A DNA stretch of 64,000 nucleotides, taken from assembly GCA_015178975.1 (NCBI GenBank), contig WHVD01000032.1, positions 682,001 to 746,000 on the forward strand, read 5' to 3'. Position 1 is the first letter of the stretch. Each line of letters begins with the position of its first letter. Below are positions 1-64,000 of the stretch, in pieces. A program made the translations under genes and the position numbers. This DNA comes from Hysterangium stoloniferum. Taxonomy: Eukaryota > Basidiomycota > Agaricomycetes > Hysterangiales > Hysterangiaceae. The notes beneath the pieces were generated by a model, which ran no database searches, was not told where the DNA came from, and was given only the letters and a program-made list of their open reading frames with translations.

Positions 1-253
1 ACAAGAATGAGGTCTGGAAGTATGGGAACTATAAATGTTCCATAGTTGGAAGTTGGGTCAGATGTTGAGTTGGAAAGAAAATGATGAGCCAAATGATCCA
101 TTGGCAGATATGGTTGAGAAAAGGTGGGTGTCAGGAGAAAGGCCAGAAAGTGAAGATGGGGAGGTGCAGGAAATGGTGGAGAGTGTGGAAATTGCCAATG
201 AGATGGGAGTTGAAGCAAAGGAGGGATTTGGAGTACTGGAAATGCTAAATTAA
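1..253 (+). pseudogene. C-terminal remnant of antisense Zn-cluster ORF of a Gypsy B copy (B0)
   Basis: An open stretch rich in Glu/Asp ends in a stop near 253. It lies just beyond the chromodomain end of the minus-strand pol remnant at 376-891, the place occupied by the C-terminus of the antisense zinc-cluster gene in the two B copies at 8520-9459 and 24021-25010. The first 60 bases encode a YGNY-type motif comparable to the YGGYVY/YGSYVY segment of those copies, but in another frame, so it is frameshifted. A similar sequence lies on the minus strand near 43.5 kb. The zinc cluster itself would lie outside the window. The assignment rests mainly on position and composition. Confidence 0.4.
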
Positions 254-375
254 TTGTATCTTTATTTTTGACTTGCAAAAAATGTTTTGGTGTGACTTGA
301 ATCTTGTGTGAAAGAGTGTAGTATTGGAAGTGTCAGAATGTCTTGGAAAACAGACAGGGAAAATGGAAAAAATCA

Positions 376-891
376 GAGTGCTGATAAAGGTCCAGGTTTA
401 CTAGGATAAGTGGTGTGGAAGTCAGTTACAATTTCCATAGCATGTCCAAGTTCTGTGGCCAATATCCATGAAGTGTCTTTGTCAGTACCTTCATAGCCTG
501 CCCATTTGACTAAATAAAGCAATTTACAAGTACATCAGTGATTGTCAATTTTAGAATCCAAAATCTCAGAAACTTTAAATTTGGGTTCTTCATCAATGAT
601 GATTGGAGGAGGTGGGGGTTGGTTACATTCCAGGATGTTGTTAGGAATACAAGGCTCTAACATGGAAATGTGGAAAATGAGATGAACTGCTTGCATACTG
701 TCAGGAAGTCAGAGAGTCCAGGAAAGTGAGCCAGCTTGTGCTATAATCTCAAAAGGACCTAAGAATTTCTTGGCAAGTTTTTTGGAAGATCAGGTAGTTT
801 GAAAAAATTGAGCTTTTACAAAAACCTGATCTCCAATATTGAAGTTAGGAGACAGGATTCTGTTTTTATCCACAGAACATTGATAATGTTC
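376..891 (-). pseudogene. Gypsy B0 pol remnant: integrase C-terminus and chromodomain
   Basis: The minus-strand translation closely follows the end of the B-family pol at 25209-26012: an FEIIAQ-like segment, HISMLEP, then a chromodomain with LVKWAGYEGTD and TSWILATELG. It contains stops. The coding sequence is cut at 891 by element A and resumes after A's second TSD (7663 to about 7715) with an alignable stretch, so A inserted into this old pol. In Gypsy chromoviruses the chromodomain targets integration to modified chromatin; here it is dead sequence. Confidence 0.72.
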
Positions 892-1316
892 TGTCACAAC
901 TGTCACATGTCACATATTGTCACAAACATTCAAAGGTAACTTTCGACAACTCTTCAACCTATCGAATTCAACTTGACAAAACTGAATATTATTTGACACC
1001 ATCGAATCTCTTTCGATGTGTCTCATTTTTCATATATGATTTCATAATTAGTTCATAACATAGTCATAACGATACAATGAAAAGCATAAAAGGGCTATGA
1101 AAGGAGCGAGGGAAGTCAGTCAAAATATCTGTATATTAGTGATATTAGTAATCTATCTTGTCGTAACTTCTTTGACAAATACTTCCGTGAGTTCTCGCGA
1201 CTGGTAATAGCCTCTTACTTCATCGACAGGGTGAATATATACTTCGTCGAATGAGGCTTTCGAATTCGGTTAATAGAATATTATTCGACTTATCGAAGAA
1301 TAATTGATTCGTGACA
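892..1316 (+). repeat. 5' LTR of Gypsy A
   Basis: Terminal repeat with TGTCAC/GTGACA ends; 425 bp, matching 7246-7662 (417 bp). The first 40 bases contain several spaced GTCAC units. Confidence 0.93.
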
Positions 1317-1340
1317 GTATATTTTGACTATCAACTGTTG

Positions 1341-2660
1341 ATGAAGCCCAGGACGCAATCTGAGACTACCAAAGCATCAAGTTCCACAGCACTTCAATCC
1401 ATGGCTCCCACTCCTTCACCGAGAGTTATTTGGCCATTGCAAATTCCAGTTTCTCCTTTAACCAAAACTAGAAGAACTGCGATGTCTTCAACTTGAGCAC
1501 CCGAAGAAGTTCGAGAAGAACCGATCTTGCCAATTCAAGAATCTGAATCCCCTTTAATGCCTTTGCCCGAATCTCCACATCCCGAACCTGTTACGTCTGA
1601 GGATGAAACAATGTTTCGACATTTCGGAGATGCACTCGGAAAAGTATTGAAGGACCAGATAGCTTTGAAGGAGCCCGAAATCACAGTGAATAAGCCTGAA
1701 GAGTTTACTGGAGAAGAACCTTCGATGTTGAAGAATTTTATTGCTCAATGTGAAATGGTCTTTCGATCTCGACCAAAATCGTTCGAATCCGATCAATCGA
1801 AAATTACGATGGTAACTTTGTATTTCCGGAAAACGGCTCAAGAGTGGTGGCAACCTTTTCTATTAAATCCCCCAATTCCTCTGCCATCTTTCCTTGTGGA
1901 TTATCTCAATTTTCTAGATGAATTATATGCTCAGTTTGGAGAAATCGATGCAGAAGGAGAAGCCAAAGAAAAACTCGATAATCTTCAAATGAAAGCTCAT
2001 CATCATGTTGTGAAGTATTCGATTCAATTTACAAGTCTTGCTGCTCAAACTCGATATGACGAATTCGCTTTACAATGATGATTTTATAAAGGACTTCTGA
2101 ATCGAATTAAGGACGAAATAGTGAAGCTTCAAGTTCAGCCCGAAAGTTTTGCCGAACTGCAAACGGCAGCCCTTTAACTCGATTCTTACTATTGGATGTG
2201 AGAGAATGAACGACAATGCGAAACAGAATCAAGTTCGACTCAGCGAAGATTTGAAAGAAGACAATCAATGACGCCTATGACTTATCCTTTGACATCACGA
2301 ACACCTTCAACTTCAAAACTGACAACTTTGACTTCAAGAACATTTAGGCCTTCGACTCAAGTGAAACCATCTTCGACAATTTTAGGACCTGATGGACGAT
2401 TACTTCCTGCCAAATGAGACAGAAAATTTAAAGAAGGGTTATGTATATTATGTGGGGAGAAAGGTCATTCGGCGAGGGATTGTCCGAAAAGAAAAACTCG
2501 TCAAATTGCAAAAGGATGAATTGTTGAAGTCCAAGATTTGACAACTCAATCCGACCAGTCGAATCAAGCATCAAATGTTAAATTGGAAAATTGAAAAGGG
2601 ATACTCTTCAGGTGTGTGAAGAGTATCGAAGAAGACTCGATCACACCGAAAAAGATTCCT
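1341..2660 (+). pseudogene. Gypsy A gag
   Basis: The frame starts at an ATG 25 bp after the 5' LTR and runs, interrupted by stops, through a capsid-like region (ITMVTLYFRKTAQEWW, then YSIQFTSLAAQTRYDE) to a CCHC zinc knuckle (CILCGEKGHSARDC) near 2.46 kb that would bind genomic RNA. Nearly all interruptions are TGA (about 1494, 2076, 2079, 2415, 2517, 2592), and where the frame can be compared an arginine is expected. I read this as CGA-to-TGA decay. A TAA near 2177 is an exception. Gag would assemble cytoplasmic particles in an active relative. Confidence 0.82.
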
Positions 2661-2674
2661 GTGTAATATTATGA

Positions 2675-3270
2675 GTGGTAACAATTTCTGATTCTTTAAT
2701 TATTGAACTTAAATCAAAAAAAATTCCGAAAATGAAAGCATTAATTGATTCAGGATCTAGTCATCTTTTTATGGACAAAAAATTTGCACGACAAAATAAT
2801 CTATCTTTCGACCAATTGAAAAATCCGTTATCATTAAAATTAATTGATGGATCGACTCCGACATCAGGACAAATCACGTATATGACTACATTACAAGTTT
2901 ATTTTCCATCCGGGCAAATTCAAGAATTACCATTCTTTCTAACCAATCTCGACTCGTCTTGTCAAGTGGTATTGACTCAACTGGCTGAAGCAATACAATC
3001 CTGTGATTGACTGGCGATCTGGCTGTATATCGTTCGAACCCACTTCGACACCTTTGACAAATCCGAATCCGATTCAACCATCAATCAAAATGTTATCGGA
3101 AGAGAAGCATGCTTCGACCTCGGCGAGTCATTCATGGACATCTGAGAAAATCTGTGAAAAATCGAAATCCGAGACTGTTAATCCGAATATCAATATAGTC
3201 AATCAAAAGACTTTCTTATGAGCTGCGAAAGCAAAAGACTCTCAAACCTTTGTGGTTTTTATTCACAATG
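2675..3270 (+). pseudogene. Gypsy A retropepsin-like protease region
   Basis: This contains the aspartyl protease motif ALIDSGSSHLFMD, whose DSG is the catalytic triad, followed by a beta-rich body and NPVIDW-like sequence typical of the protease-RT linker in this Gypsy group. A one-base frameshift near 2970 separates the body from the VIDW segment. Downstream the sequence goes to TCKASGAKTP, which looks like the end of the integrase zinc-binding region. The intervening RT and RNase H have therefore been deleted. Confidence 0.8.
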
Positions 3271-4442
3271 AATCTTTCAAGACTTGTAAGGCCTCTGGTG
3301 CAAAAACTCCATGACATCGACCCGTTGGATTACTTAAGCAACTTCCGATTCCTCTTCGACCATGGCATTCAATCTCGATGGATTTTATCGAACAATTACC
3401 GACCTCGAATGGTTACAACTCAATACTCGTAATCATTGATCGACTTTCGAAACAAGCAATATTCATTCCAACTTATACTACGATCAACACTCCTGAACTC
3501 GCTTGACTTTTCGTATTACATGTCTTTTCAAAACATGGAGTCCCAAGTCATGTAACTTCCGATCGAGGATCCGAATTCATGTCGCATTTCTTTCGATCTC
3601 TCAGAACAGCACTTGACATGGAATTACATTTCACTTCCAGATATCATCCTGAAGGTGATGGACAAACCGAACGAGTTAATCAAACCCTTGAACAATATTT
3701 ACGAATATATACCAATTATCAACAAGACAATTGGGCCGAATTACTTCCTTTAGCCGAATTTGCTTACAACAATGCACCTTCCGAAACAACTGGTGAAACG
3801 CCATTTTTTGCTAATAAAGGTTATCATCCATTGTTAGAAATTCACCCTGAAAAAGATCTAGCTTCCGCTCCAGCTCGCGATTATATGACAGATCTCGAAG
3901 CTCTACATAAACATCTCAAATCAAATATCCAGAAAGTGCAAATATGTTATCAAAAATATTTCGACATACATCGAAAAGAGTCTTTTGACTTCCCGATCCA
4001 TTCTCAAGTCTTCGTACGATCCGACTTTATTCGAACGACTCGACCATCGAAAAAATTATCGGAAAAATTATTAGGCCCATTCGAAATCATTGCTTGACCA
4101 GGATCTCATTCATATACATTAAAACTCCCCAATCATCTCAAAGGAATTCATCCCGTCTTTCACGTTTCAATGTTAGAACCATTTTATCCCAATACTTTCC
4201 CAAATTGAAAACAACCTCCTCCACCAATTTATGTTGAAGAAAAACCCGAATATGAAATTTGAGAAATTTTGGATTCAAAATTCGATAAAAGATATAAAGA
4301 TTCATTATGATATTTAGTTGCTTGGTTAGGTTATGAAGGAACAGATGAAGAAACTTCATGGTTAGGATCTCAAGATCTCGAACATGCTTTCGACCTTATC
4401 GAAGAATTTCATCAAAAATATCCAAATCTTCCACGACATTAA
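3271..4442 (+). pseudogene. Gypsy A integrase core and chromodomain
   Basis: The DDE integrase core is visible: [12 protein letters not shown] (first Asp), SDRGSEFMSHFF (second Asp), and the RYHPEGDGQTERVN helix with the catalytic Glu. It is followed by the GPFEII module and a chromodomain (LVAWLGYEGTDEETSWL). TGA codons near 3505, 4095, 4206, 4261 and 4307 sit where arginine is expected. The segment 3579-4094 is open for 172 codons. Integrase would insert the cDNA copy in the nucleus; this copy is dead. Confidence 0.88.
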
Positions 4443-4561
4443 AAATTTCATTCAACTATTTTTTGACACTTATTTCGACATCTATTCGACAAAATCGAAA
4501 AACATATCAAAACGCAAAAACATCAATTAATCAAAATTTTAAGTATCTACAAATCTTCAAT

Positions 4562-7165
4562 TCATTCCTCTCTCAATTCCTCCATCTTATCAAACCATGC
4601 CCTCCTAAACCTTCCACTATTCACACTAATATCAGTCTCTTCGCTAAAATCTCCATTTTTGACCAGCTTCTTCAACAGAATCGAAAAATCATCCCTCAAC
4701 GCTTTAACCTCACCAATTAAATCCTCCATTCTTTCCTCCATTTTCGACATCCTTTCACCGATCGATTTCATTTCTTTTTCCAACTGGTTATCCGACTGAT
4801 GTTCTGACCTTCTCGACCGTCTAGAAAAATTCAACATTCTCGACATGATGTTACAATGACTATTTTTCCTTTGCCCAAGCTTTCGAATCTCTGGACTACC
4901 ATTTTCGTTTTCGTCTTCCAATTCTTCGATCATGTTTCAACTCTTTTTTCCATTTTGACGCGGTTTTGTGATGTATTAGCCTTATTTTAATACTATTTTC
5001 CAAAAAAGGAGTCCAATGCTCTATCAAAATGTGCAAATACTCAATTTACTGCAAGGTAAAATAATTTAAGTATTTGATATTAATCAGTGGCAGCCTAAAT
5101 AGACTTAGAACCCCTGAAGTCAAGAGTTTACTTGAATATATGCACCCTACTTCGCAAAGAAGGTTTTGAGAGCTGCTTGTACAAGCTTGTTATTTTTCTG
5201 TAAAAACACTACTAAAATATGAATAACAATTCACTGATTCAGAATTTCGATTCTAGCTAGTTTATATATATTTTATACTATTTATCAAACAGTAAAAATA
5301 TTTATAAACAGGTCAAAAGATTAGATATAGAATAAAACACTATTTGGCTAATATATGCTTTATTTACACTAACCTACAGGGTCTACTGTGATACTAACTT
5401 ATCAGGATCTTAATGTAGTCTTAAGGATTCTGCAAGGATATTCTCAGTATTTGTTTATGTGAATATGCTTTACTGATTCACAATAAATGAACAAAGGAAC
5501 GGGATTATTTGCAATGTAATAAACAGTCAAATTACTCAACTAGAGGTGACTGAAGTTTTAGACTACAAATAACAATGTAAAGAAAACTAATAATCGGTAC
5601 TCAATTAAGAGATGACTATAGTATAAAGGATTAATACCAGAAGCTCAACAAGAGGTGGCAGGGAATCCTGATTGGTCAGAAGAGTGACCAGGGGTAGGAT
5701 TATTGTCAAAAGCTCAACAAGAGGTGACAAAGGGATCCTGAGATAACTTAGGTCAGCAGCTCAACTAGAGGTGACTAAGTATTTGTATTTATTTGTCCAA
5801 CAGCCCAACTAGGGGTGGAATAACTGCTTGCTGCAGTGGCACACTGATGTGGCTGATAAAATGTAGTAAAGATTTTGATTGATTATTATTCAAGGCTGGA
5901 GCTGAGCTCCTTATATACATTTTGGTCTGAGACATTTAGAAGATTCTAGAAGATTGAATGATGTCATTCTGGAAGGAATGATGTCATTTAGAATTTTCTA
6001 GAATTTTCTAGAGCATAGTGGAAGGTTCTAACTACTTCTAAGACACTATAGAATATTCTTGGCATAATAGAACTTACTGGAATCTTATAGAATATTCTAC
6101 AATATTCTATCTATTATTAGTACCTATTAACTACTATTGCTTTAGCAGCCACTGGAATGTTCCAGAGATTTCCGGTTTTTGCTGTAGTAGCATATATGAT
6201 TATATAATGCTCTCGCACCTGTGCACACACATGACATCCTTCGCATCTTGTGACTGTCACGCGTTGTGACAGTTGTGCGCCTTTGTGACAGTTGCATGCC
6301 TCTGTGACTGTCGCGTGCCTCTGTGACCGTGGCCGGCTTTATATTATTATAATTATTATAATTATTTTTAGTTAGTTATAAATATAATATTTTATTATAA
6401 TAATATAAATATATATATTACCTTGATTATGCGCGATTATTTCACATCACGATTTGTCGGCGTCGGAGTTTGAAATGTCATGTGAATATCACATGATTAC
6501 TCGCGTGTTGTGAATAAGCGCTGAGTCGCTGACATATTAATCAAAAAAGAATAAAAAGTAGAAATTCAATAACCTGCTCAATTTATTAGATAAAAATACA
6601 AAATAAATTGTATAAATTCAAGATAAATCAAACAAATATTGTACAATTTAATCGTCGCAATATAATTACATTTGAATATTTGTTTTCGCAATTTGTTAGG
6701 GGAAATTGTTTAAAAATCAGAAAAAAGCTAAAAATACATAACAGGTTTTCCAGCTGGCCTATTTACAGTCCAATAACACGCCCGATGCAACCAATTGCAC
6801 CGATCGCAATTCGACGACGCATTAGTTTTCCTACACACAAAATTCGTGTTAAAACACATTGTGCAACTGGAAAAAACAAATTAGCAAAATTTGACAAAAA
6901 TTTGACAAAACCGAAAAATTACGAATTTTCCGATTTTGCTTCAAATTCCCATTGCATCCCAATTCCCTTACAAGTTGCCTTATTGAACGGTTCTTCGCAG
7001 TCTTCTATCCGCTTTTTGGGAATTTCTTCTAAAAAATAACTAATTAACTAATTTTAAAGAAATCCCAGAAATCAACTTACCAACCGCATTAACAACCATA
7101 TCTCTATCCTCGAAACCCAAAAACTCGGATCCTGATTTGAGTTGGTCAACTTCTATATCAGACAT
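4562..7165 (-). pseudogene. Antisense spliced Zn2Cys6 protein gene of Gypsy A
   Basis: This is a gene on the strand opposite pol, between pol and the 3' LTR. I read exons 7081-7165, 6923-7028 and 6866 down to 6744, continuing at 4961-4562 once element G1 and one TSD are removed. Both introns are GT-AG (52 and 56 nt); the second has a CTAAT branch-like site. The joined frame is 238 codons with a single internal TGA (CGA expected). It encodes a perfect binuclear zinc cluster, C-x2-C-x6-C-x8-C-x2-C-x6-C (CTMCFNTNFVC ... CDRCNWLHRAC), then basic residues and a charged coiled coil (EKEMKSIGERMSKMEERMED). Zn2Cys6 domains are fungal DNA-binding domains; a regulatory role is inference. The start ATG lies about 80 bp inside the 3' LTR boundary. 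Confidence 0.75.
4967..6743. mobile_element. G1: 1.78-kb TG...CA element nested in the antisense gene of A
   Basis: The ends are TGTGATGTATT and AATACATAACA, an 11-bp imperfect inverted pair, flanked by the TSD GGTTT (4962-4966, 6744-6748). Removing it plus one TSD restores the zinc-cluster frame exactly. It has no convincing ORF, is AT-rich, and carries several copies of an AGCTCAACTAGAGGTGAC-like unit (5.53-5.83 kb) and a run of GTGACNGT units (about 6247-6335). It could be a very long solo LTR or a non-autonomous LTR element. Confidence 0.75.
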
Positions 7166-7245
7166 TGATTGAGGAATACGAAAATAGACGATGAAAAAAC
7201 TTTTCAAACTCTGACCTCGTGGGCTCGGTCACAAAGGGAGGATAC

Positions 7246-7662
7246 TGTCACAACCGTCACATGTCACATATTGTCACAAACATTCAAAGGTAACTTTTGA
7301 CAACTCTTCAACCTATTGAATTCAACTCGACAAAACTGAACATTATTCGACACCATCGAATCTCTTTCGACATGTCTCATTTCGATGTCATATATGATTT
7401 CATAATTAGTTCATAACATAGTCATAACGATACGACGAAAAGCATAAAAGGGCTATGAAAGGAGCGAGGGAAGTCTGTATATTAGTGATATTAGTAATCT
7501 ATCTTGTCGTAACTTTTTCGACAAATACTTCTGTGAGTTCTCGCGACTGGTAATAGCCTCTTACTTCATCGACAGGGTGAATATATACTTCGTTGAACGA
7601 GGCTTTCGAGTTCGGTTAATAGAATATTATTTGACTTATCGAAGAATAATCGATTCGTGACA
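7246..7662 (+). repeat. 3' LTR of Gypsy A
   Basis: It matches the 5' LTR, ends GTGACA, and is followed by TSD TGTTC at 7663-7667. Confidence 0.93.
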
Positions 7663-7739
7663 TGTTCCTAGGTAGAAGAAATAGCTTTCCTCTTGAGTTA
7701 TTCAAGGATATTTGCACAACTAAAAATCATTGGAAGGGT

Positions 7740-8346
7740 TTTGTCCCTCACTGTATGTGCTGCACCTTTGCAGATTGTGTTGTCCAATTTCAAACAGGAG
7801 TGGATGGGAAACCCACAGGTTCCAAGAATGCACATGGTGCAAAAGACAAGTAGATGCTAAGTCGATTTTTTGATCGGATTGTATGTACAAATAACTACTT
7901 AGCTATATAGACTAGTAGTTTATTGTACTACTAATTCAGACATACATACAAAAAGACATAACAGGAATACAATAATACAATGGACCAGGTGTCAAAACTA
8001 ATTGGGAACAAAGGTAAAACTGAATCAGATGACATATGGGCAAAGACAGATTGGGAACAAGGGGTTCTGGAGTGTCCAGGTGGGGTCTGGTGCATTGTTC
8101 ATACAACATAGAGAGTCAGGTGAATGTATGTCATATATTTTACAACATTTGTTTCTCTGTTAAAACCTTCAAGGGAGATTAGTCAAACAATAGAGGACTG
8201 GATCCTTTAACTTTGGCTCAAGAGTTTTTATGATGTCATTGTCCTGATAATGTATGATTTATTGCTAGCTCTAAACCCTAGAATTAGCATATATTAACCC
8301 TAAGTAGCTAGGTGTCCAGAGTCCGGTGAGTTATCCGGTCTTAACA
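7740..8346 (-). repeat. Truncated, diverged LTR of Gypsy B type (B1, 3' LTR)
   Basis: Recognisable pieces of LTR B occur in order: the GCTGCACC...GATTGTGTTGTCCAATTTC stretch, GATTGTATGTACAA near 7880, and the end CTTAACA at 8341-8346. The purine tract complement GTACCCTCCCTTTATGC follows at once, exactly as after the LTR at 23810. The distal end is lost where it abuts the B0 pol remnant near 7715-7740. Confidence 0.55.
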
Positions 8347-8462
8347 GTACCCTCCCTTTATGCCAAATCCCAAAGAGGCTCTAGAACTTGATAAAGTTTG
8401 TTGGTTATGCACATGTGTCAAAGAGTCACATGATCTGGAAGGTAAGGTTCAGACATGACAAG

Positions 8463-8474
8463 CCTATATAAAAA
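8463..8474 (+). promoter_or_regulatory. TATA box of antisense gene B1
   Basis: CCTATATAAAA lies about 50 bp upstream of the ATG at 8520. The same box at the same distance, with the same TTCTTCTTTATTACCCCCATC leader, is present before the B2 copy (23959-23970). Conservation in two copies supports a real promoter in the element. Confidence 0.65.
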
Positions 8475-8519
8475 ATCAAAAAATCAAAATTTCTTCTTCT
8501 TTATTACCCCCATCATCAA

Positions 8520-9459
8520 ATGGGTCCAAAGCCAATGCTGTACAGACCAATGCCTGCTGCTGGGCCCTCCACAGGCTCCACTCACCACTGCCCAAATCCT
8601 GGTGCAGCAGGAGGAGCAGCACCAACAATGAGAGGAGGTGGAGAGAAAGGCCAAGGAGGCCAAGGAGGAGTTGGATAGGGAGTACCAGGTGGCACTGGTC
8701 ACAGAGAAAGAGGCTGAGGAGCAAAGGAAGAAGGATGAGGAGGAGGCTGCGTGGGTTGCCATGGAACAAGCCAAGGCAGCTGCAGAGAGAGCTGTGGCTG
8801 TCGTGGGAAAGGTAAGTCCCAATGATTTGTGTGGTCAGCCTTACTGACTCTGCTCTTAGCACAAAGCAGTAGAGGCTGAGTCGGAGTCTGAGGGGGAGCT
8901 GGAGAGTCCCCAAAAGGTAAGTCTCTGGTCTGTGGGGTTTTCTGGGGACTGACCATGTCAACAGAAGGCAAGGAAAGTGGCTCCAGTTCACCTACAGGTG
9001 AAAAATGACCTGCGGTGTTCTGGTTGTAACAACCGGAACACTGAATGTCATTGGAAGTCCGGGCAGGGACTAGGCTGTTGGCAATGTGTGCACCTCAAAG
9101 CGAGGTGCTCATTTGTTCACGAGCCCATGGGGTCTGTGGCATTGGATGCGAGTGGGTTGGACAAGCCTATGGGCTTGGAGGAGGTCTTGGGGTGGATAGC
9201 CACAGGCATAGAGGCCCAAAACCAGTTGCTTGAAGAGAGCAACCAAATGCAGGAGACCATGGTGAAAACACTCCAGGAGCTCCATGAGAAGTTCTGGGTA
9301 TTCTTGGCAGAGTATGGTGGTTATGTGTATGCTGAACCACAGATCGGAAGTTCCGAGGAGTCTGGCTCGGATGAGGATGGGGTCCCCACAGAGATAGCAG
9401 AGCTCCCAAAGGAGCTTGCTGAGGTTGGGCAGAAGCATAGCCCCATAAATGTAGATTGA
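8520..9459 (+). pseudogene. Antisense spliced Zn2Cys6 protein gene of Gypsy B (copy B1)
   Basis: This lies between the pol end and the 3' LTR of a B copy, antisense to pol. The ATG is at 8520. Introns are 8812-8859 and 8917-8964 (both 48 nt, GTAAGT donors, phase 0), and the last exon runs 8965-9459. Exon 1 encodes a charged helix rich in Glu/Lys/Ala; exon 3 has an intact C-x2-C-x6-C-x9-C-x2-C-x6-C cluster (CSGCNNRNTEC, CWQC, ARC) followed by helical sequence and an acidic Ser/Asp/Glu tail (SSEESGSDEDG). Exon 1 has a frameshift and a TGA near 8636 where copy B2 keeps CGA (Arg), so this copy is broken. Zn2Cys6 proteins are usually fungal transcription factors; function here is inferred. Confidence 0.75.
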
Positions 9460-9669
9460 AAATAAAATAATAAAATTTTAATAGTTTTTTTTTTTTTTTG
9501 ATAAAGTGAAAACCTGAAACATAAAAAGTGAAACATAAAAAGAGTCTGCAGGAAGGTCCACTAGGACTTGTCGAAAACCTGTAAAAGCAAAGAGAGACAT
9601 ATGTAGGGCAACAGGGAAAAATGAAAATGAATCCAACATAACATAGGGTCTGTGGAGTGCAGCCAGAGA

Positions 9670-10157
9670 GAGGATAGTGGTCTGGGTTTGAGTGGTAAGC
9701 TGTGTGAAAGTCAGTAACAATCTCTGTGGCATTACCGAGTTCCATGGCCAAAATCCATGAAGTCTCTTTGTCAGTGCCCTCGTAACCCACTCACTTGACC
9801 AAGTAAAGCAATTTACAAGTGCATCAACAGTTATCTATTTTCGAATCTAAAATTTGTGAGATTTCAAACTCAGGTTCTCCATCAATAATGACTGGAGGAG
9901 GTGGAGATTGCATGTGATCTGGGATAGTGTTAACAGTACAAGGTTCTAGCATAGAAACATGAAATACTGGGTGTACAATGCACATGCTATCTGGAAGCTG
10001 TAGGGTCCATGAAACTGAACCTACTTGTGCTATTATTTCAAATGGACTTAAATATTTTTCAGCAAGTTTCTTTGATGGACAGGTAGTCTGAAAGAATTGA
10101 GCTTTGACAAAGATGTGATCACCAATTTTGAAGTTGGGTGGTGGAATCTGGTTTTTT
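9670..10157 (-). pseudogene. Gypsy B1 pol remnant: integrase C-terminus and chromodomain
   Basis: The minus-strand frame contains NFKIGDHIFVKAQFFQTT, KKLAEKYLSPFEIIAQVGS and the start of the chromodomain, closely matching the complete B element at 25209-25700. The coding sequence stops at about 10157, where unrelated sequence beginning TGTTAGGACAACACTAAC follows. The rest of this pol is not found nearby. A run of T's (about 9484-9499) separates it from the antisense gene. Confidence 0.78.
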
Positions 10158-10607
10158 GTTAGGACAACACTAACAAGGCTACCAAACACAAGATAAAACA
10201 TAGAAATATGAAGTGAAGAGGGGATACATAGCTCAATGACAGGGGAGATCACACTTGTTTTAGTGGGATTCCTAAGAGATTGAAACTAAAGACTAGCTAT
10301 GTACATGCCCCCTATTTATACTATTTATTATTTATGAGAAATTAAGAGAAAGTGCATATATGCACTGCTATTGAGCAAACCAGTGCTTCAGTGTCTAACT
10401 GGCACCTTGGCATTTGCATCAGCACCGACTTTGTCTGCAGCGGCAGGGTGCACATCTGTTCACAGGGATGACTTTAGACACACAGTGCAAAGCACTGTGT
10501 GTCAACCAGGCTATGGCAGTGGCAGCTGCCTTATAACAATGGCAGTTGCGGCAACCTCACAACAATGATGGCGGATACAGTGACCTTGCAACAATGACAG
10601 CTGTGAT
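10158..10607. other. Unassigned sequence joined to B1 pol
   Basis: This starts TGTTAGGACAACACTAAC, like an LTR end, but no matching end or TSD was found. It contains several ACAATG(A/G)CAG-type short repeats (10.52-10.61 kb) and no convincing gene. Confidence 0.35.
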
Positions 10608-11790
10608 GGTGTAATGTATTTAGGGGATTCTCTTAGATAGCTCAATATATGCTATAGTGTCACAGAGCTTCAACAATAAAACAAGCAAAGGTCCAGTAAT
10701 TTAAATACTGATAGATTAATGAGCTGCGCTATGAAGCTTAAACAACTCAAATCAATGCTTATTTTGATTATTGAAAGGTTCAATAGAACTGTGTATGACT
10801 CTTTTAGCAAATAAAAGAACTATTCCTTGAGAATAGGGGCTGGAAGCTGAATATATGCACAGTAACTTGGAAGAGCTTTGGATTCTTGTATGCTTATTTG
10901 TAACTATTAATAGTTATTTAACAAGGGGTTAAATAATTTATTAATAGAGAAAATAATATGTATTGGATTATCTGAGTGCTTGTACTTGATTAATTCAATA
11001 AACTTAGGGCTGGGCCTTGAGTAATCTAGTATTGGCAGGGATTTCAGTAAGGATACTTAGATACTTATTAGGTTTATTATCTAATTAATAAGCCTAAAGG
11101 GTAGCTGTGAGGCTGGGGAACTTAGATGATTAGCTAAGTTCAAGAGTTGCTGACAAAGATTCAAGATGCTGCAAGTGTAGGTGCTTGCAGTGAGTGTATC
11201 AGACTAAGGCTATGTTTGTCCTTAGGATGATGAGGTAAGCTTCTGTGCTGTACTGTAAAATATGTGTGTGATAAGATGATTTTATTGGAAACTTAGCCCT
11301 CCTTATATACATTTTGATAACTCAATGATTAGCTAACTATTTAGTTTATGAGGTTATTAGTTACATCATAATGACCTCATATTCTACTCATTATTTACCC
11401 TTTGTTTATCATGTGATTCCCTTCTCTGAGACAAGGGTTCTAACCTCTTGCTTGAACATGAAGGTTCAAGGCTGCGGTCCCGAGACGGAAGCAAACGATG
11501 AGTCGGCGGAATCTAATAATGACTCAGGTAGTCACATTCGTGACTTGTGTGACTCGGGTAGTCACATCCGTGACTTGTGTGACATCCTGACACCGGAGGC
11601 TTATCTAATAAGTCACATGACTCCAAAAATGCACAAACTAGGCTGCAGCAAGGTGCCGAAAGGTAATAACTAAGTAAATAAAATATAAATAATTAGTTAA
11701 AAATTATAATAAATTAACTATATGCTATTATTATGCGAAGTTAAAAGGAATAGAGCCTTATATTTCACAATAAAAATATAATAAAAATAC
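10608..11790. repeat. G2: AT-rich element resembling G1
   Basis: It begins TGTAATGTATTTAGG, close to the start of G1, and shares patches with it in order (GAATATATGCAC, CCTTATATACATTTTG, and a TTAGTTA/AAATTATAATA-rich 3' part). The right end is not definable and no TSD was found. At 11519-11581 a 30-bp unit (GACTCRGGTAGTCACAT...) is tandemly duplicated. No gene is supported. Confidence 0.4.
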
Positions 11791-11837
11791 AATAAATTCG
11801 AAAGAATATTAAATAATCCACAGAAAATTAAGAGGAT

Positions 11838-13106
11838 ATTATGAGATGATGCTGATACATCACAAAGGGGTAAAGGTATAGGGGGAAGAGGAGGCGGGTC
11901 AGTGGATGGCTCAAGACTTCCTGGCAGCTCTGAAGAGGGTGTAAAGTGCTGCAGTGGGAGCATGGAAGACACAGCTGGAGGTGGAGAGAGGTGAGTGGAG
12001 CTGGATGGCATCGCAGGGTATACCCCCTCCAAACCCTGATGGAAGTTGGCAATTTTCATCGTTGGTTAGGGTCACTTGTGAAGAAGTGAATGTTGTCAGG
12101 GAGTAAAAAACCTTTGTGGCAATTAGTGCCAAGGTACTTGTCATCATAGGTGGGGTAGCGTGGTTGGTTATCCTCTGAATCAGATGAGAAATCAATGGGC
12201 CCCATCCGGTAGGTTTGTTCCTGGGGCCCACGTTGGGAAGGAGGTCTGGGAGGTAGTGCAACTCCATCCCCGTGTTGCAATGCGATGCTTTGCAGTTTGA
12301 TCCTCCATACACTGTCCCAATCGTAGAAGGTGACACTGTCTTTTCCTTTCCTGCTTTTCTGTCCCACACTCCGAACACATGGCGTGCCCCTGTTGCTGCA
12401 ATCTGTCTCAGTGAAATCCATCCACTTATGGCCTGAGGGGGGAGCAATGGTTTAAGGGTTGTTGCTTCCTTCCATTCTCCTCCATTCCTGCCATGTCCAC
12501 TTTGAGGGGACATTATCCCTAGCACCCATCTTTTGCTGTCCTTCTAAGTACTCCTCCCTCCTCTTTCTCTTGAGCGTTTTCAGTTCCTCCTGAACCTGCA
12601 TGGAGAAAGCCTCGGACTGCCCTTTTTTCCTGATCTCCTTCTCAGTGGAAGGGAAGATACTATGAGGAGGTGGGGGGGTTTCACTCCATGTTCCCGAGGG
12701 AGCCCCCCAAGTGTCAGAGGACAGGGGTGCAGCTTTTGGAATGGGGTCCATCCATGTAGGATATGTGGATGAAGAGGCCTCCCCCAAGCACTCAACAATC
12801 TCTGTTCAAGGTGGTGGGGAAGGAGGAACTGTCATTTGGGGTCAAGGTATCCTTTTTAAAGTTGGGAAGTTGGGGTCTGGGGAGAGGAGTATATGGAGTG
12901 AAAACAGTTCTGATCCCTGAGTTGGTGGAGGTTCTGGCCATGTTGTCCTGCATGGTGGAATGCATCAATGATGGCATCCCAGAATTACCCGTACAGTGCT
13001 TGACATTTTCAGTATGAGACAACATGGTAGAAGTATTGATAGGTTGGGGTCATGGTATTCTTTTGAAGTTGGGGAACTTGGGTTTGGGTTGTTGTTCCTG
13101 CGACAT
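11838..13106 (-). pseudogene. Additional ORF downstream of Gypsy C pol, with degenerate cysteine cluster
   Basis: The broken frame starts at the ATG at 13104-13106 (SQEQQPKPKFPNF). A TATA-like TTAATATAAAATA lies about 75 bp upstream. It continues through a Ser/Pro-rich part, a basic helix (EELKTLKRKRREEYLEGQQK), a CSNRGTPC motif, and a Pro/Ser-rich tail. Frameshifts lie near 12790 and 12056, with stops within. CSNRGTPC resembles CNNRNTEC of the family B cluster, and the positions of the three later cysteines hold Ser, Gly and Tyr at the right spacing, so it may be a decayed Zn2Cys6 protein. Unlike families A and B it is in the same direction as the neighbouring pol. Ownership by element C is likely from position but not proven. 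Confidence 0.5.
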
Positions 13107-13300
13107 AGTGTACTGACTTGTGAGGTGAACGTGGAGGGAAGAGACAGGGGGATAAAAATTTCGTTAGCAGATTTACGTATTTTATATTAATTTTAAGCTC
13201 CACTCGGTTATTGAGGTGAAAGGCCAAGGGGGATGAATAGTGAAGGGTAGAGTTAAAAGTAAATAAACAGTGTTGTTGTTGTGAGAAGGTAAAATGATCA

Positions 13301-16300
13301 TTAGATTCGATAAATAGTCTTGTAAGCTCTGAGAAGAGTGGGGGCATTACAAAGGTTATTGCCATTTAACCAAGTGTCCTCTTCCGATCCATATCCTTTC
13401 CATCAAACTTGGAAAAGGAGTCGATTTCAATTCTTTTTGTGTCCTACTATAGCCTCTACTTCGTACTCCTCGTCATTATGGTCTAGTTCCCGAGGATTTT
13501 CGAGTAGTGCCCTTGATCTGAATTCCTTGGGGGAAAGATGGTACTTTTTAAGATGGTCTCGGTTGATCACTGGGTGTATTTGATATTCTGAGGGAATGCG
13601 GAGTTGAAAGACTTGAGGATTGATCTTCTCCAAGACTTTGAACGGTCCTATCCATCTTTGTATAAGTTTCCTCCCTGGTCCTTTGGCTTTGACAAGCTCG
13701 AGAGAATGGGGATTGATTAGAACATAATCTCCTTCTGAGATATATTCCACCAATCTCCTTTTCTTATTGTAGCTGTGAGCTTGCATTTCTTGTGCTTGCG
13801 CAATCAAATCCCATGCCACCTGTTGATGGTTCTCCAATTCTAAGATCCATTGGTCAGCTAAGGGGCTATCCAACAATTCCCTGGGAACCATGGGGTCATC
13901 CCCTCCTAGACAGCAAGACATTCCTCTCGGTAAGTATCCCATCAGCAAAAAGGCTGGTGCGTAGCTCATTGAACTCTGAACCGTCAAATTGTAGGTATGG
14001 GCCACCACTTGAGTCCATTTAGACAATTCCTCTTTCGAAGAAGTGCAGTATGCTCTGAGCATTTGCTCAATGAGAGCATTGACATTTTCCATTTGACTGT
14101 CAGTTTGAGGATGATGGGACAAGGATACTGTGAGGGCACTTCCATATACCTTGCAGACCTCTCTCCAGAACCTCCACAAAGATTCGTGCAAATCCTTCTG
14201 CAGATAGATCTGAGGTTGTGGGCTCACAAATTAAAAAAAGCATGAGTTTATTCACAGCGACAAAGATGGCTGAGCAAGCACCCTCTGCAGAAGGTGGCAA
14301 TCCAGTAATCAGGTCCATTGAGACAACCTCAAATGCCCTTAAGGGTACATCTGCAGGTCGAAGAGCTCCTTGTCGAGTGGAATGATCAACCTTAGTTTTC
14401 TGGCATATGTCACAACTGCAAGCATATACCACACAGTCCTGCAACATCCTTGGCCAGAAAAACCCATCCTTCATCAGCTGAAAAAGTCTGTGACTGCCTG
14501 TATGAGCTCCTTCGAAGGGGTTGTCATGTATCAATTTGAGTATGGTTGACGTCATGCTGCTAGGTATGCATATTTGACTTTTCCAGTCTGAATCTCGAAA
14601 GAACAATAGCTTATTCTTGCCGATGAAATAGTGCAAAGGGGTAGCTACCATATTTGGGGAAATGGGATCTGGCGGTGTAATGATTTCTGAAGGTGGGATC
14701 TTTCTGATATCCATCACGAAGTTCCTTAGCATAATTCTCATCGATTTCTATAAGCAATTGGGGTTTCAAGAGAGTAAAGTTTGCCTTGTTGATTTCATTG
14801 TTTCTGGGGAGGTTGTGCAAATCCCATTTCATTTGGGGGACCTCTTCCATCGTTCCAATTGGTTCAACTAACTCGTGATGAGTGAGAAAGATGGCCTTTT
14901 CCACTGGTTTGTTCTCCCATAATGTCTCATTGTCATTCCAGTTGTAAGAATCTGCTACGATTGGTAAGAGGTTGTCTCTTGTGGGACTAGTGCAGTCAGG
15001 TACTCAAGGGAGTCTAGACAGTGGGTCAACATTGCTGTGTATCCATCCCACTCAATGTAGGATTTCCAGACCAGGGTATGCAGCGTATACCGTCCCCCAT
15101 GTGGCCAGTTGACAATTGGTATTCTTGTAAGATCTGGCCCATTGTAACGCCACATGGTCAGTGATCAGAAGGATATATTCTCCCTCGATAAAGGGCTGGA
15201 AATGGACTAGTCCCTCCTTAGTAGCTAATGCCTCTCGCTCTGTGGCTGAGTAATTACATTCTGCTTTCTTGAGCGTGCGGCTCCAAAGGCGATGACGTGC
15301 TCAACAGTGACACTGGTGTCGTCAAAATCTGAGGCCCAGGAATCCGTCCAAGTGAATTCCGGCTCCTTGGTTTTATAATGAGTGACGAAAATGGGCATGT
15401 CTCGAGATTGATCGAAGGCTGATCTTGCTTGGGCATAGATTTTGGTATCTTTTAGATCCTTGAGCATCATTTTCTGTATTTGTTGGAAACAACATCCCAG
15501 CACAAAGTCTGAAGCATCCGTGTATAGCCGATAAGGCATACCACTCATGGGGTGTCTGAGTACTGGAGCAGAGCTCAACGCAACCTTGATGTCTTCAAAA
15601 GCTCAGGCATGTTCAGAATCCCAAGTCCAACAGACTCCTTTCTTTAAGAGGTTGAAGAGCGGAGCAACCGTCCAGGAATAAAATGGTATGTAGGTGGAGA
15701 AGTACAGAACCATCCTGAGGAAACATTGAAGATCTGCTATCTTGGTAGGTGTAGCTAGCTCTAGTATGGCAGTGACCTTTTCTTGATGGGTCGAAAAGCT
15801 GAGTCTAGACACCTTATATCCTAGTAATAGAATCAAGTTATACCCAACATAGCACTTTTTGGGTGAGAGAGTGATTCCTGCTGCAATTATGGCTTGTAGG
15901 ACCTGGTCTAAATGCTCTAAATGATCATCCCATGTCTTAGAAAAGATCACAATGTCGTCAATATAAACTAGGCAGAATATCCATAAGTAAGGTGTGAGTA
16001 CAGTTTGCATAACTCTCTGGAATATAGAGGGTCCATTATGAAGTCCAAAGGGCATTCTCCTGAATTGCCACAGTCCTCAATGGGATCTGAAGGTGGTCTT
16101 CAGTTTGTCTTCTTCTAACATTTTGAGTTGGGTAAAGCCAGCTAACGCGTCAAAGGAAGATAGGACATTGGATCCTGAAAGCACTTGCATGATTTCAGAC
16201 TGGTGTGGCAACAGGAATTTGTCAGGAACTGTTAGGCTATTCAACTTCCTATAGTCAATCACCACTTGTGGTTTCCCATTGTGATAGACAACAAAGGCTG

Positions 16301-16943
16301 GTGCCCCCCAAGGACTTTTGGACGGTTTGATTACTCCCTGTTGAAACCAAGTATCCATTTGTTCATCAATGACCTTCCTATTGGCTGGGGAAGTTGGAAA
16401 CATTGGCATCGAAATAGGTTGCATGCCTTCTTTCAATGGGACATTGACTTTGACGTCTACTTGTCCTAAACACCCATCTACTCCAAAGGCTTGGATGTTC
16501 TTAGTCAATACCAACTCCAAGTGAGAGGAGACGTCAGTAGGAATATCAGGTCCTAAGTTAACCAACTTATGTAGGTCCTCCACATGAAATGTTTCCATGG
16601 TGGCAACCTCTGACATTTTAGGGCCTGCTGGGTTGAAATCGTCTGTGAGTTCCCATTCTGGGGGCTGTCCGGAAGGTTGAAGGTTAAGGACACACTCCTC
16701 TTCTATTCTTGATAGGTTCTCTACGAGGTGAGCGATCTTGGTTGCCATTGACTGCATTGATGCCTTCTCAGTTGGAGATCTAGGTGTCTGAGCCCATTTG
16801 TTCGCATCGTGAATTAATCCAATGGTTTCCCCTCATCTAATGATTCTTGGTGTCAGAGAGAGGTTAGTGAGAGGTATCGTGGCGCATTCCCTAGAGGTAG
16901 CAGTGGTGGGAGCAGCTAGTATACTTCCATTGTCATTCTGCAA
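13301..16943 (-). pseudogene. Gypsy C pol: RT, RNase H, integrase, chromodomain
   Basis: Read on the minus strand: RT with QGVIKPSKSPWGAPAFVV, VIDYRKLNSLT, RMPFGLHNGPSIF and the catalytic VYIDDIVIF; RNase H (YRLYTDASDFVLGCCF); integrase zinc region (HTGSHRLFQL ... CSCDICQKTK); core (VSMDLITGLPPS, and HHPQTDSQMENVN with the catalytic Glu region); GPFKVL; chromodomain (WKGYGSEEDTWLNG) ending at the stop at 13301. Several TGA codons stand where arginine or tryptophan is expected, and the RNase H to integrase stretch is frameshifted. Upstream it continues across LTR D into the protease at 17675-18171. Confidence 0.9.
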
Positions 16944-16948
16944 GACAA

Positions 16949-17669
16949 TGTTAAGAACTGAAAACTGACTAATGTCGGTGGCCGACAGGGACCGATCGGA
17001 AGGACTTGGCTTCAGCTTATGTGCTGCGCCCTCGCAAATATCCGTAGGGTGTCCTTAAATTTCGGGCGGGTGAAGACTAATCCTAATGAGTACCTTTCGG
17101 AGTGATACCGATCGGAATCGAAGGACAAGTCGAGCGTCGGGCCAAGGGGTCGGGGCCGGGAGTGGGCGAGCGCACGCGAAGGCGGATGGGGGGATTCTTA
17201 GTATGAGACTGATACAGGTGTATGAGGGTATTCTGAGTCGATATTCTGATTGCCTAGTGACTACAACTACAGCGGGTTCATATACAAGTAACAGGCGTCT
17301 GGAAAATACTAATGGGGAGAAGGGCGGAACACAGTATTAACAATAAGCTTGACTAGGAACGGGAAGTTTATGATTAGTTCAGAGGCCGATGATAACCGAG
17401 AGCAGGATTACGATAAAAGGAAATAGTTCAAGGACTACAAATATAGATAGACATATGCGAAACATAAGATTGAACGGATCAACATAATAAAGGGGACGTA
17501 TCAAAGTTTGACCAGACAATACGAGTTATTTGACATGGGCGTAAACAGAGTTTGATCTTCGCAAAAACATTTGTCAGCTTCGGGGCCGATGGTTTCCGAG
17601 ATGGTGACTTGAAACGTTGACAAGTGGCAATAACCTCGGGACCGATAGGGTTGCGACACGGTCGTAACA
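16949..17669. repeat. Solo LTR D in Gypsy C pol
   Basis: It starts TGTTAAGAACTG and ends GTCGTAACA, with TSD GACAA at 16944-16948 and 17670-17674. Removing it and one TSD joins WIVEGVV to LQNDNGS in frame. It is related to the LTR at 33936-34831. It contains the GGACTTGGCTTCAGCTTAT motif at 17003-17020 shared with LTR B. Confidence 0.9.
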
Positions 17670-17674
17670 GACAA

Positions 17675-18171
17675 CTCCCTCGACTATCCATTGGTCACCA
17701 ATAAGATCTCTGACAAAGATTGGTACTAATCGAACTGATTCTGGCTCTATAGTAAAATCCCGTAGGGCCTGTGCAACTCTTTCAGTACGCACCCCTTTGT
17801 CTGGTTTGGAAGTCAATTCAGGTGAGCCATTGGCTAGTTCCTCAAGGGGATCTTGCTAATCAAGAAGGCTAAAGGCTGCAGCTCCTTGGAGGAACTGGCT
17901 GGGATAGACCCTGCCCTCCCTGGTAGAATCAATCTAGAGCCCAATGGCTGGTCTCATAGTGTCCCAATCTCATAGTTTATGTGAAAGTCCTCCCCAAGAA
18001 GAATTGGTACGGTCATTTCTCGGACAATGTACATTTTGGTGATAAATTTAAGGAGCATACCAGTGTCATCTTCAAGGTAAATGGGGACATTGACGTATCC
18101 TAAGACCTTAGCATTACCAGTAAGCTGAATGAGGCTCAACTTGAGTCCTTGCTTGAGCTTGGGGCAGTCCT
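17675..18171 (-). pseudogene. Gypsy C protease C-terminal half and protease-RT linker
   Basis: The minus frame reads CPKLKQGLKLSLIQLTGNAK ... VPILLGEDFHINYEIG, the second half of a retropepsin, followed by a linker with FTIEPESVRLVPIFVRDLI. The first half, with the catalytic LDTGADLFLI, is on the plus strand at 49487-49549. The two halves fit exactly through the shared pentamer GTCCT/AGGAC, showing that one gene was separated by the LTR B insertion and then the inversion. Confidence 0.88.
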
Positions 18172-18551
18172 TGTTAGGGTACGTACACGGTGGGTCTCCA
18201 GAGAACCCCACAGAATATCTGGTAGGACTTGGCTTCAGCTTATAGGCTGCACCCTCGCTAGGTCATGTCGTCCAATTTCAGACAGGCGGACGGGAATCCC
18301 GGGGAGTCTGGGTGGGGGGGTCATGGGTCGAATGGTCGTAGGTCGGAGGTCATGAGGTCATGAGTCAAGATAGGTAAGAGAGATAGATGCACCAGAGCCT
18401 GTGGACTCTGACTAGTGTGAGTGGTGTAATTCAAGTAGGAGTTTAGAGAGGAAAATGTATTATATTACTGGGGGGAATCTAAGCTGATTTTTTGACTGGA
18501 TTGTATGTACAACATCTGCCAGTTTAAATAGACCATGGAGTGAATGACATA
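18172..18551 (-). repeat. LTR B, left half (split by hAT and inversion)
   Basis: It starts TGTTAGGGTACG after TSD GTCCT (18167-18171) and matches the first 380 bp of the LTR at 23007-23810, stopping at ATGACATA where hAT copy 1 begins. The other half is at 49550-49995, bounded by AGGAC, the reverse complement of the TSD. Confidence 0.9.
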
Positions 18552-21321
18552 TAATGTTGTTGGCAGAATGCTGCCATTCTGCCGAATTCTGCCAACTGCC
18601 GGCAGTAGCCTGGCTACTGCCAGGGGGGTGCTGGCAGAATTTGGCAGAAAAATGTGGCTGTGTCCTTATTGTCCTGATCGTACGACAATTTGAGAATAAA
18701 AAATTGTAAATCCTATCCTCTATGTCTGGTTAAAAGCAGCCTACCATCGTCACTGACAACTTTACTGTTCTCGAGAAAAAGAAGGATAAATCTGGGTGAT
18801 ACTGGTTGCTGTGTAAACATTGTGGTCCCGACAGTGATCACATTCAGAACCGTGACAACAACCATATCAAGCATCTTGCTGATCCCAAGAAATGCCCCAA
18901 TGCATCTTCAGATATCCGTAAACAAGCCTTAACCTTTTTGGCAGGCAAAAATGCTGCAGAGTCATTGATTATGACTGCTGGATCTACAAGTTTGTATTTA
19001 GAGAAGCTCTTGGTTCTCACCATTGTAATGTTACACGTAACAACAGGTGATGCGATGTTTGTCCCCATCAAGAAACGTAGGTCTGGAACACTGGCAGGGA
19101 TGGTTGATTACCCACTCTTGGAAGAGCAACAAAAGCGGGCAAATATGAAACTATTCCGGTCCGTTGTTCCATCCTAAATGCCCTTCTGTGAGCTCATTGA
19201 ATGACTCAGGTTTGTGGTCCATGCGAATGTCGCATTTTCCATTGCCGAGAACTGGTTTTTCCGAGATTTCCTTAATGAGCTTCGGCCATTGTACGAGACT
19301 CCCAGCTGCTACATCTTATCACACTCCATAATGGATGCTGAGGCTGCAAGAGTAGAGTTAGAGGAGATCGAATACATGAGGAATAGGAAAATGCTGACTC
19401 TACTGATTGATGGATGGGAGGATATTCTCAAACGAAGTCTCTATGGATGTGTTGGAGCCGAAGTTGGGCAATATCCTTCGGTTCTGAGCCTGACAAACAT
19501 GACTGGCACTCGGGGAACAGCTGACAATATCATGGCAGCTGCACAGGGTGTGATGAAGACAATGCAGCTGGAAGATGGTCAGAACTTCATTGCAGTGACA
19601 ACTGATAATCCATCAGTCATGCAGGCTTTTCGTTCCAAGTGCCAAGAAAAGTACTTTTGGGTTCTCGTAAGAAAATTTGCAGTGTATTGATATTAGTAAT
19701 TCACAAGTCATTTCATTACAGGCATTTGCATGCTTTCTGCATCAGATGAACACGATCATCGGTGAAATCTGTGCCTTCCCTTCAATGAAGCAAATCATCA
19801 AGCAGGCAAATCGTGTGGTCACCTTTTTCAATAGCTCCCATTATTGGGGTGGTCAGCTGAAGGAAGAGGCCAAAAAATGCCATGTCAACCGAGGTTTGAA
19901 GAAGAATTGTGAGACAAGATTTTACGCACTCTCACTCCAAGCCCAGAGTGTGCAGTCGAACAGGCATGTTGATCAATTGAATACTTTATCCTTGTCAAAT
20001 TAAATGTAGTCCAGGACACCACTCTCACATACCTGTCTTCGGCCTGATGCCCAGAAGAAAGAGAAAGGCTTATCTCCTGTTGCGGCTGATGTTGTGGAGA
20101 CTGTGCTTCGTGACCGAGATTTCTGGCCCTGTTTGAACCAGCTAATCAGAGTAATCAAGCCTCTCGTTGATGCCATTGGGAATGTTGAATCCCGAGATGC
20201 ATTGCTGGCTGATTGCATGCTGGAACTTATCCGTTGTGCACAAGCGATGCTTCGTGTGGCCACAGAAGAGGGAGATGATGCTGCATTCTTGTTGCATGCA
20301 TGGACTGTGTTCAACCGTCGCTTCCACTCGATGAACATGAATATCCATTCACTTGCCCTTTTTCTTCATCCTCTATGCCGAAAGCTTGCCATCAATGAAG
20401 CAGCAAAAGGCCGGTCACTCCAGTTTATGGTCGACACTGCTCTTGGTCTTGCAAAGCAATGGAGATGGAGCAAGGAGCAGGCAACCCGGCTTGCAGCCGA
20501 TGTCAAGCACTATTATCAGAGCAAAGCACCATTTACAGGTGGTGGAAATGACGGTCTTGATTGGTGGCGACATCTTGCCGTGAACGTAGACATTCATCCA
20601 TTGAAGAAGCTTGCAATCCGTATCTTATCAATTGTTCCTCATGCGGGCGAAGTTGAATGACTGTTTTCTGCTCTTGGTGGTACACAAACCTGCAAACATT
20701 GTAATCTCTCAGTTTCGACATTCGAGACTCTTGGAAAACTTCGCGCTAACTATTGCCGACACCTATATGAATGAGATCGCCTGGCTGGGAAGACTACGCA
20801 TCGTTGCCATGCCCATATGCATACCCGAGATCAATCCGGTATCAATGCAGACCTTGTCAATGACCTTGACAAGACATTTACGTGGAAGCCACCCTTTTCG
20901 ACAGCTGAGGATGACGAAGATGTTTTAGCTGGGCCAGAAGACATTTCCCTGGATGAATTTGATACTGCCTTTGACGAGCTAGACAAAACCATCGAAGCTG
21001 AACACAGGGGTGAGGAGTTTCTACCAGGAGAGGGGATTCTCAATGGGAAGGTTTATGACTTTGAAGAACTAGCTAAAGTTGATAATGGCGAAGTTCCAAC
21101 CCTCGTTGTGGATAATATGGATGTCATCGGAACAGCAGATGATGATGACTGGGACATATTAGCTGTAGGGAGGCTGTAATCAGTTGTGTAATCGTCACTG
21201 AGCATGTAGGATTCTTGTTTAACCCTAAAATCTTTCTGCCCGATTCTGCCCCACCTGGCAGTTGCCGTTCTGCCGGCAGAATGGCAGAAATTTTCCAAAA
21301 ACAATTCTGCCACCCACACTA
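18552..21321 (+). mobile_element. hAT-superfamily transposon, copy 1 (2,770 bp)
   Basis: The ends are TAATGTTGTTGGCAGAAT and, inverted, TAGTGTGGGTGGCAGAAT, an 18-bp imperfect terminal inverted repeat. About 100 bp of subterminal GGCAGAA/TTCTGCC hexamers follow at both ends, typical transposase-binding arrays. The flanking octamers differ (ATGACATA left, CACAGCGT right). Copy 2 at 49996-52765 has the complementary mismatch, so the flanks were exchanged by inversion. It encodes a BED/hAT transposase. Confidence 0.92.
18722..21179 (+). pseudogene. hAT transposase (copy 1)
   Basis: The frame starts at the ATG at 18722 and is joined over introns 19667-19721 and 19968-20009. An N-terminal BED-like zinc finger (LCKHCGPDSDH ... 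HIKHL) would bind the ends. The core contains LTLLIDGWEDILKRSLYG and FIAVTTDNPSVMQAFR (DUF659-like) and FLHQMNTIIGEI. A hATC dimerisation region follows (HPLKKLAIRILSIVPHAGEVE, then LFSALGG after a TGA), with an acidic tail. Premature stops: TAA in codon 4 (copy 2 has CGA), TGA at 18797, TAA near 19175, TGA at 19202, 20658 and 20773. All but the first are shared with copy 2. It would act in the nucleus by cut-and-paste; it is inactive as it stands. Confidence 0.85.
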
Positions 21322-21761
21322 CACAGCGTGCACTGAACCCGAACTGAACTGTAACGGAGCAGACGTGGTGGCGGACTTTGAATCGGGCGGGTAACCGCCC
21401 TAGTCTTAGATGGTAAGGAGTAAAGAGAAGACACTGGAAGTTTTCGATCATTAAAGGTTTTCAGACTTATTAGGTGTTGTTAGGGGATGTAGCTTACAAT
21501 TGCCAGCATAAATAGGTGAACCCCCCACTAGTTAGGGTAGTCTTTTTCAAATTGGAGCCTATTCCTACTCTGTGCGTTCCTCTTCATAAGAGCTCAACTG
21601 AAGGATTATGCTATTTCCAAAGCCGAACCTTACACTTTTTGAGTACTTTGTCTCCAACTTCATCTTCTTTTTATATTCTATACTAGTGGACTGATCACCC
21701 ACTAGGTTAAAAAAAAAAAAAATGCTTGCATGCAATAAAATTACACAAATATATTCTCGCC
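21322..21761 (+). other. Sequence between hAT copy 1 and Gypsy E gag
   Basis: The first bases are the right flank of one original hAT insertion (CACAGCGT). The rest would contain the 5' LTR or leader of Gypsy E, but no second LTR copy exists in the window to define it. There is a 13-A run near 21711-21723. No gene is seen. Confidence 0.4.
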
Positions 21762-23006
21762 ATGATGTCTAAGATTAATCAACCTGTCACTCGTCGAGGC
21801 ACTGTCTGAAGTGCAATTCCCATATGGAGCAAGAGAATCACTTGATGATGGGTGGCTAGTGATGACTTGAATAGTCCCGCTACTGAAATGGTGAGTATTA
21901 CCTCTTCACCTTTGAATGCCACAGGCCCCAAACTGATCTACACTGCACACGCAGAAAGAGAGGGGAGGATGGACTGTGATGCTGAGATGGAAGAGGTACC
22001 GCAAATTGCATGATTCCTTGATGGCCACTTCCAGTGGGAACAATCCTGCTCCTGTTAGTGAAGCCTTGAATGAATCTGTTGAGAGTGGCAAAGACAACAC
22101 AACATTCCCCTATCCTAGTGTATATCTCAGTACTCAGGTTGCGCTTCACAACTGGACTTGCCAGTATAGTTTGGTGTACCCAGAGGAGCTGGCAGCACCT
22201 CGAAAGACCTTCTGGAGGAGGTACCAAAAGGGGAAACCTCTCATTTGCCCAGAAGCACTCTTTTTTTCCAGAGTGGTCTGAAGAAGAGAGCAGCGGCAAT
22301 GAAAGGGGGGAAGGACCATCCAAGGAAATAGCACTCAAGCACCACCAGGGTGCTAAGTTTAATTGGTCCAAGTGTTCAGAGTCTGATGAAGATCAGTTTG
22401 GGCCACTACCAGAAACATGGACATTACCTTATAAAGTGAGAAATGGAGGGATTAGAGGGTTGGAAAGTTCTGGAAGTTTTCCCCTGTCATCCATAAATCT
22501 TAGTGCCATTGTCATTGAGGTGGAGGAAAATGCACCTATAACAACCGAACCCATATCTTCTATGTTAGAGCCTGCAAACACAGATGGATCTAAAATGAAG
22601 TTGCCAACTCCATCCAACAAAGGGAAGGAAAGAATGGAAGGTGAATGTCCCTTAAAGAACCTGTGCAAAGGGAGTGCAGAATAGTCAGCTGCAAAAAGAG
22701 TGGAAGCCCAAGAAAATTACTAGCCATTATGTACAGGAGCCCTCACAAGTGCTGGAGGGTGAGTACTTTGCAGTAGAAGGGCAAGGGAAATTCGGACTGC
22801 CATCCCATTCTAGCAGCTCATCTTCTAGCAATGGAGATGATGAGTTTTCGGATAGCATGGCTACTGAGTCAGACTCGTCAGCCAGTGAATGTAGCACCGA
22901 CTCCCCTGAGTCTGGGTCAGGATCAGGGGGTGCTCCCCTAAGTCACTCTGAAACAGGAAGGAAGCATAGAAAGAAAAACTCACCTAGCTCTCAGTGCATA
23001 AGAAAG
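21762..23006 (+). pseudogene. Gypsy E gag, N-terminal part
   Basis: A broken frame starts at an ATG at 21762/21765 (SKINQPVTRRGT then TGA for Arg). It continues through 21976-22281 and 22070-22684 and ends in a low-complexity Ser/Asp/Glu stretch (SSSSSSNGDDEFSDS) and a basic segment at 22999. It is interrupted at 23006 by the complete Gypsy B with TSD GAAAG and resumes in frame at 31409 (RK-DKHKWSMAEV). The long Ser-rich acidic N-terminus is unusual for gag, and no domain is recognised in it. Confidence 0.6.
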
Positions 23007-23810
23007 TGTTAGGGTATGTACACAGCAGGTTTCTGGAGAAATCTGTGGGATATCCAGTAGGACTTGGCTTCAGCTTATAGGCTGCATCCTCATGAGATCG
23101 TATTGTCCAATTTCAGACAGGCAGATAGAAATCCCGGGGAGTCTGGGTAGGGTTCGTGGGTTGAGGGGTCGTAGGTTGGAGGTCATGGGTCGAGAGGTTG
23201 GAAGTCAAGATAAATAAGAGAGATACATGCATCGGAGCCCGTGGGCTCTGACTAGTGCGAGAGGTGTAATTCAAGTAGGAGTTTAGAGTGGAAAATGTAT
23301 TAGATTACTGGGGGGAATCTAAGCCAATTTTCTGACTGGATTGTATGTACAACATCTGCCAGACTATATAGACCGTGGAATGAATGACATACCAAATCCA
23401 GTAATGATGAAATGAAACTAGCAAAACATAAAACAAGAATAGTAGACACCACATTTGGTGTTAGGAACGGGACGGAATGGAGTGGAGTCCAAATCATGAC
23501 AAATCATAAACCATAACGGGAAACAGAGTGGGAGTGGAGTCCGAATCGTGACAGGTCATTTGACTAAAACAGGAATGGGCTCTGTTAGAGGAATGATGGG
23601 TTTTCTGAGTGGGACCCAGTGACTGATGTGTGGGACAGAGTCAGACATAGAGGGATGGAGTCTGGTGGGTATTCCGGTGACTGATACACGACGTAATGAA
23701 GTTGAACATAGACAAGTCTGATGTACAGAGTCCAGTGGGAATTCCAGTAAACTGACAATTGGTGTGTATAAGTTAGTACCTGGAGTCCAGCGGGAATTCC
23801 AGTCATAACA
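23007..23810 (-). repeat. 3' LTR of Gypsy B2
   Basis: This is an 804-bp terminal repeat, TGTTAGGGTA...GTCATAACA. It contains the GGACTTGGCTTCAGCTTAT motif at 23061-23078. Confidence 0.95.
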
Positions 23811-23958
23811 GTACCCTCCCTTTATGCTGAAGTCCCAAAGAGGCTCTAGACCTCGATAAGGTTCTTGTCAGCTACGTGCATGTGTCAAAAGTCATGTTGG
23901 TTACATGTATGTGTCAGAGAGTCATGTGATCTGGAAGGTAAGGTTCAGATGCGATGAG

Positions 23959-23970
23959 CCTATATAAAAT
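23959..23970 (+). promoter_or_regulatory. TATA box of antisense gene B2
   Basis: CCTATATAAAAT lies about 50 bp before the ATG at 24021 and matches the B1 copy in sequence and spacing. Confidence 0.65.
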
Positions 23971-24020
23971 TTTGAAAAAATGAAAATTTCTTCTTCTTTA
24001 TTACCCCCATCTTCGACATC

Positions 24021-25010
24021 ATGGGACCAAAACCAATGCTGCGAAGGCCATTGCTGACCGCCGGGCCCTCCATGGGCAATCAATACCAGGTGCCTCTTAC
24101 TGCTGCCCAAATTTTGGCACAGTGGGAGGAACAACACCGACAGCGAGAGGAGGCGGAAAAAAAGCCAGGGAGGTCGAGGAGGCCCTAGATAGGGAATACC
24201 AGGTGGCTGTGGCTGTGGAGAAAGCAGCAGAGGAGAAGAGGAAGAAGGATGAGGGGGAGGCTGCATGGATTGCCGCGGAGAAAGCCTGGGTGGCTGTGGA
24301 GAGGGCTGCAGTTGTCACGGGCAAAGTAAGTCCCAAAATTTTTAACTTGTCATTTTTCTTTTGACTGACTTGTCATTTTCAGCACAAGGTGACAGAGGTG
24401 GAGTTGGAGTCTGAGGGGAGCCGGAGAGCCCCCACAAGGTGAGTCTCGGTCTGTGGGATCTGTGTGGTAACTAACCAAATCAACAGAAGGCAAGGAAGGC
24501 AGCACCAGTCCGCCTACTGATGTGGAATGACCTGTGGTGTTCCAGTTGCAATGACTGGAACACAGAGTGTAATCAGAAGTCCAGGCAGGGACCAGGTTGC
24601 TACCAGTGTGTGCCAAGGTGAGGTGCTCGCTTGTCCACGAGCAACCCATGGGGTCCGGAGTGTGGGATATTAGTGGGACAGATGGGTATTCTGGTTTGGA
24701 AGAGGTCTTGGGATGGAGCACCAAGGGCATTGAGGCCCAGAATGAGTTGCTCCGGAAGAGCAACAAGGTCCACATCGTCATGGTGAATGATCTCTGCAAG
24801 CTCTGCTTGGAACATTTCAAGTTCCTAGTGGAGTATGGCAGCTATGTCTATGAGGAGCTGCAGGCCGGGAGTTCCAAGGATGCCGGGTCAGATGAGGACG
24901 GGGTGCCTGCGGAAGTAGCGGAGCTACCTGAGGAGATGGCAGAGGTGGGAAAAAAGGAGGTGGAGAAAAAGGAGGTGGGGAAAAAGCACAGTCCCATAAA
25001 TGTAGACTGA
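24021..25010 (+). pseudogene. Antisense spliced Zn2Cys6 protein gene of Gypsy B (copy B2)
   Basis: It has the same plan as copy B1: ATG at 24021, a charged helical exon 1 (EEQHRQREEAE, EKAAEEKRKKDEGEA), an intron near 24327-24381 with GTAAGT donor, a second GTGAGT intron ending at 24486, then the cluster exon. The first half of the cluster is kept (CSSCNDWNTEC) and CYQC follows, but a net 4-base loss near 24610 breaks the frame before the last cysteine. A one-base shift lies in exon 1 near 24160. The tail is acidic (SSKDAGSDEDG) and ends HSPINVD like copy B1. A third remnant is at 1-253. Confidence 0.75.
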
Positions 25011-25208
25011 GAAAATATAATAAAACTTAATAATTATTTTTGAACATAAAAGTAAAGCGTGAAAAAAAAACATAAGAATCAAAGTCTGTGGAATATCTGC
25101 TTAAGGACTTGAAAAACATGTCAGAACCTGTAAAAGCAAAGAGAGACATAGGGTGACAGGGAATAATGAAAATGAGTCCAGACGTAACATGGGGTCCACA
25201 AAGTGCAG

Positions 25209-28200
25209 TCAGAGAGATGATAGTGGTCTGGGTTTGAGTGGGTAAGCTGTGTGAAAGTCAGTAACAATTTCCATGGCATTACCGAGTTCTGTGGCCAAGA
25301 TCCATGAAGTCTCTTCATCAGTGCCCTCATAACCCGCCCACTTGACCAAGTAAAGCAGTTTACAAGTGCGTCGACGCTTGTCAATTTTTGAATCTAAAAT
25401 TTGTGAGATTTCAAACTCGGGTTCTCCATCAATAATGACCGGAGGGGGCGGAGATCGCATGTGATCCGGGAGAGTGTTAGCAGTACAAGGTTCTAACATA
25501 GAAATATGAAATACTGGGTGTACCGTGTGCATGCGCATGCTATCCGGAAGCTGTAGGGTCCAAGAGACTGAACCTACTTGTGTGATAATTTCAAATGGAC
25601 CTAAATATTTTTCAGCAAGCTTTTTTGATGGATGGGTAGTCCAGAAGAATTGAGCTTTGACAAAAACACGATCGCCAATCTTGAAGTTGGGTGGTGGAAT
25701 CTGGTGTTTGTCCGCTGAATGTTGGTATTGCTCTTGGGTGGACTTTATTGCAGTCTGGAGTTCCTTGTGGAGGTCCGTGGTGAACTCTTGAGTGTGAGCA
25801 GAGGCAAGATTTTGTTCTGGATGTACTGTAATATTTGGATTATATCCTTTATTTGCAAAGAACGGGGAAACACCAGTAGTGGCCGAGGGTGCATGGTTGT
25901 AAGCAAATTCTGCAAGTGGTAACAAGGATTTCCAATTGTCCTGTTGATAATTGCAATATACACACATGGAGATATTGTTCCAATGTCTGGTTGATGTGTT
26001 CGGTTTGTCCATCGCCTTCCGGGTGATGTCCAGATGTGAAATGTAGTTTCATGTCCAAGGATTTCCTGAGGGATCTAAAGAAGTGAGATACAAACTCTGA
26101 TTCTCGGTTGGAAGTTACATGGGACGGAACTCCGTACTTGGAAAATATGTGGATAATAAAAAGTTCCACTAACTGCATGGATGTAATTGTATCATATGTA
26201 GGGATGAATATACCTTGTTTTGAAAATCTGTCAACAATGACTAGAATGGCGGAAAAGCCTTTGGAATCCGGTAGGTGTTCAATGAAATCCATAGAGATAG
26301 AACTCCACAGGTGTTCTGGTACCAGGAGTTGTTTCAAAAGGCCATATGGCTTGTGTCACTGAGATTTCGAGCAGGAACAAGTAGTGCAAGATTTACAATA
26401 GTGCTTAATAAATCCTCAGAGTCAGGGCCAAGTATATTCTCTTCTTATTAATGATAGAGTTTTGTTGTACCCGAAATGTCTGGAGAGTGGGTGATCATGT
26501 TTATACTGAAGGATCCTGAGGCAGAGGCCGTTGGAGTCTGGTACATACATAGATACGATCGTCAAGTCTAATGAAACTATGCTGATCAAGAGACCACTGG
26601 GGTTGATTGGGGTCCACGGGATTGTCAAGGTGAGCTTTAGTTATCAGGTCTAGTGGAATTGCCGATAGAATATCTTGATGTAGCTTCTCAATATCCATAA
26701 TGATAATTCCACGGACAATGGGATTGATGAGGAAAGTTGCGTGGACTGATGCGGTAAGTTGCTGATTCGTGAAAATAGGTTTCAGGTTGTGCGGGTTTAC
26801 CATGGCATAGTCGTTGCTCCCCTCTTTAGGATAAACGTCCCATCATCTAGTTAAAGTGTCAGGTTTGCCACTGAGATGGCCAGGTCGAAAACGGATAGTC
26901 ATATTGAAGGTGGATAGATTTCAGACTAGCAGGCCTGCCGACAGGTCAAAAGTTTTGTAGTAGAAAAGTATTATGATCTGTTACAACGTCAATCGGAGTT
27001 CCCGAGCCTTCCAAATAGTGTTGCCACATTTTGAAAGCTGAAAAGATTGCTAGGAGTTTCTTATCATGAACATTGTAATTGAGCTCTGCTCTGGTAAAAG
27101 TCCAGGACAGAAAACCCACAGGGTGGACTTCTCCATCGGAGTCCTGGATAGACAGAATGGCTCCAAGTGCATAGTCCGAGGTATCTGTTTCAACAATGAG
27201 CAGGAGGTCCGGTTTCCAATGTGACAAAATAGGAGCTGAAGAAAAAGAATTTTTAAAAAGATTGAAAGCTTTTTGACACTTATCGTTAAAATTCCACAGA
27301 GTATCCTTATGCATAAGATGGGTAAGGGGAACCATGATGTTTGAATATCTGCAGATAAACTGTCTGTAAAAATTGGCAAAGCCGAGGAGGGATTGTATAT
27401 CTTTAACTTTTCGGGGTTCAGGCCAATCTTTGATGACTTGCACTTTAGTTTCGTCCATGTGGAGTCCATTGGGTCCCATTATGAAACCCAGGTATTCCAC
27501 AGAGTCTGTGTCAAAAGGACATTTTTTGCCCTTTGTGAATAAACCTCCGGAGAACTTCATGGACTTGTTTGTCATGTTCCGTGGGATTCTCGGAGTAGAT
27601 AAGAATGTCATCCAAGTAAACAATGATGCATACATCGAGCATGTCAGAGAAAATGTCATTGATAAAATGTTGAAAAACAGATGGAGCATTGGTGAGTCCA
27701 AAGGGCATCACCAACCACTCAAAGGCCCATAGTGGGTTCTAAAAGTGGTTTTCCATTCATCACCCACAGAGATCCAGACCAAGTGATAGGCGTGTTTGAG
27801 ATCTATTTTGGTGTAAATCTGGGCATTCTGTGGGGCATTGAGCAGATCAGATATACATAAGTGGAAGTGGATACTTAACCTTTTTGGTGACAGCATTGAG
27901 TCCTCTGAAATCAACACATAGTCTAAGGGATCCATCCTTTTTTCTGACAAACAGAACAGGTGCTCCAAAAGGAGACTTTGAGGGTCTGATAAAACCCATG
28001 GACAAATGTTCATCCAGGAAATCATGGATTGCGGAAAGTTCCATGGACGAGAGTGGGTAAATATGTCCTAGGGGTGGCTGGGTGCCTTCTTCGAGATTGA
28101 TTTTTAAGTCATATTCTCTGTGGGGTGGAACCCAGTCAGCTTTCCGCTTGCTAAAAACATCCGCGAAGTCAAGATATTTCTCTGGGACACCTTCTAGGTC

Positions 28201-28895
28201 AGTGGCTTGCTCAGATGCAGATACTGGGTTGAAAAATGACCAGTTGCTTCATCAATTTTTAAGTTGATAGTGAATGCCTGGGACCCATCCATTTTTGTAG
28301 CCCTAATAAAAGCTGCAGCATTGATCAGAGAAATAGACAGAGGTGCTGTGGGTTCCGGGGAAGCCATGGGTGCCGTAGGGATCACAGGAGTCCTCGAGAC
28401 TGCAGGTGCTGGGAAGGCCATGGGTGCCGTGGAGGCCATGTCGGGCACAGTTTCCTCAGCTGCTGTGGGGGTCCAGAATGTTATACTGTTAGCTATCCAG
28501 TCAATCAATGGATTGTAGTGGGTAAGCCAGTTGTGTTCTAGGACCACTGAGCAACTTGAGTCTAACTGGGTCACATAGAAAGTGACCAATTGAGATGTTC
28601 CACATGGGAAACAGATGGATAAATCACAAGCTTGGGTAACAACTGAATTACTTGTGCCATTGAAGAGGTGGAGGCTGATGGGATTTATTGGATAAGTTGA
28701 CAACAAATTTTTTTGCGTGAATTTTGTATCTAAAAAACAATGAGTTGAGCCAGAATCTACAAGAGCTGAAAAAACAAATTTCAGAATCATATTAGACATA
28801 AGTTTAATGAAAAATGAATCAGAATGCGAAAGAGCGGATGCATTGAGACAGGTAAACTCTTGAATGTGCAGAGAGGCAATGCAACCCCAACCCAT
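25209..28895 (-). pseudogene. Gypsy B2 pol: protease, RT, RNase H, integrase, chromodomain
   Basis: Read on the minus strand: retropepsin SALVDSGSTHCFLD with VLEHNWLTHYNPLIDW; RT with [45 protein letters not shown] and the catalytic VYLDDILIY; RNase H (VETDTSDYALGAIL, ELNYNVHDKKLLAI); integrase core ([31 protein letters not shown]); GPFEIITQVGS; chromodomain (LVKWAGYEGTDEETSWILATELG). It is broken by several frameshifts and TGA stops, but every domain is present in the usual Ty3/Gypsy order. Confidence 0.93.
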
Positions 28896-28899
28896 GTGG

Positions 28900-30079
28900 A
28901 GTCTGCGGGGTTGCTTACTCTTTTTTCAAGTCGGAAGCCAGTTTGTCCTTTGATGGGGTTTCCATGGAGGTCTTGGCTGTTCGACCCTTTGCAGAGTTTG
29001 CTTTTGCCAGCAGACATTCCGGGACTCAATGACTGGGTTTTCCACACAAGAGACAGAGGTTATTGTCTATATGATGTTGTCTTACCTGTGGGGTCAATTT
29101 GCCATCAGGTCCGAGTTTGCCTGTGAGGTCTGGTTTTCCGGTCTGCTTGCTGGACTGTTGACCTTTGTTGTTATTGTTGTTGTTGTTGTTAGAAGACTTT
29201 TTATTGTTCTTCTTGTCGGATTGCATGGAGTTCTGGTTGCTGGTCGACGAGTTGTTGTTGTTGGTTTTATTGGCCATGGACTTGTTCACTTTGTCCATGG
29301 AGGTCTCACGGGCAACTTCCACGTGACGTTCCCAATAACGTGCGTCCGTGTTTTGAGCTTTGAGGCGCATACGGGACAGGGTTTTTGGCTTGCCATCTTC
29401 TCCTTTCGAGACTTCGTCTTTAAGGTGGGATGGCAGACCAGCATAGAATTGGTGGCAGAGAGCGGGATTGCCCCACTGAAAATGAGCTGCAAGATTATTG
29501 AATTGGATGATGTAGTCCATGATGCACTGCGTGTCCTTCATATGAAGATTTGTGAGACTGTTCTCGGCTTCTCCTGTTGGGTCATATGGGCCAAAGTTGG
29601 TTTCAAGCTCCATAACAAAAGCATCCCAATCTTCCAGCCAAAGCGGCTCTTCCTCGGAACGTCCACTAAAAGCCAGTTCGAACCATTTCAACGCGGATCC
29701 TGACAAGTATGAAAGTGTGTAGTTGACTTTTCAGGTGACCGCGGGGGTCCGGATCTTTCTTTTTGCCTTCTCCGAGCATATGATTCATCAATCTTTCTAA
29801 AGTGATTGCTAAATACTCAGAGGTGGGATCTGAAAGCGGCAGTCAATCGCTGGACGGAGGATTTTCGACACCTTTGCCCTTGTCAGGGGCCACGGACTTG
29901 TCCTCGTGCTCGGATTTGTCCTGGTTTTCCAGGACTTCTTTGATACGGGCTTCTTCCATGGCTTCTGACTGGTTCATGAGTGTCTGGCTGGTACACAAAG
30001 TTAACAGGGAATGAAGAGTTGACGGTCCAGGTAATGATGCCTGTGCATGCGCTCTTCTTCTTGGTGGCATATTGAACAA
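28900..30079 (-). pseudogene. Gypsy B2 gag
   Basis: It starts MPPRRRAHAQASLPGPSTLH at 30079, 25 bp inside the 5' LTR. The capsid region is open at 29706-29026 (SALKWFELAFSG, HQFYAGLPSHLKDEVSK). It is followed by a polyasparagine/Ser/Lys tract (29155-29260) and a zinc knuckle CLLCGKPSH-x-VPEC in which x is TGA (CGA expected) near 29028. An early frame break lies near 29850. The knuckle is normally the RNA-packaging element. Confidence 0.85.
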
Positions 30080-30104
30080 TCTGCGAGTCTTAGTCAGAAA
30101 ATAC

Positions 30105-31403
30105 TGTTAGGGTACATACACGGCAGGTTTCCAGAGAAAACTGCAGGATATCTGGTAGGACTTGGCTTCAGCTTATAGGCTGCACCCTCGCAAGATTGTG
30201 TTGTCCAATTTCAGACAGGCAGATGGAAATCCTGGGGAGTCCGGGTGGGGTTCATGGGTCGAGGGGTCGTAGGTCAGAGGTTGTGGGTCAAGAGGTCGGG
30301 AGTCGAGATAAATAAAGGAGATAGATGTGTCAGAGCCCATGGGCTCCGACTAGTGTGAGTGGTGTAATTCAAGTAGGAGTTTATGGAAAATGTATATTAG
30401 ATTACTGGGGGGAATCTAAGCCAATTTTCTGACTGGATTGTATGTACAACATCTGCCAGACTATATAGACCGTGGAATGAATGACATGCCAAATCCAGTA
30501 ATGATGAAATGAAACTAGCAAAACATAAAATGAGAATAGTAAACACCAAATTTGGTGTTAGGAATGGGACAGAATGGAGTGGAGTCTGAATTGTGACAAA
30601 TCATAAACCATAATGGGAAATGGAGTGGGAGCGGAGTCCGAATTGTGACAGGTCATTTGACTAAAATGGGAATGGGCTCTGTTAGAGGGATGATGGGTTT
30701 TCCGAGCAGGGTCTGGTTGTGAGGAGTATGCTTTTACCACAGTATCATTGTGGTAAAACACTCCTTTTATTTCATTTATATTTTACATATTCTATTCATA
30801 TTTTTCTATCTTTCATATTCTTCGAATATTTCATATTTCATTAGTTCGAAGCATTGTGTATACTTGTGGGTGCACTCAGCACCAATTAGAACTCAGACAC
30901 ACTTTAACCCAAGAACCACCACTCGTAAGACATAAACTAGGTCTACTACGAGCGGTGATCAGGGTAACGTGTCAGCTACCACTTAGGTAGCATTATCTGA
31001 ACTACTGAACACTTCTGGCCTCGAACTGTAATAGTCGAGGCCTCCACTCAAACCATTGCACTCATTGACTCCTTCGTCATCTTGTGCTCTTTCTCTCACT
31101 TTCTCTTATATTGCACCGAATAGGTCAATATTCTTCCTTTCTACTCATTTCTTTGTATATAGAACGGTCAGAACTTCTGCCACTCTTCACACTGGTGACT
31201 GATGTGTGGGACAGAGTCAGACATAGAGGGACGGAGTCCAGTGGGTATTCCAGTGACTGATACATGACATAATGAAGTCGAATGTAGACAAGTCTGACGT
31301 ATGGAGTCTGGCAGGAATTCCAGTAAACTGACAATTGGTGCATATAGGGTGCGGGTGCGTATAAGTTAGTGCCTGGAGTCCAGCGGGAATTCCAGTCGTA
31401 ACA
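30105..31403 (-). repeat. 5' LTR of Gypsy B2, interrupted by solo LTR C
   Basis: It starts TGTTAGGGTACATAC and ends GTCGTAACA, matching 23007-23810 except for the insert at 30718-31191. Confidence 0.93.
30718..31191 (+). repeat. Solo LTR C inside LTR B
   Basis: It begins TGTGAGGAGT and ends CTCTTCACA; 474 bp. The TSD is CTGGT at 30713-30717 and 31192-31196. It is related to the 5' LTR of Gypsy C at 45243-46319. Confidence 0.93.
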
Positions 31404-31529
31404 GAAAGGACAAACACAAATGGTCCATGGCTGAGGTGAAACAAACCAAAAAGCTGCTTGCTGGAGTTAAGACTAAGCAAGCTGTGATCTACACAGGCAC
31501 TGCTGAAATTGACATTCTTGAAGCATTTA
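31404..31529 (+). pseudogene. Gypsy E gag, middle fragment
   Basis: This continues gag E in frame from 23006 (DKHKWSMAEVKQTKK ... EIDILEAF) to the Tc1 insertion at a TA. Removing Tc1 and one TA joins it to YAYDLWAEI at 33140. Confidence 0.8.
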
Positions 31530-33137
31530 CAGTGGGTCAAAAAACTGCCCTGATGTTTGTGCATTTTACAAAGATTGATATTGTGTGAAGGAATGATATC
31601 AGCAAAAATTCTGAAAAATTCACATGATATACTAGAACATGTTGGCTATCTACCAACTTAAGAAATCATGTGATTCTGATCAAAACTCTTTGCTCAATAA
31701 ATCAAACAAAATAATCACTCATTGGGGCAGTTTTTTGACCCTCTATTATTTTCTCTGCTTTTCAATGTTATACACTAGTATAAGGTAGTGGTGGGTCATG
31801 TGAATCATCAACATGTCATGTGACCTTATTTGTATCAATTTGGCATGTTGAACTTTGTTCATTCATCTCCTTGACTCCTTACCACCACTATGAAATCCAT
31901 CTCTGCTGAAAAGCATTCTTCTGTTGTTTCTCTCCTCAGTGAGGGGTATTCCTATTGTCAAATTCAACCTAGGACGGGCCTGGGGAAGGGTACTATTGGC
32001 AGGATCAGTAGGGAGGTAGAGAGGGATAAGGAAAATCATCCTGGCGGCCATTCTTCCAAGCTTTTCCCTTATGATAAACAGTCAATTATCTGTCAAATCA
32101 GCTCTGGGAAGCTTGACAATGCTGTCAAAGCCACCCAATTCATAAATTCCATCATATCTACCTCTGTCACTCCTCAGACTGTTAGGAATGTGTTGAAGGA
32201 AGCTGGCTTTAGGTCAGCAACAAAGAAGAAAGTCCCTATGCTCAAGGGGTTTCATCATCAGCAACATCTAAAGTTTTGCCCAATACCATAAAAATTTGAC
32301 TATGGAGGACTGGAAGAGGGTGTTGTGGACTGATGAGACAAAAATGAATAGGATTGGGTCAGATGGGAAGGTATATCTTTGGAAGCAACAAGAGGAACCA
32401 GTATCAGATGGGACCACCACACCAACTGTCAAACATGGAGGGGGGAATAACTTGATGGTTTGGGGGTTGATGGGCTGGAATGGGGTGGGGAAGCTGATAG
32501 AGATGCAGGGGAACATGGATGCAGTGCAGTATTGTGAGATTTTGGAGGAGGGGGTGGAGGAGAGCATTGAAAGTTTGGAGATGGCTGAGGATAACTGATA
32601 CTTCCAACAAGACAATGATCCAAAACATACCTCAAAAAAGGCAGACCAGTGGTTTTCTGACAATAACGTAATTCCCATGAAGTGGCCTGCCCAATCCCCT
32701 GATCTAAATCCCATTGAACACCTCTGGCAACACCTTAAGGCCAAACTCCAACAATATGACATACCACCCAAAGGAGTACATGAATTATGGGACAGGGTGG
32801 CAAAGGAGTGGACTGAAATACCACCAGAGACATGCCAGAAGCTAATAGAAAGCATGCCTAGGAGGATACAGGCAGTTTTAAAGGCAAAAGGGGGTCATAC
32901 AAAGTATTAGATTGTAAAATAATAGAGGGTCAAAAAACTGCCCCAATGAGTGATTATTCTGTTTGATTTATTGAGCAATGAGTTTTGATCGGAATCACTT
33001 GATTTCTTAAGTTGGTAGATAGCCAACATGTTCTAGTATATCATGTGAATTCTTCAGAACTGTTGCTGATGTCATTCCTTCACACAATATCAATCTTTCT
33101 AAAATGCACAAACATTGGGGCAGTTTTTTGACCCACT
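31530..33137 (+). mobile_element. Tc1/mariner transposon (1.6 kb)
   Basis: It starts CAGTGGGTCAAAAAACTG and ends with the complement (CAGTTTTTTGACCCACT). It is flanked by TA at 31528-31529 and 33138-33139. The terminal inverted repeats are long, about 215 bp. Each is bounded inside by an inverted copy of the same GGTCAAAAAACTGCCC motif (31721-31747 and 32924-32950). It encodes a DD34E transposase. Confidence 0.93.
31890..32910 (+). pseudogene. Tc1-type DD34E transposase
   Basis: N-terminal helix-turn-helix region (VSLLSEGYSYCQIQPRTGLG) for binding the inverted repeats. The catalytic core has LWTDET (first Asp), YFQQDNDPKHTS (second Asp) and SPDLNPIEHLW (Glu); the last two are separated by exactly 34 residues. 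There are only two lesions: one extra T near 32275 shifts the frame between 31890-32291 and 32296-32598, and a TGA at 32596 lies where an arginine codon is plausible. Length and domains otherwise match a full Tc1 transposase of about 340 residues. This is a young or lightly decayed copy. Confidence 0.9.
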
Positions 33138-33935
33138 TATATATGCCTATGATCTCTGGGCAGAGATCAATGGGTTAGATCGCAAGTGGGCAGTTAAATT
33201 GATTATATACTTCCTTGATGGAAAGGCAAGCTCCTTCTATATGAAGCATGTAGCTTTGAGCAAACGGAAGTGGACCTTGAAGGCCGTGTATGATGGCCTA
33301 TTCAATTATTGCTTTCCTGCTGATTATAAAGTGCATCTTCGAAAGCAACTTACATCTGCCAGGCAGGGTAGAAAGTGTTTTCATGATTTTGCATGAGATG
33401 TTGAAAATAATGTGAGAAGGTTTTCTGACATCCACAAGTGACAACTACTGTAAAGCAAATCATGTGGGATGGGGCATATGACTATATTAAAGAGAAATGG
33501 TTAGATAATGGCCTTAATCCTGATAATACATCATGGAAGAAACTTATCAAAACTGCTACTCAGTTTGAGGCTGCACAAGAATTTTGGATGGCAGAAAAAG
33601 GGAGAAGGGAAAACACATTGTCCAGATCACCTCGGACATGGCCCTGGAAGAAAGACCTAGTGAGTCAGACCAGGCAGATGACTGATACCCAAGGGGTGAA
33701 AAATTACCAGTCCAAGCCATCTGGACCAGAAAGTACCACTCTTGAACTGTGTCCTAAATTAACTCGGAGTGAGATGAATCAACTTCAAGTGGAGGGGTGA
33801 TGTTTCTCCTGCAAGAGTGAGGGTCATGAATCCCACAACTGTCCCCATGGGAAGTTTGTGTCGGCATTGAAAAAGGGGGTAACCATGTCTGCTGTATCTG
33901 TCCGAGTAAAATGACTTACCAATTTGGAAAGAAAG
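33138..33935 (+). pseudogene. Gypsy E gag, C-terminal part with zinc knuckle
   Basis: It continues in frame after the Tc1 element: capsid-like KLIIYFLDGKASSFYMKHVA and LRKQLTSARQGRKCFHDFA, then TGA, then further capsid sequence in 33438-33800. A CCHC knuckle follows (CFSCKSEGHESHNC), preceded by TGA (CGA expected) near 33798. It is interrupted at 33935 by LTR D. Confidence 0.82.
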
Positions 33936-34831
33936 TGTTACAACTGTGTCATAAACATGTCACAATCCAATGGTCCCCGAGAATACTACAGTCTATCGAT
34001 GTTCCAAGTTATTGATCAAGTCATCATTTTGGCAACCTTCGGAACACCAACACTGATATATACCTTCATGGCGATCAAACCCCATTTACGCCCCTGTCAA
34101 AATATACTCATACCATCTGGTTATGCTTCGATATGTCCCCTTTCATTTATGATGATCTATGTTTCACATATGCCCGTATATACTTGTAGCCTGTGGACTA
34201 TTCCTTTTTCTCGTAATCCCGCTCTCGGCTAAATCTCGGCTTCCAATCTTATCATAATCTTCCGGTTTCTAGTCAAGTCTATTTGTCAAATAGTGTTTCC
34301 ACTCTTCCCTTAGTTAGTAGTTTCTAGATGCTGATAACTCGTATATAAGACCTGCTGTAATGTAACTACTAGACAATCAGAATATCGACTTAGATACCCC
34401 TCTAATTTCCGACTCCATTATCTATTCATGACCACCACATTCCGACTCCCTCCAATTTACAATTCAACCTACATTTACGACTTCAACCTCTAATCTCTGA
34501 CTCTCAGTCTCTGACTCTCAGTCTCCGACTCTCAGTCTCTGACTCTCAGTCTCCGACTCTCAGTCTCTGACTCTCAGTCTCTGACTCTCAGTCTCCAACT
34601 CTCAGTCTCTGACTCTTGGTCTTCGACCCCTCAGCCCAACCCTCGACTTATCCTTCAGTTTCTGATCAGTAGTTTACCGAGAGGTTTACTTGACAGGACT
34701 AGTTTCTGCCCGCCCAAAATTTAAGGACACCCGACAGTAACTTGCGAGGGTGCAGCACATAAGCTGAAGCCAAGTCCTTCTGTTTGGTCCCCCGTCAGTC
34801 TACCAACATCCACCAGTTTCTGTTCTTAACA
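33936..34831. repeat. LTR D (reverse) in Gypsy E gag-pol
   Basis: It starts TGTTACAACTGTGTC and ends TTCTTAACA. The TSD is GAAAG at 33931-33935 and 34832-34836. It carries about nine copies of a CTCTGACTCTCAGT-type unit (34494-34618). Excision restores the frame NLERK-KEQAEL. Confidence 0.9.
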
Positions 34832-34836
34832 GAAAG

Positions 34837-37458
34837 AAAGAACAGGCAGAGTTACATCTACATATGGCTTCATTTGTGCTTAGGGATGAGGAGACACAAC
34901 AGGAGTTCAATAACTTACACGATCAAATTTATGCTGCCTGGCTGCAGAGATCAATCACAGAATATTTTGGGCCAGATACTGCTATACATAGCTAAGGGTC
35001 AAATCTGCTGACACAGTTCGATGTGTCCTATTCGGTCAAAGACTTCAGGGTGAGGGACAATGTCATACCTGGGGACCCTCTTCAAATTGGCAAAGTTGAA
35101 TGTAGGGAACCAGGATTTACTGTTGCTCAAAGCATCATAAACGACCCTGAATGGTTAGGGAAAAAGCTCACTGATGACTGTGCAGACCGTCTTACAGCTG
35201 CAAGAATTATACAACAGCATTGTTGCACACATTTTTCATGAATTGAGTCCATGACAGTGGGAATGTGACACAGAATGGTTTCAGGTATCTTTCGATGGTA
35301 TGCATTGGGTGTATGAAATTGTAGATCACTTACAACCACATTTATACATGGTGATTATGAAACAAGTCCTCTTTAGTGGTGACCGGGAAATGGCACAAGT
35401 GGTTAGCACTGCTATCCCAATGGCAGGGGGGACTACCCAATGGGAAACAGTGGAGGATGAGGACCCACTGAGGTCAGATGGAACTAGTCCAGTGCAGCAT
35501 CTTCTCGAAGCCCTGAAGGAGGGGATTAATCCTGAAGCCCGGTTTAGGGTACATACAGAAGAGTTGGGATTTTGGATATGGGACAAGAGCCACACTGACC
35601 TACCTCTGTTTATGCCCTGGTCTGTGTTCAGGCTGAATGAGAATATGGATGATAAAATAGAGGCTGTCTATGAGAAACACATACCTGGTTTCTCTGAAGA
35701 TATGCCTGCATTTTGAAGGTATTGTCAAGAGGCAATGTGCAATCTTCTGGATTTCTGGTTCCAAGTCTACTATAAGACAAGTGTCTTTAAAGACACAAAT
35801 GGAGTGGAGCGGCAGCAATTCCAAGTTTCCTTTAATACAGGGTTATATGAGATTTGCAATTGTGAATTACGAATGACATACATATGTATACTGTGATGGC
35901 CGACCATCTGCAACATGAGGAATGAATCGTACTTCAGATATTAACTCAGGCAGTATCCAGAAAGGATTTGTTGGAACCTATTGTTTTTGCAAATGCTGCC
36001 AATGTCACCAAGAGGAAAATATTAAGACCTAAAAGGAGTCAATTAAAAAATGGAGGTATTGAAACAGTCGAGCATACTTCAATGCAGCCCAAGGAGTTTA
36101 CTCGGCAGCTGCCTAAACCAGTTGTCATTGAAGCATTTATTAATGGATGACCTGTGAAAGCCCTAATTGATAGTGGGTCACTCACAGATTTTATGTCCAC
36201 AACATTGGTCGATCAGTTAGGAGTTATTAAGGATCCACTGCTCAAACCACTCACCGTGCAATTGGCTGTTCATGGGTTGAGATCTAAGATCAATTATTCA
36301 GCAACCACTCAGTTTGTGTACCAGAACATAAATTGTTCATGTTGTTTTGATGTAGCCAACCTCAATTCTTATGATTTGATTTTAGGGACTCTATTTATTT
36401 TTCAACATGATGTGATGCTTGGCTTGAATCCTACAAGAGTTAACATTGGGTCAGGCCAGCCACTACCAATGGAAGGGGATACCATTGAGACACTGCGGTC
36501 TGCCATTGCTGAAGTTTTTGAGGATGAGCTTGACAGTTTAAAGGCTGAGTTGCGAGCTGAAGCAGCCAACTTAGACCCAGACACTGCACTGACAGGGCTG
36601 CCTCCACTAAGGGCAGTGAATCATACCATTCCGATAATCGATGAGGATAAAATCTATTCATGGTGGCCATCTAAATGTCCAGAAGCAATGAGGGATCTAT
36701 GGCAGGAAAAGAAAACAGTGTACCTGAGGAATGGGAGATGGTGGGTAGCCACGGGTACAAATCCATGTCCTATGCTCATCATACCTAAACCTCCAAAAGC
36801 TGATGGAAAACTGCAGATTCACATGGTAGTGGATAAATGTGAGCAGAACGCTAACACATATAAGCTGACTACACCTTTGCTGGATATTGAAGCCATTCTG
36901 AGGAATATTGTATGGCATAAGTATCCGAGTTTAATAAATGGAAAGGATGTATATGAGCAGATTCGCATGGTGCCAGAGCATGTCCATAGAACATTGTTTA
37001 CCTCTCCTGATGGCACTATGGAAAGCCTAATATTACAGATTGGTGATTGCAATGGGCCATCGACATTGATGAACCACCTATTTGCTCCTTACATTAGTGT
37101 TTTCATGGATGTCTATCTGGATGATATAGTTGTATATTTAGATTCCATTAGCGATTATGTGAGCATTTACACACTGTGTTTAAGGTGCTCCATCAAGAGA
37201 AGCTATACCTGGCTGTCGATAAAATGCACTTGTTTGCTCCAGAATTGCAAGTTCTAGGACATGTGGTAAATGATAAAGGGATAAAAATAGACCCCCATAA
37301 GGTGGACTCAATCATGAACTGGAAAATTCCAATGAACAAGTTGCTTTTGGCTGGGTTTTTGGGGACAGTGGGATACCTTGCAAACAACTGTGAAGGGGTA
37401 AGGATCCTGATGGCCATCCTGGCCAATCAGACAGGGGTAAACAGGCCATGGAGGTGGG
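34837..37458 (+). pseudogene. Gypsy E pol: protease and RT
   Basis: A gag-pol linker region of unknown function (34.84-36.12 kb; frames with ITEYFGPDTAI and QFDVSYSVKDFRV) precedes a retropepsin (VKALIDSGSLTDFMS, catalytic DSG) at 36154. An RT follows with the catalytic YLDDIVVY near 37.11 kb. The 36154-37257 stretch is open for 367 codons. After a short shift near 37180 it continues as LYLAVDKMHLFAPELQVLGHV ... VNRPWRW, where LTR A interrupts. Compared with families A-C this RT belongs to a different Gypsy lineage. Confidence 0.85.
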
Positions 37459-37862
37459 TGTCACGAATTGATTATTTTTCAATAAAGTCGAATAATATTC
37501 TACTAATCGAATTCGAAAGCCTCGTTCGATGAAGTATATATTCGACCTGTCAATGAAGTAAGAGGCTATTACCAGTCACGAGAACTCACGGAAGTATTTG
37601 TCAAAGAAGTTACGACAAGATAGATTACTAATATCACTAATATACAGATATTTCGACTGACTTCCCTCGCTCCTTTCATAGCCCTTTTATGCTTTTCATC
37701 ATATTGTTATGACTATGTTATGAACTAATAATGAAATCATACATGACATCGAAATGAGACATGTTGAAAGAGATTCAATGGTGTTGAATAATGTTCGGTT
37801 TTGTTGAGTTGAATTCAATAAGTCAAAGAGTTGTCAAAAGTTACCTTTGAATGTTTGTGACA
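37459..37862 (-). repeat. Solo LTR A (short form) in Gypsy E pol
   Basis: It starts TGTCACGAATTG and ends ATGTTTGTGACA. The TSD is GTGGG at 37454-37458 and 37863-37867. Excision restores RPWRW-GATEQRAFEDI. It lacks the terminal 26 or so bp present in the other A LTRs, ending at an internal GTGACA. Confidence 0.92.
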
Positions 37863-39180
37863 GTGGGGTGCAACTGAGCAACGTGCCTTCGAAGACATTA
37901 AGCAGATTGTTCAGTCTCATTGTGACAAGTATCAAATTGCATTAGATTACTCACCAGGCATTCCACCATTAATTTGGTAACAGATGTTTGCTTAATGGGA
38001 GTGAGTGGCATCCTTAGCCAAAGGGAAGACGTTCAACAAGTGGCTGTGGTGTCCTTTTGGTCTGGGAAATTTAACTTGGCTTAACAAAACTATCCTGTGC
38101 ATGAACAGGAGCTCCTAGCCATTGTGGAATCATTGAAGCGGTTTCAGCCACAACTGTTGGGGGTAAAATTTTGGATTTGTACTGACCATAAGGGAATAGA
38201 ATATATACTTATGCAAAAAAGTTTGTCCCCAAGGCAGACACGGTGGCTAGATCTGCTAAACAAATTCAATTTCGAGATCCACTATATCCCTGGCCAGTTG
38301 AATACTTTTGCTGATGCACTGTCCCACATTTACAGTGATGAACCACTTGGGACCATTCAGGTGGAAACAGAGTACATAAGTGAGACCCCTGAGGTGGATG
38401 AGGAGGACAGAGGAGTACCTTACAGGCCACAAGGAGGCTGCCTCAACAGTGTGTCAACACCACTGTATACAGGGTTAGCAGCAGCAGTGCTAACAGAGGC
38501 AACCAGACAGTCTATCAGGCTGGCCACATGTCCATGCCCATCATATGCAACACTCACAGGGTTGGAGACACAGGGAAAGAGACGTAAGGAACAATTGGGA
38601 CAAGTGGTGGACAATGCAGATACAGAATGCGCCACAGCATCTAGTTTGCAAGAAGGGCCTGATATGTCAGGCAAGGTTAGTCATCAGGAGGACACTGGAG
38701 ATACCTCACAATTGACAATGGGGATTCAGACAAACTCAGGTTCCAAGTTTCCACTAGCTGGGATAATCCCAGAGGGTCACCCAGGCATCCACATCCCAGA
38801 TGCCCTTCAACAACAGTATGAATTGGATGACTTCTTTTCAAAGATATGGGCAGCACCCCTGGAGTATAAGGGGTTTATGGTACAGGAGGGCCTCTTGTTT
38901 TTGAATTTAGAAAAGGTCAACTTACTGTGTATCCCAGACATTATGGTGGGCAATTGACGGGTGTGGGAAATAATTATCTTGCAGGCTCACTCGATCGTGG
39001 CACACTTAGGGGCAAGGAAAACTGCCACATACCTACGATCTAACATTTGGTGGCCATCTTTAACCAAGGATGTTGAGTTGTTTTGCAGGTCTTGCAGTGT
39101 GTGTGCGATGTCAAAATCAGATACTCAGAAGCCTCAGGGACATCTTCGCTCATTGGAGGTGCCATCACAACCATGGGAGG
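37863..39180 (+). pseudogene. Gypsy E RNase H and truncated integrase
   Basis: RNase H region TEQRAFEDIKQIV and, in 38097-38957 (286 codons open), HEQELLAIVESLKRFQPQLLG, FWICTDHKGIEYI and FEIHYIPGQLNTFADALSH. Then comes the integrase zinc-binding region (AHSIVAHLGARKTATYL ... CRSCSVCAMSK) at 38961-39170. The integrase core is absent: at about 39180 the frame changes to unrelated sequence, so the 3' end of the element, including its LTR, is lost. Confidence 0.83.
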
Positions 39181-41170
39181 CACACCGGGGAACAGAGCTG
39201 TGCCTGGCATGAGCAACACCAAAAGGCTCTAGTGGAAAGGCTGTCTTTACACCCAGACAGGTCCCATAGGCCCCCAACAAGGCACCAACAGCATGATTCG
39301 AGTGCTTCCCGTCACCAGACCAAGCCATGTAAGAGTGCCCCAACACAGTCAGCACCATCTCTTTTGCACGTCGAAATTTTGAAAATCTCAGAATCACATG
39401 GAAATGCATTTTTAAGCATTCAGAGACTCAAAAAAAAAGTCAAAATTTGTAAGTCCTACTACTTGGCAAGGGTGAATTATTTTTCAAGTTTTAAACCTGG
39501 GAACTGGAGGAATGGATTCCAACCCCACGGTGTAGCCAGCATCATGCTGTGAGCCGCTGTGTGGTCGACCTTGCATGCTGAGCAAGTCGATGTCTGGCCT
39601 GTATTGTAGGAATCATGGATGTATGTAGATGCAGTGTCACTCAGCAACTTCTGAGTATGGGTAGAGGAGTTCAAGTGTGGCTAACCCTGTTGTAGGAATG
39701 GTGGATGTAGATGCAGTGTCACTCAGCAACTTCTGAGTACTGGTAGAGTAGCTCAAGTGTGGCTAACTCTGTTAAGACAAGTTTGAGTGCAACTCTCTTG
39801 GTTTGTGAGGTGTGGTATTGGTGAGATTTTATGCTATAGATATTGTCAAGTAAGGAATTTGTAAGAGCTAGGCATCGGGGCCCATAACCTGTTGTAAAAG
39901 TAGGCTATGTGCACAGGGTACAAGTTCCTAAGACAATATCTGGATCAACCTCTTCTGTAGTGCATGCTTCCTGTCTACTTTATACTACTTTGTGTCCATT
40001 GTTCTATCTAAATAGGTGTAACAAAAGATGCATAAATCCACAGCTAATATGCCACTTAGAATAAGGGGGACAATGGGAATCTAAAAATAAATCAAGTGGC
40101 TGTTGTACTCAGCGGTAGTTCAATCACTATGCTTTCTTTTACAACAACACTCAATGTCAAAAACCCCTTTGGTTTTGGAATTAAATCAGTGCAAACTGTA
40201 GCAGAGGTTTGGAATGAACTTACTACAATGTATGATGTTATCTCTGACATTGGTCATTGAAACATAGAAAATACCCTGTTGTCACAAATGGGAATGGAGC
40301 AGGAGACTAGAAGATCTGTACATACATCTGTACTTAACCAGGAGGTCTGGTTCTTAAAGACAAGTGGCTTCAACTTATGTCCTCACATGGACTGTCTAGG
40401 TGCTCTGGTATTTTGAAACAAACAAGAAGTACATCTTGAACAAAAGTAATCAACATTTAGCTAATAATTAGGGGTCCAAAGTCTAAGGTCAAGGAATGGG
40501 TTAAGTCTCAGGCTGGCTGAAGACTAGAGTACAAAAGTAGGATGTTGGGATTCTCATCTTTTCAGGCCCCTGTAACTTGTTTTCACTCTGGCAAATCTCC
40601 AGCATCCTGGTATCAGTATCCCTGACTACAGTATCACTGCCTTTGGCACTCCAATACTTGGTTTACTATAGATTAACCTTTTAGTCATTCCATTCCACTT
40701 CTGTCCTGATGCTTTCCCATTATCTGCCCTATGTATACACATCATTTGCCATCTCAAACTCTTTTTAGTATCTTCCTATTTACTTTGCATTTAGTTCCTA
40801 TCATCCTCCATTTTGTCACTTGCTTCATTTGATCCATTTGTCTTCTTACCTCCATGATCAGCCTCCCAACCACCTATCTTGTTTTAGTATAAAAATTTCA
40901 TCTTGTATACTACAGTTCTTTAGTTCAAATATTGACTAAAGTTCCCCAACTCTTTACTTAATCCTCTTCAAGATGTCTTTGGTCAGCCAAGATTCTTGTT
41001 AAGTGCTATGTCGGGAACATATTCTGGAACTATTGGAAGGTGACTGGAAACTTGGGAACTTTCAGATAGAGTCAGGACATTGGCTTCAGCTTATGTGTTG
41101 TACCCCTATGCAAATGCTCGGAATGTCCTTAATTTCAGAGATGGGATTTACACAGGAAGATTATAGATAT
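39181..41170. other. Degenerate repeat-derived region without a gene
   Basis: No protein or element end is recognised. A unit of about 85 bp (GTAGATGCAGTGTCACTCAGCAACTTCTGAGT core) is tandemly duplicated at 39600-39687 and 39688-39771. Near 40362 and 41085 are diverged copies of the GGCTTCAGCTTATGT motif, pointing to decayed D-like LTR pieces. Confidence 0.5.
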
Positions 41171-41253
41171 TTGACATGAATTGAATTTCTTTTTGACAAA
41201 GTTGAATACCAATTGAATAATATTCTATTTATTGAATTCAGAAGCCTCGTTTG
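41171..41253 (-). repeat. LTR A fragment, left part
   Basis: A diverged reverse LTR A start (AATATTCTATTTATTGAATTC-like) is interrupted at 41253 by an LTR B-like insertion and resumes at 42726. Confidence 0.6.
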
Positions 41254-42720
41254 TGTTAAGGAGTGCACAGAGCTTCTTGGAGGGTTCCAGAGAAACCTGT
41301 GGGAAAGCCGGTAGGACTTGGCTTCAACTTATAGGCTGCACCCTCGTGACATTGTGATGTCCAATTTCAAACAGGTGGAGGGAATCCCAGGGAGTCCGGG
41401 AGTAGTTGATGGTTGAGGGGTCAGGCAGTGATGAGTTGGAGGTTGAATGATAGATGGGTTGGAGCCCATGGGCTCTGACGAGGTAAATAGTGGTGTGTTT
41501 CAAAGAGGAGATTAGAGTGGAAAATGTACTGAGATTACTGGGGGGGATCTAAGCTGATTTTCTGACTGGATTGTATGTACAACATCTGCCAGACTATATA
41601 AACTGTGGAATGTATAACATACCAAATCCAGTAATAATGAAATTCAAACTAGTAATCATGAAACGAGATAAGTAAACACCAAATTTGGTGTTAGGAATGG
41701 AACAGAGTGGAGCAGAGTCCGAAATGTGACAGGTCATTAGACCATAATGGAGGATATCTGAAAACTATTAAGTATACCAAATTCTAATATACTCTAAAGG
41801 TCATTTAAACATCTGGGATGTGATTCAAACATAATTTGGTTTTTAAAACTTTCAAAAAGTTTTAAACTCTTTCGTACATTACAAACTAAAGAATCTTTCC
41901 GGATACGAGTAGACAATAAATAAAAATTAGTAGTTTGAAACACTAATACTTTTAAAAAATAGATACCTTTAGATAGTCCATTCCATGCATATGTATTACT
42001 TCGGAATGGATCTGTCAATCTGAACAGATTTCTACTTGATTCAACATATCCAGAATATATAGGGGGTTTTACTTAATAAAGACAGCTATGGTATGAAAAA
42101 TTTCCAATAATATTTTACATATTTTACATGGAAATAACTACATTACAACTTTTAAAAAACAAAGTACTAATAAAAGTATTAGTAGGTATCTATAAAAGGA
42201 AGGAAATTATATACAATGGAATTTGTTAAATAACTATGGGTTGTATAAGATGTAATATGGAGAACTATTTCTGATGGTTGTCTTTTGATGATATAACTGT
42301 TTCAGAATAGATATCACTATTTAAAGATGGAGTTTTGTAAAAATAAGACTTTTATTAGTAAATATTTGAGATTATAGTAATCATAAACACCCTCCAATGG
42401 GAACAGGGTGGGAGTGGAGTCCAAAATATGACAGGTCATTTGACCATAACGGGAACAGGGCTCAGTTAGAGAGCTGTCAGGTTTTCTGAGAGGAGTCTGG
42501 TGACTGGTACAGTATGTGGGACAGGGTCGGAGATAGACAGGTATGGGTCCTGGCAGTTATTCCAGTGACTGATACATGAAGTAACAAAGGTCGAGCATGG
42601 ACAGGTCTGATGTCTGGAGTCCAGCAGGTATTCCAATAAACTGATGACTGGTGCATGTAGGGTGCGGGTGTATATATGTAGGGTAGGGCCTGGAGTCCGG
42701 CGGGTTTTCTGGTCATAACA
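41254..42720 (-). repeat. Solo LTR of a B-like subfamily, with internal AT-rich insert
   Basis: It starts TGTTAAGGAGTG and ends GTCATAACA. The TSD is GTTTG at 41249-41253 and 42721-42725. It follows LTR B in order but diverges. A 0.64-kb AT-rich insert occupies about 41752-42395. Confidence 0.88.
41752..42395. other. AT-rich 0.64-kb insertion of unknown origin
   Basis: It breaks LTR B-like sequence and is flanked by AATGG on both sides. It is much richer in A and T than its surroundings. A 74-codon minus-strand ORF (42018-41794) is not recognised. It could be a nuclear copy of mitochondrial DNA or a small non-autonomous element with GGAGG/CCTCC ends. Confidence 0.5.
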
Positions 42721-42725
42721 GTTTG

Positions 42726-42995
42726 ACAAAGTCCTGTTGATAAAGTAAGTGGCTAATACTAGATGCAAAGGCTCACTGATGTAATGTCAAAAAGTTATCA
42801 CAATATAAGACTCAGATTATTAATACAGGAACTAATACATATACAGATGGTGGTTGAGATTTTCTGACTGAGGTCCTTCACTCTTCTCATTGCCCTTTTA
42901 TGCCTTTCTTCATTAAACTATGATTATACTATGACCTATGAATGAAATCATACATATATGATATTGAAATGAGACAAGTTGAATGTAAGTTGAAT
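42726..42995 (-). repeat. LTR A fragment, right part
   Basis: It resumes the LTR A interrupted at 41253. The segments CCCTTTTATGCCTTTC, ATGAAATCATACAT and GAAATGAGACA align with the A LTRs. Confidence 0.6.
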
Positions 42996-44374
42996 GTTCA
43001 TTGAATATTTTAAATAAGAATCCTAAGTTAATGGACTACTGACACACTGAATCCCTTATATTTCATAGTTGGTATTTTTAAACTACTGCTAAGTACTTAA
43101 GAATTCCCAGCCTAAGCAATACATCACAATTCCCCAATTCCCCACTTAAGCCCTATTCTAGTCTTAGTACCAACCCTACAGTATGTTAAATTCTATATTT
43201 CTAAGGCTAAAGAAGATGGAACACTGGAGGTCTGTAGAGTTAGAATGTACATACTTGACCAGGAAGTCCAATCTACAGGACAAGTAGAGCTTGGCTTCAA
43301 CTTATGTGTTGTGCTCTGGTATTTTGAAACAAGCAAGTAGTATATAGGTAATAGACTAAAGGTCCACACTTAGTGAAATCAACCAGGAGACCAGAATGCT
43401 AAGAGTTGGAGTGATGAGAATTGTTATGACCCATTCCCAGATACTTCAATCTTCCATAATTATCCAACTTTCCACCCCTGACTCTCCAACCCAACTTTCT
43501 GACCTGACTTCTGACTATGGAACATTTATAGTTCCCATACTTCTGAACCCCATTTTTGTTCCACATTTGGTAACTTGTCAGTTGAAAAGTATTCATTTGT
43601 TTGTTTGTTGTATTCCCATTTCAGAATACTTGCCTTAATCCACCTTATTATCCTAGTTTGTAGTACAAAAATGAAAGAACTTATACATATTAGTTTCCAT
43701 GAATTTGTACTTTACCTTAGATCTGATATTGACTTAGTTTCTTATTCCTTCCTTCTTTCTATATCCTCAATATTCAGAACTCTTCAGAACTCTGAATATT
43801 GTCCTACCTGTCATAATCACAACATTATCACAAAAACATTCAAAAAAACATTCGACTCATCTTTAACAAAATACTCTAACTCAACATTCTATTTGACATT
43901 TTCCACACCCTCATGAGAAGAAAGCTCAACTCAAGGAAACAAGACAGTCAACAGATTGGCAAGGAGAGTATTCGACTTAAGCACAATGTGTGGACCTGGT
44001 AGGCTAGTGTAGCTAAATGAGCAAGTGATGTGATATTGACAATGATAATGTAAATACATGATTTGAGCCTGTATTTATACTAGTCCAGGATCCTGCTTAC
44101 TAAGTAATGTGACTAGGAGAATCAGTCAGTATTTCCCATACTGACTCATAGGTGGATTCAGAGTCATCTGATCAACTATGACTATGTATCTGAGTCATAG
44201 ATCATCCCTACTCACAGCCTATTGATATGACTAGTCATGAGTCAATGAGTCATCTCCCTCAGTATGTAGTCAAGAAGACAAGGCAGATTACATACTACAA
44301 GGGTTAGAGACACCTGATTATGTAATCCATGACTCTGCTGGTTTCCACAGGATTACTATGGCAATGCCACCTAG
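42996..44374. other. Degenerate repeat region
   Basis: No gene is supported. 43399-43596 (minus) has a translation with KYGNYKCSIV like that of 1-70, so it may be a tail fragment of an antisense zinc-cluster gene. A D-like motif (TTGGCTTCAACTTATGT) occurs near 43290. 44.14-44.26 kb holds several TGAGTCA/TGACTCA sites. Confidence 0.4.
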
Positions 44375-45226
44375 TGTTAAGACTGGATACCCTGCCAGAC
44401 TCTGGGCACTAACTTATATGCACCTACACCCTACACGCACCAATTATTGGTTTACTGGAATACCCACCGGACTCCAGACATCGGACCTGTCCATGCTCAA
44501 CCTTCATTACTTCATGTATCAGTCACCAGAATACCCACCGGGACCTGCATCTGTCTATCTCTGACCCTGTCCCACACACCAGTCACTGAACTCCTCTTGG
44601 AAAACCCGACAGCTCTCTAACTGAGCCCCATTCCCATTATGGTCAAATGACCTGTCACATTTCAGACTCCACTCCCACCCCATTCCCATTATGGTCTAAT
44701 GACCTGTCACATTTCAGACTCCACTCTGCTCCATTCTGTTCCTAACACCAAACTTGGTGTTTACTTATCTCATTTCATGATTACTAGTTTGGATTTCATT
44801 ATTACTGGATTTGGTATGACATACATTCCACAGTCTATATAGTCTGGCAGATGTTGTACATACAATTCAGTCAGAAAATCAGCTTAGATTCTCCCCAGTA
44901 ATCTCAGTACATTTTCCGCTCTAATCTACTCTTTGAAACACACTGCTATTTACCTTGTCAGAGCCCATGGGCTCCAACCTATCTATCACTCAACCTTTGA
45001 CTCATCTCTGCCCAACCCCTCGACTTCCACAGAATTCCCGCAGTCAACCCTCCAACCTCACAACCCACCAACTACTCTCGGACTCCCCAGGATTCCCATC
45101 CACCTGTCTGAAATTGGACAACATGATCTCATGAGGGCACAGCCTATAAGCTGAAGCCAAGTCCTACTGGCTTTCCCGTGGGTTTCTCTGGAAACCCTCT
45201 GATAAGCTCCGCACATGCCCTTAACA
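44375..45226 (+). repeat. 5' LTR of a B-like element, plus orientation
   Basis: It starts TGTTAAGACTGG and ends CCTTAACA. The next 16 bases (GTATTTTCTGACTAAG) equal the first internal bases of Gypsy B2 read from its 5' LTR, so this is a 5' LTR plus leader, not a solo LTR. The element is cut there by Gypsy C. Confidence 0.82.
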
Positions 45227-45242
45227 GTATTTTCTGACTAAG

Positions 45243-46319
45243 TGTGAGAGGTACGGCAAAATATACTCCAGAAATATAGTCTGGACAAGCTCATACTATA
45301 TTTCCATTATTATTTCTATTTTTTCTCTATTTTATTATACGCATATAATTAGTTCGATGACCTATGCATTCGGTACATTGACTCTTGTGGGTGCATACAT
45401 GCCAGACTTATGTATTCTAGCGCCAGTAGTTAGAACTCAGTGTCACGAATTGATTATTCTTCAATAAAGTCGAATAATATTCTACTAATCAAACTCGAAA
45501 GCCTTGTTCGATGAAGTATGTATATATTCGCCCTGTTGATGAAGTAAGAGGCTATTACCAGTCACAAGAACTCATGGAAGTATTTGTCGAAGAAGTTACG
45601 ACAAGTAGATTACTAGTATCACTAATTTACAGATATTTCGACTGACTTCCCTTGCTCCTTTCGTAACCCTTTTATGCTTTTCTTTGTATCGTTATGACTA
45701 TGTTATGAACTAATAATGAAATCATACATGATGTCGAAATGAGATATGTTGAAAGAGATTCGATGTTGTCGAATAATGTGCGGGTTTGTCAAGTCAAATT
45801 CAATGAGTCGAAGAGTTGTTGAAAATTACCTTTGAATATTTGTGACAGTTTTGTGACTTGTGACAGTTGTGACACTCAGACACTTTTTACCCTGCAACCA
45901 TGACTTACCCAGACACCCAGTTAGTGTCCTGTAAGTTGTGATTGGGGTATTGTCTCGACCGTCACAGACGTGCTTTAACTACTAGTGCAATCAGAGCTTT
46001 GAACTATACTAGTTGAAACTCAAACCATTATCTCAATCCACACGGACTACATCCACGCTACTCTGTTATTTGACTCTCTCGTTATGCTCTTCAACACTTG
46101 AGCAGTCATTCAGAATCATACTTTACAGTCAATTCTCCTTTATTCGTTTTAGCTCTCTATTCTACTTTAGATAGCTAATTCACTTGACCATATTGAACTA
46201 AACAGTCAATATGCATTTGGTCTGTATTAGACTTAGATAGTCAATACATCATTGTGTCGTACCTAAACGGTCGATATTCTTCATATATAGAATGGTTAGA
46301 ACTTCCACCACTCTTCACA
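45243..46319 (+). repeat. 5' LTR of Gypsy C, interrupted by solo LTR A
   Basis: It starts TGTGAGAGG and ends CTCTTCACA. CTAAG precedes it (45238-45242, presumed TSD). The insert 45441-45874 is LTR A. The internal region follows at 46320 (GTGGTGATCCAGG). Confidence 0.85.
45441..45874 (-). repeat. Solo LTR A in the LTR of Gypsy C
   Basis: TGTCACGAATTG ... CAGTTGTGACA, with TSD CTCAG at 45436-45440 and 45875-45879. Confidence 0.93.
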
Positions 46320-46395
46320 GTGGTGATCCAGGCCAGACTGCTCTTTCCCTATGAAGAAAATGTTACTCTATGACTATTAATTTCTAAGCACGCAA

Positions 46396-49300
46396 ATGAC
46401 CACTGGCAAGAACCAAACACCAAGATCTTCAACAACCCCAAGTAGTTCAACACCTTGTCAAAGACCTGCTAGTCTGGAACCACCCCATAACATCACCATG
46501 AGGAAGTCTTTGTTGACTTTTAAAAGACCAGCCCCTCCTGAGAATTCCCCTGGAGCAGCAGCTGGACCATCAACAGATACTCTCCCTGATCCACCTGAGG
46601 AACATCCATCAACTAGGCAGTTGAGCACCCCTGGAGCTAATGTCAAGCCTACCCATGCACCTGAGCCTGTTCTCGTGTTCCCACCAAGGCAGGTCATCCG
46701 TAAGCAGTTCCTTGGGGGTCATATGGTTTACGCTGAGCCTATCAATGTGAAGAGGGACACATACTACACCGATTGAATCTCTGCTGATCAGCTTACTCCT
46801 TTTGTGGAGGAGTATGAAACGGATTACCCTTCTTTGCTGGTGACTGTAGCAGTCTGGTTAGGTCATTATCAGGCATTGGCACGGGACTTATTCATGTGAC
46901 CAGGAACCCTTGAGGATCTGACCCACTCGATTCCCGAATGGTCGAGTGATGTTACATCCGTTATGGAAGGGAGAAGGATGATTTTTAGGTGGGAAGTGTT
47001 CTCTTTATTCCTCGAAGTGCTTTGTACACACGATGATGCGCTGCAAATCCTTCACATCCTACTCGGTGGGGATCACGTCATGTCCAAGGTCGACTACCAG
47101 TATATGTACATCCAAATGTTGGAGGAAACTCTTAACAGAGTCACACCAAATCTATTGTTCGCGTACTTTACTCTAAGGGGCCGGTTAAAGTGAAATCAGA
47201 GGAGGCTTGATAAAATGGTTTTGGAGGTACTTTACCCTTATAATAATTTGATTCAAGTGCCCGATTCGCCCCTCTCCATGACTAATTCATTTGTTTGCAA
47301 CCTAAATGGGTCTTTTGATACTCGTTTCCTCCATTCACTCAATCATCCTGTTGTTTTGCAAGACTTCCCGTTGGATATGAGGATGCAAGTTATAGATTGC
47401 TTTCAGGAAAAGGGGATTGAAGTCTGTGCTCCCTTCCATCAGCCTCAGCCATGTCAGCCTTTGAATACAATCAAAATTGAGAGAGGAATCACGATGGAAC
47501 CCAGCCCTATGCCCTACCAGGGGATTCATCACTCTCGTGTCATGTTCGAAAGAATTTCGGATAATCCCAACTTCAGTGATGAACAACCCATGATTAGGAA
47601 TCGATCGGTCGCCAACAGGGGTTGACCATCTTTCTCTACCACATTCACTGAGGGTATAGCTGGTCAGGTTGCTGGTCGAGGATTGCTGAATCCAGACGAT
47701 CCCCACCATTCCCTGCTGATCTCCTCGAATCCCTTTCTGCCACCAGGAGGACCCCCTAGCAGTTCATCTGGGAGAGGGAATTCAGGATGTGGGGGGCATC
47801 ATGGTGGAGTACCTAACTCCCCCTTTCGAACTCTGACACAGTCTCAAGCCAGCGCATTTATTGATGACTTACCTAAGGATAAGAAGATTGCTCTTAACAC
47901 CAATGACATCAAAATAAAATGGTCTGACCTTCCCGAATACGATGGAACTCAATCCAAGGCTTTGGACTATATCATGGATATCATGAGTCTCTCGGAGATA
48001 TCAGACTCCATGAGCATGTTGTTAGGAGTTGCTCTGCCAAGACAACTCACCAGCAATGCCAAGGTCTGGTGGAGCACCCTGGACCATGAACATCACACTG
48101 AATTCAATCAATCTCATGGATTGTTCCTTTGGGGCATCGTAGGGGATTACTTGGAACTCATTGGCATGAATCCTTAGCCTTAGAATGGGAAGCCATGAAA
48201 TTTCGACAATCTGGCCACAATCGTGAGACACCCATTCACTACATTCAATGGAGAATTAAACTTTATCGATTCTTGTATGGGTTCCACCAAAATCAAAAGG
48301 ACGAAATGTGCAGACTCATCCTAACACTGCCCACAGAATGGCTTTACCTTCTACAAGGACAACCCATCGATGACATCATGAGCTTGCTAACAATCTACAA
48401 GAGGCTCTGATTAATGCTTGGGTCCAAACACATTGAGAGCATTATTGGTTTCAGAAGCCCAGAGTCATGATCACCGAACAGGAAAAGTCGGATCCCTGGC
48501 ATGAGGAAGAACACTCTAGAGGAATTGACCCCACTAATTGTGGTCATGTCTTTCTCAGCGAAACTGAAGATAAAACCATACCTAGGAGATCTAATGTGAA
48601 ACAGGGTAAGAAACACAGCAAGTTCTTTTTCGAACGAAGCGACAAGAAAAGTGTCGCTAAACCCCTGAAGGAGTGCTGGATTTGCGGGAGTTTGGAGCAT
48701 TTTAAGATCGACTGCCCTCATGTGGGTAGGATGTCACATTATGTCTCTATTAACAAATGCTCCGTGCAGAACCCAACCAAGGAGGTGGAGGATCAGAGGG
48801 CTTATGAAACAGTTTATGGATTACGCATACAGGGACAAGTACATAATGTTGATGAGGAATCAATTTTCATTTCTGTCTACCTTCCTCAATCAGAGGACGA
48901 CGTTGTTTTAGATGCGAGTTCACCTTCAAATGAGAACGAAGCATCACAAGTCTATGTCTCCATATCAGACTGTGATTTCCTCAAGAAAGGAGACTGGCTG
49001 GATGCTCATCGTCAGAACTGGAAAGGTCTGACTGAGATGGAAGCCTTATTGCAATCTGAACCTCCTACCATTGAGGAAATCGTCTACGAGGAAGTATTTG
49101 CGAACCAATCTAAGGAAATAAGTCAGACCTACATTATAGAAGACCCCTCTGAGTTAGAGGGATCGGAGGAGGAGAACTTCCCCTTCGACCCAGGACAGTT
49201 ACCCACCCTAATTCCTTGTGAGGAGTCAGACTCTGAAGTGGACAACTCCATTCCAAATGCTATGCCCAAGGTACCTTATGGTAGACGCATCAGGAGGGAT

Positions 49301-49549
49301 GTCAAACTGGCCACAAGAAAGGAAAGCAAAAGACCCAGGATCCAATACCCTCGATCCAGTCGGCTTATGAAGGAGGATTTGACCATCATTTACCACAGAA
49401 GGGATCGATACTCCAGTATTGGGATCTCGGCATTACACGTCTACAGACGTGTAGGGAACTCAGAAGCCTCTAGTCCTATTAAAATCAGGCTGGACACTGG
49501 GGCTGACCTCTTCTTAATTTCAGAGGATTTATATAAGGAACTAGAGGAC
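46396..49549 (+). pseudogene. Gypsy C gag and N-terminal half of protease
   Basis: The frame starts MTTGKNQTPRSSTTPSSS and runs for about 1,050 codons broken by TGA codons (about 46776, 46899, 47191, 47623), all at plausible arginine sites, and by frameshifts near 48150 and 48410. The capsid-like part contains IKIKWSDLPEYDGTQSKALD and HWHESLALEWEAMKF. The CCHC knuckle is CWICGSLEHFKIDC near 48.68 kb. It ends in a retropepsin N-terminus (IKIRLDTGADLFLISEDLYK) cut at 49549 by an LTR B. The rest of the protease and pol are on the minus strand at 13301-18171. The gag is much longer than in families A and B. Confidence 0.88.
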
Positions 49550-49995
49550 TGTTACAACCAGAAATCCCACCAGACTCTGGGCACTAACTTATACACACCC
49601 ACACCCTATATACACCCATTATCAGTTTACTGGAATTCCCGCCAGACTCTATACGTCAGACTTGTCTACATTTGACTTTGTTACGTTGTGTTTCAGTCAC
49701 TGGAAAACCCACCAGACTCCATCTCTGTCTATGTCTGACCTCATCCCACATGTCAGTCACCGGACCCTGCTCAGAAAACCCGTCTTCCCTCTAACAGAGC
49801 CCCATTCCCATTTTAGTCAAATGACCTGTCACGATTCGGACTCCGCTCCCACTCCATTTCCCATTATGGTTTATGATTTGTCACTATTCAGACTCTCCTC
49901 TGTTCTGTCCCATTCCTAACACCAATTTGGTGTTTACTATTCCCGTTTTATGTTTTGCTCATTTTGTTTCATCATTACTGGATTTGGTATGTCAT
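49550..49995 (+). repeat. LTR B, other half (split by hAT and inversion)
   Basis: It starts TGTTACAACCAG after AGGAC (49545-49549) and ends at TATGTCAT where hAT copy 2 begins. Together with 18172-18551 it makes one LTR of about 826 bp, close to the 804-bp reference. Confidence 0.9.
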
Positions 49996-52765
49996 TAGTG
50001 TGGGTGGCAGAATTGTTTTTGGAAAATTTCTGCCATTCTGCCGGCAGAACAGCAACTGCCAGGTGGGGCAGAATCGGGCAGAAAGATTTTAGGGTTAAAC
50101 AAGAATCCTACATGCTCAGTGATGATTACACAACTGATTACAGCCTCCCTACAGCTAATATGTCCCAGTCATCATCATCTGCTGTTCCGATGACATCCAT
50201 ATTATCCACAACGAGGGTTGGAACTTCGCCATTATCAACTTTAGCTAGTTCTTCAAAGTCATAAACCTTCCCATTGAGAATCCCCTCTCCTGGTAGAAAC
50301 TCCTCACCCCTGTGTTCAGCCTCGATGGTTTTGTCTAGCTCGTCAAAGGCAGTATCAAATTCATCCAGGGAAATGTCTTCTGGCCCAGCTAAAACATCTT
50401 CGTCATCCTCAGCTGTCGAAAAGGGTGGCTTCCACGTAAATGTCTTGTCAAGGTCATTGACAAGGCCTGCGTTGATACCGGATTGATCTCAGGTATGCAT
50501 ATGGGCATGGCAACGATGCGTAGTCTTCCCAGCCAGGCGATCTCATTCATATAGGTGTCGGCAATAGTTAGCGTGAAGTTTTCCAAGAGTCTCGAATGTC
50601 GAAACCGAGAGATTACAATGTTTGCAGGTTTGTGTACCACCAAGAGCAGAAAACAGTCATTCAACTTCGCCCGCATGAGGAACAATTGATAAGATACGGA
50701 TTGCAAGCTTCTTCAATGGATGAATGTCTACGTTCACGGCAAGATGTCACCACCAATAAAGACCGTCATTTCCACCACCCGTAAATGGTGCTTTGCTCTG
50801 ATAATAGTGCTTGACATCGGCTGCAAGCCGGGTTGCCTGCTCCTTGCTCCATCTCCATTGCTTTGCAAGACCAAGAGCAGTGTCGACCATAAACTGGAGT
50901 GACCGGCCTTTTGCTGCTTCATTGATGGCAAGCTTTCGGCATAGAGGATGAAGAAAAAGGGCAAGTGAATGGATATTCATGTTCATCGAGTGGAAGCGAC
51001 GGTTGAACACAGTCCATGCATGCAACAAGAATGCAGCATCATCTCCCTCTTCTGTGGCCACACGAAGCATCGCTTATGCACAATGGATAAGTTCCAGCAT
51101 GCAATCAGCCAGCGTTGCATCTCGGGATTCAACATTCCCAATGGCATCAACGAGAGGCTTGATTACTCTGATTAGCTGGTTCAAACGGGGCCAGAAATCT
51201 CGGTCATGAAGCACAGTCTCCACAACATCAGCCGCAACAGGAGATAAGCCTTTCTCTTTCTTCTGGGCATCAGGCCGAAGACAGGTATGTGAGAGTGGTG
51301 TCCTGGACTACATTTAATTTGACAAGGATAAAGTATTCAATTGATCAACATGCCTGTTCGACTGCACACTCTGGGCTTGGAGTGAGAGCGCGTAAAATCT
51401 TGTCTCACAATTCTTCTTCAAACCTCGGTTGACATGGCATTTTTTGGCCTCTTCCTTCAGCTGACCACCCCAATAATGGGAGCTATTGAAAAAGGTGACC
51501 ACACGATTTGCCTGCTTGATGATTTGCTTCATTGAAGGGAAGGCACAGATTTCACCGATGATCGTGTTCATCTGATGCAGAAAGCATGCAAATGCCTGTA
51601 ATGAAATGACTTGTGAATTACTAATATCAATACACTGCAAATTTTCTTACGAGAACCCAAAAGTACTTTTCTTGGCACTTGGAACGAAAAGCCTGCATGA
51701 CTGATGGATTATCAGTTGTCACTGCAATGAAGTTCTGACCATCTTCCAGCTGCATTGTCTTCATCGCACCCTGTGCAGCTGCCATGATATTGTCAGCTGT
51801 TCCCCGAGTGCCAGTCATGTTTGTCAGGCTCAGAACTGAAGGATATTGCCCAACTTCGGCTCCAACACATCCATAGAGACTTCATTTGAGAATATCCTCC
51901 CATCCATCAATCAGCAGAGTCAGCATTTTCCTGTTCCTCATGTATTCGATCTCCTCTAACTCTACTCTTGCAGCCTCAGCATCCATTATGGAGTGTGATA
52001 AGATGTAGCAGCTGGGAGTCTCGTACAATGGCCGAAGCTCATTAAGGAAATCTCAGAAAAACCAGTTCTCGGCAATGGAAAATGCGACATTCGCATGGAC
52101 CACAAACCTGAGTCATTCAATGAGCTCACAGAAGGGCATTTAGGATGGAACAATGGACCGGAATAGTTTCATATTTGCCCGCTTTTGTTGCTCTTCCAAG
52201 AGTGGGTAATCAACCATCCCTGCCAGTGTTCCGGACCTACGTTTCTTGATGGGGACAAATGTCGCATCACCTGTTGTTACGTGTAACGTTACAATGGTGA
52301 GAACCAAGAGCTTCTCTAAATACAAACTTGTAGATCCAGCAGTCATAATCAATGACTCTGCAGCATTTTTGCCTGCCAAAAAGGTTAAGGCTTGTTTACG
52401 GATATCTGAAGATGCATTGGGGCATTTCTTGGGATCAGCAAGATGCTTGATATGGTTGTTGTCACGGTTCTGAATGTGATCGCTGTCGGGACCACAATGT
52501 TTACACAGCAACCAGTATCACCCAGATTTATCCTTCTTTTTCTCGAGAACAGTAAAGGTGTCAGTGACGATGGTAGGCTGCTTTCGACCAGACATAGAGG
52601 ATAGGATTTACAATTTTTTATTCTCAAATTGTCGTACGATCAGGACAATAAGGACACAGCCACATTTTTCTGCCAAATTCTGCCAGCGCCCCCCTGGCAG
52701 TAGCCAGGCTACTGCCGGCAGTTGGCAGAATTCGGCAGAATGGCAGCATTCTGCCAACAACATTA
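49996..52765 (-). mobile_element. hAT-superfamily transposon, copy 2 (2,770 bp, inverted)
   Basis: It has the same length and ends as copy 1 and is nearly identical. The flanking octamers are TATGTCAT (left) and ACGCTGTG (right), which are the reverse complements of copy 1's left and right flanks. It marks the boundary between transposon-rich sequence and host genes. Confidence 0.92.
50138..52595 (-). pseudogene. hAT transposase (copy 2)
   Basis: It has the same exon layout and domains as copy 1: BED-like finger, DUF659-like core, hATC region and acidic tail. Codon 4 is intact CGA. It shares the TGA/TAA lesions of copy 1 except codon 4, and has at least three private CGA-to-TGA changes (in the WFFRDF, LKRSLYG and WWRHLA segments, near 52055, 51881 and 50748). 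Inactive. Confidence 0.85.
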
Positions 52766-52773
52766 ACGCTGTG

Positions 52774-53160
52774 ACTAACGGTTCAGTTCAGTTGTCGGTC
52801 GAGGGTCAGTACGGTTTGAGTTTCGGTTCAGTGACAATCCAGTCAGAATGGCTTCGGTTTCGGTTCAATAAGAATTAGTCGTGTAGTTCTTTACTGTTTA
52901 GCAGCTAGGGACGGGACCATATGTAACCTACAACAAATAGCATATATACCAAAAGAAATTAGCACGCTAACAAAGGAAAAGACCCATTCGTGAGTAACAT
53001 ACCTCAATTGACACGCAGGAGATAATTGACTAAGGTACGAACATTTAGAAATGCGAGTAGTTATATGAGAAAAAACAATGGGAGCCAAAGACTACGTGGC
53101 AGTAAGACATTGTAGAATAAAAGAATAAAAAGAACAAAAGGAACAACTCATGGTCTGCCA
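52774..53160. other. Intergenic, with CGGTTCAGT-like repeats
   Basis: 52780-52872 repeats variants of CGGTTCAG/TTCGGTTT. The remainder up to the next gene shows nothing recognisable. Confidence 0.4.
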
Positions 53161-53201
53161 ATCCGAATGAGATGCGATCGGGAGTACGTATTAGCCTCTA
53201 T

Positions 53202-53666
53202 TCACAACACGAAGTCATCAGGTTCGTGGATTTCGGAGCGAATTTCGGCCTCCTCTTCTTCTTCCATCGGACTTTTAATAATTCCAGAATCCAACCCATC
53301 TAACACTTTTGAAAAGGTACGGGGATCTTCGACGGAAAACCCAATGCGGAATATGTCGCCTTTGACCTTAATTATGAAACTTCTTCCCAGGCCACTGCCT
53401 ATGCCAATAACGCTGCCCCCACGGCTCCAATCTCTCGCCCATATTATACCCTTCAGGGATAACCCCTGTGGTCTAACGCCAAAGCGCCGTACGACTTCTT
53501 GAGCAGGGCGGGCATATAGTATATTAGGAATGTGGATCTTGTGTGTAGGTTTGGTGTTCAGATAGTGTTTGATGGTTAACGTAAGTGTTTTGGGATCCAC
53601 TGATACAAATTGGTCAGTATAACTATCAAGCCGCGGGCGGAGTGGTTGTGTGTCCTCTGCGTTCAT
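53202..53666 (-). CDS. Hypothetical protein, PH-like beta-rich, 154 aa
   Basis: An uninterrupted frame from ATG at 53666 (MNAEDTQPLRPRLDSYTD) to a stop at 53202. The sequence alternates hydrophobic and polar residues in strands (FVSVDPKTLTLTIKHYL, KIHIPNILYA, SFIIKVKGDIFRIGFSVED) and ends with a helix and an acidic tail (MEEEEEAEI). This pattern suggests a small PH-like fold; the family is not recognised. There is no signal peptide or membrane segment. It is the first host-type gene right of the transposon cluster, 0.4 kb from hAT copy 2, and has no premature stops, unlike the elements. An upstream exon is possible but not evident. Confidence 0.6.
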   Translation of the reverse strand: MNAEDTQPLRPRLDSYTDQFVSVDPKTLTLTIKHYLNTKPTHKIHIPNILYARPAQEVVRRFGVRPQGLSLKGIIWARDWSRGGSVIGIGSGLGRSFIIKVKGDIFRIGFSVEDPRTFSKVLDGLDSGIIKSPMEEEEEAEIRSEIHEPDDFVL

Positions 53667-54072
53667 AGAGGTCTAATGCAATGTTGCCATGGGAGATGTC
53701 GAACGAAGCACCCTTAAAGGACCACCAAAGCCCAGCATGCGATGCACAGTGCCTCCTGAGATTGGCCGGTGTTCGCTTTAGGAATTCGACCCAATCTGTT
53801 CTTGTGACACCCATAAATCTGATGATCGCAGAAGGCCGCAGCCAAAACTCTGTGTCGGTATTGGGAATTAGTGCAGGTATAGCTGTGCACTAGATAGTCG
53901 ATATCCAGCGCGAGCAATCCTCCCAATTCCTCTAGTACCCAAGAAATCAAGTCTAAGCTGGACAACATCATATATGCTTAGACCGACACACAATCCGAGA
54001 AGAATTAATAGTTTTTAAGGATTGGCACTTCACTGTGAATGCGGTGTCTCCTGACAGATCTTCACTGTCCAT

Positions 54073-54381
54073 ATGCTTCCGGAGGACATCTTCTTAGAGC
54101 TCCGATGGCATCAAGCTCGAGATTCTATTCAAGTTCACCAGCTGTTCTACCATTGGTACCATACGTCCCCTAACGCCATCAATGTTCTGGTGCCCTACCG
54201 CAATATGTTTCCCGAGTCCTTTCGCCTCTGGCTCCACGCGGACATCTGCCATTATTCCAACCCTGCCCCAGAGGGGATCACCTACGGTGATAATTTCAAC
54301 AAAGCCAATACAATGAGATCAATGCTTCCATTCTATGTGACCCCCCGGAAACCGCCTCGAGTCGCTTGCTATGAAAGTTGA
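54073..54381 (+). CDS. Hypothetical protein, 102 aa
   Basis: An open frame with a mixed, protein-like composition (MLPEDIFLELRWHQARDSIQ ... LWLHADICHYSNPAPEGITYG) and no family recognised. It could be a real small gene, an exon of a larger gene, or a gene fragment. The start context is CCATATGC. There is no signal peptide. Confidence 0.35.
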   Translation: MLPEDIFLELRWHQARDSIQVHQLFYHWYHTSPNAINVLVPYRNMFPESFRLWLHADICHYSNPAPEGITYGDNFNKANTMRSMLPFYVTPRKPPRVACYES

Positions 54382-55978
54382 TGTGATATACACAATCATG
54401 TCACCCAGTAGTATTGATCATATTGATCATATTATTGTGTGAAATCATATTTTCACTACACTATTTGACAGAGAGGGGGACGGGGATGGACTTAATGGAC
54501 TTAATGAGCTTAGGTTTGTGGTTACTAATTTACAAGGGGTTACAGGTGTCATTCAGGAGAAAGCCTAGAAATGGGACTTTCATAGGTCAACACAGCACGT
54601 ACACATCTACGTGTATTATAAAACCAGTTCCCGGAAACTAGGGAAAACCACCACTCTAGCCAGACATGTGAGAAATGAACTGTGTTTGGTACCCGTCCTG
54701 GCACGAATATCATTGCCATTGGCCGGCGATGTGAATTGCTTCCTATTAGGTCGACAATCATAACGTGCTCTTTAGTGGGCCATGAGGAAAGTTTGACTCG
54801 CTATTGATTGTATAGGCCCACTGCCAGTGGTACCATCGACCGTTGTTTCCCAGTCAATGATTAGATGATGACTTCAACATAGCAGGACCAGAGGAAATGC
54901 AGGTCGTCGAGCATTTGTCTATATTTGTCGAATTGCGGCCTTTCTACAGATCATCACGAAAATAACAAACTATTATTCAATTATAAATATATGAAACAAT
55001 GTGCGTTTGTGAGTTGCACCGCAGTGGTTTAATTCTCCTACCGCTAAAAGCATCATTTTGGGGGCCGTAGCAAAGAATTAAAGGAAGTGAGAGTGTACAG
55101 GGCCCGGATACGACATGACATAGCAAGCGTAAATCTTCTTTGTAGGTCTTGGGTGAAAAGTCCCCCAGGGGTCAACCAATCCTGCAAAAAGCGAGAGTAT
55201 ACTACTGATCTTCAAAGTATACAAAAGGGCCTGACTTATACATCTACTATTAGACGACTTTGCATAGTATCGAGTCCAGCATTTTTTGAGTGTATCGGGT
55301 TTGATCCTAGCAAGCTTCTGTTCTACGCGATGTATCGGGAGGCATCGTACAGACGATAGCATTTGTTATTCGCGAGCACTTACCCCGACTGCAGGAAGAA
55401 GGGATACCCGCAGAAACGAATCTAAATTAATACCTCTTGACAATCTTGATCCACCGCCATCCGCGAGGTGTGGAGTCAAGGCCCAACGTACCGAGGGTAT
55501 AACCCCTGCCAAGTGCCGCTTCGCTACCTATTGTAAGATTATCCTACTGTCGGAGAGGTCGACGTAGAGCATGCCAGCCCTGGCTAGATGAGACTTACCA
55601 GATCCTGATAATGTATGTTGATAATGATTAGCAGAAATGCAAGGATCTTTTGCGGTGCCGGCGCCAAGTTCGCGATCCTTTGATAATTCGGATGTATATG
55701 GGGCGGGACGACACAAACTCCAAGAAACAGAGTACAGCCAATACCAGGTACAGCGATCAAATTCAGTAAGTGAACTAAGCACAGAAAATATTTGTCCATT
55801 CGACCAATATCTTCAAGCCAGTTTTTTTTAGAGTATGAACGGGTAGAGTTGTAACATTTATACATGTATGTATCCAGGAGTATGTTATGTTCGTGGCACG
55901 ACACAATGTCGGGTTCACTCTTGCCAGGAGTGACCCTGGACGTCGTAGGAAGGTAATTTCCTTGCCCATAGATTACAC
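54382..55978. other. No supported gene
   Basis: There are several short frames on both strands. One at 55584-55904 (minus) encodes a hydrophobic stretch (LLNLIAVPGIGCTLFLGVCVV and ILAFLLIIINI) that might be an exon, but no start, stop and splice set holds together. Confidence 0.4.
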
Positions 55979-57396
55979 CTATTCATGGTCCCGAATACCG
56001 ACTGCCCATAGCACGACGGTCATGATAATCCACAACCAAGTTTTGTCCGTTAGTCGCTTCAGTTTCATCAGCCATAATTTGGCAAGTGTTCGCGCAAGAT
56101 CACGTTTCCGTCGTCGCCCATTTCTAAGATACGGTATTGACGAACCGGGGTTGGAAACCACAGGATACCCAAAATATGGATTTAGGGAGGACATAGAGGG
56201 TAGGAAATTCGTTAAATTGACATTCAGAGTTGTCGGAATTGGAAGTGGAACATTCGGTGGGGAAGACGGCGGGGAGTCCATCGATAAACTTAGTGCATAA
56301 GATGATACATTTGCATCTAACGATGCTAGGTGTAGTTGTCCCCCGTACTCTGAAAAGATTTACATATTAATCCAGACATATGCGACCACTGACACGAGAA
56401 CGAACCATCAGGCAAATATTGTTTGTCAAAACAAGCGAGGAGTTCGGTATCGATTGGGAAATGGATACGAGCCATCACGTTGGCAGGAAGTAACCGCCTG
56501 TTTATCGCGAGTCTTCAACACGTGTACTGAAAATACTGACATAAGACGACTCACTTAATTATATTGTACACTCCATACGACCATGAATGATTCATAACAA
56601 AAACTGCTGCGCACATTCCCGGAAATCGAGACGCAACTTCACGAATGAACCATGAAATAAGTTCGACGGCCTGTTATACAAACAACATACTTAGCTGACG
56701 CCACGTATATATGGATATTCAGCATACCACACTGCGGATCGATGCGTCTTTTGAGTCGACGAACATGACATATTGTAGTGTTGTTCTGGATTCTTGTTCA
56801 AAACATAAACGTTGCCTCATTTCCTCGTGGACTCTAAAAATTTCATTTTTAGTCTCATTAGATGCATCCGTAAGTAAGCCCAGCTGTAGTAGAATGACTG
56901 GGTGTCCGAATATATCACAGACAGGATCGGGAAGACAGCGGATGAATCTCCGATCACAGTCGTGTGTAGCCTGAAAGAGGGGCGCCAGGTACGATATTCG
57001 CCATCGTAGCGTACGTTCTAATACAGTCCGAGTATCATTGAAATTGTATTTGTGCTTCTACAGAGATTGCGTTGATTATGATGAGCCCGCACACATGATA
57101 CAGTCATCACACTACCTTGAGCATTCGAAATATTGATCCTGCTCAGGGGCACCTTATTAACAGATTGTCATGCTTACAATTGCAGGTCATAAGACCTACT
57201 TGAGAAAATGTTACATACCTTGATCAGCAATCCATTTCAGCGCTTGTTGCGAAGTTGGTTCGTCGAGATCTAGTTCATCCCTCAAGTGGGGTAATACTTC
57301 ATCGCGAAGCAAAGTTTGTAAGGACATAACGGAATTGCAATTATCCTGATACAACTCCATGATTGTGTCATGCTTTTCTTGGAGGTGGGAGAGCAT
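55979..57396 (-). CDS. Sec14-like (CRAL-TRIO) lipid-transfer protein with C-terminal membrane anchor
   Basis: Exons 57396-57219, 57141-57116, 57057-56728, 56670-56555, 56497-56406 and 56349-55979 join to 371 codons,all with GT-AG introns and consistent phase. The N-terminal CRAL-TRIO helices include QQALKWIADQ, SIFRMLKKHKYNFNDTRTVL and ERTLRWRISYL. The lipid-binding lobe (about 105-245) includes PDPVCDIFGHPVILLQ, QYVMFVDSKDASIRSV, VFVMNHSWSYGVYNI and NVMARIHFPID. A Pro/Ser-rich linker and a basic patch (RNGRRRKRDLARTLAKLW) lead to one hydrophobic segment (WLWIIMTVVLWAVGI) five residues from the stop. CRAL-TRIO proteins carry phosphoinositides or other lipids between membranes. The tail suggests anchoring, probably at the ER or another endomembrane (inference). 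The start at 57396 is the best ATG, but an upstream one is possible. Confidence 0.8.
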
Positions 57397-57625
57397 AATA
57401 ACATTAGAACAGTCAAAACCGGCTTCAGTTCATGAAAGACAGGGATAGAAAGCGGAGCCAAATTGAATTCTTGCTGCTCGGTATGAGTGCCGAACGCTTC
57501 CCACCGGAAATGAAGGTTACAAACCCTATTGACCATGTGGCGCCACGCACACTGCATTGGCATCAAATAATATGGAATTACATATTGTAGTCTAAGATAT
57601 ATGTACTACATCCTATCGACTTTCC

Positions 57626-58980
57626 TTACAAAAAGTATTCCGGAAGCTATGAGACATGCTGATTAGTATCGGCAAAAATAGAAATGATAAAACTAAATAG
57701 CACCTTTCCGCCAGCGTTTTGCGCAGCTTGATGGCTTGGTCCATCTCTTTCATTTTCTGGTGCAGCCTCAAAGACATTAAAATGCATGGATCCCTCCCCT
57801 GGACCAACTTCTAAAATGCTAGCCAGGTTACCGCAACGGTAACAGTAGTTCGGTGCTGACCAAACTGTGGACAGGTGGTTGTCATATAAAACACTAAATC
57901 CTTCCATACACAGTTGATGTGCGCGAAGGATATGTGACATTCGATTGGCCTCAAGGAATTTCCGGACGATGCCTGAGCCAAACGTATATCCGGCACCGCT
58001 AAAAAGATACGCCTAAGATCCCAGCCAGTAAAGTTCGCTAAAATGCTCACCGAGGTGAAATGGCAAAGTCTTCTTTATCTGGATCTGGATCCGACCACAC
58101 TAGATCCGCCATCGGACCTTCATGTGGTATCTCTAGGACAACAACAGTCAGCCGCCACATGCCCAAACTAAGGTGTAATGGAGGATGGCTCTACCTCGAA
58201 ACCGGTCTACAACTTTGATTTGATCTATGGAATGTATGGAGGGTGACAAACCTGCGAGCCAGAGATAAGCGCGCGGATAGATATCCAAAACCGAATTAAC
58301 AAACCTCCATGGACACAAAATATACGGTCGTCGATGACTACCGACAAGGTTAAGAAATCAAACATATCTGTAAAATATGTCCACACGTGCGAGGATCCAT
58401 ATTTCCGCACGCACTCGGTATAGAAGCCATATGTCTATTGCACGAGACACATGCATAAGCGCCTCGGCGAGAACGAAATACGCCACAGAGTAAAGACTGA
58501 CCTGTGTTACGGCCCTTGACTCGTGATTGCCCCTGATTAATTGTACACGATCGGGATATCGAAGTTTCAAACATGTAAGGAGGGATATGGTCTCCACGCT
58601 GAAAAGACCTCTATCAACATAGTCCCCTGAATGATGGCTCTTAACTGTTCGATCATACTCCTCGAAAGGTACCGGACGCACCGAGGAAGAGATAATTTGT
58701 ATGAGGCGCATAGCCACCTATACGAAATATTTCAATGAGATCATAGAACTGTCTTATAAGTTGCAATAGTTAGGGAATGCTTTCGTATTCAAAAAAGATT
58801 ATGAATAGCTCACCCATGAATGTCTCCTACGACAGTCACCGGTGCGCTCACATGTACGACATTCGATTCACGCATGAGAACCTCCTTCGTCTTGGCACAT
58901 ATTTCTCTTAGCAAAGCTTCATGTAAAAGCTGTTTTTGGAGAAGCCGAGCAATGCAAGCATCGAGGTCAAAAGGTGCCAT
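57626..58980 (-). CDS. ppg1: Ppg1-type PP2A-like serine/threonine phosphatase catalytic subunit
   Basis: Eight exons (58980-58814, 58752-58682, 58626-58502, 58434-58305, 58251-58195, 58132-58051, 57998-57704, 57646-57626) join to 948 nt, 315 residues. The metal-binding phosphatase signatures are GDIHG (about 51-55), GDYVDRG (80-86) and RGNHE (111-115), followed by VHGG, SPRGAGYTFG, RAHQL and [12 protein letters not shown]. It ends PEYFL, the PP2A-family C-terminus whose leucine is methylated. [20 protein letters not shown] and [10 protein letters not shown] place it with Ppg1 rather than PP4 or PP6. Ppg1 dephosphorylates serine/threonine substrates; in budding yeast it works with the Far complex and affects glycogen storage and mitophagy. 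All catalytic residues are intact. The upstream neighbour region (58981-60249) shows no gene. Confidence 0.94.
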
Positions 58981-60249
58981 GTCACATCAGGTCACAATGT
59001 TTACAAACATTTGGTCACCCACACCAAAAATGGCATTAATGTGGTGGCGGCTGTCCCGCATACTATATCGCATCACGACTCGGCTACAATTCTGACATCT
59101 CTAGTCTCAAAATATACCAGTATAGTTCCGAGATAGAACGCCCCCCTTGACATTTATAGGACTTGTCAAAAATATTTTTGCTGACAAGGTGCCATGGTAC
59201 TCACTCAGGAGTCCAGGGAGGGAAGAGTGAATACATCCACTCCAGCCCAAAACTCAGACTGGCAGAAGCTTTGTATGCCAAGTCTTTGACCATAAACACA
59301 GTGATGATCGGTCGATCTAGCCCGCTAACGCCTGAAGATAAGGTTGGACTCTATACGGTGCTTGATATTGGAATTTACAATCCGCCACCACATGAAATGA
59401 GATAGAAATGGCGATCCTCCCTTGACATTTACATAACAATACTTGTGGCGCTCTGTTCCTCTGTTACTGGCATTGTACTGTTGGGCACTTACGTTACTAC
59501 GCATTTGTCCTTGGAAATGTCAAAATTCAAATCTGTTGGCACTATATTCACCCCGGCTCTCTCAATAGAAAAACACCTTTTAGACAGTTTAAACCCGAAA
59601 AGACTCCGAGTTGACTTCAGGTCCCTATGCTATATTTGCTAGGGACTTCAGAGCAGATCTCTGAGCTCAAGACTCCACATTTGACAACCCTGGGAGAGCT
59701 GAACGGCTGATTTTCTGAGCATTGCATTACGATGGAATGCTGAGAGATGGTATCAATCTCGGTTTTGATACACGTTCCCCCCCGGGCCGTACTCAGAGAG
59801 AGATTCAAACTTCAGCCCTAGACGCACATGTGCTTGATTATGAGGACAAAAACAGGCCACCCGGCTCCAATGGATGCACCTAAAAACCCGTGACTACTGG
59901 GGCAAAAGTGTAGTGATGCAAAAGTGTTGATGGTAAATATCGTGGTAAGAGGGTGAAGATATGTCCTTCGCAGGATCTAGATTAAAAATAATAATCTAAC
60001 AACACAAGGGCGACTTGTCCTCGTCCAATGTGGAGGTATAACGTCATTTGTAAGTCCATCATATTTATTCTTACAGATTTGATAGGGCATGAATAACCCG
60101 CTTCACTCGGGAGGCGAGACAACAAGCGCCAGAATGTCCTGATAAAGATATCATTGGATCGATCCATTGGGTGAGTTGAGAAGATTAAATTAGGTGTTCT
60201 AAGATCAAGAGCTGTGTCGTGGAGAGACAGGTCATTAGCATCTCACCTA
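58981..60249. other. No supported gene
   Basis: Short frames only. A CCCTTGACATTTA motif occurs twice (about 59148 and 59415). A minus-strand stretch (60167-60077, MDRSNDIFIRTFWRLLSRL) followed by a GTAAGA donor might be an exon linked to the next gene. Confidence 0.4.
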
Positions 60250-60876
60250 TCAGGTAAGAGTGGTACGAGTGCCTTGCGAAGAGGAGACTATATTAATCAA
60301 TGCCCGGAGGAAGTTAGCCTTGTCTAAGTATATAAGGCTTGCAGGTCGATGTGCCGTGGCCGCCGCTAGCCTTGCATCAATCGCCTTGTACAGATCAAGC
60401 CTCAGCGGTTGTGGCCATGCACCGGAGGGGTCACGAGATGGGGCCTTGGACAGCATAGGATAGGATCCAGATTCAGGCATATAAGGCAAAATGTGGTGGA
60501 AGGGCGACAACCAAGGAAGACCAATGATCTGGAGTAACACGCTCACGTTGAGTAAGGTTATATCGGGATGTGTCGTGGTAGTATTGTTGCTCGTCGCTAA
60601 GGCCCTGCCGGCAGATTTTAGATCTGGGCATCGATCTCTGTCCCTGACTGTGGCGTTGTCTTGGACCTGTCGAGCGTCTCTCCCCATCTCCTCCAGAATA
60701 TTTGCTATTTCCTTATATACTAAAGCGGAACGTTCAAATCGAGGTCGGGCATTAATCAACGCCACAAATGCAGATGCGGCACTAGCCATGCATTCACTCG
60801 TTTCCACGCCCTGCCCCTTATTATTTTGCATTAAGCCCATACCAAATGAAACAAACCTGCAAATAACCAAGTACAA
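60250..60876 (-). CDS. Hypothetical protein, about 200 aa
   Basis: A long open frame that may start at 60876 or at the internal ATG at 60840 (MGLMQNNKGQGVETSECMAS). The sequence is helical with a charged middle part (FERSALVYKEIANILEEMGRD) and a hydrophobic stretch (ITLLNVSVLLQIIGLPWL), ending with LYKAIDARLAAATAHRPASL and LRALINIVSSSQ. No domain is recognised. An intron acceptor-like TTTGCAG overlaps the upstream start, so a 5' exon may be missing; the 3' end may also be spliced on to exons near 60.1 kb. It is divergently arranged with the zinc-finger gene at 61010 across about 135-170 bp, suggesting a shared promoter region. Confidence 0.5.
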   Translation of the reverse strand: MYLVICRFVSFGMGLMQNNKGQGVETSECMASAASAFVALINARPRFERSALVYKEIANILEEMGRDARQVQDNATVRDRDRCPDLKSAGRALATSNNTTTTHPDITLLNVSVLLQIIGLPWLSPFHHILPYMPESGSYPMLSKAPSRDPSGAWPQPLRLDLYKAIDARLAAATAHRPASLIYLDKANFLRALINIVSSSQGTRTTLT

Positions 60877-61009
60877 ACATTCTCCTAAACTAGATCCTCA
60901 TCTACGGCTTAACCCCTGATGGACTGCCGACTGCTGTGACACTCCAAATCAAACCTATAAAGCTGACTGAGCGCAGCCATTCTTCATCTACAGACTCCAC
61001 ATATTCGCT

Positions 61010-61822
61010 ATGTCCTCTTCGTACCATCATCGCTCAGGCTACGACGACCTTACGTTGCCGCCTATTCGGGACCCGTCTTACGCCTCTTCGCCTCGCGCCC
61101 GTCCTAATCCACGCTGTTAGTTTGTCTCTATCTCGTTCCCCCTATAATTATAGTTAATCAATAATAAAGATGTGACAACTTTGGAGCCTCCAACACACAC
61201 GTCCAGCACATACCCTCGAAGTGGTTCGGGGGTCCCTTTACCGCCTCTTCGTCATACTGAACGTTCCGGATCATCCTTCGCTCACAGTTCTAGCACATAC
61301 CCCTCCCTCCCGCCCATCACAACTTCTACGTCCCGACGACCTTCTCAGACGGAGTATCCTTCCCAAATATCCTCTTCACACCGTCCTTCGACCTCTCATC
61401 ATCATCGTTCGTCCATATCCGATGACTACGAATCACCATCTTCATCACGCCACCAGTCCTCATCGCAAACACCGTCCAGCGGGCACCATGCCTCAAGTTA
61501 CAGTTCTCCAAGCGCACAAACTTCCCGAGCCTTCGCCTGTGATATATGTGGCGCGTCGTTTAGCCGTGCTTACGACTGCAAGCGTCATCGAGATATTCAT
61601 ACCCGTCAAGGGGGACATGAATGTCCTTACTGTCACAAGACTTTGAGTCGCGCAGATGCGCTCAAGCGCCATATGGAGCGTGGTTGTGCGGGAATGGAAG
61701 ATGATGACGCCGAGGATATTGATCGCGACCGGGAACGAAGACGGGACCGGCGAGGTAGCATGGGAGCTCTTGATACTCAATCGAGGCAATATTACACCAG
61801 TTCAAGCAGTCGACAACGCTGA
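61010..61822 (+). CDS. C2H2 zinc-finger protein, Ser-rich, 252 aa
   Basis: Exon 1 61010-61115 (MSSSYHHRSGYDDLTLPPIR) and exon 2 61170-61822 join in phase across a 54-nt intron, giving 253 codons. The first 155 residues are low-complexity Ser/Pro/His/Thr. They are followed by two tandem zinc fingers (about 159-208): CDICGASFSRAYDCKRHRDIH (C2H2) and CPYCHKTLSRADALKRHMERGC, in which the last ligand is cysteine (C2HC). A charged Asp/Arg tail (DRDRERRRDRR) follows. Two adjacent C-terminal fingers of this kind are typical of fungal sequence-specific transcription regulators that act in the nucleus. Targets are unknown. It is convergent with cwc24 and divergent from the gene at 60250-60876. Confidence 0.85.
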
Positions 61823-61982
61823 TTATTACAATAACTTATATGCCCTTTCCATTCATTGCACACATATTATGTTGTTCTAATTGTACTACTATGACTTTGT
61901 TCTTACTGTTCTATACTCATATATCCTCCCCACACATCCTCATACATATAATGTAATTGGTTTAATAATAATTTATAAATTT

Positions 61983-63057
61983 TCATCGTGAGTCACTGCC
62001 GTCTGAATCCTCAGCAAGCCCCTCCAACTTGATTTGATCTCCTGTCGGACTCTCCGCTTCCGCCTCATCCTCCTTATCTCTCTTGGCATTTACTTTCTCA
62101 ATGACCCTGTCTGCACGGTTGAATATTCCACCTGTCGGTCCACCGCACGCTAAGCATTTTGGCGTCTTGCTGAAGCGTTTGATAGCACAGCTACTACAGA
62201 AATAATGACCGCATCTTGTAACCACCGGGTCCGTGTAAGGTTTCCGACAAATAAGACAAGCGAACGGAATATCGGCATCTGAATCTGAATCTGACTCCGC
62301 TTCCTCCGCATTGGCATTAGACTCAGCCAATTTATCAAGCTGCCAGCCTGCCAAGTCTGTTGTGACAGTTTTCAGTCTACCTTGCTTTAGAAGTACGATA
62401 AGGTTACTTACAGGTCCCACGATCGTGGAGGAATTTACAAGTATCACCAAAACCACAGAACCCCGTTTCTGCATACCGAATGTCAGCCACGTTCCAGGAT
62501 ACCATGGTAAATGAGAATGAGGACGTACCTTTGTAGTCTTTACAGACATCAGGTTGATAGTCCACGATAGTAACAGTCCGTATTGTACTGGTAGATTTCT
62601 GTGGACCAACCCGCATCGCCTTGGGAATTTCTTTACTCTTTGTGATATGGCTTTTGTATGCTGCCTGGCCACGGTATAACCCATCGTCTGGTCCAAAATC
62701 TTCATCTTCTCCGTTATCGAACTTGGCACGTTTCCGAGCTAACAGTGCTTCGGCCTCGTCTCCTTCTAGTATATCCAACGCTGCGTTAACGTTCGAGGAT
62801 GATCCAGCTGCCCAGTTGACATCTACCCGATCGGTCTCTTCTTCGTCCTCATCTTTGCGTGCACGCTTAGTTCCTTGACTGAGAATGCGTGATGGAGCTT
62901 TGCGAGTGGGTATGATGACTTGTGAGCCATTAAAGTCACTGGTTCCTTCGAATGTAGACGTTGGCTGCGCCACTGGTGGCGGTGGAGAACGTTGACGAGT
63001 CGATGTGGGACGTGTCTTTCCCTTTTTAATGAAGGATACTCTTGGTATATCTGCCAT
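61983..63057 (-). CDS. cwc24: Pre-mRNA splicing factor Cwc24 (RNF113-type CCCH and RING finger)
   Basis: Exons 63057-62529, 62468-62412 and 62356-61983 join to 960 nt, 319 residues. The N-terminus is charged and disordered (FIKKGKTRPTSTRQRSPPPP). It is followed by a CCCH finger ([20 protein letters not shown], about 171-192), a linker with GWQLDKL, and a C3HC4 RING (CLICRKPYTDPVVTRCGHYF ... CSSC ... CLACG, about 228-266). It ends in an acidic tail. CCCH followed by RING is diagnostic for Cwc24/RNF113A, which binds the 5' splice site in the activated spliceosome and leaves before the first step of splicing. All zinc ligands are present. Introns are 54-60 nt. The tail-to-tail neighbour is the C2H2 gene. 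Confidence 0.94.
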
Positions 63058-63259
63058 CAGGATGACGACGAGGGTGTTGTGGACGTTACAGACAGAGAGT
63101 GCGACTTGCTCAGTCAGCCACAAGTATGAAATTAGAGCGCCGTCTGAAGCTTAGTCATCATATATGTCTTAAAAGGCCATCATTACTTCAAGTACACACA
63201 GGACTAGTGAGCTATTATCCTTTTGCAAGAGGTCGCTCATATTATCATAAAATTATGGT

Positions 63260-63559
63260 TTAACAAACACAATCTAATTGCATCTTTGGGATAGAACATA
63301 TTTGACAGTTTACATCAGTACAGCGTGGATAAGTGCTGTCGAACTTGAAACGATCGTGAGCCAAACCTGAGCGCTCACTGTCGAATCCAGTTACCCCAGT
63401 AACCTTAACTTTGGCATGGGATGTTATTGTCCATTTACAATTTTGTCTCTTGGCTGCTACTGCACGATTTCGCGGGAGATCGTTACTATGACCGCCAAGA
63501 TTGTAAGGCGCACATTCCAAATGAGCCAACAATATGACAATTATGCTCCAAAAAACCAA
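63260..63559 (-). CDS. Possible small secreted cysteine-containing protein, 99 aa
   Basis: A single open frame starting MVFWSIIVILLAHLECAPYN: the first 15 or so residues form a good hydrophobic signal-peptide core, followed by a KR pair (AVAAKRQNC) and a region with several cysteines, ending CQICSIPKMQLDCVC. The size, signal and cysteines resemble fungal small secreted proteins, but no family is recognised and the frame could be chance. No introns were needed. It lies 0.2 kb upstream of the cwc24 start. Confidence 0.4.
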   Translation of the reverse strand: MVFWSIIVILLAHLECAPYNLGGHSNDLPRNRAVAAKRQNCKWTITSHAKVKVTGVTGFDSERSGLAHDRFKFDSTYPRCTDVNCQICSIPKMQLDCVC

Positions 63560-64000
63560 GATGTTTCGCTACGTGTAATTGTACTTGGACCGTTTTTAAT
63601 AATTGACTACATCAACAAAGGCTAAAACACAGTTTGAACTGTGGTTTCCTGCACATTGAACTGTTGTCACCTGGCGTCTTTCCAATCCCTGTATCATATG
63701 CTAATTATGGCTATACTATAGTATGTAATTGGCCGTTGAATGATATCTCGCATCAATTGTTCAAATCATTCCTTGTGATTGATAGGGTTTCTTATTGGCA
63801 TTCCTTCCGGCGATTTCCCTTCATCTCCGTCTTGTCAAAAGCTTTGAGCCGGCTGTGTATGCGAAGGGATGAAAAAAGACTACCGTTCTCACCGTTGGCG
63901 CCTTCTCGACCATCTTTCGCACCTGCTGCAGCTTATCTCTCCTCGGTATCATTTCACTAACCGGGTCTTTAGAACGTGTTCATTTCAGACGAATCACTGT
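63560..64000. other. No supported gene at the right edge
   Basis: Short frames only (for example 63634-63960). A gene entering from beyond the window cannot be excluded. Confidence 0.35.

Follow-up and report, generated by a model that had tools for sequence, protein, structure and literature searches.

The window analysed here is a 64,000-nucleotide stretch of the genome of the truffle-like fungus Hysterangium stoloniferum that contains two copies, B1 and B2, of a gene encoded antisense to the gag and pol genes of a Gypsy retrotransposon family (family B). It corresponds to C246:682001-746000 in an assembly of 111 Mb and 554 contigs. In B1, a remnant of the region between LTR and start codon (8348..8519, + strand; 87% identity to the matching stretch of a young copy described below) contains the complement of the polypurine tract and a putative promoter, with the TATA box TATATAAA at 8465. 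Exon 1 (8520..8811, +) encodes an Ala/Glu-rich, charged and helix-prone segment; at 292 nt it is frameshifted, and it also has in-frame stops. It is followed by intron 1 (8812..8859, +; 48 nt, GT-AG, branch-like CTGAC at 8844), exon 2 (8860..8916, +; 57 nt, encoding an acidic/Ser stretch) and intron 2 (8917..8964, +; 48 nt, GT-AG, CTGAC at 8949). Exon 3 (8965..9459, +) is open and encodes a six-cysteine cluster with the spacing C-x2-C-x6-C-x9-C-x2-C-x6-C (first Cys codon at 9016), a long helix-prone stretch and an acidic tail ending in HSPINVD before the stop. A remnant of the pol C-terminus, with integrase end and chromodomain, lies convergent with the gene (9664..10156, − strand; 86% DNA identity to the young copy).

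B2 includes a partly matched 3′ LTR (23007..23764, −), an LTR-to-ATG region with TATATAAA at 23961 (23812..24018, +) and the antisense gene itself (24021..25010, +). The three exons of B2 (24021-24325, 24383-24438 and 24487-25010) all have disturbed frames and lengths that are not divisible by 3. A decayed pol (25209..29104, −) ends 198 nt from the stop of the antisense gene and is accompanied by a decayed gag (28915..30088, −) and a 5′ LTR (30105..31404, −) with an interruption of ~480 nt at 30718-31193. B1 and B2 are both decayed copies.

An earlier, sequence-only reading of this DNA had proposed antisense copies at 8520-9459 and 24021-25010, a TATATAAA box about 50 bp before the ATG and two introns at equal positions. 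The exons could be located in both copies, the box lies 55 bp before the ATG at 8520 in B1 and 60 bp before the ATG at 24021 in B2, and the two genes have a common three-exon layout in which all introns are GT...AG. The proposed six-cysteine cluster and HSPINVD tail are both present in B1; B2 has the same tail, but its cluster breaks after the fifth cysteine. A third tail remnant, placed by the same reading at 1-253, was not recovered, as this segment showed no similarity to the gene by DNA or by protein (best tblastn E 0.30). A B-like pol end is present at 373-892 (74% DNA identity), which is the right place for an adjoining gene tail at 1-253.

The window also contains an antisense gene of a second family, family A (6728..7165, −; exons 7165-7081, 7028-6923 and 6866-6728), which has lost its tail and encodes a C-x2-C-x6-C-x8-C-x2-C-x6-C cluster. 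Near B1, reverse transcriptase and integrase pieces at 13427-16832 belong, by eye, to a different-looking Gypsy lineage. A further repeat is present as two inverted copies, 99% identical, at 18552-21321 and 49996-52765. Neither of its two ORFs has a Pfam match, and we take it to be a hAT-like DNA transposon on the basis of the 8-bp duplication rule. The 8-bp target duplications of the two copies are crossed, with ATGACATA and ACGCTGTG each matching across the far pair (8/8), a pattern that recombination between the repeats would produce by inverting the 28.7 kb at 21322-49995. One repeat copy is inserted in a B-type LTR, and B2 lies within the inverted part.

Searching the genome with B1 exon 3 returned 150 scored matches with E <1e-57 among 1135 first-look candidates. 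We identified a young copy of family B (locus L031), a natural copy and not a reconstruction, whose two LTRs are 100% identical over 822 nt and whose target-site duplication, read by eye, is GCTGA in the orientation of the gene. Open frames encode gag (438 aa) and pol (1304 aa), and the antisense gene is open as well, with three phase-0 exons encoding 294 aa. In the coordinates of this locus, the gene (1687-2669, +) starts 209 nt from the edge of the 3′ LTR (656-1477) and reads toward the pol end (2881, −). The element has above-cut-off Pfam matches to Retrotrans_gag, RVP_2, RVT_1, RT_RNaseH, Integrase_H2C2, rve and Chromo, and is a chromodomain Ty3/Gypsy element (chromovirus). An SH3 domain like that of Tf2-1 is also present. 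Inspection by eye of the sequence adjoining the 5′ LTR on its inner side gave no tRNA-like primer site; the primer-site region contains 11 nt complementary to the LTR ~33 nt after the LTR TATA, as in self-primed (Tf1-like) elements. The exon-3 protein is identical in 19 of 150 scored copies (the query copy counted), and 110 of the 150 have no stop.

The association of the gene with pol was assessed by comparing the best 150 of 1341 exon-3 candidates, found with the young copy as query, with the best 150 of 3333 pol C-terminal candidates. The two sets yield 111 pairs in which pol is always on the opposite strand (gap 195-232 nt, median 214 nt between match ends); none of these pairs has a same-strand pol neighbour. 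Among the 39 gene copies without a listed pol, 27 (20 + 7) were checked, and pol is present in the DNA at 27/27. Overall, opposite-strand downstream pol was found at 138/138 loci examined among the 150 best young-copy matches. The 30 best matches to B1 also all have pol, in the standard opposite-strand, downstream layout in 27 cases; at the other three (L002, L017 and L019) pol is nearby in another place or orientation, and the loci look rearranged. These counts bear out the view of the sequence-only reading that the gene is a stable part of the element and not a chance capture. A host gene found mostly outside Gypsy elements would have contradicted that view, and Gypsy pol stands at every copy examined.

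Conversely, 10 of the 39 unpaired pols were inspected, and seven have the gene, in one case with exon 3 interrupted by an insertion, while three have lost most of it, including the cluster. The gene is thus present in 118 of 121 pol copies examined among the best 150 pols (111 paired plus seven of the 10 inspected). That copies lacking most of the gene exist implies that it is not strictly needed in cis. The LTR sequence of one gene-deleted copy is 99.4% like that of the youngest copy, so loss of the gene is no bar to recent insertion, perhaps because its product acts in trans. Two B-type loci, L065 (C2:325300-327200) and L066 (C212:641200-643000), have most of the antisense gene deleted and retain LTR and pol pieces 96-100% like the young copy; they are possible users of the antisense protein in trans.

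Substitution patterns show that the antisense frame is the coding one and is under purifying selection. For 889 pairs among 43 copies, the gene frame has a median dN/dS of 0.19; at the pol 3′ end it is 0.21 (23 copies). Four of the five other frames have values of 0.99-1.48, and the fifth, codon-mirrored frame has 0.27 but a mean of 2.9 stops per copy. The gene frame has 15 stops in total (in 13 of 43 copies); the other frames have means of 1.9-8.6 per copy. Because old copies lose CpG, we reran the selection test with transversions only. The pooled ratio is then 0.35 for the gene (bootstrap 0.25-0.49) and 0.23 for pol. Of the wrong gene frames, four have ratios of 1.31-1.47 and the mirrored one a ratio of 0.52. 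Purifying selection on the gene frame extends across deep subfamilies, in a sample of copies that were fetched by exon similarity, which favours conserved ones.

Sequence signals of the gene are also retained. The sequence-only reading had suggested cysteine conservation as a check, and across 43 copies 254 of 258 cysteine cells are kept, with the spacing of a Zn(II)2Cys6 cluster. Mean conservation of the cysteines is 0.984, compared to 0.798 elsewhere in the exon (P 0.0016). The four splice dinucleotides are kept in 37/38, 40/41, 41/42 and 41/42 aligned copies, with intron interiors at 0.76-0.78 conservation. Two frames of 339-341 codons seemed intronless and were considered as spliced retrocopies that would prove splicing; we rejected them, as both copies still contain the introns, which happen to be in frame. 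An exact TATATAAA occurs in 32 of 35 copies, and of seven segments compared by local alignment, the LTR-to-ATG stretch is on average the most similar to the young copy (mean identity 93.3%). The conservation of TATATAAA suggests that the gene has its own antisense promoter.

The family B protein (~294 aa) contains an Ala/Glu-rich helix-prone stretch, a nuclear-signal-like KKARK stretch, the six cysteines, a long helix and an acidic tail. Zn(II)2Cys6 clusters have the general spacing C-x2-C-x6-C-x5/12-C-x2-C-x6/8-C. The Zn2Cys6 label given by the sequence-only reading agrees with this spacing, but Pfam matches to Zn_clus (PF00172) remain below the cut-off of 21 bits (14.5 for B1 and 10.1 for the young copy). 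PF00172 is nevertheless the only Pfam family matched, if weakly, by all 9 family B members (E up to 5; best E 0.0015; 10.2 bits for the first member). For family A, it is absent from the table of the first member and is not one of the 25 families, of 31 in all, that were listed. A genome scan with PF00172 gave 42 matches of 83 candidates, none of which, by eye, is among the listed B gene copies. The scan also showed two match clusters outside the B gene lists, C56:27459-45410 (within 18 kb) and C115:74483-75050 (within 0.6 kb), that are possible tandem zinc-cluster genes.

A structure model run on two sequences has a mean pLDDT of 48.4, with the cysteine region below 50 and one helix alone confident, and profile searches of the PDB returned nothing better than E 0.07. 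Protein searches with family B found two Hysterangium stoloniferum proteins and nothing else (in one search, the best 7996 word-sharing candidates were scored); family A had no homologue among the best 7996 word-sharing candidates scored. One of the two proteins, P0002, matches the genome at 98% over residues 1-112. The database relatives are therefore probably from the same species or near kin, and uninformative on how widely the gene is spread.

We identified 108 family A matches among 114 candidates in the genome and read 20 loci. In 17 of these, pol is on the opposite strand and downstream; L037, L039 and L045 have no significant pol match. The six cysteines are present in 20/20 loci, a count biased by the use of the cysteine exon as query. 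The family A protein (~242 aa) has an acidic N-terminus, the C-x2-C-x6-C-x8-C-x2-C-x6-C cluster, a basic stretch, a long helix-prone stretch and an acidic tail. The sequence-only reading had described families A and B as having the same architecture with divergent proteins. The general layout is shared and the diverged protein keeps the cluster, but intron phases differ (1 and 2 in two A copies read, 0 and 0 in B), and TATATAAA is absent from the LTR-ATG gap of the three A copies inspected. Integrase ends of A and B are 58-67% identical in most longer matches. When the antisense proteins of A and B are aligned with hhalign, only the cysteine cluster and a few following residues match (E 0.0022, probability 12.8%), which is suggestive only of a common origin.

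The sequence-only reading had asked whether the antisense gene and the reverse transcriptase co-evolve, and we addressed this with pol. Gene and pol distances are strongly correlated (28 copies; Mantel r 0.878, with 0/5000 permutations as high). Gene and pol trees of 26 copies have 11 of 23 internal splits in common, with many branches weakly supported. Starred branches of the two trees do not contradict each other by eye, and there is one moderate conflict, between a gene-tree group without L012 (100/99) and a pol-tree group without L008 (85/83).

Summed internal branches come to 0.840 for the gene vs 0.254 for pol, and terminal branches to 2.085 vs 1.730. With terminal sums close and internal sums far apart, gene and pol decay alike after insertion, but in lineages that keep moving the gene seems to evolve roughly three times as fast as pol. 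When the young copy is compared with B2 and L036, pol is the slow part, and the gene, the LTR and the gag N-terminus have diverged faster. At transversions, divergence rises about three-fold or more close to the ATG and falls back ~100 nt past the stop (26-44 copies; the final segment distances omit six copies chosen for near-identical pol and mask misaligned stretches). Synonymous and intron sites of the gene are also elevated, so the pattern is not simply one of positive selection. Cassette swapping or recombination was first suspected and is a possible cause of the fast gene, although the gag N-terminus and the LTR evolve quickly as well.

The LTR of the young copy contains CGG-N3-CCG at 5 places, 4 of them upstream of the LTR TATA; three are exactly CGGACTCCG. 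Motif cores in the LTR have a conservation of 0.976 vs 0.918 in random LTR windows (P 0.038). A shuffle test of the motif was clear for one LTR, mixed for a second and gave no signal in the older B2 LTR, and CGG-N3-CCG is also found elsewhere in the element. None of the three family A LTRs read contains it. The repeated CGGACTCCG sites are candidate targets of the antisense protein, a lead and not proof. Family A LTRs (e.g. L040) have TCGA/GTCGAA-type repeats in place of the CGG motifs, with 13 TCGA in 560 nt, mildly above shuffles. Across 41 family B LTRs, CpG sites are 0.75 conserved relative to the young copy, compared to 0.92 for non-CpG sites, a strong loss suggesting DNA methylation of the elements.

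The antisense gene of human T-cell leukaemia virus, HTLV-1 HBZ, starts near the 3′ LTR and encodes a nuclear bZIP regulator. HBZ and the Hysterangium gene are alike in layout; this is an analogy only, between a bZIP gene of a vertebrate virus and a zinc-cluster-like one, and we do not claim homology. The HTLV antisense promoter is inside the 3′ LTR (PMC7264820). Among LTR retrotransposons, genes placed antisense between pol and the 3′ LTR are termed aORF-3R and include maize Grande gene23, rice RIRE2, Silene Retand ORF4 and bean PvRetro13 (PMC7264820). Their products have no clear similarity to other proteins, except for an SMC domain in PvRetro13 and a transposase-28 domain in Retand, and a 2020 review stated that the role of LTR-retrotransposon antisense genes is unknown (PMC7264820). 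Grande gene23 has its own promoter and encodes a nuclear protein (PMC7264820). The gene brtn is described as an extra antisense gene of Boty-like retrotransposons in Botrytis cinerea (Zhao et al. 2011, cited in PMC8365987; PMC7264820). Both brtn and the Hysterangium gene are extra antisense genes of fungal retrotransposons, the host of brtn being an ascomycete.

By position and conservation, the Hysterangium gene is of the aORF-3R kind, as judged from its sequence. Like the plant genes, it runs antisense to gag-pol in the interval from pol to the 3′ LTR, is present in most copies and is conserved like the other proteins of its element. It differs from them in protein type and introns: it encodes a zinc-cluster-like domain with six cysteines, is interrupted by two small introns, resides in a fungus and is supported by a selection test. 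It resembles Gal4-type Zn(II)2Cys6 regulators (PF00172) in its C-x2-C-x6-C-x8/9-C-x2-C-x6-C spacing, nearby helix and acidic stretch. It is unlike them in its sub-cut-off score, in having basic residues mainly in the second half of the cluster and in being encoded by a retrotransposon. As far as the literature was searched, what is new is its zinc-cluster-like domain, its introns and the evidence of selection; a limited search, whose outcome is not firm, found no printed basidiomycete zinc-cluster antisense gene.

We propose, with a probability of roughly one half, that the gene is an accessory antisense gene with its own TATA whose product is a nuclear DNA-binding regulator that targets the LTRs of its own subfamily in trans and most likely activates them or counters their silencing. 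The copies compared show a coding antisense frame that is under purifying selection, keeps its splice sites, TATA and six cysteines, and travels with pol. Integrated copies would make an antisense pre-mRNA from which both introns are spliced out. On the opposite strand, the introns would escape splicing of the genomic gag-pol RNA, which would explain how a gene with introns persists through reverse transcription. Once in the nucleus, the protein would bind DNA as a dimer, paired by its long helix, and act on LTRs of its own subfamily, with CGGACTCCG sites upstream of the LTR TATA as candidate binding targets. Gene-deleted copies whose LTR and pol are near-young are consistent with such action in trans. 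We more tentatively suggest that the gene is the element's own intron-containing zinc-cluster transcription factor, and that regulator and LTR co-diversify into subfamily-specific pairs. In line with such pairs, families A and B keep the cysteine cluster and differ elsewhere and in the LTR, and among the more divergent copies compared the gene, LTR and gag N-terminus evolve fast while pol is slow.

The same product could instead be a self-limiting repressor that controls copy number, in which case antisense transcription through the pol end, convergent with pol, would add to silencing. The gene does converge on pol at a short distance, read-through would yield antisense pol RNA, and gene-deleted copies with near-young LTR or pol are expected if a copy benefits from losing a repressor. 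Frequent loss would be expected of a repressor harmful to its own copy, yet nearly all pol copies examined have the gene, whose frame evolves under purifying selection throughout the deep subfamilies; we regard this reading as unlikely. We also consider it rather improbable that the protein is a structural or replication accessory factor that acts on the integration complex, for example in nuclear import or target choice, and not on transcription. The integrase ends in a chromodomain, plant antisense ORFs have been proposed to be retroviral-accessory-like and Grande GENE23 is nuclear (PMC7264820). Against this, a separate antisense unit offers no obvious packaging route, and the acidic tail and zinc-cluster layout would better fit a transcription regulator.

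Two further explanations are opposed by the selection and linkage data. The antisense RNA might be what counts, with an incidental open frame, or a sense-strand open frame might be the real gene. We tried and rejected the latter: a 214-codon sense frame is open across exon 3 in one young copy, but over the 43 copies it has a dN/dS of 0.99 and a mean of 1.9 stops per copy. Low dN/dS combined with few stops occurs in the antisense frame alone, making either version very improbable. Least probable of all is that a few Gypsy copies recently took up a host transcription-factor gene. Fungal genomes commonly encode zinc-cluster regulators, and this one has its 42 PF00172 matches. No listed gene copy is among those matches, however, pol is beside every copy examined (138/138, and 30/30 B1-like loci with 27 in the standard layout) and gene and pol distances correlate.

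The accessory regulator reading suggests a reason for the antisense placement itself, since opposite-strand introns would not be spliced out of the RNA that is replicated. With a candidate DNA-binding module, young open copies, two related families and candidate LTR sites, the Hysterangium elements would make the idea that such a gene regulates its own LTR testable in a fungus.
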